This document shows positions 1 through 64,000 of a DNA stretch of 64,000 nt, piece by piece; the first letter of the stretch is position 1; each line of letters opens with the position of its first letter. The notes under the pieces are model-generated. The model was given only the letters and a program-made list of their open reading frames with translations, did no database searches and was not told where the DNA came from. Made by a program: the position numbers and the translations under genes. This stretch comes from Nematopogon swammerdamellus. Its lineage: Eukaryota; Arthropoda; Insecta; Lepidoptera; Adelidae. The stretch is taken from positions 1 through 64,000 of the forward strand of contig OX336351.1 in NCBI GenBank assembly GCA_946902875.1, given 5' to 3'.

Positions 1-1200
1 ACCTTGACGCCAATTAGGAGGACGAGACGCTCGTCGTAAGTCGTAGCTCGCAATGCGCGCGCGTGTCGGTTGGCTATTTGGTTGGTTGAATCGATGGTTG
101 GTTGTCCGCAAAGTTGATCACATCACGACGTCACGTGGTGCATGTTACATGTCATTGTAGCTACATTACATTACATAGTACTTTGAGTTGAGTAGACAGA
201 CAGTAGCAGCACTCTGCCTGCCTGCGTCACCCGGCGCGGCAGCCGCGGCAGGCACCTAGCTCTAGCCGCTGTTGAAACATCCCGCGCCGCGCCGACTGAT
301 AGACAACCGTCAGATCTATTACTTCTCTCATGATAACGGCCTCTTCAACATTTTACTAATTATTATCTCAATTTATGTTATCTATTTGCGACGCCCGCGG
401 TCGCGGTCGCGCGGCGGAGGCGCGGCGGCGCGGTGCGATGGCTCGGGCGGGTGTATGGTGCTGTGCGCCGCCGAACGCCAAGTGAAGTAGGTACCGCGCC
501 AGCTTTGCGGACTATTGCATCTAGGTTCATGATTGCAGGGCTGTCACGCCTGTCGATACGACATTTGATTGAATACCCTCAGGTTCAAGGAACGAGAAAC
601 AATCGGTGGCAGTCCATAATATAATATGGGTTCGCAGTGCGAACTTCGCAATAGTGCTCAAAAACCCAATCTCAACAACAAAAGTGTGCGACGAGTGGTG
701 CGGAGATCAGGGAAGCCCCGCCCCTGCCCCCCCCCCCCCCCCCCCCCCCCCGGCGCACCCGGCTCGACGAGGGCCCACAGTGCTGACGTCTTCGTCGTCG
801 TTTACTCCGAAAAAGAGCAGCTCAATTTTTTTTTATTTCGTTAAAATCTTAAAAATATTTTTTAAATAGTGAACAAAATTTTATTAAATCTAAAAAAAAA
901 TCAGAAAAATACACAGCACAAAATTTCTTAATGATCTCTATAAATTGTGTACAAATATTTAAATAATTTTAAAATATTTAAGTCACCAATTAAAAGTACA
1001 TACCTACCTACCTAAGTACTGGTGTTTTCATTAACATAATTCATTTTTTTTACTTTCTAAAATGGCCCCGAATGTGCGCAAGGGCCCCTGCCCTGCATGG
1101 TCTAAGACGGCCCTGGCGGAGATGGTTGGATGGCACAGCAGCCAGCCCCCCCCCGGTCGATTTCACCGAGACACAAATTAGCTTTGACATTACATTTTCT
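1..1200. other. No recognisable gene; low-complexity patches
   Basis: I see no coding exon, RNA gene or identifiable transposon here. The stretch moves from moderately GC-rich DNA (about 210-480) to AT-rich DNA (about 820-1060) and includes an uninterrupted poly-C run at about 727-751. Short open frames cross it, but they contain low-complexity Pro/Arg runs from GC-rich DNA and show no domain. Confidence 0.5.
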
Positions 1201-1375
1201 GTAGGTCCCTTCCCTTCTTACCTTACTAGGTGGTAGGGTTCAACCCGCCCTGGTTGTTACCACCGCACTGAATGAAACGTCGGTCGAAACGGCTATGTAA
1301 ATAGTTTGCGTTTTCTGTCCAGTTCAGTGTAGCCGGCACGACCGAAGGGAAGCACTGACATGGCATCTAGTTCAC
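1200..1375 (+). mobile_element. Diverged 5'-truncated SINE fragment
   Basis: This matches the tRNA-unrelated body of the full SINEs at 3207, 25446 and 39987. It starts at the shared 'ctgtaggtcccttccctt' segment, runs through 'aggtggtag', and ends near the 'gacatggcatctag' counterpart of 'ggtatggcacctac'. The tRNA-like head is missing and divergence is clearly higher than among the full copies, so this is an older insertion. Confidence 0.6.
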
Positions 1376-1985
1376 CCGGTATTATCGGCTGACATCATGG
1401 ATGTTGTAAGTGATGTAGCCAACCGTGTCAGTTTAACGTAATAAATACTAACACGAGATTACACGTTCAATAGTTATCACAATACGAGGGATCATCAGTA
1501 CGCAAGTGGCAAATAAATCGCAATCCGTCAATACACTAGCCTACACTATCATTAAATACCACGATATTTAGTAAATATCTGAGAACCAGAGTAATTATTG
1601 AATTGAACGTGTAGCCTTCGCCTTTTGATGTGACTTCCCTCCCCGCGCGCGAGGCGCGTCGTGGCGTGGACGGTGGTGGCGGCTCCCGCCCCCGCGCCGC
1701 CCCCGCGCGGCGCGGGGGCGGCGCGGGGGCGGCGCGCACACACACACACAGCTGCGCTGCGAGCTCGCTAATTGATCATTCTCGGCTGCGCCTGCGCCGC
1801 TCTTCAACTCAATAGTCTCAATTGGTGTCTCGGCGATGATTCCCTGAACTTGTTCGCGAGTAAAACAAACAGTATTTTTTATGAGTAAGCAAGGAAGCTG
1901 ACTGCTGTGCGAATGCTATGCTATGGCCGCACGGTTAGTGCTTGGCTGGTGCGCTCGCGTCAGTGCCGGTGAATAATTTTTAAAC
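1376..1985. other. No recognisable gene; GC-rich patch
   Basis: Nothing identifiable. A GC-rich block at about 1640-1735 ends in a short CA microsatellite. It makes overlapping open frames of Arg/Ala/Pro on both strands, which is typical of composition and not of coding. Confidence 0.45.
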
Positions 1986-2225
1986 AGACTTCTTCAAAAA
2001 TTCACACATCTCGTGCATTACACGACCTTCGAGGTACATTGAAAATGAACTCAACAAAATAAAAAAAAGTATTACATTTATATATTGCTTATTATTTCTC
2101 AAAAACACAAGCAGCTTAAAAAAATTAAACTAAAATTTAGACAGAAAAAGAGATAAGCTTGACATTATGTCTAACTAAAGTAACAAATAAATCAATATCA
2201 AATATAAAAATATTATATAAATAAA
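1986..2225 (+). repeat. Dispersed AT-rich repeat, copy 1
   Basis: About 230 bp here reappears in the same orientation at about 63460-63700. Both start at 'tctcgtgcattacacgacc', share 'acacaagcagcttaaaaa', and run through 'agcttgacattatgtctaac' with small indels. Neither copy has an open frame. It behaves like a non-autonomous element or a retroelement tail of unknown family. Confidence 0.7.
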
Positions 2226-3206
2226 AAAATCTAAACTAACAATGTCACCCGAGGATCTGCAGAGCCATGATTACATTTTTCACAATTTATTTCATACATT
2301 CGGATATTCCTCCTCGCTCTCTGCGCTGTTGCACTTCCAAAAGTCGATTTCACACTCTCAGCGATAATGGGACAAATTTGAGGGACCACCTACAGCACGA
2401 ACCAACATCGATAGACGAATGCTTTTTTTAGCCCAAAGTCCAAATCTAAACAGGTTTTTAAATTTTTTCGATATCACATTTAGTTTTTGAGATATAAGAG
2501 ATTTAGTTCGAAAAAAAGAATAGGATTTTTCACATTTTTGCATTTAAAAATTATTTTCTTTTACTTTTTCGAAAAACCTCACGATCTTGTAGCCCTAGCC
2601 GATACGCGTCTTTTGAGCCCTCAACCTACGCTACCCTTTCGTAGCCCCAAAACTCGCGACACCAGGACGATTTCACACTCTCAGCGAAAATGGGGGGCTA
2701 TACCTACTTATGCGATCGAAAAAACATTTTCAATTTTAAAAAGGAGGTTATCAATTCGACCCGTATGTATATTGGAATTGCACAATATTCGTATGTCTAT
2801 GTGGGCTTCTAAACAGGTGTGCCAAATTTCATAAGCGTTTCACAAATTTCATAATTATGTTTGTATGTAGGTATGTTTGTTTACGTATTTCTCGGAAACT
2901 AGAAATCGAATTGCCATAAGTAATTCTGTTTTATTCATGTTTTATTGGATTAAGTATCTTCCAACTTAGGGAATAGTGCAAGTTTAATCAAAATCGGTTC
3001 AGTAGTTTTCAAGATATGGACTGTTAAGTGTGTACCAATCACTGCAATAATAAAACACGCCCAATTCTACGCAGAGCTTGTGCGATATAAGTTATTCATA
3101 TGAATCACACAAAAAGAAAAAGAGTGAAATAAATAAAAACCGTTTCAAAAAACACTGAACCGACTTGAAAAATAACAACTACCTAGAACTTATAAAAGTG
3201 ATAAAT
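2226..3206. other. AT-rich repeat-derived intergenic DNA
   Basis: No gene recognised. The segment 'gatttcacactctcagcga' occurs twice, near 2346 and 2669. 'aaggaggttatcaattcga' near 2742 is shared with 23961 and, more loosely, with 49115. That phrase is a frequent piece of interspersed repeats in Lepidoptera. The rest resembles decayed transposon sequence. Confidence 0.45.
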
Positions 3207-3620
3207 AGCGGCGGGTGGCCGAGTGGTTTGGGCATCGGCTTCACATGCGACAGGTCCGAGGTTCGAATCCGGTCAGCGTGTACCAAAGAGTTTTTTTCTG
3301 ACGGAAAAATTTACGTGCATACCTACACCTGCTGCTTCACCGTTCGGAACCGGTGAAAAACTGTAGGTCCCTTCCCTTGCCCCTTCTAGGTGGTAGGCTC
3401 AAATTGTAGCCGACTGGGTTGATACCACCGTACTGGATGTAAGATGGTCGCATAGCAGCCTCGGTTGTGTTCTCCTCTAGTCCAGTACAGCCAGCAATCC
3501 AGGAAAGTCTCCGGTATGGCACCTACCTTCTCGGAGGAGATATTGGCTGGTCGGAGCATGCGCTTTGGCCCCTCCGACTCAGCCACCCATACCGGATTAT
3601 ATAAAATTTTTTTTTTTTTT
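3207..3620 (+). mobile_element. Full-length tRNA-derived SINE, copy 1
   Basis: The head is tRNA-like (class II Leu/Ser style). The box A-like 'tggccgagtgg' near 3216 and box B-like 'ggttcgaatcc' near 3260 are the internal RNA polymerase III promoter elements. A unique body of about 320 bp follows, ending in 'cataccggatta' and an A/T-rich tail near 3605-3620. It encodes no protein, and such elements move using a partner LINE's machinery. Copies 2 (25446) and 3 (39987) share the whole structure, so this defines a family in this genome. It is not a functional tRNA gene, because the acceptor stem is not closed and the sequence continues into the SINE body. Confidence 0.88.
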
Positions 3621-5450
3621 ATTCATATTCGGACCCTTGAGTTGAAGGCGGCACAAAAGCACATCTGAAAATTGATGGACGGACCCCTTAAGTTGTAGTT
3701 TTAGCAACTATGGTTTGACCAGCACCTTTGACAACATTTGTATGAGTTCGTATGGGCCTGTATGTCCGTAAGTTATTAATACATAGAGGTACTTATACGA
3801 GAATGAATGATCTAACTGTGACGGACGACTTGCCACTCATGTGACCGAGGGCAGTGCTTTGAGTTCCATGGTACAGGTGGCATTTTTCCTTCCACTAGTT
3901 TCACGATGGAACTGGCCAATGGAACTACTGGGAGCTGCCGGTGCCGGGCGGGGTGGTGTAGAAGCGCGGATCCACGCTAAACGCTAGACGACTGTCGCGC
4001 GTGCGCGCCGCACGCCTGATGTCGCCGCCTCCTTGTTGTCGGCATCGCGATCGCTTGCATAGGCTTGCACATGCAGCGGATATCGTTTTTTTTTTGCGTC
4101 TATTGGCTGCTGTTTAGCCAGCTGTCTCCAGAGAGCTCTTCACAACACGAGCGGAGCGGAGTGCTGGTGGCGTGACTGTTGACATTGCTATTTTAGGCAG
4201 CAGGATACACGGCCTAAGTGCGAGAAATATCGCCAACATTATCAAACGTGCGTGTCGTGTAACACAAACGTGCGTGTCGTGCGTGTAACAAGATGTGATC
4301 GTGTAAACTTTATTACGCCTCACTCAACACCGCCCACACGTATTGCCGAGGACGAGGTCGACTGGCCGGAGTGGGCTGGCCTGCCGCATTGCGGGATGTT
4401 CTCGACTAGGGGACGCGCCTCCGCCGCGGTGGGCGCCGTCAAACAGCTGTCACGTGTTAGCGTCACCCACCGCCCAGTGCGAAAGCTGCTCATACATGTT
4501 TGTCTCCTGTGATCTGGTACCGTAGCCCGTAGCCGTGACGTGGTCGTCGCCGCCGCCGCCGCCGCGCCCCGTGCGGTTATCGTTAGGTTCGCAAGCTTCA
4601 GCCAACGGCACTGCCTGCCTATGTACTTTGAAAACGGAATCACACAACGCGAGGTGTGGTGTGTCTGCCGTAGAACACACACACAGGCTCAGTTGGGGAA
4701 ATTGCTCAAAAGTCAAGACGTGATGAGACGAGGGCAACGACAGTTTCGCGTGACCTAAGCAATGCTGTGTAATAGTATAGGTATAAGTCAATGGACATAA
4801 GTAGTCTGTGCTAATGTTATTCACTGTAAAGGTAAGGTAACAGTAGGTCTGTAACCTGTATCGCGTGAATTCGCGCGCCATTCTGTGTCTCAAGCTGGAG
4901 CGAGTGAGTTGTTTTCGTTTAACTTTTTATTTCCTGAAAATATTAGAAAAATATAATAATATGCTGAAGACTGAAGCGCTTGCGGGCTCCGAGGATGTTA
5001 GCGGAGCGCGGGCGGGTGGTGTCGTGTGGTAGGTAAGTACTCACCGGGGTGCGGGCGCGACGTGCCTCTTCCTGCGAGTGTGGTGGGTGTTCCGCCAACT
5101 GAGTGGCTATGAACGAGGATCGATGTGGTGGATGTGGATGAACTTAACACTAGGTTCGTTGCGTGGCGTGGGCGGCGCGCGGGACCACTCTCGAGAGAGT
5201 GTTCCCGACCCGGCGCGTGCGCCGCTTATATTATCGCCTCTTGTGGCGGCGCGGCGCGGCGGTGGAGCGGCGGCGCGGCGGAGCGGCATTAAGGTGATAG
5301 CTACTGCGAGGCGCTGCTGCCTGCGCCCGCGCATGGACGAGTACATCTCGGCTCGGCAGGTTAGTGTGGTATGGTGTGGGTGTGGGGCTATGTATCGTAC
5401 TATTTTGAGTGAGACGCGGAAAATAAATGATAAGCCGAGTCGCGCGTACC
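3621..5450. other. Intergenic or intronic DNA with GC-rich patches
   Basis: I identify no gene. Two GC-rich stretches (about 4330-4580 and 4980-5350) could be promoter-proximal or first-exon DNA. A 'cggcag|gttagt' donor-like site lies at about 5359, just after an ATG near 5333, but no protein family is recognisable. 'gttgaaggcggcacaaaag' near 3641 resembles a piece at about 49357, suggesting a shared dispersed repeat. Confidence 0.35.
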
Positions 5451-8400
5451 TAATGTTTGGTTATCATGAGTGTAGTAATGTTTGGTTATCATGAGTGTAG
5501 TAATGTTTGGTTTTCACGAGTGTAGTAATGTTTGGTTATCATGAGTGTAGTAATGTTTGGTTTTCATGAGTGTAGTAATGTTTGGTTTTCATGAGTGTAG
5601 TAATGTTTGGTTTTCATGAGTGTAGTAATGTTTGGTTTTCATGAGTGTAGTAATGTTTGGTTTTCATGAGTGTAGTAATGTTTGGTTTTCATGAGTGTAG
5701 TAATGTTTGGTTTTCATGAGTGTAGTAATGTTTGGTTTTCATGAGTGTAGTAATGTTTGGTTTTCATGAGTGTAGTAATGTTTGGTTTTCATGAGTGTAG
5801 TAATGTTTGGTTTTCATGAGTGTAGTAATGTTTGGTTTTCATGAGTGTAGTAATGTTTGGTTTTCATGAGTGTAGTAATGTTTGGTTTTCATGAGTGTAG
5901 TAATGTTTGGTTTTCATGAGTGTAGTAATGTTTGGTTTTCATGAGTGTAGTAATGTTTGGTTTTCATGAGTGTAGTAATGTTTGGTTTTCATGAGTGTAG
6001 TAATGTTTGGTTTTCATGAGTGTAGTAATGTTTGGTTTTCATGAGTGTAGTAATGTTTGGTTTTCATGAGTGTAGTAATGTTTGGTTTTCATGAGTGTAG
6101 TAATGTTTGGTTTTCATGAGTGTAGTAATGTTTGGTTTTCATGAGTGTAGTAATGTTTGGTTTTCACGAGTGTAGTAATGTTTGGTTTTCATGAGTGTAG
6201 TAATGTTTGGTTTTCACGAGTGTAGTAATGTTTGGTTTTCATGAGTGTAGTAATGTTTGGTTTTCATGAGTGTAGTAATGTTTGGTTTTCATGAGTGTAG
6301 TAATGTTTGGTTTTCATGAGTGTAGTAATGTTTGGTTTTCATGAGTGTAGTAATGTTTGGTTTTCACGAGTGTAGTAATGTTTGGTTTTCATGAGTGTAG
6401 TAATGTTTGGTTTTCATGAGTGTAGTAATGTTTGGTTTTCATGAGTGTAGTAATGTTTGGTTTTCATGAGTGTAGTAATGTTTGGTTTTCATGAGTGTAG
6501 TAATGTTTGGTTTTCATGAGTGTAGTAATGTTTGGTTTTCATGAGTGTAGTAATGTTTGGTTTTCACGAGTGTAGTAATGTTTGGTTTTCATGAGTGTAG
6601 TAATGTTTGGTTTTCATGAGTGTAGTAATGTTTGGTTTTCATGAGTGTAGTAATGTTTGGTTTTCACGAGTGTAGTAATGTTTGGTTTTCATGAGTGTAG
6701 TAATGTTTGGTTTTCACGAGTGTAGTAATGTTTGGTTTTCATGAGTGTAGTAATGTTTGGTTTTCATGAGTGTAGTAATGTTTGGTTTTCATGAGTGTAG
6801 TAATGTTTGGTTTTCATGAGTGTAGTAATGTTTGGTTTTCACGAGTGTAGTAATGTTTGGTTTTCACGAGTGTAGTAATGTTTGGTTTTCACGAGTGTAG
6901 TAATGTTTGGTTTTCATGAGTGTAGTAATGTTTGGTTTTCACGAGTGTAGTAATGTTTGGTTTTCATGAGTGTAGTAATGTTTGGTTTTCACGAGTGTAG
7001 TAATGTTTGGTTTTCATGAGTGTAGTAATGTTTGGTTTTCATGAGTGTAGTAATGTTTGGTTTTCATGAGTGTAGTAATGTTTGGTTTTCATGAGTGTAG
7101 TAATGTTTGGTTTTCACGAGTGTAGTAATGTTTGGTTTTCATGAGTGTAGTAATGTTTGGTTTTCACGAGTGTAGTAATGTTTGGTTTTCATGAGTGTAG
7201 TAATGTTTGGTTTTCATGAGTGTAGTAATGTTTGGTTTTCATGAGTGTAGTAATGTTTGGTTTTCATGAGTGTAGTAATGTTTGGTTTTCATGAGTGTAG
7301 TAATGTTTGGTTTTCATGAGTGTAGTAATGTTTGGTTTTCATGAGTGTAGTAATGTTTGGTTTTCACGAGTGTAGTAATGTTTGGTTTTCATGAGTGTAG
7401 TAATGTTTGGTTTTCATGAGTGTAGTAATGTTTGGTTTTCATGAGTGTAGTAATGTTTGGTTTTCATGAGTGTAGTAATGTTTGGTTTTCATGAGTGTAG
7501 TAATGTTTGGTTTTCATGAGTGTAGTAATGTTTGGTTTTCATGAGTGTAGTAATGTTTGGTTTTCACGAGTGTAGTAATGTTTGGTTTTCATGAGTGTAG
7601 TAATGTTTGGTTTTCATGAGTGTAGTAATGTTTGGTTTTCATGAGTGTAGTAATGTTTGGTTTTCATGAGTGTAGTAATGTTTGGTTTTCATGAGTGTAG
7701 TAATGTTTGGTTTTCATGAGTGTAGTAATGTTTGGTTTTCATGAGTGTAGTAATGTTTGGTTTTCATGAGTGTAGTAATGTTTGGTTTTCATGAGTGTAG
7801 TAATGTTTGGTTTTCATGAGTGTAGTAATGTTTGGTTTTCATGAGTGTAGTAATGTTTGGTTTTCACGAGTGTAGTAATGTTTGGTTTTCATGAGTGTAG
7901 TAATGTTTGGTTTTCACGAGTGTAGTAATGTTTGGTTTTCATGAGTGTAGTAATGTTTGGTTTTCATGAGTGTAGTAATGTTTGGTTTTCATGAGTGTAG
8001 TAATGTTTGGTTTTCATGAGTGTAGTAATGTTTGGTTTTCATGAGTGTAGTAATGTTTGGTTTTCACGAGTGTAGTAATGTTTGGTTTTCATGAGTGTAG
8101 TAATGTTTGGTTTTCATGAGTGTAGTAATGTTTGGTTTTCATGAGTGTAGTAATGTTTGGTTTTCATGAGTGTAGTAATGTTTGGTTTTCATGAGTGTAG
8201 TAATGTTTGGTTTTCATGAGTGTAGTAATGTTTGGTTTTCATGAGTGTAGTAATGTTTGGTTTTCACGAGTGTAGTAATGTTTGGTTTTCATGAGTGTAG
8301 TAATGTTTGGTTTTCATGAGTGTAGTAATGTTTGGTTTTCATGAGTGTAGTAATGTTTGGTTTTCACGAGTGTAGTAATGTTTGGTTTTCATGAGTGTAG

Positions 8401-8820
8401 TAATGTTTGGTTTTCACGAGTGTAGTAATGTTTGGTTTTCATGAGTGTAGTAATGTTTGGTTTTCATGAGTGTAGTAATGTTTGGTTTTCATGAGTGTAG
8501 TAATGTTTGGTTTTCACGAGTGTAGTAATGTTTGGTTTTCATGAGTGTAGTAATGTTTGGTTTTCATGAGTGTAGTAATGTTTGGTTTTCATGAGTGTAG
8601 TAATGTTTGGTTTTCACGAGTGTAGTAATGTTTGGTTTTCACGAGTGTAGTAATGTTTGGTTTTCACGAGTGTAGTAATGTTTGGTTTTCATGAGTGTAG
8701 TAATGTTTGGTTTTCATGAGTGTAGTAATGTTTGGTTTTCATGAGTGTAGTAATGTTTGGTTTTCATGAGTGTAGTAATGTTTGGTTTTCATGAGTGTAG
8801 TAATGTTTGGTTTTCATCAG
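5451..8820 (+). repeat. 25-bp minisatellite, about 135 copies
   Basis: The unit begins TAATGTTTGG and ends ATGAGTGTAG, with exactly 25-bp spacing throughout. The array is very homogeneous. The main variation is T or C at one position (TTTTCATGAG versus TTTTCACGAG), where the C form creates a CpG. The first units instead carry TTATC for TTTTC. The unit contains stop triplets and its length is not a multiple of three, so it cannot be coding. The homogeneity suggests recent expansion or ongoing homogenisation. Confidence 0.97.
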
Positions 8821-9710
8821 CTATCTTTCACAATGGAGCGAGGCGTTACCTTGAGACAGTGCCGCTATAAATCAATCAATACTTTAAATAAGTAAGTAGA
8901 TCATGAAACATGCTTATGAACTGATCTCTCAATATGAAGTGCTATATTATGTCTGTTTCGGTTTCTTGCCCGGTGCTTCATTATAGATTGCACTGCTGGT
9001 GCTGCGGGCCAAAACAAACACTTTTTGTTGAAGCATTATAATATTAGTACCTGGGCGACCGAACTTCGCTCGGCGTCTACACCTATCTAGATAAACTTAA
9101 AAAAAATAACATTGTCTAAATACTAAATTTCATCCAAATCGTTAGAGCCGTTTCCGAGAAACCAATTATATATATACAAGTTTAGCTCACTTAAAGTAAT
9201 AGGATATCTCAATGAAATATGTTTAATGTTGTGTGCTCTTTATAGCGAAATAAGCATCTGAATCTGAATATAGGTTTATTATTTAAATAATAACAATTTG
9301 TTTCATTCAAAACACCTAATATAACTAAATAACAAAAAAAATAATGATTTACTATTAAATCATCGAGTATCTATCTAGGTCTGTCCCTTTCGTTTTCTTA
9401 CCGATGTTCTATTGTCCTATCCCGCCCGCCCTCTAGCGTATTGAATAAAAAACTATTTTAAAAGAAGCTTTTATAAAAAAAAAATCCAAAATTTAAAAAA
9501 GTTCTGGTTTTCGATTGGTTTTCAAAAAGCATGTCACGCGAATTGTGAAGAAAATACATATATGTAGTACTTCCAATTTGGCAAGTACCTAACTACTTGC
9601 TTATCAAACAATCACTGTCCAATTAAATACATTTTATTAACATTTCGCGATAAGATTTTTGAAAAAAAAAAATATAAACGCTAAATCAATTTTTTTTTCA
9701 TCTTAGTACA
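8821..9710. other. AT-rich spacer with a transposon fragment
   Basis: This separates the two left-hand satellite arrays. At about 9048-9200 lies 'ctgggcgaccgaacttcgctcgg' type sequence followed by 'atccaaatcgttagagccg'. I associate this phrase with non-autonomous elements common in Lepidoptera (recollection, not a search). The remainder is AT-rich without open frames. Confidence 0.45.
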
Positions 9711-12700
9711 TCCTAATCCTAATAATCCTAATATCCTAATCCTAATCCTAATAATCCTAATATCCTAATCCTAATATCCTAATAATCCTAATCCTAATAA
9801 TCCTTCCTATCCTAATATCCTAATAATCCTAATAATCCTAATCCTAATAATCCTAATATCCTAATCCTAATATCCTAATAATCCTAATCCTAATAATCCT
9901 TCCTATCCTAATAATCCTAATCCTAATAATCCTTCCTATCCTAATATCCTAATAATCCTAATCCTAATAATCCTTCCTATCCTAATATCCTAATAATCCT
10001 AATCCTAATAATCCTTCCTATCCTAATAATCCTAATCCTAATAATCCTTCCTATCCTAATAATCCTAATCCTAATAATCCTTCCTATCCTAATATCCTAA
10101 TAATCCTAATAATCCTAATAATCCTAATCCTAATAATCCTAATATCCTAATCCTAATATCCTAATAATCCTAATCCTAATAATCCTTCCTATCCTAATAA
10201 TCCTAATCCTAATAATCCTTCCTATCCTAATATCCTAATAATCCTAATCCTAATAATCCTTCCTATCCTAATAATCCTAATCCTAATAATCCTTCCTATC
10301 CTAATAATCCTAATCCTAATAATCCTTCCTATCCTAATATCCTAATAATCCTAATAATCCTAATCCTAATAATCCTAATATCCTAATCCTAATATCCTAA
10401 TAATCCTAATCCTAATAATCCTTCCTATCCTAATAATCCTAATCCTAATAATCCTTCCTATCCTAATATCCTAATAATCCTAATATCCTAATCCTAATAT
10501 CCTAATAATCCTAATAATCCTAATCCTAATAATCCTAATATCCTAATCCTAATATCCTAATAATCCTAATCCTAATATCCTAATAATCCTAATAATCCTA
10601 ATCCTAATAATCCTAATATCCTAATCCTAATATCCTAATAATCCTAATAATCCTAATCCTAATAATCCTAATATCCTAATCCTAATATCCTAATAATCCT
10701 AATCCTAATATCCTAATAATCCTAATCCTAATAATCCTTCCTATCCTAATAATCCTAATCCTAATAATCCTTCCTATCCTAATATCCTAATAATCCTAAT
10801 CCTAATAATCCTTCCTATCCTAATATCCTAATAATCCTAATAATCCTAATCCTAATAATCCTAATATCCTAATCCTAATATCCTAATAATCCTAATAATC
10901 CTAATCCTAATAATCCTAATATCCTAATCCTAATATCCTAATAATCCTAATCCTAATATCCTAATAATCCTAATCCTAATAATCCTTCCTATCCTAATAA
11001 TCCTTCCTATCCTAATATCCTAATAATCCTAATCCTAATAATCCTTCCTATCCTAATATCCTAATAATCCTAATCCTAATAATCCTTCCTATCCTAATAA
11101 TCCTAATCCTAATAATCCTTCCTATCCTAATAATCCTAATCCTAATAATCCTTCCTATCCTAATATCCTAATAATCCTAATAATCCTAATCCTAATAATC
11201 CTAATATCCTAATCCTAATATCCTAATAATCCTAATAATCCTAATCCTAATAATCCTAATATCCTAATCCTAATATCCTAATAATCCTAATCCTAATATC
11301 CTAATAATCCTAATCCTAATAATCCTAATCCTAATATCCTAATAATCCTAATCCTAATAATCCTTCCTATCCTAATAATCCTTCCTATCCTAATATCCTA
11401 ATAATCCTAATCCTAATAATCCTTCCTATCCTAATATCCTAATAATCCTAATCCTAATAATCCTTCCTATCCTAATAATCCTAATCCTAATAATCCTTCC
11501 TATCCTAATAATCCTAATCCTAATAATCCTTCCTATCCTAATATCCTAATAATCCTAATAATCCTAATCCTAATAATCCTAATATCCTAATCCTAATATC
11601 CTAATAATCCTAATAATCCTAATCCTAATAATCCTAATATCCTAATCCTAATATCCTAATAATCCTAATCCTAATATCCTAATAATCCTAATCCTAATAA
11701 TCCTTCCTATCCTAATAATCCTAATCCTAATAATCCTTCCTATCCTAATATCCTAATAATCCTAATCCTAATAATCCTTCCTATCCTAATATCCTAATAA
11801 TCCTAATAATCCTAATCCTAATAATCCTAATATCCTAATCCTAATATCCTAATAATCCTAATAATCCTAATCCTAATAATCCTAATATCCTAATCCTAAT
11901 ATCCTAATAATCCTAATCCTAATATCCTAATAATCCTAATCCTAATAATCCTTCCTATCCTAATAATCCTTCCTATCCTAATATCCTAATAATCCTAATC
12001 CTAATAATCCTTCCTATCCTAATATCCTAATAATCCTAATCCTAATAATCCTTCCTATCCTAATAATCCTAATCCTAATAATCCTTCCTATCCTAATAAT
12101 CCTAATCCTAATAATCCTTCCTATCCTAATATCCTAATAATCCTAATAATCCTAATCCTAATAATCCTAATATCCTAATCCTAATATCCTAATAATCCTA
12201 ATAATCCTAATCCTAATAATCCTAATATCCTAATCCTAATATCCTAATAATCCTAATCCTAATATCCTAATAATCCTAATCCTAACAATCCTTCCTATCC
12301 TAATAATCCTAATCCTAATAATCCTTCCTATCCTAATATCCTAATAATCCTAATCCTAATAATCCTTCCTATCCTAATATCCTAATAATCCTAATAATCC
12401 TAATCCTAATAATCCTAATATCCTAATCCTAATATCCTAATAATCCTAATAATCCTAATCCTAATAATCCTAATATCCTAATCCTAATATCCTAATAATC
12501 CTAATCCTAATATCCTAATAATCCTAATCCTAATAATCCTTCCTATCCTAATAATCCTTCCTATCCTAATATCCTAATAATCCTAATCCTAATAATCCTT
12601 CCTATCCTAATATCCTAATAATCCTAATAATCCTAATCCTAATAATCCTAATATCCTAATCCTAATATCCTAATAATCCTAATAATCCTAATCCTAATAA

Positions 12701-15700
12701 TCCTAATATCCTAATCCTAATATCCTAATAATCCTAATCCTAATATCCTAATAATCCTAATCCTAATAATCCTTCCTATCCTAATAATCCTTCCTATCCT
12801 AATATCCTAATAATCCTAATCCTAATAATCCTTCCTATCCTAATATCCTAATAATCCTAATCCTAATAATCCTTCCTATCCTAATATCCTAATAATCCTA
12901 ATCCTAATAATCCTTCCTATCCTAATAATCCTAATCCTAATAATCCTTCCTATCCTAATAATCCTAATCCTAATAATCCTTCCTATCCTAATATCCTAAT
13001 AATCCTAATAATCCTAATCCTAATAATCCTAATATCCTAATCCTAATATCCTAATAATCCTAATAATCCTAATCCTAATAATCCTAATATCCTAATCCTA
13101 ATATCCTAATAATCCTAATCCTAATATCCTAATAATCCTAATCCTAATAATCCTTCCTATCCTAATAATCCTTCCTATCCTAATATCCTAATAATCCTAA
13201 TCCTAATAATCCTTCCTATCCTAATATCCTAATAATCCTAATCCTAATAATCCTTCCTATCCTAATAATCCTAATCCTAATAATCCTTCCTATCCTAATA
13301 ATCCTAATCCTAATAATCCTAATATCCTAATCCTAATATCCTAATAATCCTAATCCTAATATCCTAATAATCCTAATCCTAATAATCCTTCCTATCCTAA
13401 TATCCTAATAATCCTAATCCTAATATCCTAATAATCCTAATCCTAATAATCCTTCCTATCCTAATATCCTAATAATCCTAATCCTAATATCCTAATAATC
13501 CTAATCCTAATAATCCTTCCTATCCTAATATCCTAATAATCCTAATCCTAATAATCCTTCCTATCCTAATATCCTAATAATCCTAATCCTAATAATCCTT
13601 CCTATCCTAATAATCCTAATCCTAATAATCCTTCCTATCCTAATAATCCTAATCCTAATAATCCTTCCTATCCTAATATCCTAATAATCCTAATAATCCT
13701 AATCCTAATAATCCTAATATCCTAATCCTAATATCCTAATAATCCTAATCCTAATAATCCTTCCTATCCTAATAATCCTAATCCTAATAATCCTTCCTAT
13801 CCTAATATCCTAATAATCCTAATAATCCTAATCCTAATAATCCTAATATCCTAATCCTAATATCCTAATAATCCTAATCCTAATAATCCTTCCTATCCTA
13901 ATAATCCTAATCCTAATAATCCTTCCTATCCTAATATCCTAATAATCCTAATAATCCTAATCCTAATAATCCTAATATCCTAATCCTAATATCCTAATAA
14001 TCCTAATCCTAATAATCCTTCCTATCCTAATAATCCTAATCCTAATAATCCTTCCTATCCTAATAATCCTAATCCTAATAATCCTTCCTATCCTAATATC
14101 CTAATAATCCTAATAATCCTAATCCTAATAATCCTAATATCCTAATAATCCTAATCCTAATAATCCTTCCTATCCTAATATCCTAATAATCCTAATCCTA
14201 ATAATCCTTCCTATCCTAATAATCCTAATCCTAATAATCCTTCCTATCCTAATATCCTAATAATCCTAATAATCCTAATCCTAATAATCCTAATATCCTA
14301 ATCCTAATATCCTAATAATCCTAATAATCCTAATCCTAATAATCCTAATATCCTAATCCTAATATCCTAATAATCCTAATCCTAATATCCTAATAATCCT
14401 AATCCTAATAATCCTTCCTATCCTAATATCCTAATAATCCTAATAATCCTAATCCTAATAATCCTTCCTATCCTAATATCCTAATAATCCTAATCCTAAT
14501 AATCCTTCCTATCCTAATATCCTAATAATCCTAATAATCCTAATCCTAATAATCCTAATAATCCTAATCCTAATATCCTAATAATCCTAATCCTAATAAT
14601 CCTTCCTATCCTAATATCCTAATAATCCTAATAATCCTAATCCTAATAATCCTTCCTATCCTAATATCCTAATAATCCTAATCCTAATAATCCTTCCTAT
14701 CCTAATATCCTAATAATCCTAATAATCCTAATCCTAATATCCTAATCCTAATATCCTAATAATCCTAATCCTAATAATCCTTCCTATCCTAATAATCCTA
14801 ATCCTAATAATCCTTCCTATCCTAATAATCCTAATCCTAATAATCCTTCCTATCCTAATATCCTAATAATCCTAATAATCCTAATCCTAATAATCCTAAT
14901 ATCCTAATCCTAATATCCTAAGAATCCTAATCCTAATAATTCTTCCTATCCTAATATCCTAATAATCCTAATCCTAATAATCCTAATATCCTAATCCTAA
15001 TATCCTAAGAATCCTAATCCTAATAATTCTTCCTATCCTAATATCCTAATAATCCTAATCCTAATAATCCTTCCTATCCTAATATCCTAATAATCCTAAT
15101 AATCCTAATCCTAATAATCCTAATATCCTAATCCTAATATCCTAATAATCCTAATCCTAATAATCCTTCCTATCCTAATAATCCTAATCCTAATAATCCT
15201 TCCTATCCTAATAATCCTAATCCTAATAATCCTTCCTATCCTAATATCCTAATAATCCTAATAATCCTAATCCTAATAATCCTAATATCCTAATCCTAAT
15301 ATCCTAATAATCCTAATCCTAATAATCCTTCCTATCCTAATAATCCTAATCCTAATAATCCTTCCTATCCTAATAATCCTAATCCTAATAATCCTTCCTA
15401 TCCTAATATCCTAATAATCCTAATAATCCTAATCCTAATAATCCTAATATCCTAATCCTAATATCCTAATAATCCTAATCCTAATAATCCTTCCTATCCT
15501 AATAATCCTAATCCTAATAATCCTTCCTATCCTAATATCCTAATAATCCTAATAATCCTAATCCTAATAATCCTAATATCCTAATCCTAATATCCTAAGA
15601 ATCCTAATCCTAATAATTCTTCCTATCCTAATATCCTAATAATCCTAATCCTAATAATCCTAATATCCTAATCCTAATATCCTAATAATCCTAATCCTAA

Positions 15701-18700
15701 TAATCCTTCCTATCCTAATATCCTAATAATCCTAATAATCCTAATCCTAATAATCCTAATATCCTAATCCTAATATCCTAATAATCCTAATCCTAATAAT
15801 CCTTCCTATCCTAATATCCTAATAATCCTAATAATCCTAATCCTAATAATCCTAATATCCTAATCCTAATATCCTAATAATCCTAATCCTAATAATCCTT
15901 CCTATCCTAATAATCCTAATCCTAATAATCCTTCCTATCCTAATAATCCTAATCCTAATAATCCTTCCTATCCTAATATCCTAATAATCCTAATAATCCT
16001 AATCCTAATAATCCTAATATCCTAATCCTAATATCCTAATAATCCTAATCCTAATAATCCTTCCTATCCTAATAATCCTAATCCTAATAATCCTTCCTAT
16101 CCTAATATCCTAATAATCCTAATAATCCTAATCCTAATAATCCTTCCTATCCTAATATCCTAATAATCCTAATCCTAATAATCCTTCCTATCCTAATATC
16201 CTAATAATCCTAATAATCCTAATCCTAATATCCTAATCCTAATATCCTAATAATCCTAATCCTAATAATCCTTCCTATCCTAATATCCTAATAATCCTAA
16301 TAATCCTAATCCTAATAATCCTAATATCCTAATCCTAATATCCTAAGAATCCTAATCCTAATAATTCTTCCTATCCTAATATCCTAATAATCCTAATCCT
16401 AATAATCCTAATATCCTAATCCTAATATCCTAATAATCCTAATCCTAATAATCCTTCCTATCCTAATATCCTAATAATCCTAATAATCCTAATCCTAATA
16501 ATCCTAATATCCTAATCCTAATATCCTAATAATCCTAATCCTAATAATCCTTCCTATCCTAATATCCTAATAATCCTAATAATCCTAATCCTAATAATCC
16601 TAATATCCTAATCCTAATATCCTAATAATCCTAATCCTAATAATCCTTCCTATCCTAATAATCCTAATCCTAATAATCCTTCCTATCCTAATAATCCTAA
16701 TCCTAATAATCCTTCCTATCCTAATATCCTAATAATCCTAATAATCCTAATCCTAATAATCCTAATATCCTAATCCTTCCTATCCTAATAATCCTAATCC
16801 TAATAATCCTTCCTATCCTAATATCCTAATAATCCTAATAATCCTAATCCTAATAATCCTAATATCCTAATCCTAATATCCTAATAATCCTAATCCTAAT
16901 AATCCTTCCTATCCTAATAATCCTAATCCTAATAATCCTTCCTATCCTAATAATCCTAATCCTAATAATCCTTCCTATCCTAATATCCTAATAATCCTAA
17001 TAATCCTAATCCTAATAATCCTAATATCCTAATCCTAATATCCTAATAATCCTAATCCTAATAATCCTTCCTATCCTAATAATCCTAATCCTAATAATCC
17101 TTCCTATCCTAATATCCTAATAATCCTAATAATCCTAATCCTAATAATCCTAATATCCTAATCCTAATAATCCTTCCTATCCTAATATCCTAATAATCCT
17201 AATAATCCTAATCCTAATATCCTAATCCTAATATCCTAATAATCCTAATCCTAATAATCCTTCCTATCCTAATATCCTAATAATCCTAATAATCCTAATC
17301 CTAATAATCCTAATATCCTAATCCTAATATCCTAAGAATCCTAATCCTAATAATTCTTCCTATCCTAATATCCTAATAATCCTAATCCTAATAATCCTAA
17401 TATCCTAATCCTAATATCCTAATCCTAATATCCTAAGAATCCTAATCCTAATAATTCTTCCTATCCTAATATCCTAATAATCCTAATCCTAATAATCCTT
17501 CCTATCCTAATATCCTAATAATCCTAATAATCCTAATCCTAATAATCCTAATATCCTAATCCTAATATCCTAATAATCCTAATCCTAATAATCCTTCCTA
17601 TCCTAATAATCCTAATCCTAATAATCCTTCCTATCCTAATAATCCTAATCCTAATAATCCTTCCTATCCTAATATCCTAATAATCCTAATAATCCTAATC
17701 CTAATAATCCTAATATCCTAATCCTAATATCCTAATAATCCTAATCCTAATAATCCTTCCTATCCTAATAATCCTAATCCTAATAATCCTTCCTATCCTA
17801 ATATCCTAATAATCCTAATAATCCTAATCCTAATAATCCTAATATCCTAATCCTAATATCCTAATAATCCTAATCCTAATAATCCTTCCTATCCTAATAA
17901 TCCTAATCCTAATAATCCTTCCTATCCTAATATCCTAATAATCCTAATAATCCTAATCCTAATAATCCTAATATCCTAATCCTAATATCCTAATAATCCT
18001 AATCCTAATAATCCTTCCTATCCTAATAATCCTAATCCTAATAATCCTTCCTATCCTAATATCCTAATAATCCTAATCCTAATAATCCTTCCTATCCTAA
18101 TAATCCTAATCCTAATAATCCTTCCTATCCTAATAATCCTAATCCTAATAATCCTTCCTATCCTAATAATCCTAATCCTAATAATCCTTCCTATCCTAAT
18201 ATCCTAATAATCCTAATAATCCTAATCCTAATATCCTAATAATCCTAATCCTAATAATCCTTCCTATCCTAATATCCTAATAATCCTAATAATCCTAATC
18301 CTAATAATCCTAATATCCTAATCCTAATATCCTAATAATCCTAATCCTAATAATCCTTCCTATCCTAATAATCCTAATCCTAATAATCCTTCCTATCCTA
18401 ATATCCTAATAATCCTAATCCTAATAATCCTTCCTATCCTAATAATCCTAATCCTAATAATCCTTCCTATCCTAATATCCTAATAATCCTAATCCTAATA
18501 ATCCTTCCTATCCTAATATCCTAATATCCTAATAATCCTAATCCTAATAATCCTAATCCTAATAATCCTTCCTATCCTAATATCCTAATATCCTAATAAT
18601 CCTAATCCTTATAATCCTAATATCCTAATCCTAATATCCTAATCCTAATAATCCTTCCTATCCTAATATCCTAATAATCCCAATATGCTATCCTAATCCT

Positions 18701-18730
18701 ATCCTAATAATCCTAATCCTAATAATCCTA
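9711..18730 (+). repeat. 9-kb TCCTAA-type satellite array
   Basis: This is built almost only from short units beginning TCC: TCCTAA (6), TCCTAATA (8), TCCTAATAA (9), and a TCCT+TCCTA (4+5) combination. The units recur in longer ordered blocks, so it is a higher-order array and not a pure microsatellite. On the minus strand it reads as TTAGG separated by A, TA, TAA and similar. A rare paired variant ('cctaagaatcc' followed about 20 bp later by 'aataattctt') occurs only between about 14.9 and 17.5 kb. The right edge breaks down into imperfect units and an A-rich tract near 18730. There is no coding potential. Confidence 0.97.
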
Positions 18731-19640
18731 AAAAAAAAAAAAGAAGAAGAAACCTCTCAAGCTGACAGGTTGTAAAAATTTTCCTCTCGCAATGAAATAC
18801 AATTAAAAGGCTACGAAGCAAAGAGATTCTACGAAGGCGTCCTGCCGGGCCTCCGCTTGACGCGGACTCATCAGCAACGGCGGCGAGAGGTCCCGCAGCA
18901 TGCGGGCGTTACCAGGCCGCAGCCCGGCATCACAACCACAACGTAGCCAGCGAGTGAACACAGCCTCTCAGCAAGCAGCAACGCAGGAAGATGACGGCGG
19001 ACAAGAGCGGTAACTGGTCGCAGTACTGGAGAAAGACGTTTAGGCGCAGGCCAGCCTAAGCAGCGCAGCCACCAAGTGCAGCCGGCGCGCCTGCAGAGCA
19101 CCTCGTCGTGCAGTACCGCGCCCTCTTCCCCTACACCGGCGGCGACACGGTGCCGCCATGTTCTCCGCTTCTTAAGACCAAGACCTGCATCTTCTTCCAC
19201 TCCTGCACGCCCACCATCCACGTCCAGCTCGCCTTCAAAAGAGGACGGCGGACCGTCGACACTACCCTCGCCACAACATCCACGACGGGGACGGTGTCCG
19301 GCACCGGCCGGCTTGGGGCCGTCGGGGTCCCGTACCCCACTTATAGCCCCCGCTGCCGGTGCCATAGTGCAACACCCTCGCGGCGCGCGCACGATGAACG
19401 AGTTCATTTAAAGTGCTGCGTGTCGTCGCTCTGCAGTAAGTGGATACGGAGCTCTCCGAGATGGGGGTGGTGGTGGCCTACGTGTCTAGTACCTATCGCT
19501 CGTAGCTTGCCTCGCGTCGTCCCAGAGAGCTCCGTAGCCACGGCCTGCACCCGCCGGCGTGCTTGGAGGTTTGTCTCCCGCCGCCGGCGGCGGGAGACTA
19601 TAGTAATACTAATAGTAAACGTAAAGTAATACTATAGTAA
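18731..19640. other. GC-rich stretch of unknown origin
   Basis: From about 18840 to 19600 the composition changes sharply to GC-rich between two AT-rich arrays. Open frames of 111-178 codons exist on both strands but overlap each other. They are rich in Pro/Ser/Arg/Ala and match no domain I know. A perfect 26-bp palindrome at 19573-19598 is followed by two direct copies of a 25-bp segment, near 19598 and 19631. It could be a captured host fragment or the 5' part of a transposon next to the element starting at 19641. Confidence 0.45.
19573..19598. repeat. Perfect 26-bp GC palindrome
   Basis: The left half gtctcccgccgcc is exactly the reverse complement of the right half ggcggcgggagac, with no spacer. 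It could form a cruciform or RNA hairpin. It sits between the GC-rich stretch and the AT-rich start of the duplicated element. Confidence 0.9.
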
Positions 19641-21255
19641 TACTAATAGTAAACGGACTTTCGAAGCGAGTGGTTACAAAATTGTTAGTTTTTGCAATTA
19701 GGCATAGGTATTTGTTTTCCTTTTAAGTGTTGCCTGTGGTGCCTAATTAGTACGTAGATACAATTGAATTATTGAATTATTGAGTTATTGAATTATTGAA
19801 TTATACGATTAATTCGAAAACTTGCAAATTCCAAATTATATCTTTTTTAAAGTTCTTTTTAGCACTACATACCTACAGACTTCTTTTAAGTTCTTCTTCT
19901 ATCCTACAATTATTTCCATATTTGCCTATTTTTTTTTTGTATTTGTTTATGTTTTAAAGGCTTAACTGTCGTGACTAACTGATCTATCAACGCACAGCCA
20001 AAACTACTAAGTATAGAAAGCTGAAATTAAAACATAGGTTTCTTCGAGAAGGTTTATATAGTCTTCCTGAACGCAGCTCAGCCTTCGGCCTCGTCCTCAG
20101 TTACTTACTTTCTACGAGAAAGTTTATGGTATTCCTGAACGTAGCTCGGCCTTCGGCCTCGCCCTTAATTACTGACTTTCTTAGTTAAGGTTTATCGTCT
20201 TCCTGAACGCAGCTCGGCCTTCGGCCTCGCCCTTTGTTGCGTACTTTCTTCAAGAAGGTTTATAGTTTTCCTGAACGAAGCTCGGCCTTCGGCCTCGCCC
20301 TCAGTTACTTACTTTCTACGAGAAAGTTTATAGTATTCCTGAACGTAACTCGGCCTTCGGCCTCGCCCTTAATTGCTTACTTTCTTAGTTAAGGTTTATC
20401 GTCTTCCTGAACCCAGCTCGGCCTTCGGCCTCGCCCTCGGTTACTTACCTTCTTCGAGAAGTTTTAAGGTCTTTCTGAACGCAGCTCGGCCTTCGGCCTC
20501 GCCCTTTGTTACTTACTTTCTTCGAGAAGGTTTATGGTCTTCCTGAACGCAGCTCGGCCTTCGGCCTCGCCCTTAATTACTTACTTTCTTAGTTAAGGTA
20601 TATCGTCTTCCTGAACGCAGCTCGGCCTTCGGCCTCGCCTTATGTTACTTACTTTCTTCAAGAAGGTTTATAGTCTTCCTGAACGCAGCTCGGCCTTCGG
20701 CCTCGCCCATAGATACTTACTGTCTTCGAGAAGGGTTATCGTCTTCGTGAACGCAGCTCGGCCTTCGGCCTCGCAATTTGTTACTTACTTTCTTCGAGAA
20801 AGTTTATGGTCTTCCGGAACGCAGCTCGGCCTTCGGCCTCGCCCTTTGTTACTTACTTTCTTCGAAATGGTTTACCTTCTTCCTGAACGCAGCTCGGCCT
20901 GCGGCCTCGCCCTTAATTACTTACTTTCTTAGAGATGGTTTATCGTCTTCCTGAATGCAGCTCGGCCTTCGGCCTCGCCCTTCGTTACTTAATTTCTTCG
21001 AGAAGGTTTAACCTCTTCCTGAACTCAGCTCGGCCTTTGGCCTCGCCCGTAATTACTTACTTTCTTAGTTAAGGTTTATCGTTTACCTTAACGCAGCTCA
21101 GTCTTCGGCCTCTCCCTTAGTTACTTTCATTGAGAAAGAATATCGTTAACGTGAACGCAACTCCGCCTTCGGACTCGCCTTTAGTTATTCACTTTCTTCG
21201 AGACGGTTTATCGTTTACCGGAACCCTGCCCGGCCGTCGGCCTCGACCTTAGTTA
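19641..21255 (+). mobile_element. Duplicated element copy A with 68-bp array
   Basis: About 400 bp of AT-rich lead (from 'agtaaacggactttcga') is followed by a tandem array with 68-bp spacing, about 17-18 units. Each unit carries 'gaacgcagctcggccttcgg' and a 'tttcttcgagaa'-like block. The lead and the array both recur at 28848-30525, in the same order and orientation. Relative to copy B, copy A lacks 22 bp between two 'ctttcga' repeats in the lead. Its right end also stops differently, running into 'ttataaaaggctg', so the 3' end is missing. I infer a non-autonomous Helitron-type element from copy B's terminus. Confidence 0.75.
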
Positions 21256-21860
21256 TTTATAAAAGGCTGTTTTAAAAATATTTTTTATTGAATATTTTAT
21301 TTTGTTCTTTTTCGAAGGTGAGGGTGGAAGGTGTCAGAGGGGTCGCATGTTGAAGGGTTCGAAAGGGTCGATGGGGAGGGGGGGGCGGGGGGGGGGAAGG
21401 GTTTTTAATCACGCCAAAGAAGTATAACTTGTAACGCGCGTACAGTACCCGCCAGTGAATGTAATAATGTGTAATAATGTGCTTTAGAAAGAGACGACGC
21501 TCTACAACCGGACTGTCTCTTTCAAAAGCTCCATGTACATTATTCACTGACGAGTGAGTACTGTACATATTAAGTACCTAGATACTTACACGCACCAATT
21601 TTTTTTATTTTTTTTTATTTTCAGTAAAGTAGACTATAATATTGTCACCAGCACCTAAATTCTATGCAAAATTTCAGCTCAATCGGTTAGACGAAACTGG
21701 TATATAATTGAGTTGCAATATTTGACGACTTCACGACTTGGAAGACATGAAGGTAACTATATAGAGCTGGTAGATAGAGTAACACTATGTACACTCGCTC
21801 GTTAACACAAGCCTCGGCTTGTTGTATCGAGTGAGAAGCGTAGCTAAACTGAACACTGCT
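21256..21860. other. Spacer without recognised gene
   Basis: Contains a G-rich run near 21373-21401 and two adjacent 'gtaataatgt' repeats near 21460-21480. No domain or exon is apparent. The end of this stretch ('aacactgct', 21852-21860) appears to be the left copy of the target-site duplication of the LINE that follows. Confidence 0.45.
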
Positions 21861-23358
21861 ACGGTTTTCTTTCCCAATTATCAACAACTACAAACTTACT
21901 TTGCTATGCTACTACTCTATTCCAGGCGGTTGATAGTGGCCAGCAGGTAGACGTTATTTATACAGACTTCAGCAAAGCATTCGATAAGGTAAATCATAAT
22001 ATATTAATCAACAAATTAAGTACTTTTGGAATCCACGGTTCATTATTATTATGGTTTCGATCATACCTTGATGGTCGTGTACAAAGAGTTGTGTTCGACG
22101 GCTATGAGTCCCGTTGGTTCGATGTGCCATCTGGAGTTCCACAAGGCTCTCATCTGGGCCCTATTCTGTACCTTGTCTACATAAATGATCTGTGTGATGT
22201 CGTTATGGATTCCAACATTTTACTTTTTGCGGATGACTGTAAGTTTTCCAAGGTAGTAAAATCCACAAATGATTCCCTGCTACTTCAAAACGATATAGAC
22301 CGTGTTTCGAAATGGTGTCTTGACAATAAAATGTTTTTAAATTGTAAGAAGTGCTTACAAATATCATTTACCCGTAAACGGCTACCTTTACCCACACAGT
22401 ACTCCATCGACGGTACTATACTCCAAAGGGTGAATACCGTTCGCGACCTAGGCGTAATTTTTGATTCCAAACTTACTTTCACGGCACACCTCGATTCCAT
22501 CACTAAACGTTCCCTAAAAATGTTAGGTTTTATTAAACGTAGTTGCAAACATTTCAAAAACAGTAAACCTAAAATCATCCTATACAATTCTCTTGTCCGT
22601 AGTGTTTTAGAGTATGCTAGTCCTGTTTGGAGTCCTCACTATCAAGTCCATGTGCAACGTATCGAGCGGGTTCAGAAACGTTTTCTGTATTACCTATCGT
22701 TTACAGACAATCGTGCTCGGTCGCTGCCTCATTATAGTGATAAACTAGTCTTCTACAAGGTTCGCTCGCTTGAACTTAGGAGACTTACATCCGACACAAC
22801 TATTTTATTCAAAATTCTAAATAATTTAATAAACTGTCCATTTCTATTAGAAAATATTTGTTTTAAAGTTCCAAGGGCTAGCGCTAGACTGTCCAATTTC
22901 ATTCCTCTTATAGTTAAAAAACATAAAACGAACCTAGGAAAATTTTCGCCCCTCTCTCGTATTTGCCGCAACTACAATGTTATTTACCGTGCCCATTCAC
23001 TTGACCTCACATCATTTGCTTCGCTACATTCTTTCAAAAATTATCTCCGAAAATGTATCTAAAGTGCTTTTTGTTTTATTTTCATTTTAATTTTTTTTTT
23101 TTATGAACATAAGAGTAACTTAGTTGCTCGTATGTTAGTTACTGTAATTGTGTATATGTTGTTTAAAATTAGATTTTTTGTTCTTTTATTAGTTTTAGCT
23201 TAAGTTTTTAATTTTAGCTTACTTAGTATCTTAATTTGTGCATGTTGTGTTTAGCCTTAAGCACAGATAGTTCTATCCATGTAATATATATTTTTAAGAT
23301 TTGTATGTACAGAATGATTCTGTGTGGTTAAACCTAATAAAAAAAAAAAAAAAAAAAA
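21861..23358 (+). mobile_element. 5'-truncated LINE with poly(A) tail
   Basis: The ORF2 fragment is followed by about 270 bp of 3' UTR and a poly(A) run (about 23339-23360). The 9-bp 'aacactgct' precedes it at 21852-21860 and follows the tail at about 23359-23367. That is the pattern expected from target-primed reverse transcription with a target-site duplication. The endonuclease and N-terminal RT are absent, so the insertion was 5'-truncated. The exact left border is uncertain because the first 50 bp after the putative duplication are not clearly LINE. Confidence 0.8.
21911..23062 (+). pseudogene. LINE ORF2 C-terminal fragment (reverse transcriptase)
   Basis: A single open frame from about 21911 to a stop at 23062 covers the second half of a non-LTR reverse transcriptase. 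Upstream of any ATG it already reads DVIYTDFSKAFDKVNH, RT block A with a catalytic Asp. It is followed by SGVPQGSHLGP, the FADD catalytic box at about 22220-22235, and the thumb region. The C-terminal part has the usual LRRL...FKNYLRK ending. There is no endonuclease. It is dead on arrival through 5' truncation but otherwise not visibly frameshifted, so it is fairly young. It belongs to the Jockey/CR1 group in the broad sense; I cannot place the clade. Confidence 0.88.
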
Positions 23359-23360
23359 AA

Positions 23361-23540
23361 CACTGCTATTCAACAAACTCAACTCTCTCTTCTTTTAGGT
23401 GGATTGTCCCAATATTGGAGCAAGTGGTCCCTAAATGCCCACACTTTGTAACAATATTGGCAACAACTGGCTGGCAAGGAAGCTGGTAAATAGATGGCGG
23501 CGCCGGCGTGGCGTGGTGGCGCGTGCGTGGCCATGCCGCG

Positions 23541-23579
<39 letters not shown>

Positions 23580-25052
23580 CAGAACCTGTAGCTCTTCCGC
23601 TCGCTTCGCCTTAGCTTTAGCGTAGTAATAAATTATAGAGAATCCCTCAACTTAGCCACAAGTGACAACGAATGTCGAAGATGCGTCACAGCAATGTGAC
23701 AGCACACACACACACACAGCGCAACAGCACCGAGTGTACCCGCGCGCCGCGCCGCGCCGTGCGTATGTACGACTAAGTATATGTATACAGGTTGTTTCAG
23801 GATAGGCTTGAGAAACTTCAGTAATAGAAAATATTAGAAGAAAAAAATGCTTATCACTGAAATCGAAATTCTGTACTTTTTTTTTCATAAATTTTTTTTA
23901 ATAAAACCTCAATGGACAGTGAGTACTTAGGTACGGAGATTCCAGTCGCCTTATTTAACCGACTTAAAAAAAAGGAGGTTATCAATTCGACCGACACTAT
24001 GTGTCGGACACGGATATCGTACTAATGTTATAAACGCGAAAGTTTGTGAGGATGGATGGATGTATGGATCTTTGTTCCTTTTTCACGCAATAACTACTGA
24101 ACGGATTTAAATGAGACTTTACAGGACTATAGCTATACATGAGAATATTTTTTTTTTACTGCTACAAAACTGGGTGGCTCTGCCCGAGGTCGAAGCCTCA
24201 GGCGCAGCCAATTCCTACATGCAGTTCAATTCTATCTGTTAAGCATTAGTCATTTTATTTTTATCTAATATAGGCGGACGTTATAAACGATTTTTACTAA
24301 AAAGAACCATAAAATTACCGAATCTGGAAACAAGTTTCAGAGCTTTTCCTTTTAAAATATGAACCCCTTTCGAACCCTGAAGTTACGAAACCCTATCCCG
24401 AAATACCATGTAACTTTTTTCCCACTTATATAAATTTTTCTGGTTTGGATTAACGTTACTTAAATCAACTTAGAATTTCTTAAGAAGATTTAATGTCAGA
24501 TTTCTGTAGGAATTTAGTGTAGGTAAATACCGCTATAGTCTTTGGAATTATTATACAAATGCATGATAATGTTAATAAGTATATATACTTATATACGGGA
24601 TTAGGAATAGGTTAGTTTATTATTTAAGAATAGGCTTATTTACAATAAGTACTAAGAATGGGTTAACGTATACAAGTTTGAGAATTGATTAATTATCTAT
24701 CACTGTCATAGAATAGGTATTGTTTTTCTTTTCTTTTTTCTTCGTATGTATGTGTAGATTTTGGTTACATAGTTCATTAATTTAAAAATAAATTATTTCA
24801 TTCATTACTACGTAGCATAGCATACATCCATGTGTGGACACTTTGCTCGTTTATGTGTTCTATTAGTTACTGTTTTTACTGTACTTGTTTGTTTTCCCAA
24901 ATAATAAATAAAAAAATAAATAAAAAAAACTATATGTGTATAAAATATATACGGGTATATCGGTTATGTATGGCGCTATGTATGTGTGAGGGTGTGTGTG
25001 TGTGTGTGAGAGAGAGGGTGTGTGTGAGAGGGTGTGTGTGTGTGTGAGGGTG
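23361..25052. other. Non-genic DNA with repeat fragments and (GT)n runs
   Basis: A (GT)n microsatellite lies at about 23541-23575. A 'aaggaggttatcaattcga' dispersed fragment lies near 23972. At about 24015-24320 a segment begins with 'ctaatgttataaacgcgaaag' and continues 'tttgtgaggatggatggatg', wording I associate with ends of Helitron-like elements in Lepidoptera. From about 24990 to 25052 there is an impure GT/GA microsatellite. No exon is recognised. Confidence 0.5.
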
Positions 25053-25337
25053 TGTTTGTTTTAAGTATTATCCGAGGACGTGCACCTGAATACACAAGGC
25101 ACATACGAGGACATTTTCAAACCGAGGACTTTTTCCTGGGTCCTCGGATTGAATGGTCACCATTGTCGTATTCTCCGTGCGATTCTGAACCTTTCTGTCT
25201 AAGAAATACGGAAATCGGAAACGGTCCTCGATTTGGTCGCTATAATTTTAGTCAGAGTGTGAAAATTTGTGACCACCAGGGCGGCGCCACCGTCGTATTT
25301 TACACACTTCGATTTACACTCAAGTCCACTTTCTTAA

Positions 25338-25386
25338 CCAATCCGAGGACCCATGTGTGAAGTTCACACATGGGTCCTCGGTTTGG
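25338..25386. repeat. 49-bp near-perfect palindrome
   Basis: The core 25343-25381 is a perfect inverted repeat with a 1-nt centre. The left arm starts ccgaggacccatgtgtgaa, and both arms carry the GGTCCTCG motif. With one mismatch the pairing extends to 25338-25386. It could form a strong hairpin and lies inside the transposon just before the nested SINE. Confidence 0.9.
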
Positions 25387-25445
25387 ACACGTTTTGCTGA
25401 GTGTGTATTGTTTTTTTTTTCTAAACAAATTTTCAAAAATTCAAA

Positions 25446-25863
25446 AGCGGCGGGTGCCCGAGTGGTTTGGGCATCGGCTTCTCATGCGGCAGCGGTCGGC
25501 GGCGGAGGTCGGCGGCTCGAATCCGGTCGGCGTGTACCAATGAGTTTCTGACGAAAACATTTACGTGCATACCTACACCTGCTGCTTCACCGTTCGGAAC
25601 CAGTGTAAAACTGTAGGTCCCTTCCCTTGCCCCTTACTAGGTGGTAGGCTCAAATTGTAGCCGACTGGGTTGGTACCACCGTACTGGATGTAAGATGGCC
25701 GCATAGCAGCCTCGGCTGTGTTCTCCACTAGTCCAGTAAAGCCAGCAATCTAGGGAAGTCTCCGGTATGGCACCTACCTTCTCGGTGGTGATATTGGCTG
25801 GTCGGAGCATGCGCTTTGGCCCCTCCGACTCAGCCACCCATACCGGATTACATAAAAAAAAAA
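25446..25863 (+). mobile_element. Full-length tRNA-derived SINE, copy 2
   Basis: Same structure as the copy at 3207. The box A region has a change ('tgcccgagtgg'). The box B region is disrupted by an inserted GC-rich 'cggtcggcggcggaggt'-like stretch, so the tRNA-like head is longer than in the other copies. The body is nearly identical to copies 1 and 3 and ends in an A tail at about 25853-25863. It is nested in the transposon at 25053-26782 and therefore younger than that element. Confidence 0.87.
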
Positions 25864-26781
25864 CAACATTAGATAATTTACCAAGTTTGGCCCAACCCAT
25901 CAATATGAAACCACTATTAATATTTTTGTTATGCCTTATAAATAATAATGAATTTTAGAACGAAAACAATGGGGATTAAAACTTATTGAAAAATATTAAT
26001 CATTCTAATAATCAGATAGCTAATATTATTATCATTAGCAATATTTGAGAGCTGGACATGATTGTGCGAATATTACACCTGCTGTGGTGATATTAGCCCA
26101 ACACACAACTATGCCGAAGGAACTCTAGGTGCCATTTCAGAACCTTCCTTTATCTGAGCACGGCTGTATTGAACTAGAAGATGGAAAACACATCGATGGA
26201 AAAACACGTACATTTGCAGCTTCAAACATATTTTATTGAATGCAGTGGTACTGTAATAACAACCGAGATGTCGGGCGAAGCGACTGACTGACTGTGATGG
26301 GAGCACGATTTGTTCTATTCCTCTACCGGCGCGGCGGCGCGGCAGCGGCGTTCTTCCCTTCCCCCGGTCCTCGTTTTGTACAGAAGAAATCAGAATAAAA
26401 TGTCCCCTGTTTGATAGTAGAAAATTCAACACAAGGTCCTCGCATAATACAACGTTTCAGGAATTGGTGTGCTATTAGGTCCTCGAAATGGCATGGCTGG
26501 ACAGGTCGCGAAGGTCCTCGTTTAGCCTAACACAAAGTCCTCGAATGGACGTCGCCAGACAGGTTTGCGAGTGTATATTGTGTCCTCGCTTTGTTTGTCA
26601 CAATTCAAGTTAGAAAGAGTAGGAGATATCGAAACACTAAGCGCTTGAGCGTTTCCACGAATAAATTTGGCGCACATCTGTCTTGTCGAGGTCATCGTAC
26701 GACTTCGTATAGTCCAGATACGGAGAGGTCCTCGGTCTGAATAAGTAAAACAGGGGTCCTCGCATGGTACTTAAAACAAAC

Positions 26782-26782
<1 letters not shown>

Positions 26783-26819
<37 letters not shown>

Positions 26820-27120
26820 GTGTGTGTGTGTGTGTGTGCGTATATTATTTTTGAAGTTATACTTATTTACGCAGGTTATGAAATAAATGGAACTTGTTTG
26901 GGCGCGTTATGAAATATGCGGTATGATAATATGGGAGTAAACTTAGAAAATACGTCGTGTCATCCATGACGCTCATCGTCTCGTCAGTCGTCAGTCGTCA
27001 CCGACCGACACCGCATACCTACAAATTACTTGTGTAGGTTTGTTTGTGCGGTGCAGCTGTCCGGTAGATAAGCAGAGAGAGGTGCTCCGGCGCGCGGCAT
27101 TGAATATTTTTCTTAATACA
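26783..27120. other. (GT)n microsatellite and unique spacer
   Basis: An impure (GT)n run spans about 26787-26840. The rest shows no gene. 'cgtcagtcgtcagtcgtca' near 26983 is a short direct repeat. Confidence 0.6.
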
Positions 27121-27124
27121 CTTT

Positions 27125-27710
27125 TTAGGGTTCCGTAGTCAACAAGGAACCCTTATAGTTTCGCCATGTCCGTCCGTCTGTCCGCGGCTTAGCTCAGAGA
27201 TCCTTAGTACTAGAAAGTTGCAAGTTGGTATGGGTATACATACATATTAATAACGCCGACAAAGTGGTAAAATAAAAATTATGAAATAATTTTTTTTAGG
27301 GTGGAAAATATTGCGGGTTTGTGAAAAGTATTTTTCGATTTAGGGATCCGTTTGCGAATTATTAAGCGTGCTAATTTTTGTTAGAGTCAAGTGTCCCCAC
27401 CCCCTGCCAGCTAAACGGTTGTTATTAGATATGTGAAAAAATTCACAGCGGTAGTATATATATCGAAATTAAAAGGAAAACTATCACAGCTAAGTAGGCT
27501 GTACAGGTTGACGAGTAATAGTCGACCAACTTATAAAATGTACGGACGACAGCCATCATTTCACTGTTGAAGAACTTTTTCAAATTAACATTCATTTATT
27601 TCCCCTACAAAATTATACAAATAATCAAATAATTTATTTTGATAGGGTTCCGCAACTACGGAACCCTACACTGCGCGTGGCCCGACACGCACTTGGCCGC
27701 TTTTTTTCTA
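27125..27710 (+). mobile_element. 'gggttccgta' type non-autonomous element
   Basis: It starts with 'tagggttccgtagtcaac', followed by a gtccgtccgtctgtcc tract. It ends with 'cggaaccctacactgcgcg' and 'ggcccgacacgcacttggcc'. Both termini carry AGGGTTCCG or its complement. I recognise this layout as an interspersed repeat very common in Lepidoptera, but I cannot assign a superfamily. It has no open frame. A partial reverse-strand relative lies at 35040-35185. Confidence 0.6.
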
Positions 27711-28847
27711 AATAACGTACCTGGACTTATTTTTTCTATAATCTAGAATAGGAGGGCTTTCTAAAAATATTTTTGTATAATGGTATATTGTAATAGTTTT
27801 ACAGTTTTCTCTTAATTTTTTTCAAAAAAGTCCCAAGTAAAATTATGATTTTTTTTTCAATATCTTAGGTTTTTATTACTAAACCATGCAAATTTGATTA
27901 CATAAATGAATTGGGCATCCCTTGTTTACACGGAAACGATACCAAACATGCCCTATTAGCTGAAATGACGCAGTTATAAAGCTCAGAGTGAGGTGCGAAG
28001 GTCGAAACCTTTGACCCCCTCCCCCCCCCCCCCCCCCCCCCCCCTACCCGCATCGATATTTCAGGTGGCTCCCCATCTTAAATCTATCTCATGGTACTGA
28101 GGAACAACCCCTCCAAGGGAATTCTTTTATTCATCAAACGCCGTATAATTATTGGCCTTTTTTGTCGTGTGGAGACGCGCGCGACATTAAGAGCATTCAT
28201 TATGGCAAAACTTCAAATAAAAGTCTGTCTGTCTGTCTGTCTGTCTGAACGCGATAAACTCGAAAACTACCGAACGGATTTCACCAATGGATGTAGTGAT
28301 TCAAGAGGAAGGTTTTTATGTATAAATAATTAATATTTTGTGTCAATTTATTGAAATATGACGATTATTATTGAAGATGTCGGAAAAAATCGAGCCGACT
28401 GGGAGCTTTCATCGAAAACGCTGCCTAATCTCTTTGAGATATAACAAAACAACGCATGGTGGAATTGTTCCTCTTTTATATTTCTACAGAAAAGTCCGCG
28501 ATGGCATGTGTCTATCTTTTAAGGATAGCTTAGTATACCTATTTAAATGTTTAGAAAAATGGTCCCATATAATGTGGTAATTGGAAAGCTATTTAGACGG
28601 ATAAGATATTAATCCTTATCAAATTCAATACGTTAGTTACTTTAAGCATTTCATGCACCTTATAATTGACCTTTACACCATACAATTTAAATTAATGTCT
28701 TAGGAGTTATCGCCAAATTAAGACTAACGCGCGACAAAATAAATTCAACGCGACACGCGTGATGCAATCGCCCCCGTGCCGCCCGCGCCGCGGTCGCCTA
28801 TACCTACTGTTCCAACTTCCAACGGTGAAGCGCGCGTTTCCCTATAT
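27711..28847. other. AT-rich DNA with homopolymer and microsatellite
   Basis: Contains a poly-C run at about 28019-28044 and a (CTGT)n run near 28223-28247. The latter is followed by 'gaacgcgataaactcgaaaa' type sequence that looks transposon-derived. Open frames of 69-80 codons cross it without a recognisable domain. Confidence 0.45.
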
Positions 28848-30580
28848 TAGTAAACGGACTTTCGACTTTTCTATTCTGTGCTTTCGAAGCGAGTGGTTAC
28901 AAAATTGTTAGTTTTTGCAATTAGGCATAGGTATTTGTTTTCCTTTTAAGTGTTGCCTGTGGTGCCTAATTAGTACGTAGATACAATTGAATTATTGAAT
29001 TATACGATTAATTCGAAAACTTGCAAATTCTAAATTATATCTTTTTTTAAAGTTCTTTTTAGCACTACATACCTACAGACTTCTTTTAAGTTCTTCTTCT
29101 ATCCTACAATTATCTCCATACTTGCCTATTTTTTTTCGTATTTGTTTATGTTTTAAAGGCTTAACTGTCGTGACTAACTGATCTATCAACGCACAGCCAA
29201 AACTACTAAGTATAGAAAGCTGAAATTAAAACATAGATTTCTTCGAGAAGGTTTATATAGTCTTCCTGAACGCAGCTCAGCCTTCGGCCTCGCCCTCAGT
29301 TACTTACTTTCTACGAGAAAGTTTATGGTATTCCTGAACGTAGCTCGGCCTTCGGCCTCGCCCTTAATTACTGACTTTCTTAGTTAAGGTTTATCGTCTT
29401 CCTGAACGCAGCTCGGCCTTCGGCCTCGCCCTTTGTTGCGTACTTTCTTCAAGAAGGTTTATAGTTTTCCTAAACGAAGCTCGGCATTCGGCCTCGCCCT
29501 CAGTTACTTACTTTCTACGAGAAAGCTTATGGTATTCCTGAACGTACCTCGGCCTTCGGCCTCGCCCTTAATTACTTACTTTCTTAGTTGAGGTTTATCG
29601 TCTTCCTGAACGCAGCTCGGCCTTCGGCCTCGCCCTCAGTTACTTACCTTCTTCGAGAAGTTTTAAGGTCTTTCTGAACGCAGCTCGGCCTTTGGCCTCG
29701 CCCTTTGTTACTTACTTTCTTCGAGAAGGTTTATGGTCTTCCTGAACGCAGCTCGGCCTTCGGCCTCGCCCTTTATTACTTACTTTCTTAGAGATGGTTT
29801 ATCGTCTTCCTGAACGCAGCTCGGCCTTCGGCCTTACCCTTAATTACTTACTTTCTTAGTTAAGGTATATCGTCTTCCTGAACGCAGCTCGGCCTTCGGC
29901 CTCGCCTTTTGTTACTTACTTTCTTCAAGAAGGTTTATAGTCTTCCTGAACGCAGCTCGGCCTTCGGCCTCGCCCATAGATACTTACTGTCTTCGAGAAG
30001 GGTTATCGTCTTCGTGAACGCAGCTCGGCCTTCGGCCTCGTCATTTGTTACTTACTTTCTTCGAGAACGTTTATGGTCTTCCGGAACGCAGCTCGGCCTT
30101 CGGCCTCGCCCTTTGTTACTTACTTTCTTCGAAATGGTTTACCTTCTTCCTGAACGCAGCTCGGCCTTCGGCCTCGCCCTTACTTACTTTCTTAGAGATG
30201 GTTTATCGTCTTCCTGAACGCAGCTCGGCCTTCGGCCTCGCCCTCCGTTACTTAATTTCTTCGAGAAGGTTTAACCTCTTCCTGAACTCAGCTCGGCCTT
30301 TGGCCTCGCCCTTAATTACTTACTTTCTTAGTTAAGGTTTATCGTTTACCTTAACGCAGCTCAGTCTTCGGCCTCTCCCTTAGTTACTTTCATTGAGAAA
30401 GAATATCGTTAACGTAAACGCAACTCCGCCTTCGGACTCGCCTTTAGTTATTCACTTTCTTCGAGACGGTTTATCGTTTACCGGAACCCTGCTCGGCCGT
30501 CGGCCTCGACCTTAGTTACTTACTTTCTTCTTTGAAATACGAATTTCACGTGAGTGAAGCCGCGGGCAAAAGCTAGTATT
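28848..30580 (+). mobile_element. Duplicated element copy B with 68-bp array and Helitron-like end
   Basis: The same lead sequence and 68-bp array as at 19641-21255, here with about 18-19 units. This copy keeps the 22 bp missing from copy A and continues past the array into 'acgtgagtgaagccgcggg' and 'caaaagctagt'. A short GC-rich hairpin-capable stretch followed by CTAG before T is the expected Helitron 3' terminus, and similar ends are familiar from Lepidoptera. No Rep/helicase is present, so it would be non-autonomous, with an internal minisatellite. The 5' terminus is not located. Confidence 0.7.
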
Positions 30581-30771
30581 CTATAGTATTAAGTGCTACA
30601 TTGTCTGTTACACTGTAAAAAATACTCAATTGAACCAATAAATTGAACTGAACTGAAATCTACTATTCAAAGAAAAATTAAAAATCTTTTCATGGGGAAA
30701 GTTTGCCGACCAACTAAATGAAATGCTGATGAAGAAGACAAGCTTGTCCAAGGTTTGATTATTTTAGCAGA
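30581..30771. other. Short AT-rich spacer
   Basis: Contains 'caattgaaccaataaattga', resembling a LINE 3' tail. No gene is visible. Confidence 0.4.
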
Positions 30772-33230
30772 TTCAAAGTCAAAGTCAAAGTCAAATATTT
30801 TTATTTCAGCGAGCATAAATTCGGATACATGGTATCTGTACGCTATAGAAATCATTATTTAGTATGTGCACAATAATTATTATTACACAATAGTCATATT
30901 ATTGTAATCAAATAAAATACATAGTCAAAATAAAATAAAAAATTACATTCATATAATTCATACAATAAAAAAATATAAAATTCATTCCGGTAGCAGAAGC
31001 GATAAATTAAAGAATTCATTTATATTATAGATTGGATGTTTCGTTAAAAAGATTTTGATTTTATATTTAAAAACATTTACAGGCATTGATGTGAATTCTT
31101 CCGGAATATGATTAATATAATTTAATTTTCATGAAGTTTCCATGACGCATTGCACAAGTGAGTCTACATCGATGGAGCTGAAGTAGACCTGCCGACCTCG
31201 TCTTATAACTATGTCGATCTGAGTTTTTGGGATAGTTTCCAATATTGGTGTGTATGTATGTTACACAATCTAATACATAATGACCCACTACTGTTAGAAT
31301 CTTAGATGCTACAAAGAGAGGACGACACGAGACTCTTCTAGTCACTCCGTGCATAATTCGGAGAGCTCTTTTTTGTTTTATGAGAACTTTGTTTATGTCG
31401 ACCGAATTTCCCCACACTAACAACCCATAAGTCATCCGTGCATGAAAGTAGGCATGATAAATCGTTTGTAAAATTTTACTCTCAACGAGCGGTTTAATTT
31501 GCTTTAGCTCATAATTAGCTGAAGACAGCTTTTTGCATACTTGCTCTATGTGACCACCCCATCTTAAGTTATCTATGGTTATGCCTAGAAATTTTGCACA
31601 GCTTTCATCCAAAATATTTGATTGTTGTAGGTCTTTACGATTTCGAGTATAAAATGGCATTTTCACGGTTTTACTTTTATTGAATGCAATACCATTGCAG
31701 GAGAACCATTCTTCAACCTTTGAAATTACCAGCAAGGTTTTGTTATTTAAATCTACATCATCTATACCTGTGACAGAAAAATTTCTGTCGTCTCCAAAAA
31801 GCGTACTTTTACATAAAGTGTCCGTTAGCGATGGTAGGTCATTATGTAGATCAAGAATAACAAAGGTCCCAAGATTGATACCTGTGGAACACCCATAGTG
31901 ACTTCCTTCCAGTTGGATACACTCGAGCCCACGTGAACTCGTTGCTTGCGGTTATTTAGTTATGACTCCATAATTCTGCTCGTCCTCGTATTCCATAATA
32001 TTTCAACTTGGAGAGTAGAACATCATGGCGAACACAATCAAATGCCTTGGACAGATCGCAAAATATTCCACCCGCTTTCAGCGATCCATCCAAGGCTTCA
32101 CATACGTTTACAATAAATTTATAAATTGCAAGTGTCGTAGAACGCCTTCTACGAAATCCAAATTGATTATCTGAAAGTGTGTGATTTTTCTCGAAAAATT
32201 CAACAAGTCTATTTGATATAATAATTTCTAGTAATTTAGATATTGTCGGCAGAAGGCTGATTGGTCTATAATTATTCATATCTGATGTAGACCCTTTTTT
32301 CATAACAGGGACCACTTTTGCTAGTTTGAAGCACGATGGAAAGATACCCTCTGTTAGTGCATTATTAAAAAAAGAGATAGTAGATGTTGCATTAGTTCAA
32401 ATTTACAAGTTGACATTAGATGAGGAGAAATGCCATAGACATCTTGGCTGTATTTGATTTTAATTTTTCGAAACGCTTTAATAACTCTTTATTTGTTACT
32501 GGAAGGAAATTAATAGATTTCTCGTACATTGTATTTTAAGAATTTAATTGAATTTTCAATATTTGAATCTGTGTTTAAACATACCAATTTAGGAGCATCA
32601 ATGAAGAAATTATTAAAATTACTCGCAATGTCTGCTTCTTTTGTAAAAACCATTTCATTAATTTTTATTTCTTTTATTTCACTCAAAGAAGATTTAGGGT
32701 TTATTTCTTTTCTTATTATATTCCATACGCATTTTGCCTTATTATGTGAATCTTTAATTTTAAGGCTGTTATGTTATGTCTCCGTTTAGCACAATTTATA
32801 ACTTTTTTTTTTATAACTTTCTTGTGTATATATTTATATTTTTTTATGTATTCTTTTAATTCATTGCCTTTATTCAGTTTTATAGCATGGTGTAGGTCTT
32901 TTAGTTTAGCCGACGAAATTATGATTCCTGGAGTTATCCACTTTTTATCCGGTAGATTTGGCGTTGATCTCTTGTTTTTAATTGGAAACGTATTACTATA
33001 TAAAGTTAAAAACATATCCATAAAGTTCTGCGCTACGTTATTTGCGTCGTTTTTTTTCAAACAAAGTTCCCAGTTACAATTTGCCAATTTCTCTTTAAAC
33101 AATGCTAACTCAGATCTAGTGAACTTTCTTTGCTCTTTCTTTGATTTTGGAGTAATTTTACCATTTATGCTGTAATCGAATTGAAAGTAAAGGTACTCAC
33201 GATCCGCTATAGCATTGCTCACCACATCAG
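30772..33230 (-). mobile_element. Decayed 5'-truncated LINE (minus strand)
   Basis: The 3' end carries a (tttgac)n-like tail on the minus strand at about 30772-30796 instead of poly(A), then about 300 bp of 3' UTR, then ORF2 fragments reading leftwards. The 5' part (endonuclease) is absent beyond about 33230. Hexamer tails of this sort are seen in some Lepidopteran LINEs, and another appears at 57371-57396. Confidence 0.75.
31112..33225 (-). pseudogene. LINE ORF2 relic with frameshifts
   Basis: Three separated frames align in order to a non-LTR reverse transcriptase. 33225-32716 is the linker with KKWITPGIIISSAKLKDLH. 32315-31956 has NNYRPISLLPTISKLLE and a block A reading CDLSKAFDCVRH. 31735-31112 is the C-terminal third ending LKIKLY-like. 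Between the last two, the VPQ..ILGP block is readable, a frameshift falls around IYINDL, and the catalytic box reads FGDD instead of FADD/YADD. Frameshifts, stops and the damaged catalytic box show that it is inactive. Its RT style (NNYRPISLLPTISK) resembles the 949-aa element at 57974 more than the 990-aa one. Confidence 0.85.
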
Positions 33231-33640
33231 CATTGTAGTGCGACTTTCGAGGACTAGCAACGCTAGATTAATCCTAGTTTCTAGAAACTAGAGCATAGCT
33301 GCCATATTGAATTAGTTTCGATGTCAAACCCAAAGTGAGTCGACGTGGTCAGAAACTTTTTCGCACGAAATTCGACGATTTTCAATGTAAGTTTTTGGAT
33401 TTTTACTAATATTTATAATGCGCTAGGAGCACAAAAGTGTGGGCTTTTGAGTAGTGTTAATTTCAATACTATAAATAGCGCAGTTTCTGAGTTATCAACA
33501 TTTACTCACTGTGCTGTGTCACCTCACAATTGTGATACTATTGTGCTACTTTTGTGTGACCAGTAGCACAGTTTCTGTGTCACTACAATTGTGCTTCCAT
33601 TTGAAGTTCGGCTTACAGTGGTGCTCTGCGGCTGCGGATA
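33231..33640. repeat. TGTGTCAC-rich stretch, left part
   Basis: Between about 33500 and 33600 the words TGTGTCAC, ATTGTG and GTAGCACAG recur. They recur again at about 33960-34080, suggesting a diverged direct repeat or a subterminal motif cluster belonging to the pogo-like element that follows. The first 250 bp show nothing recognisable. Confidence 0.45.
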
Positions 33641-33704
33641 GTTTATAGAGTTCCGAACATCGGGTTCGCAACTCTTATACTTTTGTTGTTACTTATACAA
33701 GGGG

Positions 33705-33865
33705 TTTGCTATGTTCAGATGAGTTTTTTTGTATTTTTTTTTTGTAATATTTAATAAAATATAAAAATGTTATCCCCATTTTTTATAATTGTAATATGAT
33801 CTATTCCGATACAGAATCCCCCCTTTAAAACACGTCAGTTAAAAAAATACCTTATATACGTATAA
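33705..33865 (+). repeat. Dispersed repeat pair, copy 1
   Basis: This segment matches 57180-57362 in the same orientation. Shared landmarks are 'tatgttcag', 'atatttaataaaatataaaa', a 'ccccatttttta'-like patch, 'tacagaa.cccccttta', 'cgtcagtt' and a 'aaaaaa.ac.t.atat' end. Neither copy has coding potential. The copies differ by several indels, so they are not recent. Confidence 0.65.
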
Positions 33866-33959
33866 GAACAAAGTTATGTTAATATTTTTATTAACAATGT
33901 GTTGAATACCATACATATTATTTCTTTATTTCGGCTCTTCAATGTAACCCAAACTTTAC

Positions 33960-34670
33960 AGTTGTGTGCTACCATTTTGTATCACTATTGTGTCACCGCA
34001 GCACAGATTGCTGTGCGACTTTTGTGTCACCGTTGCTCAACATTTTGTGTCATTATTGTGTCACTTGCGTCGAAATTTTGACTTTGACCCATATCATACT
34101 TTGCAAATCTGGAATATTCAACAATACGAGTAGACCGGAATGCATCATCAACTTCGACGAAACAAACGTAAGTGATGATCCGGGGAGAAAAAAAAGGTGT
34201 TAGCCAGGAGAAGAAGCAAGCGAGTTGACAGAGCTATGGATCATTCAAAGAGTAGTACATACATCCGATGTTTTCCGGGTATTGCTACCAATGCTACTGG
34301 GAAAATGTTACCACCTTACATAGTGTATAAAGCAGAACACTTGTCACTTATATTCAACCTGGATCACAAATGGCCCCATCTGGCGCAAGATACAATAGGT
34401 CAAGATCTGGATGCTTCGATGGAATATTGTTTGAAAACTGGTTTGACAAATCATTTTACCCTATTTCGAAAAAATAAACAGTGAGAAGGCCTCTTCTTCT
34501 ATGAAGGAGACAACCCAAGTTCTGAAGAGAATAACATCCGATTTGTTCTTTTGCCTCCAAACTTCACACATCTGTGTCAACCGCTGGCTGGATGTCGCGC
34601 AGTCTTCTGAAGTTACAAATCTGAATGGAGGAATGTATTGACAGAATGGAAATTAAAACTAGATGGCGTG
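33960..34670 (+). pseudogene. Pogo/Tigger-like DDE transposase relic
   Basis: The readable pieces are in order but in different frames. The first catalytic Asp motif IINFDETNVSDDPGRKK is at about 34147-34197. Then SKRVDRAMDHSKSSTYIRCF and GKMLPPYIVYKAEHL follow in the 34197-34484 frame, then GDNPSSEENNIRFVLLPPNF and THLCQPLAG from about 34505, then EWRNVLTEWKLK. The order FDET - GDN - LLPPNxTHLxQPLD is the signature of DDE_1 (CENP-B/pogo) transposases in insects. The N-terminal HTH part is missing, and there are frameshifts and an internal deletion before GDN. TGTGTCAC-type repeats lie upstream at 33960-34075. Confidence 0.8.
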
Positions 34671-35039
34671 TTATGAAATGCTTAAATATTACTTAAATTT
34701 CATGATTAGTTAAAATGCTTCATAATCTATTCGGTAGATGGCGCGCGCACATACACTTTTTGGTTTCTTCTATGGGAACCCCCGCGAATTTTTTACTTTT
34801 TCTAATTTTTATTATTTGTTGTTATAATTCAATTCAATTCCATTTATTATCTATAGGTAACAAGGTTACACTTAGGTTCGTCAACATGCAATAGTGATAG
34901 GTATAATAACAATATACAATAAGGTAGCTACTTAAATCTTTATAGTTCTATCTATCTATGTTATGGTCCAAGCAAGAAATGGAAATATCTGCCATAATAC
35001 TAATAACACATAAGTATTTTGTGAAAATTTCAACGGGCA
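34671..35039. other. AT-rich spacer with LINE-tail-like piece
   Basis: 'aattcaattcaattccattt' near 34827 and the following AT-rich sequence resemble a LINE 3' UTR on the minus strand (compare 42295). No gene is recognised. Confidence 0.4.
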
Positions 35040-35185
35040 CCTATTACGGTTCAAGAGATACAGCCCTCGGACAGACAGACGGACGGACGGACGGACAGAC
35101 GGACGGACAGACAGAGAGACAGACGGCGGCGTAGTCTTAGTAATAGAGTCCCGTACCGGATACGGAACCCTAAAAAAGTGGCCAA
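35040..35185 (-). mobile_element. Fragment of 'gggttccgta' type element
   Basis: The end reads 'tacggaaccctaaaaaagtg' on the plus strand, after a GACGGACG/GACAGACA-rich stretch (about 35073-35130). This is the reverse complement of the start of the element at 27125 (AGGGTTCCGTA followed by gtccgtccgtctgtc). Only one end is present. Confidence 0.55.
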
Positions 35186-35381
35186 GTGACCGATGTTCTC
35201 GTGCCGAGGGTCCCGTAACCGCTGCTTCGATTTCATCTAATTATATTTTTTACTAGGGTGCGGTCAGGCTTTGGATTGGTGGCCGTACGATCGTTGAAGT
35301 TGGGAGTGGTTCGGATTCCACTTTAAAAAATCCTTTTAATGCGGTTGAGCGTGGTTGCCCGTGATTGAACATTGACATTGA

Positions 35382-38300
35382 ATTTTTTTTTTTTTTTTTT
35401 TTATAGGCAGCCGGCGCGGGTGTCTGTGCCCAATACTTCAACGGAAGATCAGACACAGCCAATAACACCATTCCTCGCGAAACCACGCTCAGAGAGGCGC
35501 CATGCCGGCTATGAGGCGGACAAAAAGGTTGTCGTCTAATTTATTGACACGCCTTTTGAAGATTCCCAGGTTATAGGTGGTGGGGAACACACTCACCGGA
35601 AGACCGTTCCATATTTTCGCTGTTCGACACAGGAAAGATTTCGAAAAACGATGTGTTCTTAGTAGTTGGGTGTCAACAACATATGGATGTTCCGAGCGAG
35701 TCCGGCGGGTGTGGCGGAGACGGATTGGGGCTGGGGGGATGAGGGAAGCCAATTCATCAGAGCAACGTCCATGGTAGTACCTATAGAACAGGCTAAGAGA
35801 ACCGATTGTTCGCCTGTGGCCCAATGATTCAAGTCTCTCCGTGAGCTTGGGATCACCAATTAGACGGATAGCACGGCGCTGGATAGAGTCCAAGGACGCC
35901 AATAAGTAAAGAGGGCATCCACCCCACAGATGGCTACAGTACTCCATCACCGGGCGAACTTGCGCTTTATATAGCATAAGGAGCTGCGCCGGTGAGAAGA
36001 ACCGTCTGCTGCGGTAGAGGACGCCCAATTTCCTAGAGGCAAGTGTGGCTTTGGACTCTATGAAACCCCTAAAACCCACATCCTTGGTCAATTCCACGCC
36101 CAGGAGGTCCAATTTGTCATTGTTAGGTATGGCCGTACCCTGGAACGTAGCTTGGAAGGGAAACCGGTCGGCCTTGGTAGAGAAGGCGCATGCTTGAGTT
36201 TTGCTGACGTTGAAATCAACAAGGTTCTCGCAGCCCCAGGAGGCTACCTTAACGAGAACATCGTCGACTCTGTTAACTGTTTGACGCCGAGCATCATCAA
36301 TGCGCACCTCTCTAGCAGTCCAGTCTTTAGCGTAACCCTCGTCGGCGGTGCTGTCGTCTGCATAACTGTGAATGTTACCTAGGCACAGTAGGTCGTTAAT
36401 AAATAACAGGAATAATGTAGGCGACAGCACCGAGCCCTGTGGAACGCCAGCGTTTATTGGGAAATGTACCGATTTTGCACCGTCAATGGTTACAAATATG
36501 GATCGGTCCCCCAAGAAGCTGGCGATCCAATTGCAGAGGGATGAGGGAATACCGTAGGCCGGAAGCTTGCTGAGGAGACCACGGTGCCAAACGCGATCAA
36601 AAGCCTTAGATATGTCTAAGGCAACTGCCAGCGACTCTCCAAAGTTGTCTAATCTCTCAGCCCACACATGCGTGACATATGCTAGAATATCTCCTGATGA
36701 TCGCTGTTTACGGAAACCGTACTGCTTGTCATCAAGGAGTTTACAAGTTTCTAGATATGTCAGAAGCTGGGTGTTAATAACCCGCTCCATAACCTTGCAG
36801 AGGAGAGAGGTTATCGCAATAGGCCGATAGTTTTTGGGGTCAGCAGAGTTGCCTTTTTTGGGCACTGGTTGGACCGCAGCCTTTCTCCAGCAAGCAGGCA
36901 CGATACCGGAGGAAAAAGAGCGCCTAAAGAGACGAGTGAGGATAGGTGTCAATTCAAGTGCACACATCTTAAGCACACGCGCAGGAACGCCGTCAGGACC
37001 ACTACTCTTGGAGGCGTCCAACTGACGAAGACTTTTAAAGACCGCCCTGTTATGGAATCGTACCTCACGCATCGATTTATCGCATTGAGGTAACGACGGA
37101 GGGGTAGCGCCTTGGTCGTCTAAGGTCGAGTTGGAAGCAAAAAGGCGAGCGAATATATTCGCCTTCTCCTTGGCAAGGATAGCGAGTGTTCCATCGGGAC
37201 GTTCTAGCGGGGGGGTTGCAGCTCGGCAGAAGTTACGACCGATAGAGTTCGCCAGGGACCAAAACGCACGACTCCCGGTAGGACAGCGTGCGAGTTTTTG
37301 GCTTACTCCTCGGTCGTGCTTAAACTTGGCCAAATAAAGCACACGCTTGCTGGACTTGACAGAAGCATTATAGGCACGCCTCGACTCCACGGACCGATCG
37401 CACAGCCACCGCTTGAAGGCCTGGTTCTTCGCCTCGACAGCCAAGCGGCATTGACGGTTGAACCAGGGCTTCTGCGTGCCACCGATGGGAACCACAGAAC
37501 TTGGAATAAAGTATTCCATGCCCTGTAGTATCACCTCGGCGACAGCTTCGGCGCTCTGAGACGGGCCCGCGGACCGAAAGCATGTCTCCTGCCAAGGATA
37601 ACCTCCGAAAAAAGTGCGGAGGTCGTCCCATTGTGCGGACTTGTAGTGCCAGACAGTGCGAGTACTACCCTCGCGTGTATCCGCATAGTACGCAGTTGGC
37701 ACTGTTGTGGATACAAGGCAGTGATCTGAATTCCCCAGTGGGGCTTTCACAACAGCCTTGTACCCCTTTGGCTCCGAAGTCAACACAAGGTCCAGCAAGT
37801 TTGCCCTATGCGACGGGTTCCTAGGGACTCTAGTTATACCAGACACAAGCTGTGTCAACCCGTGCGCCATGGCCAAGTTATATGCATCCTTACCAGCAGC
37901 ATCCGTGGTGCAGGAGCCAAGCCAATCTCCATGTTTGGCGTTAAAGTCTCCCAACATCACAATTTCAGCTGTAGGTAGTTGGCAGAGCACTCTATCGGCC
38001 GAGCTGCTTAGATACTCAAATAGTGCGGCACTTTCCTTGGCACCTAAGTTGGGAGAGCGGTATACACCCGCGTAAACTCTTACCACGTGGGGAAGGTTGA
38101 CGCGGATCCATACGACTGGAAACTGAGGATCTTCGAAAAGTGTGAGCCGTTTAACAGAAACGTCAGACCGACCATACACACATACACCACTCTTGGCTAC
38201 AAATCTTTCGAAAAGACTGTATCCAGGGATGTCCAGGTTTGTAGTGTGTTGGGCGACCTGAGTCTCTGTTAAAAACAAAAGATGTGGTTTTGCTGTCTGC

Positions 38301-38760
38301 AGATGTTGGGCGACAGCATTAAAGTTAGCTCGTAGACCGCATATATTACACATGTCTACTTTAAAGTGTTTGGGAGACGTGGGAGTCGCACTTAAAGCGG
38401 TGAATTTCCTTTTGTTTCTTGGCATGAGGTTAGTTTTGAGGGAAATGAAAAAATGGAGCAAACAAGACGAGATTTGGGGAGCGGTAATATTGAAGACAGC
38501 TCAAGTGGGTTCTCCAAGAACACTGTCACAAGGGACGAGAGGACCCCCAGGCCCCCCCTGACGAGGATGCACCCCGGTCTCCCCAGGTCACCATGCCTCA
38601 AGGTGCACCTCCGTCAGGATTTTTCGCTGGCTGATAGGGCAGCCCCCTACGCAGGCTGGTGCGACCGCACGCGGCGGGCCCCTGTACACTCACTGAATGA
38701 TTCACTTTTAAGTTTACACCATTCAATTTGGTTGCTTCAACCGCATTGAAAGGCAGAAGT
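35382..38760 (-). mobile_element. LINE with intact ORF2 (minus strand)
   Basis: Read on the minus strand, there is a GC-rich 5' region (about 38760-38462), the 990-codon ORF2 (38461-35489), a short 3' UTR and a poly(A) stretch seen as T's at about 35382-35402. No separate ORF1 is found upstream on the same strand. The element is therefore 5'-truncated just before ORF2, or ORF1 lies in damaged sequence near 38400-38600, where a 69-codon frame remains. The uninterrupted ORF2 indicates a recent insertion. The 5' border is not defined. Confidence 0.8.
35489..38461 (-). CDS. LINE ORF2 protein: AP endonuclease plus reverse transcriptase, 990 aa
   Basis: This would nick target DNA and copy LINE RNA at the nick. 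Residues about 35-250 form an exonuclease/endonuclease/phosphatase-type endonuclease: LTETQ near 65 (catalytic Glu), GDFNAKHGDW near 171, and SDHCLVS near 245 (catalytic Asp-His). A linker precedes the RT. RT landmarks are KNYRPIAITSLLCKVME near 542-560, block A ALDISKAFDRVWH near 615, AGVPQGSVLSPTL near 671, and the YADD catalytic box at 700-703. The C-terminal third ends with the usual IWNGLP and FKRRVNKL motifs. There is no visible stop or frameshift, so it is potentially active. The first in-frame ATG gives 990 aa; MPRNKRKFT (codon 13) is an alternative start. Broadly Jockey/R1-like, clade not assigned. The tail at 43001 belongs to a related family. Confidence 0.92.
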   Translation of the reverse strand: MLHFFISLKTNLMPRNKRKFTALSATPTSPKHFKVDMCNICGLRANFNAVAQHLQTAKPHLLFLTETQVAQHTTNLDIPGYSLFERFVAKSGVCVYGRSDVSVKRLTLFEDPQFPVVWIRVNLPHVVRVYAGVYRSPNLGAKESAALFEYLSSSADRVLCQLPTAEIVMLGDFNAKHGDWLGSCTTDAAGKDAYNLAMAHGLTQLVSGITRVPRNPSHRANLLDLVLTSEPKGYKAVVKAPLGNSDHCLVSTTVPTAYYADTREGSTRTVWHYKSAQWDDLRTFFGGYPWQETCFRSAGPSQSAEAVAEVILQGMEYFIPSSVVPIGGTQKPWFNRQCRLAVEAKNQAFKRWLCDRSVESRRAYNASVKSSKRVLYLAKFKHDRGVSQKLARCPTGSRAFWSLANSIGRNFCRAATPPLERPDGTLAILAKEKANIFARLFASNSTLDDQGATPPSLPQCDKSMREVRFHNRAVFKSLRQLDASKSSGPDGVPARVLKMCALELTPILTRLFRRSFSSGIVPACWRKAAVQPVPKKGNSADPKNYRPIAITSLLCKVMERVINTQLLTYLETCKLLDDKQYGFRKQRSSGDILAYVTHVWAERLDNFGESLAVALDISKAFDRVWHRGLLSKLPAYGIPSSLCNWIASFLGDRSIFVTIDGAKSVHFPINAGVPQGSVLSPTLFLLFINDLLCLGNIHSYADDSTADEGYAKDWTAREVRIDDARRQTVNRVDDVLVKVASWGCENLVDFNVSKTQACAFSTKADRFPFQATFQGTAIPNNDKLDLLGVELTKDVGFRGFIESKATLASRKLGVLYRSRRFFSPAQLLMLYKAQVRPVMEYCSHLWGGCPLYLLASLDSIQRRAIRLIGDPKLTERLESLGHRRTIGSLSLFYRYYHGRCSDELASLIPPAPIRLRHTRRTRSEHPYVVDTQLLRTHRFSKSFLCRTAKIWNGLPVSVFPTTYNLGIFKRRVNKLDDNLFVRLIAGMAPL

Positions 38761-39289
38761 GAACCGTCACGTGGTAGGGATTAACCCGTTCGGATTGGCA
38801 CACCATCGAAGCTACACCAGCCAGCACTAACGAAGGTCGCTCGAACAAAACGACTATAAACAATAAACGTGTTGTAACAAGGTGACGTGAAGCTGCGTCT
38901 GAATCGAATTTCAAGAAGTTACTACTTACCACCAATATTACTCACCTGAAAGATTCAGTTTTAATATGTAATACCTACTTCATCTATCAGCGCAGATCGA
39001 TAGCGTTTTGAAAACACGATTCTATTAACTTCGCTCGATAGAAAACAATCATAAACATGCCTCTGAATTTAGTTATAAAACGTACCTACCTATTTGGCAA
39101 CCTGACCAAATCAACGCTTTGGAATTGATATATTTTATTTGTTGAATAGGTATATCTAAATCCGCAGCGTTTTACTTTTTTGTTTCGATCCGTAGTTTTG
39201 GAATAAAAAAAATAAAAACCTAATTTTTGATTGATTGATTGTGTTATATCCTACTCCAACCAGCGAAAGCGGCGGCGCCTTGAAAGAGG
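38761..39289. other. Spacer between two LINE-derived segments
   Basis: AT-rich sequence with no recognised exon or RNA. It separates the minus-strand LINE from a plus-strand LINE ORF1 relic. Confidence 0.45.
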
Positions 39290-40620
39290 AGTACGAGTGA
39301 ATACGGGTCGACAGGGCCTTAAGTGCGGGGCTACTGTGTATCGGCAGTGCGAGAGTGTGGCGGATGCAAAAACCGCTCCAGACTGAGGAACGCCAAATAG
39401 CGTGTTCCGAGTGCGCGTCGCAATTTCACGCAGGATGGTGAACTCCTCCCTTCGCACACGCGCTACACGCGACACCTGGATATGTCCCCAGTGCTTCACC
39501 TCGAAGCGGAGAGCTGGGAACAACACCGACACTCCCGCGAGGAACACGATGACGGCGTATTCTTCGACACTTACGGATCGTTCCCGGACGCCCGTGCTGA
39601 GGACAACTTCGTGGTCAAAACATTGAAGGCATCTACGGCGAAGCAACCGCAAGCAGACCACGGCGTTCGTCGCCGAAAAACACGCTGATGAAATCGACGA
39701 CTTCAGTACGACCATCCGAGCCGCTAGAACGGAAATCGCCAACTTGCAAGCATCGCTGGAGGACTGTCAAAACCGTCTGAAGGGCTTGAAGCCCTCGGCA
39801 CGATGCAGCTGCGCCTGCAGAGGCTGGAAGAGCGAGTCAAGACAATAGACAACCTACAGGTGAGGGTGCATCGCCTTGAGCTTGAACTAAATTCACGTGA
39901 ACAACAAGACATGCTAAACGATGTGGAGATTGCGGGAGTCACGGAACAGCCGGGTGAAAATCTCGGTCTGAGTCATCGCGGTCTTAAGCGGCGGGTGACC
40001 GAGTGGTTTGGGCATCGGCTTCTCATGCGAAAGGTCCGAGGTTCGAATCCGGTCGGCGTGTACCAATGAGTTTTTGCTGACGAAAAAATTTACGTGCATA
40101 CCTACACCTGCTGCTTCACCGTTCGGAACCGGTGTAAAACTGTAGGTCCCTTCCCTTGCCCCTCACTAGGTGGTAGGCTCAAATTGTAGCCGACTGGGTC
40201 GGTACCACCGTACTGGATGTAAAATGGCCACATAGCAAACTCGGTTGTGTTCTCCTCTAGTCCAGTATAGCCAGCAATCCAGGGAAGTCTCCGGTATGGC
40301 ACCTACCTTCTCGGAGGTGATATTGGCTAGTCGGAGCATGCGCTTTGGCCCCTCCGACTCAGCCACCCATACCGGAATACATAAAACAAAAAATCTCTTA
40401 AAACACTTGGAGTGTAACTCGACGAGGAGGACGTCGTCTTCACCAACAGAGTCCCCACCCGCCCCCGCCCGACGCAGCAACTCTGGAGACGGGCGACCCC
40501 GAGCCTTCCTTGAGCGACTCAGTCGTAGAGCATGAAACCAACTTCTAAAGGCGGCCAGAGTGCGACGTGGTATAAACACCGATGACATACAGATCACTGG
40601 CGCGAAAAACCCTATACAGG
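39290..40620 (+). pseudogene. LINE ORF1 relic with zinc finger and coiled coil, split by a SINE
   Basis: A PHD-like finger is readable with frameshifts: ECGGCKNRSRLRN near 39350, CSECASQFHAG near 39412, and TWICPQC near 39475. A coiled coil follows (39803-39957: QLRLQRLEERVKTIDNLQ and the LNDVEIAGVTEQPGENL stretch). After the SINE at 39987-40395 the reading resumes with LGV.LDEEDVVFTNRVPT and a basic C-terminal region. PHD finger plus coiled coil is typical of ORF1 proteins of CR1/Jockey-group LINEs, which bind RNA or chromatin. Frameshifts and stops make it inactive. No matching ORF2 follows directly. Confidence 0.75.
39987..40395 (+). mobile_element. Full-length tRNA-derived SINE, copy 3
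   Basis: Box A-like 'tgaccgagtgg', intact box B-like 'ggttcgaatcc', the same body as copies 1 and 2, and an A-rich end. TCTTAA occurs immediately before it (39982-39987) and immediately after its tail (40396-40401), a plausible 6-bp target-site duplication. It interrupts the LINE ORF1 relic so that the flanking protein reading can be joined across it. Confidence 0.88.
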
Positions 40621-42294
40621 CTGTAAAAACGGCGAGTACATTAAATTTAGGAAATGATTATTGGGATCAAGAGTAATAAAAACGTCAAGTAAGTTTTTTA
40701 TGAATTCCCTTTAAATAAAAAGTTACAGTTTTCATACAAACTAATTGACTATTTTAGTGTAAAAATGATCTAATGACAACAGGGCGGGGCGGAGGGGGGA
40801 AGGGCGGGTGAGTCGTGAGCGCCTCGGACGGAGGTGTTGGCGGGAGGGGCGGGGCTTAGCTTTGTGAGTGGAGGACTGGAGGTCGGCAGGCGGAGGGTGC
40901 GGAACGGCAACATCGCGTTAAATTACACTAGACGAAAACATACATTTAAAAAATTCATATCTCGAAAACTAGACACTTTAGAGAAAAACTTTATTTGCAT
41001 TTTTGTCTCGGAAAAACACGAGGATTGCGCTGGCGAAATTAATGTACTCGCCGTTTGAACACCCTGTATATCTAAATTATGAGAGGCTAAGTAAACAAAA
41101 CATAAATATTTATCACGCTCCACGTACCTACACAAAGACACATAAGTTTCGCTATGTATGGACCCGATATGGACGTGTACGTACGTCCGTCGAGAGGCTG
41201 GATGCGCGTCCACAACGAAGCAGAGCTCCTGCGCATTATGGGAAGCCCTGCAGCAGACGTCGATACATCGGCCCATCCGGACGACAGCAGTACGACGACC
41301 ACGACAGCGGCGACAACGGCCCATAGAATCTCCCACGCACCGTTGAAACAAATACGCTCTACTCAGTAAGGATCTGTCTCTACCTATTAAGCTACTATGT
41401 TGCCCCAAACTTTGTAATACGATATACATATTATATTCAAATAGGAAGGAATAATTACTTTACCTGGTGCTGGTGCCTACATCTTTCAAAATATTTGTTA
41501 TGCCAGAAAGCATCCAGTAGTCTCCACTTTCAACTCGCACTCTGTGTAGTTCTCCACAGTACCTAGTATTTCATATGTTGCCACTGGGGTAGTGCACGCG
41601 ATTATTGGCCCCGATGTGATGCTCGTGAGCGGGTGCTATTTGTGGAGGCTGGCCTGCTTCAAGTGGCAGTGTGGTGGGTTTATAACTTCATATATAATTT
41701 TTGTTTCACTAAGTATATCATGATTTACTGCATCTCTAAAGCGCGCGATTGGTGTCGGTTTTTTGTCGCGCGACAAAGTGTGCGCGCTTGGTTCGCGGAG
41801 CGCGAACGCATCTACACGAGTGCGAGACGCAGTGACGAGCGGACGTGCTATATTACTTTTAGTAATCCATATTTTCTACTTCAAACCGCGTGCTCTTGAC
41901 AGACTCAGATTAAATTGACGCTTTGGGGACCCCGGGATATGATTACCAGGAAAAGGTTTCATTACATGTTCTGGCAGTGCAAAAGCGCCGTCTCCTATAA
42001 ATAATGTTTGATGAAGTTGTGTCATCCATCATCTTCTTATTTCCATTGCTTCTTTATTAGATTTTTATTTTTAATATAGGCTTAATAATTACAGTGTTAC
42101 GGCAGCAGCACCAGCAATTTCGACGTCCATCTCTGTCAAACGCGCAAACAGTAGTATTATATTCTTTGGCGCAAACGTAACTGCGAACGTTGCGAGCACT
42201 GCGAGTGTAGAGGTGATATTTTTCGCTGAGATTCGCGCGAGTCGGGGCCAAAGTTCGCCGTCGCGATTCGCGGGTGAGTGTAGAGCCGGCTTGA
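40621..42294. other. No recognised gene
   Basis: Mixed composition with a G-rich patch near 40782-40870. Open frames up to 168 codons (minus strand, 41429-40923) and 107 codons (plus strand, 41003-41326) overlap each other. None shows a familiar domain. 'tttgaacaccctgtatatc' near 41055 resembles an end phrase of insect transposons, but no partner end was found. Confidence 0.4.
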
Positions 42295-42860
42295 TACAAT
42301 ACAATACAATTCACTTTATTTGTAAGTAAAATAACAAAGTTACATTATAATGCAATTTATCTTGAACTTACATCGTCAAAAACAATTTATACAGTTAAAT
42401 ACATTTCATTAATTTAGATTTTACATTTATATATTTATAATTAAATTCATCACATTTACATACATTTAATAATTAGGTTCCATTACACACTTGTACATTT
42501 TAATTAAGTTATTATTTGGTAAATCTTTAGGTCATCAAGTTCTGGGTTAGTAGCCATTCGTGCAGTCTTGTTTTAAAATATTTTTCATTAGTTTCATTCG
42601 TTATGTCTCTTGGTAGTTTATTGTAAATTGTAGCACTGTTGAAATGTAGGCTCTTTCGGAATTTAGTTTAAACAATGGTACAGACAGTGTGCAGTCTTTG
42701 GATGACAGGTAAATAAGTAGAGATGGCAAGTGATAGCACGCACGTGATGCGTGTTTAGGTATCGGCAAATAATTCTGTAAGTGAACATTGAACAAATTTC
42801 CAGTCAAGTTTCTTGCCAGTTCTCTTCTGTGATGATAATCGAACTGTCGGAATGTTACAA
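42295..42860 (-). mobile_element. LINE 3' end fragment (minus strand)
   Basis: At 42807-42601 on the minus strand there is a short ORF2 C-terminal reading with HLQNYLPIPKH and FKLNSERAYISTVL. Other frames there show YNKLPRDIT and FKTRLHEWLL motifs, the typical 'IYNKLP...FK..L..' tail of LINE ORF2. About 240 bp of AT-rich 3' UTR follows, down to a (caata)n-like tail at 42295-42312. Several frames are involved, so it is decayed. Confidence 0.55.
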
Positions 42861-43564
42861 TCTGACTAATCTGAGCGCATTGTACCGCCTAGGCAGTAGG
42901 CTAGCATAATAAATAAACAATAAACAAATCCGGGAAGAATCCGGCTCGAAGGACCAAAATGACGCGTACAGGACCTGGAGAGGGTTCCAGCAGACCTGTC
43001 GAACGTAATGTGGCTTCAGGCTTACCTAAGGGCCAAAAACTGACGTTGTATAAAACGCAGGTTAGGTCTTGCTTGGAGTACTGCTCGCACCTGTGCGATG
43101 GCTCAGCTAAATATCAGCTTGCGCCGCTAGACTCAATCCAGCGTCGTGCCGCGCGACTTGTGGATGACTCTGTGGTGTCTCGCGACTTAGAACCGCTGCA
43201 ACTCCGTAGGGACGTCGGCTCCCTAAGTGTGTTCTATCGTCTATTTCACGGGGAGTGTTCGGAGGAGCTGTTTAATGCGATTCCGTCGTCCCCATTCCAC
43301 CTCCGCACTACGCGTACTGGGCAGGGGATGCACCCCTATACAATCGAGCTACCGAGGATGCGCACCAACCGGTTCTGTAGGTCTTTCATTCACAGAACCG
43401 GGAAAATGTGGAACGCACTCCCTGCTCATATATTGCCTCCCAAGTACAGCCTGGGGTTTTTCAAAAGGGGCGTGAAAAGGCTCCTGTCAGGCCGGCATGG
43501 CATTCGCAATCCCCGTGCATCACAGAATGTCCATGGGCATCGTAAGTCACCTACTCGTAAGTGA
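42861..43564 (+). pseudogene. LINE ORF2 C-terminal fragment
   Basis: An open frame (42959-43564) carries TLYKTQVRSCLEYCSHLCDG, the LDSIQRRAARLVDD block, GSLSVFYRLFHGECSEEL and FCRSFIHRTGKMWNALPAHI, then FFKRGVKRLLSG. It is collinear with the last 210 residues of the 990-aa protein at 35489-38461 (LYKAQVRPVMEYCSHLWGG, LDSIQRRAIRLIGD, GSLSLFYRYYHGRCSDEL, FKRRVNKL). It is clearly diverged, so it belongs to a related subfamily. The endonuclease and catalytic RT core are absent. The first 20 or so codons of the open frame do not look LINE-derived. Confidence 0.85.
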
Positions 43565-44199
43565 AACGGTTGTTAACGACAGTAAACACAATATTTAATT
43601 ATTGTACATATAAATGGAAAGGTGTGAACGGACCCCATTAAAGATTCTATTCAATTGGATCGTAGTCTATGGGCTCTCTATGAGCAGCTCTATGGCTAGG
43701 CGGAAGGCATACCTGTATAATTATCTCTTGCAACCATGTATTGAAGGAAGACGGACGTGTGTGTTTTACGTATGTAATCAGTTGATCCTATCTTTCAATA
43801 TAATTTCTTCACTCCAATTCTATGTTCGTAATCATTTATCGAACCAGCACCCCCTACAAGTGTTAATGGTACGAACAACGGTGCCACATGTCGCGCTTTC
43901 TATAAATAAAAAAAACCTATAGTGGACGGACGCGGACTGGCCAGCGAACACGGACGGAGAGGCGTCTCGAGATCGCGCAGATCTTGGTTGGTGGGCGAGT
44001 CGACAGAGAAGCACGTCGCTGGCGGCTGTCAACATTGTACCTTGCCGGCCGGTGATGGTCAGCTCTACTCGCAGCTCAGCTGGCCCGTACAACATTTAGA
44101 TGTAGAAATAAATGGGTTGAAAGTTATAATTTAGAATTTGTCTTCTAAGGCTATATATAGAACAGTTTCATGGAAATTTTTATAGGATTCTTGAATTAT
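43565..44199. other. No recognised gene
   Basis: Short open frames on both strands (102 codons plus, 87 codons minus) overlap without a known domain. I see no repeat relation to other parts of the window. Confidence 0.4.
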
Positions 44200-45390
44200 A
44201 CAAATTATCTTTTTAAATTAGTTTATTCACAATAAATAAAATAAGTTACAACAAATGACGCATCAAAATTTTTATATAAATAATAAACAGCTACCTATTT
44301 AATATAATTAATTAAATAATAATATTACAAGAAACTCGATTGAAAACAGTAGCTACCTCCCTCTCCTAAATATACAAAAATATCACCTCTCGACCCCGGC
44401 CGCTCCCTACACACAGACAACACTACGGCCCCCGGCCCCCACTCCACTACCGATACCGGCGACAATATAACAAAGCATTATTACAATGCAGCTTATCTAT
44501 CAGATATTATCAATACTTAATCAAATCTTACAATATAATAAATCTCTGTAATTATAAACTTCATCATTTGAAGCCACACACGGACACAGACGAGGTGCAG
44601 TGTCTGAGTGCGACCACGCTCCATACTCTTAGTTCACTACTTGCAATAAATAACATAATCAGATTGAATCTGTCGCGCAGGCGCACGTAGTAAGTAAGCA
44701 TGACATGGAGTAAAGCTAATGAGATTGAGACGCGCTGGGGGGAGCGCGAGGCTATTTGTAACCTCCTCACAGTTTCAATAAATACCTACATTCACTTAAT
44801 ATTCGCCTCGCGTGTCGCGTCTAATGCATATCTTGTAGAGTGACGACTGTTGTGTCAACACATGCATCGCCGCACACAAGCAGTGCCGGCAAACATAACA
44901 CATTGTTGCTAACAGATTAATATAGTATAACAAATCTTTACAAATTAAACAGACCAATTGTTTGTCAACCCCTCCTCTCCCCTATTGAGTTATTCTATTT
45001 TACTGGGAAGTGGGACGCGGAATCTACAGACGCGCACTTTGTTCAATAAGCTAATGGCGGCGGTAGGCGCCACGCCACCCTCCGCTCTGCGACTCTACCG
45101 CTCCGCTGCGCCGACTGTCGAACCACTTCTCCCGTCTTCTATTACGTCATTTGAGCGTGTTATAATCCAATACCATTATTTTTTTTGTGATGGCTGGGCT
45201 CTACTGGTTTCATCAATCCAGAAATTGGAGCACAAGTGCGCCGACCACAAAGCGGAAGGTGGATTTAAGCTATAAATGATGTTTCTCATTACTATAGATA
45301 GTCTCTCCCTACCCGACGATTAATACGAGTAACATTATGAGAACCTTCGTTGGAAATTCATTTAAATGGATAAAGAATGTATTGGCGTCA
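44200..45390 (-). other. Possible ash1 3' UTR sequence
   Basis: This non-repetitive segment lies directly downstream (minus strand) of the array that begins in the last ash1 exon. An AATAAA poly(A) signal on the minus strand (TTTATT at 44222-44227) is a plausible transcript end. If so, the 3' UTR would contain the whole 160-bp array plus this segment. This is positional inference only; transcript data would be needed to show where transcription ends. Confidence 0.3.
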
Positions 45391-48300
45391 TAGAGCAGGC
45401 ACGGTAGTCGGCAGCGAGCGGTGCGGTCAGCAGTAGCGGCAACAGACGCCGGCGGCGCGCGGCGGTCAGGAGGGCTTGCCGCGCGCGCGCCGCGTCTCCA
45501 GCAGGTAGGAGGCGTCCAGCGCGGCGCCGCCCGCGCACAACAGCCGCGACACGATCATACAGCAGGCACGGCAGCGAGCGGTGCGGTCAGCAGTAGCGGC
45601 AACAGACGCCGGCGGCACGCGGCGGTCAGGAGAGCTTGCCGCGCGCGCGCCGCGTCTCCAGCAGGTAGGAGGCGTCCAGCGCGGCGCCGCCCGCGCACAA
45701 CAGCCGCGACACGATCATACAGCAGGCACGGCAGCGAGCGGTGCGGTCAGCAGTAGCGGCAACAGACGCCGGCGGCACGCGGCGGTCAGGAGAGCTTGCC
45801 GCGCGCGCGCCGCGTCTCCAGCAGGTAGGAGGCGTCCAGCGCGGCGCCGCCCGCGCACAACAGCCGCGACACGATCATACAGCAGGCACGGCAGCGAGCG
45901 GTGCGGTCAGCAGTAGCGGCAACAGACGCCGGCGGCGCGCGGCGGTCAGGAGGGCTTGCCGCGCGCGCGCCGCGTCTCCAGCAGGTAGGAGGCGTCCAGC
46001 GCGGCGCCGCCCGCGCACAACAGCCGCGACACGATCATACAGCAGGCACGGCAGCGAGCGGTGCGGTCAGCAGTAGCGGCAACAGACGCCGGCGGCGCGC
46101 GGCGGTCAGGAGGGCTTGCCGCGCGCGCGCCGCGTCTCCAGCAGGTAGGAGGCGTCCAGCGCGGCGCCGCCCGCGCACAACAGCCGCGACACGATCATAC
46201 AGCAGGCACGGCAGCGAGCGGTGCGGTCAGCAGTAGCGGCAACAGACGCCGGCGGCACGCGGCGGTCAGGAGAGCTTGCCGCGCGCGCGCCGCGTCTCCA
46301 GCAGGTAGGAGGCGTCCAGCGCGGCGCCGCCCGCGCACAACAGCCGCGACACGATCATACAGCAGGCACGGCAGCGAGCGGTGCGGTCAGCAGTAGCGGC
46401 AACAGACGCCGGCGGCGCGCGGCGGTCAGGAGGGCTTGCCGCGCGCGCGCCGCGTCTCCAGCAGGTAGGAGGCGTCCAGCGCGGCGCCGCCCGCGCACAA
46501 CAGCCGCGACACGATCATACAGCAGGCACGGCAGCGAGCGGTGCGGTCAGCAGTAGCGGCAACAGACGCCGGCGGCGCGCGGCGGTCAGGAGGGCTTGCC
46601 GCGCGCGCGCCGCGTCTCCAGCAGGTAGGAGGCGTCCAGCGCGGCGCCGCCCGCGCACAACAGCCGCGACACGATCATACAGCAGGCACGGCAGCGAGCG
46701 GTGCGGTCAGCAGTAGCGGCAACAGACGCCGCCGGCGCGCGGCGGTCAGGAGGGCTTGCCGCGCGCGCGCCGCGTCTCCAGCAGGTAGGAGGCGTCCAGC
46801 GCGGCGCCGCCCGCGCCCAACAGCCGCGACACGATCATACAGCAGGCACGGCAGCGAGCGGTGCGGTCAGCAGTAGCGGCAACAGACGCCGCCGGCGCGC
46901 GGCGGTCAGGAGGGCTTGCCGCGCGTGCGCCGCGTCTCCAGCAGGTAGGAGGCGTCCAGCGCGGCGCCGCCCGCGCCCAACAGCCGCGACACGATCATAC
47001 AGCAGGCACGGCAGCGAGCGGTGCGGTCAGCAGTAGCGGCAACAGACGCCGGCGGCGCGCGGCGGTCAGGAGGGCTTGCCGCGCGCGCGCCGCGTCTCCA
47101 GCAGGTAGGAGGCGTCCAGCGCGGCGCCGCCCGCGCCCAACAGCCGCGACACGATCATACAGCAGGCACGGCAGCGAGCGGTGCGGTCAGCAGTAGCGGC
47201 AACAGACGCCGGCGGCGCGCGGCGGTCAGGAGGGCTTGCCGCGCGCGCGCCGCGTCTCCAGCAGGTAGGAGGCGTCCAGCGCGGCGCCGCCCGCGCCCAA
47301 CAGCCGCGACACGATCATACAGCAGGCACGGCAGCGAGCGGTGCGGTCAGCAGTAGCGGCAACAGACGCCGGCGGCGCGCGGCGGTCAGGAGGGCTTGCC
47401 GCGCGCGCGCCGCGTCTCCAGCAGGTAGGAGGCGTCCAGCGCGGCGCCGCCCGCGCTCAACAGCCGCGACACGATCATACAGCAGGCACGGCAGCGAGCG
47501 GTGCGGTCAGCAGTAGCGGCAACAGACGCCGGCGGCGCGCGGCGGCCAGGAGGGCTTGCCGCGCGCGCGCCGCGTCTCCAGCAGGTAGGAGGCGTCCAGC
47601 GCGGCGCCGCCCGCGCCCAACAGCCGCGACACGATCATACAGCAGGCACGGCAGCGAGCGGTGCGGTCAGCAGTAGCGGCAACAGACGCCGGCGGCGCGC
47701 GGCGGTCAGGAGGGCTTGCCGCGCGCGCGCCGTCTCTCCAGCAGGTAGGAGGCGTCCAGCGCGGCGCCGCCCGCGCCCAACAGCCGCGACACGATCATAC
47801 AGCAGGCACGGCAGCGAGCGGTGCGGTCAGCAGTAGCGGCAACAGACGCCGGCGGCGCGCGGCGGTCAGGAGGGCTTGCCGCGCGCGCGCCGCGTCTCCA
47901 GCAGGTAGGAGGCGTCCAGCGCGGCGCCGCCCGCGCCCAACAGCCGCGACACGATCATACAGCAGGCACGGCAGCGAGCGGTGCGGTCAGCAGTAGCGGC
48001 AACAGACGCCGGCGGCGCGCGGCGGTCAGGAGGGCTTGCCGCGCGCGCGCCGCGTCTCCAGCAGGTAGGAGGCGTCCAGCGCGGCGCCGCCCGCGCCCAA
48101 CAGCCGCGACACGATCATACAGCAGGCACGGCAGCGAGCGGTGCGGTCAGCAGTAGCGGCAACAGACGCCGGCGGCGCGCGGCGGTCAGGAGGGCTTGCC
48201 GCGCGCGCGCCGCGTCTCCAGCAGGTAGGAGGCGTCCAGCGCGGCGCCGCCCGCGCCCAACAGCCGCGACACGATCATACAGCAGGCACGGCAGCGAGCG

Positions 48301-48760
48301 GTGCGGTCAGCAGTAGCGGCAACAGACGCCGGCGGCGCGCGGCGGTCAGGAGGGCTTGCCGCGCGCGCGCCGCGTCTCCAGCAGGTAGGAGGCGTCCAGC
48401 GCGGCGCCGCCCGCGCCCAACAGCCGCGACACGATCATACAGCAGGCACGGCAGCGAGCGGTGCGGTCAGCAGTAGCGGCAACAGACGCCGGCGGCGCGC
48501 GGCGGTCAGGAGGGCTTGCCGCGCGCGCGCCGCGTCTCCAGCAGGTAGGAGGCGTCCAGCGCGGCGCCGCCCGCGCCCAACAGCCGCGACACGATCATAC
48601 AGCAGGCACGGCAGCGAGCGGTGCGGTCAGCAGTAGCGGCAACAGACGCCGGCGGCGCGCGGCGGTCAGGAGGGCTTGCCGCGCGCGCGCCGCGTCTCCA
48701 GCAGGTAGGAGGCGTCCAGCGCGGCGCCGCCCGCGCCCAACAGCCGCGACACGATCGCGT
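45391..48760 (-). repeat. 160-bp satellite derived from the last ash1 exon, 21 copies
   Basis: The period is exactly 160 bp (starts at 45421, 45581 ... 48621). The right-most unit is contiguous with the ash1 terminal coding exon, and every unit contains the exon segment from about 'gatcgtgtcgcgg' through the stop codon plus downstream sequence. The junction uses the shared GATCGTGTCGCGG: in the gene it follows 'aacgc', in the repeats 'gctgtat'. Variants are spatially sorted. Left-hand units have 'ccgcgcacaac' and some 'gcggcacgcgg'; right-hand units, nearest the exon, have 'ccgcgcccaac'. The 111-codon plus-strand frames recurring every 160 bp are artefacts. Confidence 0.93.
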
Positions 48761-48788
48761 TCAGCCGCTCCTTTTGTTTCTCGCGATT
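48666..48788 (-). CDS. ash1: ash1, terminal coding exon (C-terminus)
   Basis: On the minus strand, acceptor 'gtgtgatacag' at 48789-48791 is followed by 40 codons starting NREKQKERLNAIVSRLL and ending ALDASYLLETRRARGKPS, then TGA at 48666-48668. The LDxSYLL motif close to the C-terminus fits the end of insect ASH1. Phase 0 matches the end of the preceding exon at 49506. Most of this exon is also the seed of the 160-bp array immediately downstream. I chose the frame because it is the only one continuing phase 0 from upstream and ending soon after the conserved motif. Confidence 0.78.
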   Translation of the reverse strand, partial: NREKQKERLNAIVSRLLGAGGAALDASYLLETRRARGKPS

Positions 48789-49505
48789 CTGTATCACACA
48801 CACAGCACACTATCAAGCACGCGCGGCGCGGCGCGGGAGTCAGTGTCGTATAGCAGGAGCGCCTCCATTCTCATTAAATACGTTCGTACGAGCGTCCGGG
48901 GAGAGCTTGGTAACTGAATGGCATCACTGTAGGAATAATTAGTTATCCTTGCCACGATAATCGAAAAAAAAAATCAAGGTTAATGTCATGAATAGTTTGT
49001 ATAGTAGATATTTTTGCTCTGGGAATAAATAAAATATAATTTTTGAGTCCTTTTGTAAATTTACGACAAATAAACATACATTTTGGTGACAGTTGTATTA
49101 TTTTTAACCGACTTCAAAAAAAAAGGAGGAGGTTCTCAATTCAACTGTATTTTTTTATGTTTGTTCCCTCAGAACTTTCGACTTGGTGAACCGATTTTGA
49201 TGATTCTTTTTTTATTTGAAAGCTGGTGCTTCCCGTGTTGGAAAGCGAGGCGGAATACATTAATAGCAAAAAAATACTAAAAAAACCGTGAAAACTATTA
49301 AAAAAATATAAAAACCGCCTTCAAAAATGTATGAAATAAAAAAAATCGAACCCAAGAGTTGAAGGCGGTGCTAAAGCAATCAAAAATGATTTTTTATATT
49401 TTTTTTAAATAGATTTTTTCCTTATACCCCAACAATGTTTTGTGGAAAGTAAAGTTTGAGCGCAGAGTTGAAGAGGTTAGCTGGCACTACTAACTAATGA
49501 CATAC
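48789..49505 (-). other. ash1 last intron (717 bp) with dispersed repeat
   Basis: GTATGT donor at 49500-49505 and CAG acceptor at 48789-48791 on the minus strand. The middle (about 49105-49420) is a dispersed repeat with 'accgacttcaaaaaaaaagg' and 'gttgaaggcggtgctaaag', phrases echoed at 3641, 2742 and 23961. Confidence 0.7.
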
Positions 49506-49613
49506 CCGGTCGGCGAGCGGCTGCGGCGGCGGCGCGGCGGGCACCTTCCTGCGCTCGGCGGCTCCGGCGCGGCCCCCGCGACCCTTCAGGTACTCCGGAG
49601 ACACCTCGTGCGG
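49506..49613 (-). CDS. ash1: ash1 exon after the BAH domain
   Basis: Exactly 36 codons between acceptor 'gtgtgcgcag' and donor 'gtatgt' on the minus strand, in phase 0. It reads PHEVSPEYLKGRGGRAGAAE, then a basic and proline-rich segment ending QPLADR. 'YAPHEVSPEYLK' across the junction with the 51576 exon fits the segment just after the ASH1 BAH domain. The proline/alanine-rich remainder is linker-like. Confidence 0.8.
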
Positions 49614-51575
49614 CTGCGCACACGCACACATTCACATCAGCTCCAGCCGCAACAACGTCTCTAGTGTAGCTACCATACTAAGTGATACTAACTCAACACT
49701 TCAACACAACGCTAAATCTGCCGGCTACCAGTGACGGAACTAGAGAAAGGAAGAGGGAGCGGGGCGGGAGACTACCAGTGAGGATCTAGAGAAAGGAAGA
49801 GGGAGCGGGGCGGGAGTATACCAGTGGCGGGTCTAGAGAAAGGAAGAGGGAGCGGGGAGGGAGTCTACCAGTGGCGGATCTAGAGAAAGGAAGAGGGAGC
49901 GGGGCGGGAGTCTACCAGTGGCGGGTCTAGAGAAAGGAAGAGGGAGCGGGGCGGGAGTCTACCAGTGGCGGGTCTAGAGAAAGGAAGAGGGAGCGGGGCG
50001 GGAGTCTACCAGTGGCGGGTCTAGAGAAAGGAAGAGGGAGCGGGGAGGGAGTCTACCAGTGGCGGATCTAGAGAAAGGAAGAGGGAGCGGGGCGGGAGTC
50101 TACCAGTGGCGGATCTAGAGAAAGGAAGAGGGAGCGGGGTGGGAGTCTACCAGTGGCGGATCTAGAGAAAGGAAAAGGGAGCGGGGCGGGAGTCTACCAG
50201 TGGCGGGTCTAGAGAAAGGAAGAGGGAGCGAGGCGGGAGTCTACCAGTGGTGGATCTACAGATAGGAAAAATGAGCGGTGCGGGAGTCTACCAGTGGCGG
50301 ATCTAGAGATAGGAAGAGGGAGCGGGGTGGGAGTCTACCAGTGGCGGGTCTAGAGAAAGGAAAAGGGAGCGGGGCGGGAGTCTAACAGTGGCGGGTCTAG
50401 AGAAAGGAAGAGGGAGCGAGGCGGGAGTCTACCAGTGGTGGATCTACAGATAGGAAAAATGAGCGGTGCGGGAGTCTACCAGTGGCGGATCTAGAGATAG
50501 GAAGAGGGAGCGGGGTGGGAGTCTACCAGTGGCGGATCTAGAGAAAGGAAAAGGGAGCGGGGCGGGAGTCTACCAGTGGCGGGTCTAGAGAAAGGAAGAG
50601 GGAGCGAGGCGGGAGTCTACCAGTGGTGGATCTACAGATAGGAAAAATGAGCGGTGCAGGAGTCTACCAGTGGCGGATCTAGAGATAGGAAGAGGGAGCG
50701 GGGTGGGAGTCTACCAGTGGCGGGTCTAGAGAAAGGAAAAGGGAGCGGGGCGGGAGTCTACCAGAGGCGGGTCTAGAGAAAGGAAGAGGGAGCGAGGCGG
50801 GAGTCTACCAGTGGTGGATCTACAGATAGGAAAAATGAGCGGTGCGGGAGTCTACCAGTGGCGGATCTAGAGATAGGAAGAGGGAGCGGGGCGGGAGTCT
50901 ACCAGTGGCGGATCTAGAGATAGGAAAAGGGAGCGGTGCGGGAGTCTACCAGTGTTGTCATATCAAATTAGCTAATAATAAATTTATAGATAGAATTTTC
51001 AAACATAGTAATACATTTTCTTTCGACTACCATCTTGCCAAAAATTATATAAATAAAATAAAAATAAAATACTAACCTACCTAGAACAAATATCATAATT
51101 TAATAAACAATTTAGTAATAAAAAAAAATTGGTTGTCTGTTAAGTCGGTTTACGGACGATAGTTTTACGTGATGACGTGGAATAATCATAGTACATAGAG
51201 CAAATATCAGTAATTATATTTCCAGTAGAAAGATTAATCATCTTGTGACTGGCCATCAATAAACTTCTGTTGTCTGATCTTGACAGTTTTACTTTTTAAG
51301 ACGTTTCCATGGTAACTTTGACTATACCGATTGTGCCTCTCTATCGCTTGTTACGCGCTCTCGCTTGCACACACAGGCTCAGATGGAACGTGACATTTTT
51401 TCGTGCGTGCAGCCGGTGTTCATCAATTTATAAGACGTGACGTCATCACGTCAAAAAATTAAATATATTTTTAAACATTTAAAAAACAAGGCACAGAAAG
51501 AGGGAGCGTGCCTAGGGAAGAGGGAGCGTGCCTAGGGAAGAGGGAGTGTAGTGGTGTGGTCAGGGGTGTACTCAC
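49614..51575 (-). other. ash1 intron containing a 47-bp minisatellite
   Basis: A 1,962-bp intron with donor GTGAGT (51570-51575) and CAG acceptor (49614-49616) on the minus strand. The array at 49728-50960 occupies its middle. The remaining 51.0-51.5 kb is AT-rich with no further feature apart from two 'agggagcgtgcctagggaag' repeats near 51502. Confidence 0.75.
49728..50960 (+). repeat. 47-bp minisatellite, about 26 units, with 188-bp higher order
   Basis: The unit starts 'accagtggcggatctagaga' and ends 'gcggggcgggagtct'. A distinct variant unit ('accagtggtggatctacag') appears at 50243, 50431, 50619 and 50807, exactly 188 bp (four units) apart, so the right half is a higher-order repeat. It lies inside the ash1 intron and is not coding. 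Confidence 0.93.
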
Positions 51576-51743
51576 GGCGTAGGTGCGGAAGATCTTGATG
51601 CGCTGCGCGAAGTGTCGGAAGGCGTAGGACTTGGTGCAGATGGGGTACTTGGGACGCGACACCTTGGTGAAGAGCCGCGCGGTGCGGTCCACGCGCAACT
51701 CACAGATGTACACGTGCTCCTCGCGCGCCGCCGTCGGCCGCCC
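51576..51743 (-). CDS. ash1: ash1 exon, C-terminal half of BAH domain
   Basis: 56 codons in phase 0, with acceptor 'gtgtgtgcag' after a (GT)n stretch (minus strand) and donor 'gtgagt' at 51570-51575. It reads GRPTAAREEHVYICELRVDR, TARLFTKVSRPKYPICTKSY and AFRHFAQRIKIFRTYA. The EEHVYICELRVDKTARLF-type segment completes a BAH fold, a nucleosome-interaction module. The preceding exon ends YCK, and YCK|GRP joins as expected for ASH1-family BAH domains. The tandem array of the previous exon's 3' end lies immediately upstream in the intron. Confidence 0.87.
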
Positions 51744-54219
51744 CTGCACACACACACACACACACACGCTGTAGTCAGTGTAGTACACATGCCACACACA
51801 CACCTCCCCATTCACTACACACTGCACGCACACCTACCTTGCAGTAGGTAATGAGGTCCATCACCCAGCACTGCGACATGCCACGTATACACACCTCTCC
51901 ATTCACTACACACTGCACACCCACCTTGCAGTAGGTATTGAGGTCCATCACCCAGCACTGCGACATGACCAGTTCGATGGGCACCGCCTCGTGCAGTACC
52001 TCTATAGTACACATGCCACACATACACACCTCCCCATTCACTACACACTGCACACCCACCTTGCAGTAGGTATTGAGGTCCATCACCCAGCACTGCGACA
52101 TGACCAGTTCGATGGGCACCGCCTCGTGCAGTACCTCTATAGTACACATGCCACACATACACACCTCCCCATTCACTACACACTGCACACCCACCTTGCA
52201 GTAGGTATTGAGGTCCATCACCCAGCACGGCGACATGACCAGGTCGATGGACACCGCCTCGTGCAGTACCTCTATAGTACACATGCCACACATACACACC
52301 TCCCCATTCACTACACACTGCACACCCACCTTGCAGTAGGTATTGAGGTCCATCACCCAGCACGGCGACATGACCAGGTCGATGGACACCGCCTCGTGCA
52401 GTACCTCTATAGTACACATGCCACACATACACACCTCCCCATTCACTACACACTGCACACCCACCTTGCAGTAGGTATTGAGGTCCATCACCCAGCACGG
52501 CGACATGACCAGGTCGATGGACACCGCCTCGTGCAGTACCTCTATAGTACACATGCCACACATACACACCTCCCCATTCACTACACACTGCACACCCACC
52601 TTGCAGTAGGTATTGAGGTCCATCACCCAGCACGGCGACATGACCAGGTCGATGGACACCGCCTCGTGCAGTACCTCTATAGTACACATGCCACACATAC
52701 ACACCTCCCCATTCACTACACACTGCACACCCACCTTGCAGTAGGTATTGAGGTCCATCACCCAGCACGGCGACATGACCAGGTCGATGGACACCGCCTC
52801 GTGCAGTACCTCTATAGTACACATGCCACACATACACACCTCCCCATTCACTACACACTGCACACCCACCTTGCAGTAGGTATTGAGGTCCATCACCCAG
52901 CACGGCGACATGACCAGGTCGATGGACACCGCCTCGTGCAGTACCTCTATAGTACACATGCCACACATACACACCTCCCCATTCACTACACACTGCACAC
53001 CCACCTTGCAGTAGGTATTGAGGTCCATCACCCAGCACGGCGACATGACCAGGTCGATGGACACCGCCTCGTGCAGTACCTCTATAGTACACATGCCACA
53101 CATACACACCTCCCCATTCACTACACACTGCACACCCACCTTGCAGTAGGTATTGAGGTCCATCACCCAGCACTGCAACATGACCAGGTCGATGGGCACC
53201 GCCTCGTGCAGTACCTCTATAGTACACATGCCACACATACACACCTCCCCATTCACTACACATTACACACCCACCTTGCAGTAGGTATTGAGGTCCATCA
53301 CCCAGCACTGCAACATGACCAGGTCGATGGGCACCGCCTCGTGCAGTACCTCTATAGTACACATGCCACACATACACACCTCCCCATTCACTACACATTA
53401 CACACCCACCTTGCAGTAGGTATTGAGGTCCATCACCCAGCACTGCGACATGACCAGGTCGATGGGCACCGCCTCGTGCAGTACCTCTATAGTACACATG
53501 CCACACATACACACCTCCCCATTCACTACACATTACACACCCACCTTGCAGTAGGTATTGAGGTCCATCACCCAGCACTGCAACATGACCAGGTCGATGG
53601 GCACCGCCTCGTGCAGTACCTCTATAGTACACATGCCACACATACACACCTCCCCATTCACTACACATTACACACCCACCTTGCAGTAGGTATTGAGGTC
53701 CATCACCCAGCACTGCAACATGACCAGGTCGATGGGCACCGCCTCGTGCAGTACCTCTATAGTACACATGCCACACATACACACCTCCCCATTCACTACA
53801 CATTACACACCCACCTTGCAGTAGGTATTGAGGTCCATCACCCAGCACTGCAACATGACCAGGTCGATGGGCACCGCCTCGTGCAGTACCTCTATAGTAC
53901 ACATGCCACACATACACACCTCCCCATTCACTACACATTACACACCCACCTTGCAGTAGTTATTGAGGTCCATCACCCAGCACTGCAACATGACCAGGTC
54001 GATGGGCACCGCCTCGTGCAGTACCTCTATAGTACACATGCCACATATACACACCTCCCCATTCACTACACACTGCACACCCACCTTGCAGTAGGTATTG
54101 AGGTCCATCACCCAGCACTGCAACATGACCAGGTCGATGGGCACCGCCTCGTGCAGTACCTCTATAGTACACATGCCACACATACACACCTCCCCATTCA
54201 CTACACACTGCACACCCAC
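51744..54219 (-). other. ash1 intron built almost entirely of exon-derived repeats
   Basis: The intron between the two BAH exons consists of the 135-bp array plus a short (GT)n stretch (about 51745-51770) just before the acceptor. Long open frames cross it on both strands (493, 707 and 847 codons) only because the 135-bp unit is a multiple of three and lacks stops. They are not separate genes. Confidence 0.85.
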
Positions 54220-54290
54220 CTTGCAGTAGGTATTGAGGTCCATCACCCAGCACTGCGACATGACCAGGTCGATGGGCACCGCCTCGTAGA
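51840..54290 (-). repeat. 135-bp satellite from the BAH exon and its 5' splice site, about 18 copies
   Basis: Successive copies of 'catacacacc' are 135 bp apart. Each unit contains, on the minus strand, the last 60 or so bases of the BAH exon (EAVPIDLVM..CWVMDLNTYCK), the splice donor GTGGGT and about 70 bp of intron. The right-most copy is the real exon end (54220). Sub-families are ordered: copies at about 53.25-53.95 kb carry 'cacattacacac', copies at about 52.2-53.1 kb carry 'cacggcgac...ggacaccg', and the leftmost unit is internally deleted. Coding sequence and donor are almost invariant in all copies. Confidence 0.95.
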
Positions 54291-54489
54291 GCGGCACACG
54301 CATCACCTCGTTGGGGAAGAACTTCCTGGTGGGCTCGTGGTAGGTCTCGTGCGGACGCAGGTAGTGGTGGCCGTACACGAAGCGCTCGCCGCTCTCGCGG
54401 TGCCGCCACAGCCGCTCCACCCGGAAGATGTCCAGCTCCGACACGGGTATCTCGCCGATGCTCTTGTACGTGTGCTTCGCTGCCTCGCC
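54220..54489 (-). CDS. ash1: ash1 exon, N-terminal half of BAH domain
   Basis: 90 codons, phase 0, donor GTGGGT at 54214-54219; acceptor proposed at 54490-54491 (AG after ctgg). It reads GEAAKHTYKSIGEIPVSELD, IFRVERLWRHRESGERFVYG, HHYLRPHETYHEPTRKFFPN and EVMRVPLYEAVPIDLVMSQC, then WVMDLNTYCK. FRVERLW, HHYLRPHET and FFPNEVMRVPLYE are BAH-domain hallmarks, and HxYLRPxETxHEPxRxFxPNEV is what I know from ASH1. The acceptor lacks a good pyrimidine tract, so the exact 5' edge is less certain than the rest. Confidence 0.88.
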
Positions 54490-54783
54490 CTCCAGTCCAG
54501 CACACATTCAACATTATTATTTCAGTGCAAATAACTCAATATTTTCATTTTGTGTCGAAATGCATATTGAGTATGTCAACCACCATTACATGGCAACAGT
54601 GGGAACTGTCCAATAACGAGGGGAAACCATTCAATTTGCGTACGCTAAAACACACTTGGAATGCTGTGAAGTTGCTGAGCATGCATACTATCCAACACGG
54701 GTCGTGTAGGCCCTCCACAGGAGCGATGCTGCAAACTCTATGTCCTTAGATTACGTGATGCGGTGGGACAAGGTAGCGCTCAC
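54490..54783 (-). other. ash1 intron (294 bp)
   Basis: A short AT-rich intron between the two exons, donor GTGAGC at 54778-54783. No repeat or regulatory feature was recognised. Confidence 0.7.
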
Positions 54784-55011
54784 CACTTCCGCCTCCTTCC
54801 TCTTGAGTTTGCTCCTGTTGAGTTCGGCGCGAGTGTGCTTGTGCGGGGGTGGGGCGGGCGCGGATACGTCCGGGCGGCGCTCGTCGATGGGGATGTCGCG
54901 CAGCACGTACACCGTGTCGCCCTGCCGCACCTGCAGCTCGCCGCGCATCAGCGACAAGTAGAACTGGTGGCCCTCCTCCGTGTACTCGTCCAGCGGGATC
55001 TCCAGCTCCAC
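54784..55011 (-). CDS. ash1: ash1 exon linking PHD finger and BAH domain
   Basis: 76 codons in phase 0, acceptor 'gtgtggtgcag' and donor 'gtgagc' (minus strand). It reads VELEIPLDEYTEEGHQFYLS, LMRGELQVRQGDTVYVLRDI and PIDERRPDVSAPAPPPHKHT, ending in a basic NRSKLKRKEAEV. The EYTEEGH.FYLSLMRG.LQVRQGD.VYVLRDIPI stretch is highly characteristic of ASH1 and opens the BAH fold. This segment is my strongest single evidence for the gene identity. Confidence 0.92.
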
Positions 55012-55894
55012 CTGCACCACACCCTCGTCACTACACATGCCACCCTCACCGGGCGCGGCCGACACTTGTGGCAGTGATGGGGCGCGGAGGTGTCACTGCT
55101 GCCAGCCTCCGTGTGCACACTCACCGGGCGCGGCCGTAACTTGTGGCAGTGATGGGGCGCGGCGGAGTGCTGTCGGTGACGCGCATGCAACGCGCGTGCT
55201 GCCACACGCCGCAGCCCGCGCCGCCGCACTGCACCATGAGCCCCTCCTCCAGGTGCACACTCACCGGGCGCGGCCGACACTTGTGGCCGTGATGGGGCGC
55301 GGAGGTGTCGGTGTCGCGCATGCAACGCGCGTGCTGCCACACGCCGCAGCCCGCGCCGGCGCACTGCACCATGAGCCCCTCCTCCAGGTGCACACTCACC
55401 GGGCGCGGCCGACACTTGTGGCAGTGATGTGGCGCGGAGGTGTCACTGCTGCCACCCCCCGTGTGCACACTCACCGGGCGCGGCCGACACTTGTGGCAGC
55501 GATGGGGCGCGGAGGTGTCGGTGACGCGCATGCAACGCGCGTGCTGCCACACGCCGCAGCCCGCGCCGCCGCACTGCACCATGAGCCCCTCCTCCAGGTG
55601 CACACTCACCGGGCGCGGCCGACACTTGTGGCAGTGACGTGGCGCGGAGGTGTCACTGCTGCCACCCCCCGTGTGCACACTCACCGGGCGCGGCCGACAC
55701 TTGTGGCAGCGATGGGGCGCGGAGGTGTCGGTGACGCGCATGCAACGCGCGTGCTGCCACACGCCGCAGCCCGCCCCGCCGCACTGCACCATGAGCCCCT
55801 CCTCCAGGTGCACACTCACCGGGCGCGGCCGACACTTGTGGCAGTGACGTGGCGCGGAGGTGTCACTGCTGCCACCCCCCGTGTGCACACTCAC
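55012..55894 (-). repeat. Tandem array of PHD-exon copies, about 210-bp unit
   Basis: Copies of the PHD exon lacking its first 20 or so bases alternate with a shorter copy of the exon's last part. Donor-like 'gtgagtgtgcac' sites recur at alternating spacings of 74 and 136 bp between about 55040 and 55890. The join uses the shared TGCAC: donor gtgagtgTGCAC runs into exon TGCACctggagg. Copies closest to the next exon have drifted. The frame stays open on the minus strand from 56038 to 55121, so retention of this DNA would add repeated PHD-like modules. Confidence 0.9.
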
Positions 55895-56049
55895 CGGGCG
55901 CGGCCGACACTTGTGGCAGTGATGGGGCGCGGAGGTGTCGGTGACGCGCATGCAACGCGCGTGCTGCCACACGCCGCAGCCCGCGCCGCCGCACTGCACC
56001 ATGAGCCCCTCCTCCAGGTGCAAGCCGCAGATGCACATTATGACTTCCT
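55895..56049 (-). CDS. ash1: ash1 exon encoding the PHD finger
   Basis: 155 nt. Acceptor 'tttgtttcag' at 56050-56059 (minus strand), first two bases completing a split codon, then EVIMCICGLHLEEGLMVQCG, GAGCGVWQHARCMRVTDTSA and PHHCHKCRPRP, donor GTGAGT. The Cys/His order C-x-C...C-x4-C...WQH-x2-C...C-x2-C is a PHD finger, a histone-tail reader. ASH1 carries one between its SET and BAH domains. One zinc pair has C-x4-C spacing (CGGAGC), wider than the usual C-x2-C. Only this copy has the acceptor and the leading CICG, so it is the genuine exon. The upstream SET-domain part is not in the window. Confidence 0.88.
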
Positions 56050-56450
56050 CTGAAACAAATTATTTCTCTTGTTAAGTACTTAGTGTTTCCGCAACCGTCA
56101 ACCGACCTTCACCACAACAAGTGGCAAACAAAAATGTTAACAATATTAAATACGCATAGACAAGCTGTTCAGTCATGACGCATCATGAATATAGTGCACT
56201 GGTGATTACTTTCACCAGTGAATGCTTAATATTCTTGTTCTCTATCTTGAAAGAAACTCGGATAGACGATGCAGTGAAATCATTTATTCCAAGTTAGAAA
56301 TTGAGTTTACATGTTAAGATTTAGAACTCTAGGGCCGAACTGCACATTACAAAGCAAAACAATCACAAGAACAAAACAGGATTACATTCGAAACAAACTA
56401 AAATATTTTGGAAACCATAGATTGTCTCTATGGCCAACAGTATAAAATGT
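56050..56450 (-). other. ash1 intron, AT-rich part
   Basis: AT-rich intronic sequence upstream (minus strand) of the PHD exon, with no recognised element. The intron appears to extend to the right edge of the window, because no further ash1 exon was recognised up to 64000. Confidence 0.55.
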
Positions 56451-56845
56451 TGCGCTGGCTAACTGCCAGTGCAATAGCCTTCACGTTGTCACGAGCGAGC
56501 CATCCTGGGAATATCGCTACGTGATATGGTGCGTAACGAGGCAATCCGCCGACGCACCAAAGTAGTCGATATTGGAGACCGGGTGGCTAAGCTCAAGTGG
56601 CAGTGGGCTGAGCAAGTAAGCCGAAGAGATGACGACCGTTGGAGTAACCGTGTCCGACACTGGCGGCCGTGGACTGGAAAGGGAGTGTGGGAAGACCACC
56701 CGCCAAGTGGGACGACGATATCAAGTAGGTCGGCGGAAAGCGATGGTTCAGTACCGCTGAAGGCCGGGAGGACTGGAGGAAAATTGGAGAGGCGTATGTC
56801 CAGCAGTGGACGCTTACACGCTGACTGACTGACTGACTGACATCC
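56451..56845 (+). mobile_element. RTE-type LINE 3' fragment
   Basis: From about 56495 it reads RAILGISLRDMVRNEAIRRR, TKVVDIGDRVAKLKWQWAEQ and VSRRDDDRWSNRVRHWRP, then a frameshift. 'RNE.IRRRTKV.DI..R.AKLKWQWAGH.ARR...RW...V..W.PR' is the familiar C-terminus of RTE-clade ORF2 proteins in insects. It ends at a (TGAC)n tail (56820-56842), as RTE elements end in short tandem repeats. Only the last 120 or so codons are present, so it is inactive. Confidence 0.85.
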
Positions 56846-57179
56846 CGACCCCGAAGCATCCCGAAGCGAAGTCTGCGTCCCGTGCAACTATTGGCTAATC
56901 GTGGCGAGCGCGTACGTCCTGAGTACGCAAGACCGAAGTTGCTTTCCATTCCGAGACGGGGGGCGGGGTTGGGGGATAATGCATATGTCCGCTCAGCTGA
57001 TAGCGCGCACATATCGCCACAGAGATATGGCGGCGCGCGCCGCCGCCGCGCCTACCCCAATTTGTGCAAGGTCAAAAGTTCAATAACTGTTGGCGCATAC
57101 CGAACTTTAATAAACTTTCACAATTATTATCTCGGTAATTATTACAAATAGAAACATAGTTTCTTAGTAAAAGGTGTTT
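56846..57179. other. Spacer without recognised gene
   Basis: Moderately GC-rich, with a G-rich patch near 56960. The 89-codon and 61-codon open frames have no domain. Confidence 0.4.
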
Positions 57180-57362
57180 ATTATGTTCAGGTGTGTCTGT
57201 TTGTATTTTTTTATATTTAATAAAATATAAAAAGGTTACCCCCTTTTTTATTATAAGTAATTTAAATATGATTTATTTATTTTTTCCTTAAAAAAAATCT
57301 ATTTCCTATACAGAACATCCCCTTTAAGGTTCGTCAGTTCAAAAAAGACCTCATATTAGGTC
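57180..57362 (+). repeat. Dispersed repeat pair, copy 2
   Basis: Partner of 33705-33865 (same orientation, shared 'atatttaataaaatataaaa' and 'cgtcagtt' landmarks). Several indels distinguish the two. Confidence 0.65.
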
Positions 57363-57370
57363 CTTACCTC

Positions 57371-57973
57371 AAACTCAAACTCAAACTCAAAATTTCTTTT
57401 ATTGTTTTTACAGACACTTTACACAAACAGAAGTTGTCCCTATTTCATACATAACAGACAAAATTATCAATGATTATTTTCTGTTGTGTGCAAACACCGT
57501 CTCCCAAACTGGCCTAACCGGCTGTATCATGAAAGACAGTGGGTGCATACAATACCCATAACACTTGACCAAGCCACTCAACATCACAGTCTAGGAATAA
57601 GTAAATAGTACCTACATAGGTATTACAGTGTTGTATATATATATATACTATATCGCTTGTATAACACCTTAAAACACGAGAGAATTATTAATTAAACACG
57701 AGATTTATCATTGGAGAATTTAGCGGGTATCTCAAAAAATATAAAAGAGAAACAAAATAGTTTACCACCTAATAAGATGTGTAAGTGTGCTCGATTGCGT
57801 TCTGTGTGCGATTGTGTATCTGTGTGTGAGGGTGTGTTTGTGTGTGTGTGTGAAATTTTGTAAAAGTGACTGCAGTCAGAGAATGTAAGTACAACTCGCA
57901 GATAGGCAGGCACGACTCTCATACGTTTTATTGTTAAATTTTGTAATTTTGATTTGGGAAAAGTTTATTCGTC
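57371..57973 (-). mobile_element. LINE 3' UTR-like sequence with hexamer tail
   Basis: Four CTCAAA hexamers at 57371-57396 (minus strand: TTTGAG tail) are followed by 'tttcttttattgtttttaca' type sequence, the usual look of a minus-strand LINE 3' end. It may be the 3' UTR of the intact LINE at 57974, or a separate older tail with the GT-rich stretch (57785-57860) as the boundary. The sequence alone does not decide. Confidence 0.5.
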
Positions 57974-60823
57974 CTACCGCATTATCGTAAGCATACTTTC
58001 TACTTCTTCGTATTCCATCGCAAGTAGTAGTGACTTTATAACTTTCTTACATGCGGGTAAATTTAGTTTTCTTATATTTCTAATCCTATCTACTTTATTA
58101 TAGAGGAACGGGCCGAGGAACCATCTATACCGTTGCGCCATTCCAGTTCGGACACCGGGCACTGCTAATAGATGTGCGAACCGGGTAAGATGTGCACCTC
58201 GCCCCGGCGCATCAAATTTAGCCGTTCTATGACTCCTAATTATGATTTTTTCAATGAAAAGTTTCCTCACGCTCAATACACCTATCTCATTCAGCATAGT
58301 ATGTGTGGGGTATCTATAGGGTTTCTTCATCATAACGCGAAGAACAACCCTTTGCGCTCTTTCTACCATAATCAAGTGTGATTTTGCAGCACCACCCCAT
58401 GCCGTGATGCAATAAGTTAAACGTGATTGACACAATGCGAAATAAATAGTACGAAGAAGGTTATTATCGGCAATGTTACGTAGTCGTTTGAAAACATATA
58501 TTAGACTTCGCGTTCTACTAGCCAAACACGCCATGTGCGTATCCCAGCACAAGTTTTCGTCTAGGTTAATGCCCAAGTAGCGGATGCATTTTACTCGTTC
58601 TATTTTCTCACAGTTACAACTTTGGTTATTGTGGCATGAATGTAACCGTAGGGTGTGGTGTGCTCCTGGGGAAGTAGAGCTGTTGATGCAGAAAGCGAGA
58701 TATTTTGTTTTTTGTACATTCAGAGTAAGTAAGTTAGCGTCTAACCATAATTTTAACGACCTTAATCCACTCTCAGCCAGTTTGAATACCTTTTCCCATG
58801 TTTTTTCCGAAAAGATTAGGGCTGTGTCGTCAGCAAATGTAAATATTTTACAGCCTTCTAATTTCTTATTACATAAGTCATTTATGTAGATTATAAAAAG
58901 TATAGGTCCTAGCACACTACCCTGGGGCACACCAAACCCCATACCAACCTCGTCACTAACCACATCCCCTATCCTGACGCACTGTTTTCTGTCCAAGAGG
59001 TAACTAGTGAACCAGGAAAGCGGCACTCCCCTGATACCTAATCCTTCCATTTTTTTAAGAAGGATTTTTGGCGACACTGTGTCAAACGCCTTTTCTAAAT
59101 CTAGAAATAAGCCAACACATCTTTCCCCTCTGTCCAACATCCTGGAGATATGGTCAGTTAAATCCCCAACAGCATCTTCGGTGCTCTTGTCATTTTGAAA
59201 TCCGTATTGGTTTTGACTAATTAATACATATTTATCCATATATTTCGTGATACGGGCTTTGACTAACTTTTCCAGGATCTTAGACAGGATAGGAAGTAAT
59301 GAGATTGGTCTGTAATTTGTGACAAGCCGTTTGTCTCCACTTTTGTGTATTGGGCTAATGATTCCCTTCTTAAAAGCAGTTGGAAAGGTTCCTGTAGACA
59401 TACTTAAATTCATAATAAAAGTAAGTGGTACTGTGATCAGATCCACTGTTTTTTTAAGTAACAGAGAACTGATGTTATCCCACCCGCCAGCGCTCGCGGA
59501 ATTTAAGTTGCTTATAATACTCTTTATTTCGCTGGGATCCGTAGGATTCATAAAGAAAGTATTTGATGAGCGAGGCTGCTCAATTTCTACCTCTTTCGCT
59601 AGAATTTCTTCCGTCTTATTCAATGAACTTAGTATACGCCTCGCTCGAGAACCACCAACATCCGCAAAGAAGTAATTAACGTCATTAACTGTAAGGTTAT
59701 CGTTTTTAATAAGGTCTAAAGGCGGATGATTTTGCTTGATGGGGAAGTCCGCAGCTTCCTTTATTATCTCCCAGGTCTTTTTTGAATTGTTAATATTCAT
59801 GCATAAGTCTTTCCTCATATATAATTCCTTTGCCTTCGCAGTAGCACGATCACATGTGTTTCTGTAAGATTTGTATTTTTTTTGAAGGTCTAAATCGTTT
59901 GCATACTTTTTAGCTTGTTTGTGTAACATGTCTCGTTTTTTAAGACATTTAATCAAACCCGGGGTAATCCAGCGTTTGATGTTCCTCCGAGATCTCGGCA
60001 AGTTGCGTGTTTCCGTATGTGTATGTATTAGTTCTTGTAATATATCTATAAACGTAAATACTGCCGAATTCACATCATTGCATTTAAGAATTTCTCCCCA
60101 GTCGTATTTATCTAAGGCTGTCGCTATGGCTGTATTGTTGACTATTTTTAGACTACGTTTTATGGTTTTCTGTGAGCCTTTAAGATTGCCTATGCACGCC
60201 AAAATAGGATAATGATCTGTTATTGCGGTTTGGCAAACCGCCGTTTCTATTGAAAGCTTGCTACGTATCATTAAATGGTCCAGACATGCTGATTGTCTAG
60301 TCGGATTTAACATCGCTGGAATTAAACCATGTTCAGCCATAAGGCACAAATAACTTTCGGCTCTTTGATCAGAAGAATCCTCACTTATATTAATGTTAAT
60401 ATCACCACTTAGAATAAGTTGCTGGAAGCAGTTTGTATTAGATAATAACTTCTGGAGCGAATTAAGGAAGTTAACTATTACACTAAAACTCGGGGACCTG
60501 TAAATAGCCAGGATGACGGTCTTGTCAGGAAACTCAATTTGTAGGCAGTTGGCATCTTGACATTCCGGTTCAGTGACAATAACTGAATGTTTAGTGTTTA
60601 TATAAACAATGACACCATCACATTTATTATAATGCTTCGTAGTATGGAATGAAAAGTATCCATCTAAAAATTTAGGAAGATATGTTGCTGTGTTAATCCA
60701 GCATTCAGTCAGGATTATTACATCAAATTCCATATTTATTCTATTTAGTAGGACTAATAAGTGCTCAAAATTATGATTAATGCTTCTAATGTTTACTGTA
60801 AGTGTTTTATACTGCGCGAGCAT
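57974..60823 (-). CDS. LINE ORF2 protein: AP endonuclease plus reverse transcriptase, 949 aa
   Basis: An uninterrupted ORF. The endonuclease covers residues about 5-215: NIRSINHNFEHL at the N-terminus, LTECWI near 39 (catalytic Glu), SGDININ near 139 and TDHYPIL near 202. A basic linker (RRNIKRWITPGLIKCLKKRD) precedes the RT: NYRPISLLPILSKILEKLV near 503, FLDLEKAFDTVSP near 572, GVPQGSVLGPILF near 631 and FADDTALIF near 664 (catalytic box). The C-terminus ends with LLLAMEYEEVESMLTIMR. The frame also stays open about 30 codons upstream of this ATG, adding an acidic stretch. No damage is visible, so it is potentially active. CR1/Jockey group in the broad sense. Confidence 0.92.
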   Translation of the reverse strand: MLAQYKTLTVNIRSINHNFEHLLVLLNRINMEFDVIILTECWINTATYLPKFLDGYFSFHTTKHYNKCDGVIVYINTKHSVIVTEPECQDANCLQIEFPDKTVILAIYRSPSFSVIVNFLNSLQKLLSNTNCFQQLILSGDININISEDSSDQRAESYLCLMAEHGLIPAMLNPTRQSACLDHLMIRSKLSIETAVCQTAITDHYPILACIGNLKGSQKTIKRSLKIVNNTAIATALDKYDWGEILKCNDVNSAVFTFIDILQELIHTHTETRNLPRSRRNIKRWITPGLIKCLKKRDMLHKQAKKYANDLDLQKKYKSYRNTCDRATAKAKELYMRKDLCMNINNSKKTWEIIKEAADFPIKQNHPPLDLIKNDNLTVNDVNYFFADVGGSRARRILSSLNKTEEILAKEVEIEQPRSSNTFFMNPTDPSEIKSIISNLNSASAGGWDNISSLLLKKTVDLITVPLTFIMNLSMSTGTFPTAFKKGIISPIHKSGDKRLVTNYRPISLLPILSKILEKLVKARITKYMDKYVLISQNQYGFQNDKSTEDAVGDLTDHISRMLDRGERCVGLFLDLEKAFDTVSPKILLKKMEGLGIRGVPLSWFTSYLLDRKQCVRIGDVVSDEVGMGFGVPQGSVLGPILFIIYINDLCNKKLEGCKIFTFADDTALIFSEKTWEKVFKLAESGLRSLKLWLDANLLTLNVQKTKYLAFCINSSTSPGAHHTLRLHSCHNNQSCNCEKIERVKCIRYLGINLDENLCWDTHMACLASRTRSLIYVFKRLRNIADNNLLRTIYFALCQSRLTYCITAWGGAAKSHLIMVERAQRVVLRVMMKKPYRYPTHTMLNEIGVLSVRKLFIEKIIIRSHRTAKFDAPGRGAHLTRFAHLLAVPGVRTGMAQRYRWFLGPFLYNKVDRIRNIRKLNLPACKKVIKSLLLAMEYEEVESMLTIMR

Positions 60824-60911
60824 GTTCAGTTTACACCTACAATCCTCAGGTTCCTCTATCGTTAGTGTTTTAATGACATTGAGTTCCTCAATATCGTGTT
60901 CTATCTCTTCG

Positions 60912-61751
60912 TCAAGTTCGCCTTATATAAATAGGTGTAGTGAACAGTGTTCGCGTGTGTATGTGTTTCAGAGAGGTTGCAGGTGTTTGTAGTGTACTTG
61001 TATATAGTAGATGCTCGTTTTCGGTAGTGTACTTTGGTATAGTGAGTGATGAGTATGATTGTGATTTGGCAGTGGCCATGTTTTGTGTGGTCGGTAACGC
61101 CTGTACATTGATTTTCGAAGAACTTCTAAAAAATATCATAAGATTTGATAATATTTTAGATAATTGAGCACATAGAAAACCAAGATCTAAACTGTAATAA
61201 TTAACGTGGAAATTCTTAGGTATTACTATTGTGAACAATACGAACTTATATATGCTTATACTAGTCTCTAAATTATATGGAATGTAAACGCATCTATTTT
61301 CTAGCTTCATAATTTGATAATGGGAGAGAAATTTAGTAAATAGTGTTCTTTCAAATAAATGAGTACATAGATAACTTAATTCTAAACTGTAATAAGCAAC
61401 GAGGAAATTCTTAAGTAGTACTATGGTGAGAGACATGTATTTACCTATACTTAAACTATTCACTAAAGAATAAAGAATGTAAACACATATAGTTTCCAAT
61501 TTCATAATTTGGTAACTAGAGAAAAATGTATTATAGAATCCTTCAGATAAATGTGTACGTAGAAAAATTTGTTCCAAACTGTAATAGGAAACGAGGAAAT
61601 CCTTAGGTAGTATTGTAGTGAAAAACCTGTACTTATATATACTTAACCTAGTCTCTAAGTAATAAAGAATATAAACATATTTATTTTCTAAATTCACAGT
61701 TTGACATCGAGAGAAAAATGCATTAAACTTGTAAAACGGTAACAAGCACAA
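60912..61751 (-). CDS. Putative LINE ORF1-position frame, 279 aa
   Basis: An open frame upstream of ORF2 on the same strand; its TGA (60912-60914) overlaps the beginning of the extended ORF2 frame. About the first 200 codons translate the AT-rich 193-bp monomers, giving repeated YSLE, CVYI and Phe/Tyr-rich segments unlike any known ORF1. The last 55 codons, from MATAKSQSYSSLTIPKYTTE, look different (Ser/Thr-rich) and lie outside the monomers. I suspect that only this short part, if any, is translated. No zinc finger or RNA-binding motif is visible. Confidence 0.3.
   Translation of the reverse strand: MCLLPFYKFNAFFSRCQTVNLENKYVYILYYLETRLSIYKYRFFTTILPKDFLVSYYSLEQIFLRTHLSEGFYNTFFSSYQIMKLETICVYILYSLVNSLSIGKYMSLTIVLLKNFLVAYYSLELSYLCTHLFERTLFTKFLSHYQIMKLENRCVYIPYNLETSISIYKFVLFTIVIPKNFHVNYYSLDLGFLCAQLSKILSNLMIFFRSSSKINVQALPTTQNMATAKSQSYSSLTIPKYTTENEHLLYTSTLQTPATSLKHIHTRTLFTTPIYIRRT
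61130..61745 (-). repeat. Tandem 5' monomers upstream of LINE ORF2, about 193-bp unit
   Basis: The landmark 'actgtaata' occurs at 61191, 61386 and 61578 (spacings 195 and 192), with a partial fourth copy near 61735. The monomers are diverged from each other. They sit exactly where a LINE 5' UTR would be, on the strand that encodes ORF2. Some LINEs carry promoter-active tandem 5' UTR monomers. Promoter function here is inference. Confidence 0.8.
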
Positions 61752-61925
61752 ATTTGCTAGTGTCTTTGCTTCGTTCTGTTCACTTCTCTGACAGCATTCT
61801 TGTATAGCATTAGTAGCGTAGCGACAGCGACAGCGACGAGTGCAGCGGAATGGGTAGGTAACTATGCGCGGAAAGATTCCCTCGGCGGTGAAATGAAATT
61901 GGCGTTTATATAGAAAAAATAAAAA
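61752..61925. other. Boundary region between LINE and mariner
   Basis: A moderately GC-rich stretch with agcgacagcgacagcgac near 61820; possibly the LINE 5' end or intron sequence. No gene is visible. Confidence 0.35.
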
Positions 61926-62960
61926 AAATTTTTTTTATGAAAAATATATTTTTTTTAAATTGAAGTATTGGCCATTATTATCAATGCACTTTTGCCATTT
62001 TACTGAAAGTTCATTGATGCCTCTGCTATAGAAATCCTGGGGATGGGAATCGATTAACTCTTTAAAGGCGTTTTTCACTGCCTCATCGGATTTGAAATTT
62101 TTCCCCTGTAAAAAGTTATCCAAATTTCGAAAAAAAATGTGCAGACCAGTTGGAGCAAGGTCTGGTGAATATGGTGGGTGACGAATTTGCAGTCGTACCT
62201 CCCGTAGTTTTGAGACGGTCCATTGTGCGGTGTGTGAGCGAGCTTTGTCGTGAAGAAGGAGTGGACTAGAGCAATTGGCAAGTCTCTGTTATTTGACAGC
62301 GAGCTTATCAATCATTATTTTCAATTCTTCACAGTACACATCTGCAGTAATTGTTGCGCCAGGTATCAAGAAGCTGTAATGAATAATGCCGGCACAGGTC
62401 CACCATACACTGACAAGCAACTTCTTTTGACTCAATTTGCGTTTGGGACATGGTTTGGCTGCCTCCCCTGTGTCCAACCAGTGTGACGGACGTTTTCGAT
62501 TATCAACCAGGATCCACTTTTCATCACAAGTGACAATCCGATTCAGAATCCCCTCATTTCTATGCCTATTCAACAAGTTAAGACAAGCTTCGACGCGATT
62601 TTGTCGTTGCTGTTCAGTGAATTCATACGGTACCCACTTTCCGAGCTTTTTTATCTTTCCAATTTGACGTAAATGAATCAGTATCGTTTTATCTCTTACA
62701 TTGAAGGCTGCTGCTAATTCCGACTTTCGTCTCCGGTCGGCCATGGGGCTCATAATTGAGATGAAAATTTCCAGAACGGGAGCGATCAAACCAAAAATGC
62801 ACAGTGCGTTCACTTGCGGTACCTGGTCCATACACGTCGATGATATTGCGTATCCGCTCAGGTGGCATGGGTCTTCGAATTTGAATTTATCAGATATATT
62901 ATGTTTATGTTATGACAGGTCTCCATGTTTGCCCCACGCTATTGAATCGGCCATACAATA
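61926..62960 (-). pseudogene. Mariner transposase relic (cecropia-like)
   Basis: Minus-strand pieces are in order. PERIRNIIDVYGPGTASERT and VHFWFDRSRSGNFHL (HTH region) lie near 62870-62750. The 62750-62289 frame has RKSELAAAFNVRDKTILIHL, LGKWVPYEFTEQQRQNRVEA, IVTCDEKWILVDN and LDTGEAAKPCPKRKLSQKKL. The 62280-62160 region has HDKARSHTAQWTVSKL and YSPDLAP-like text. It ends with 62123-61935, DNFLQGKNFKSDEAVKNAFK. CDEKW and HD.ARSHTA are the first two catalytic Asp motifs of mariner (DD34D). At least two frameshifts make it non-functional. LGKWVPYE and KPKL..KK resemble the cecropia subfamily common in Lepidoptera. TIRs were not located. Confidence 0.87.
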
Positions 62961-63340
62961 ATGAGGAACGTTACATTGCTGTCATTAATTTTAGTCCCTA
63001 TGTCAATGTCAATAGAGATTAATTTTGACTGGTTATTGTGTTAGTTCATGATCAGCAACACCGCAGCGCTAGTGTTCAATGCAGTGAATATAGGTCCGGT
63101 CCGGACGCCATCCATCAGTCATATAACTCATCTGTGGCCATCACTTTTTTTTAAATGTATATAAATTGAATGGGGCTTGCGACTATGCCAGCCAGCCCCA
63201 TAGTACCGAAAGTGCTGGATACACGGCGATACTTTTGTGTATACACTCAATGTATACAAACAGCCAGATTACAGAAATGATAAGACATAAATTAGGTAAA
63301 CATACCTACAGTTAAGTATGGCCATAGATAGTTTCCCCGA
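62961..63340. other. Spacer without recognised gene
   Basis: AT-rich sequence with no identifiable exon. 'ccagccagccccatagtacc' near 63188 and surroundings match nothing else in the window. Confidence 0.4.
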
Positions 63341-63349
63341 ATGGCAATT

Positions 63350-63455
63350 CAAAGGGAAGTCTCCAGTATGGCACCTACCTTATCGGGGGTGATATTGGCT
63401 GGTCAGAGCATGCGCTCTGGGCCTCCGACTCGGCCATCCATACCGAACTACATAA
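63350..63455 (+). mobile_element. SINE 3' fragment
   Basis: Matches the last 105 or so bases of the full SINEs: 'ggaagtctcc..tatggcac' through 'gatattggctggtc.gagcatgcgct', then 'cataccg.a.tacataaaa'. The tRNA-like head and most of the body are missing, and a few substitutions are present. Confidence 0.8.
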
Positions 63456-63459
63456 AAAA

Positions 63460-63705
63460 TTAACAGATCTCGTGCATTACACGACCTTCGATCGAGGTAC
63501 ATTGAAAATGAACTCAACAAAATAAAAAAAAAAGTATTAAGTACATTTATATAATATTTTTTATTATTTTTCAAAAACACAAGCAGCTTAAAAAATTTAA
63601 ACTAAAATTTAGACAGAAAAAGCATGGAGTGAGAAAAAGAGATAAGCTTGACATTATGTCTAACTAACGTAACAAATTAATAAATATGAAATATAAAAAC
63701 ATTTA
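63460..63705 (+). repeat. Dispersed AT-rich repeat, copy 2
   Basis: Partner of 1986-2225, starting at 'tctcgtgcattacacgacc'. Relative to copy 1 it has small insertions (for example 'catggagtgagaaaa' before 'gagataagc'). Confidence 0.7.
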
Positions 63706-63707
63706 AT

Positions 63708-63752
63708 AGGTTAGGTTAGAAGATTTGATTTTTTGATCTTCTAACCTAACCT
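63708..63752. repeat. Hairpin with telomere-like arms
   Basis: The 17-nt arm aggttaggttagaagat (63708-63724) is perfectly repeated in inverted orientation at 63736-63752, with an 11-nt A/T-rich loop. The arms contain two TTAGG units, the common insect telomere repeat. Confidence 0.9.
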
Positions 63753-64000
63753 TTAATTTAATTTAGATTTAATCATAATATTCCAAAACATTATATTTAT
63801 ATGTAAAAATAATAAACTTAATGCTACTATACTCAGATTAGTCCACGCGCCGCACATACCTCCCGCGGTATTCAAACAAAATTCCGCCGCATAAAGGATA
63901 AGCTACAGCCTAGCTAGACCCTGAGAGATAGCGAGGTCCGGTTTTTTGCAAATTGTAGCCCAACACAATACCCCGAGCTTTTTTTCATTTTTTCGATATG
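63753..64000. other. Right edge, no gene recognised
   Basis: AT-rich then mixed sequence up to the window end. I saw no ash1 exon here. Confidence 0.4.

Follow-up and report, generated by a model that had tools for sequence, protein, structure and literature searches.

Three exons of one conserved gene, ash1, each carry their own independent tandem array in Nematopogon swammerdamellus, as TRF and dissection of the repeat units agree and as an earlier note on this DNA had proposed. The arrays lie in a stretch of 64,000 nucleotides (the window, C20:1-64000), where an intact ash1 has its 3′ exons at 45.4-56.05 kb on the minus strand (Table 1). We consider them likely to be exon-border minisatellites of the kind called mirages: tandem duplications seeded by microhomology in a minisatellite-rich genome and retained as long as one splice or stop path is left intact.

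Table 1. Exons and arrays of ash1 in the window (window positions), and arrays in other genes
Feature	Position	Strand	Description
ash1 PHD exon (A)	55895..56049	-	acceptor TTTCAG, donor GTGAGT; exon end is unit 1 of the PHD array
PHD array	55049..55894	-	8 partial exon copies, each with a 5′ splice site at its end; units of 75 and 135 bp, and one of 140
ash1 exon B	54784..55011	-	without array
ash1 BAH exon (C)	54220..54489	-	last 66 nt are unit 1 of the BAH array
BAH array	51781..54219	-	135-bp units: 66 nt of exon end and 69 nt of intron start
ash1 exon D	51576..51743	-	remainder of the BAH domain
20-bp repeat	51498..51546	-	2.5 copies, start of the intron after exon D; 13-mer GGAAGAGGGAGCG in common with the 47-bp unit
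47-bp minisatellite	49725..50954	.	26 copies, in the D-E intron; no exon sequence seen within it
ash1 exon E	49506..49613	-	
ash1 terminal coding exon (F)	48666..48788	-	as far as TGA
Terminal array	45388..48750	-	160-bp units, 21 in all: end of the coding sequence, stop, and 3′UTR; coding in unit 1 only
C1 array	C1		196 bp, 5 copies
C13 array	C13		222 bp, 2 copies
C19 array	C19:424 kb		168 bp, at least 9.5 copies
Whole-exon arrays	C19:2.80 Mb; C7:25.47 Mb		3 and 7 copies; exons of 157 and 161 nt (one of 164)

Joined together, the six exons yield a match to ASH1L (8vlh) at 1.8e-72 and further matches to Ash1 from Diatraea, from two close relatives, and from the dragonfly Ladona; the Diatraea record ends before the last exon, which the other three records include. 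The SET region of the locus matches ASH1L at 4.8e-86, and the three domains checked, AWS-SET, PHD, and BAH, follow in ASH1 order. All joins between the six exons are phase 0, the reading frame runs unbroken through the genuine exons, and the C-D join aligns to 8vlh without a gap. With the BAH exon as query, we found this one locus and no second ash1 locus, and no relative of the exon in the viral contigs.

Past the BAH exon, 16 full units are followed by one shortened and one partial unit (TRF: 51876-54287, 17.9 copies of 135 bp, 99% match, with a partial unit starting at 51787). All 19 donors (18 units and a partial one) have the consensus, and 6 of the 18 units (units 3-8) contain an in-frame TAA. 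The variable exon sites in these units are nonsynonymous in five cases out of five, a weak point because most random changes are nonsynonymous. In the terminal array (TRF: 45409-48756, 20.9 copies of 160 bp, 99% match), the stop position reads TGA in 20 units and TGG in one. These counts bear out the earlier figures of about 18 BAH copies and 21 terminal copies. The PHD array reported with them exists as well, but its unit, given as about 210 bp, resolves into units of 75 and 135 bp; TRF (55106-56022) finds periods of 135, 210, and 345. Counting the exon's own, there are nine PHD donors, eight with GTGAGTGTGCAC and eight keeping the consensus, and the PHD frame is open across 312 aa.

The further minisatellite reported in a fourth intron is the 47-bp array (26.2 copies by TRF), which is not exonic: No exon matches its unit, which has in common with the 20-bp repeat only a 13-mer. 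The same arrays might also have lain elsewhere, unrelated to ash1; for the BAH and terminal units, a search of the 699-Mb assembly found none, with 20/20 and 21/21 matches falling within the arrays, counts that are lower bounds because the search skips common words. For the PHD and 47-bp units, the search covered the window only. Secondary structure or quadruplexes as a cause were rejected, as none of the four window arrays examined shows a quadruplex pattern; across eight strands, folding z-scores range from -1.97 to +3.18. As protein, the BAH and PHD arrays gave three and two matches in other records, all to ordinary Ash1 relatives (P0121 by eye).

The arrays appear to evolve in concert, with neighboring units alike and units at the downstream edge diverged. 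Unit order is non-random: Differences between neighbors were as low in only 0 and 4 of 5000 shuffles. BAH units 17-18 encode Glu, as do Diatraea and the two close relatives, and the exon and units 2-16 encode Asp. This difference concerns one site, at which the dragonfly has Asp. Judging from the sequence, the exon copy seems to remain a member of the array and to turn over with it.

Upstream of the part studied here, ash1 has a fourth array, on the SET exon (eight donors), and a probable fifth (C20:148314-149365), which repeats the 3′ splice site (eight TTTGCAG acceptors) and has a complete exon at its downstream end. The latter speaks against the suggestion that arrays spread downstream of the genuine exon; where units consist of exon end and intron start, the genuine exon lies at the upstream end by construction. 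The BAH, PHD, SET-exon, and 3′-splice-site arrays all have an exon-intron border within the unit and repeat splice signals, whereas the terminal unit spans the stop codon and 3′UTR.

Nor are the arrays local to ash1, as had been supposed: Others of the same kind lie in PAS-kinase-, SMYD-, tyrosine-kinase-, and RecQ-like genes (by eye) and in one kinase gene. A blind sample yielded exon arrays at two of 32 loci, whereas ash1 alone has four to five, so that ash1 itself or the chromosome end may exert some local effect. Both loci belong to the 12 that lie no more than 1 Mb from a contig end, a group in which L022 (C14), at 0.15 Mb, is counted; none of the 20 loci farther from an end has an exon array (Fisher test by hand, 0.13). 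A 22-bp array beside a SET exon (L024) and a 144-bp array (L061) were set aside as intronic or non-coding by eye. The SET family table (21 rows) missed the ash1 SET array and the C13 duplication, and counts taken from family tables, a weak survey, are therefore lower bounds. Tandem exon duplication with mutually exclusive splicing is a known splicing class, and the whole-exon arrays on C7 and C19 resemble it in carrying both splice sites. Their copies are nearly identical, however, with lengths (157 and 161/164 nt) that are not multiples of 3, and the 5′-border units of ash1 have no genuine acceptor, so we do not assign the arrays to this class.

Five joins are readable, all picked for retaining both native contexts (the BAH, SET, 148-kb, C7, and both C19 joins were left unscored), and have 5, 3, 2, 5, and 4 bases in common (chance of at least four, 0.0185; of at least two, 0.17). 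Of the two join sequences proposed earlier, TGCAC is a true 5-bp overlap, but GATCGTGTCGCGG is the start of an exon copy, the overlap there being only GA (2 bp). A mechanism acting from exon ends, also proposed, is unneeded: With random placement of 75-160 bp and tolerance, 34-52% of tolerated placements touch an exon border, collapsed intron lengths being estimates. The initial tandem duplication probably arose where a few bases of microhomology allowed template switching or end joining, and was then expanded by unequal exchange or slippage. Arrays would survive only with one intact path (through use of the first donor, the last acceptor, or the first stop), and the extra copies would thus become intron or 3′UTR. 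We infer that the first donor is the one used for splicing.

Alternatively, the region itself could be a hotspot: ash1 would lie close to a chromosome end, and error-prone repair there would array any local sequence, exons included. Tandem DNA makes up 36.7% of the window compared with 15.6% at 64-164 kb, and the blind exon arrays fall near contig ends. Yet at random points in the interior the share of tandem DNA is 14.9%, about as much as at 64-164 kb, exon arrays lie at C19:2.80 Mb and, on C1 and C7, 4.9 and 1.2 Mb from the nearer end, and the first 600 bases of C20 hold no telomere repeat, so that the contig end may differ from the chromosome end. We regard this reading as possible though unlikely. 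Doubt weighs more heavily on a broader proposal, of an insect lineage in which exon borders genome-wide (by extrapolation hundreds) would be turning into microhomology-seeded satellites, with ash1 near its chromosome end as the extreme, the genuine exon staying a unit, and turnover rewriting conserved codons (molecular drive on a chromatin gene) and supplying splice sites for new exons.

Use of the repeated donors, lengthening Ash1 isoforms by steps of 45 aa (BAH) or 25/45 aa (PHD), would fit the conserved donors of both arrays, the phase 0 joins, the unit lengths (135 or 75 + 135 bp), and the open PHD frame. We think it very improbable, as the insert would sit within the BAH fold at the gapless C-D join, the TAA codons interrupt the BAH units, the 140-bp unit breaks the PHD frame, aligned relatives have no such insert, and whole-exon arrays elsewhere depart from multiples of 3. 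False expansion of near-identical units by the assembler is a shade less credible again: Units are up to 99% alike, but variants cluster in blocks, edge units are diverged, and other genes have arrays of different units, and the non-random order counts against a simple artefact. Array copy numbers, read from one haplotype, may be inexact. Least plausible is a dying ash1 copy (on a W chromosome, for example) in which arrays build up without selection; transposon-like frames and satellites do abound around the locus, but the exons are intact, the SET region matches ASH1L closely, and no second locus with the BAH exon was found.

The preferred reading, exon-border minisatellites, is of a kind already known, although the earlier note knew of no described case. 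Mirages, tandem repeats spanning exon-intron borders, are described in amphioxus Adh3, globins Gb6 and Gb9, and TnC, with PGBD5 repeats likened to them; the amphioxus data suggest that splicing is left undisturbed, and the repeats, it is proposed there, could act as cryptic splice sites (PMC3087553, PMC3902484). What is new relative to these accounts is the host, in another phylum, the number in one gene (four to five arrays, up to 3.3 kb long and with 18-21 copies), and the stop-codon/3′UTR and whole-exon forms. Tandem duplication over an intron-exon border is also described as providing splice signals and yielding a new intron (PMC4974935); that case is a single duplication, whereas here the arrays are long and give no evidence of a new intron. 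Among the open-licence literature matches listed (titles and abstract starts), none is an insect case of exon-border arrays. Relatives aligned to Ash1 have no insert matching array copies, and our results suggest that the arrays apparently leave proteins unbroken and that the amphioxus repeat type occurs in an insect too.

If this is true, exon-border arrays are not peculiar to amphioxus, and a chromosome-scale insect genome would offer natural experiments on spliceosome choice among up to 19 near-identical splice sites. It would equally offer tests of intron gain from duplicated borders and of satellite turnover changing conserved exons. These arrays might also cause errors in gene prediction and copy-number calling.

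Six exons on the minus strand (window 56,049-48,666) encode, when joined, a protein that matches the PHD-BAH region of human ASH1L (8vlh; E = 1.8e-72), the top Ash1 match being Diatraea saccharalis (74% identity, 86% of the query covered), which makes a moth or butterfly the probable source. The protein also aligns with Ash1 records P0002-P0003 (close relatives), P0029 (the dragonfly Ladona), P0004, and P0065. The terminal exon peptide QKERLN...LDASYLL is present in P0002, P0003, and P0029; the Diatraea, P0004, and P0065 records stop short of this exon. The AWS-SET exons lie upstream at 98.9-101.5 kb (ASH1L 4ynp; E = 4.8e-86). In searches of the 699-Mb, 39-contig assembly, in which the window forms bases 1-64000 of contig C20 (21.9 Mb), the BAH exon returns 18 matches, every one the ash1 BAH exon or its array.

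Dissection of the repeat units, together with the gene match, confirms the observation of the earlier note that three ash1 exons each carry a tandem array. After its first donor, the PHD array has units of 75, 135, 75, 135, 75, 135, 140, and 75 bp. Every unit is a fragment of the exon that terminates in a 5′ splice site; eight of the nine donors read GTGAGTGTGCAC. The BAH unit (135 bp) comprises 66 exonic and 69 intronic nucleotides, and its array holds 18 units, the final one shortened, plus one partial (19 donors). The 160-bp terminal unit contains the coding end, stop codon, and 3′ UTR; TGA is present in 20 of 21 units and TGG in one. No exon sequence was found in the 47-bp intron array. 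A genome search with the BAH and terminal units returned only their own arrays (20/20 and 21/21 matches, counts that are lower bounds); for the PHD and 47-bp units the copy check covered the window.

Two further arrays were called by TRF in C20:64001-164000. The SET-exon array has a unit made of the SET exon end and its 5′ splice site (eight donors). The second, upstream of a 1547-aa open frame, has a unit of TTTGCAG plus exon start (eight acceptors) and a complete exon at its downstream end; this exon is probably part of ash1. With the window's three, ash1 thus carries exon arrays at four sites, and a fifth is probable.

Tandem arrays and other features on C20 and elsewhere (L numbers are stretches read from this genome)
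Feature	Location	Unit and copies	Remarks
SET-exon array (L012-L013)	C20:99,876-101,258	period 334 (139+195), x4.1	TRF
3′-splice-site array (L017)	C20:148,314-149,365	121 bp, x8.7	ash1 strand
Blind-sample exon array	C13:16.5 kb	222 bp, x2.0	
Blind-sample exon array	C19:424 kb	168 bp, at least 9.5 copies	
5′-border array	C1:26.365 Mb	196 bp, x5.0	
Whole-exon array (L040)	C19:2803020-2803584	3 copies	both splice sites; tyrosine-kinase-type gene
Whole-exon array (L041)	C7:25468530-25469836	7 copies	both splice sites; helicase gene, RecQ-like by eye
25-bp array	window 5451-8817	~135 copies	98% match
CCTAAT-like array	window 9710-18731	9 kb, degenerate; CCTAA n = 974	near contig start
68-bp family	window 20039-21259, 29238-30530; C20:108361-109117, 129288-129637; L057 3199-4000	68 bp	
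80-bp array	C20:143191-144163	x12.2	99%; upstream of 1547-aa frame
~400-bp repeat	window 3204-3606, 25443-25863, 39986-40392	three copies, 90-94% alike	SINE-like by size only
Mariner-like transposase fragments	window 61938-62909		broken (by eye)
RVT_1 (Pfam) reverse transcriptase frame	window 57974-60922	982 aa	between ash1 exons
Open frame	window 35492-38500	1003 aa	resembles the 982-aa frame by eye
GC-rich 18- and 27-bp repeats	L038 1469-1532	short, 2-3 copies	C8, near-end kinase locus; within kinase match

Exon arrays also occur in other genes. Exon-match tables were compiled for SET (21 matches), Pkinase (135), PK_Tyr_Ser-Thr (at least 154), Helicase_C (85), and ABC_tran (22), the two kinase tables overlapping, and tandem spacing was judged by eye. 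Among the matches listed, three tables contribute one evenly spaced tandem set apiece, at C1:26.365 Mb, at C19:2.803 Mb, and at C7:25.469 Mb; by eye, there are none in the SET and ABC_tran tables. Exons in the whole-exon arrays measure 157 nt and 161 nt, apart from a single 164-nt copy, and no length is divisible by 3. The host names PAS-kinase-, RecQ-, and SMYD-like were assigned by eye. An array-blind sample of 32 exon-centered loci (L019-L028, L030, L031-L039, and L043-L054; 109 kb) excludes L029, L040, L041, and L042, which were picked for their arrays, and contains exon arrays at two loci: 2/12 within 1 Mb of a contig end and 0/20 deeper inside. Other repeats in this sample (e.g., L023, L024, L032, L037, L038, L039, L043, L048, and L054) were called non-exon-border from period, composition, and place, L024 alone being translated.

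Does position at exon ends require an explanation? When positions were drawn at random on the collapsed ash1 locus, with estimated intron lengths, 34%, 48%, and 52% of tolerated placements touched an exon border for units of 75, 135, and 160 bp, and the chance of at least three of four arrays doing so is 0.18-0.31 at 0.4-0.5 apiece. Contact with just the downstream border has a lower chance (0.18-0.23 per array), which makes its occurrence in three of the four window arrays mildly unusual, although these arrays were picked for that very pattern and the 148-kb array runs the opposite way. The earlier note's interpretation is partly supported: the genome search found BAH and terminal units only in their own arrays, but spread downstream from the genuine exon fails at the 148-kb array, and arrays on C1, C7, C13, and C19 contradict a one-gene phenomenon.

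The five joins that keep both native contexts (two PHD, terminal, C1, and C13) share 5, 3, 2, 5, and 4 bases; the chance of at least four is 0.0185 and of at least two, 0.17. Neighboring units differ less than shuffled ones, both in the BAH array (17 vs. a mean of 45.8; as low in 0/5000) and in the terminal array (19 vs. 31.7; 4/5000). Microhomology may have seeded the first tandem duplication, unequal exchange would then expand the array, and arrays would persist only where one intact path remains. BAH units 3-8 contain an in-frame TAA. All five variable exonic sites among BAH units alter the amino acid, which is weak evidence because most random changes do likewise. Units 17-18, at the far end, read PIELVMSQ, like P0001 (Diatraea)-P0003, whereas PIDL is found in the exon and in units 2-16; the site is Glu in P0004 and P0065 and Asp in the dragonfly. 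By parsimony at this one site, the exon's Asp appears derived and common to most of the array, which suggests that the exon copy joined array turnover.

The genome is rich in minisatellites, and exon arrays are a small share of them. Tandem DNA (period ≥10, length ≥100 bp) makes up 36.7% of the window, compared with 15.6% in C20:64-164 kb and 14.9% at eight random interior points; around loci it is 2.3% (12 interior kinase), 1.1% (nine SET), and 4.6% (eleven near-end), or, recalculated by hand with L022 moved to the near-end group, ∼1.2% for SET and ∼4.2% for near-end. The CCTAAT-like array resembles the insect telomere repeat; TTAGG is absent from its + strand, and no telomere repeat was seen in the first 600 bases of C20. 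Flanks common to the two window 68-bp arrays (19658 vs. 28881) suggest that the tandem sits inside a mobile element.

The earlier note knew of no described case, yet papers on amphioxus describe the same kind of array: exon-intron-border tandem repeats in Adh3, named mirages, with globins also reported, TnC cited as a further case, and PGBD5 repeats likened to them (PMC3087553; PMC3902484). There, Adh and TnC mirages are said to yield no aberrant mRNAs, and globin RT-PCR to suggest no interference, cryptic use being held possible (PMC3087553; PMC3902484). Border-spanning duplication is described as able to make an intron (PMC4974935). No insect case was among the literature matches listed. The ash1 arrays therefore belong to an already known kind, although the strict definition of a mirage covers neither the terminal stop-codon array nor the whole-exon arrays on C19 and C7. 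Four to five arrays in one conserved gene, with others elsewhere in an insect genome, are not unprecedented, but would surprise specialists and are directly testable.
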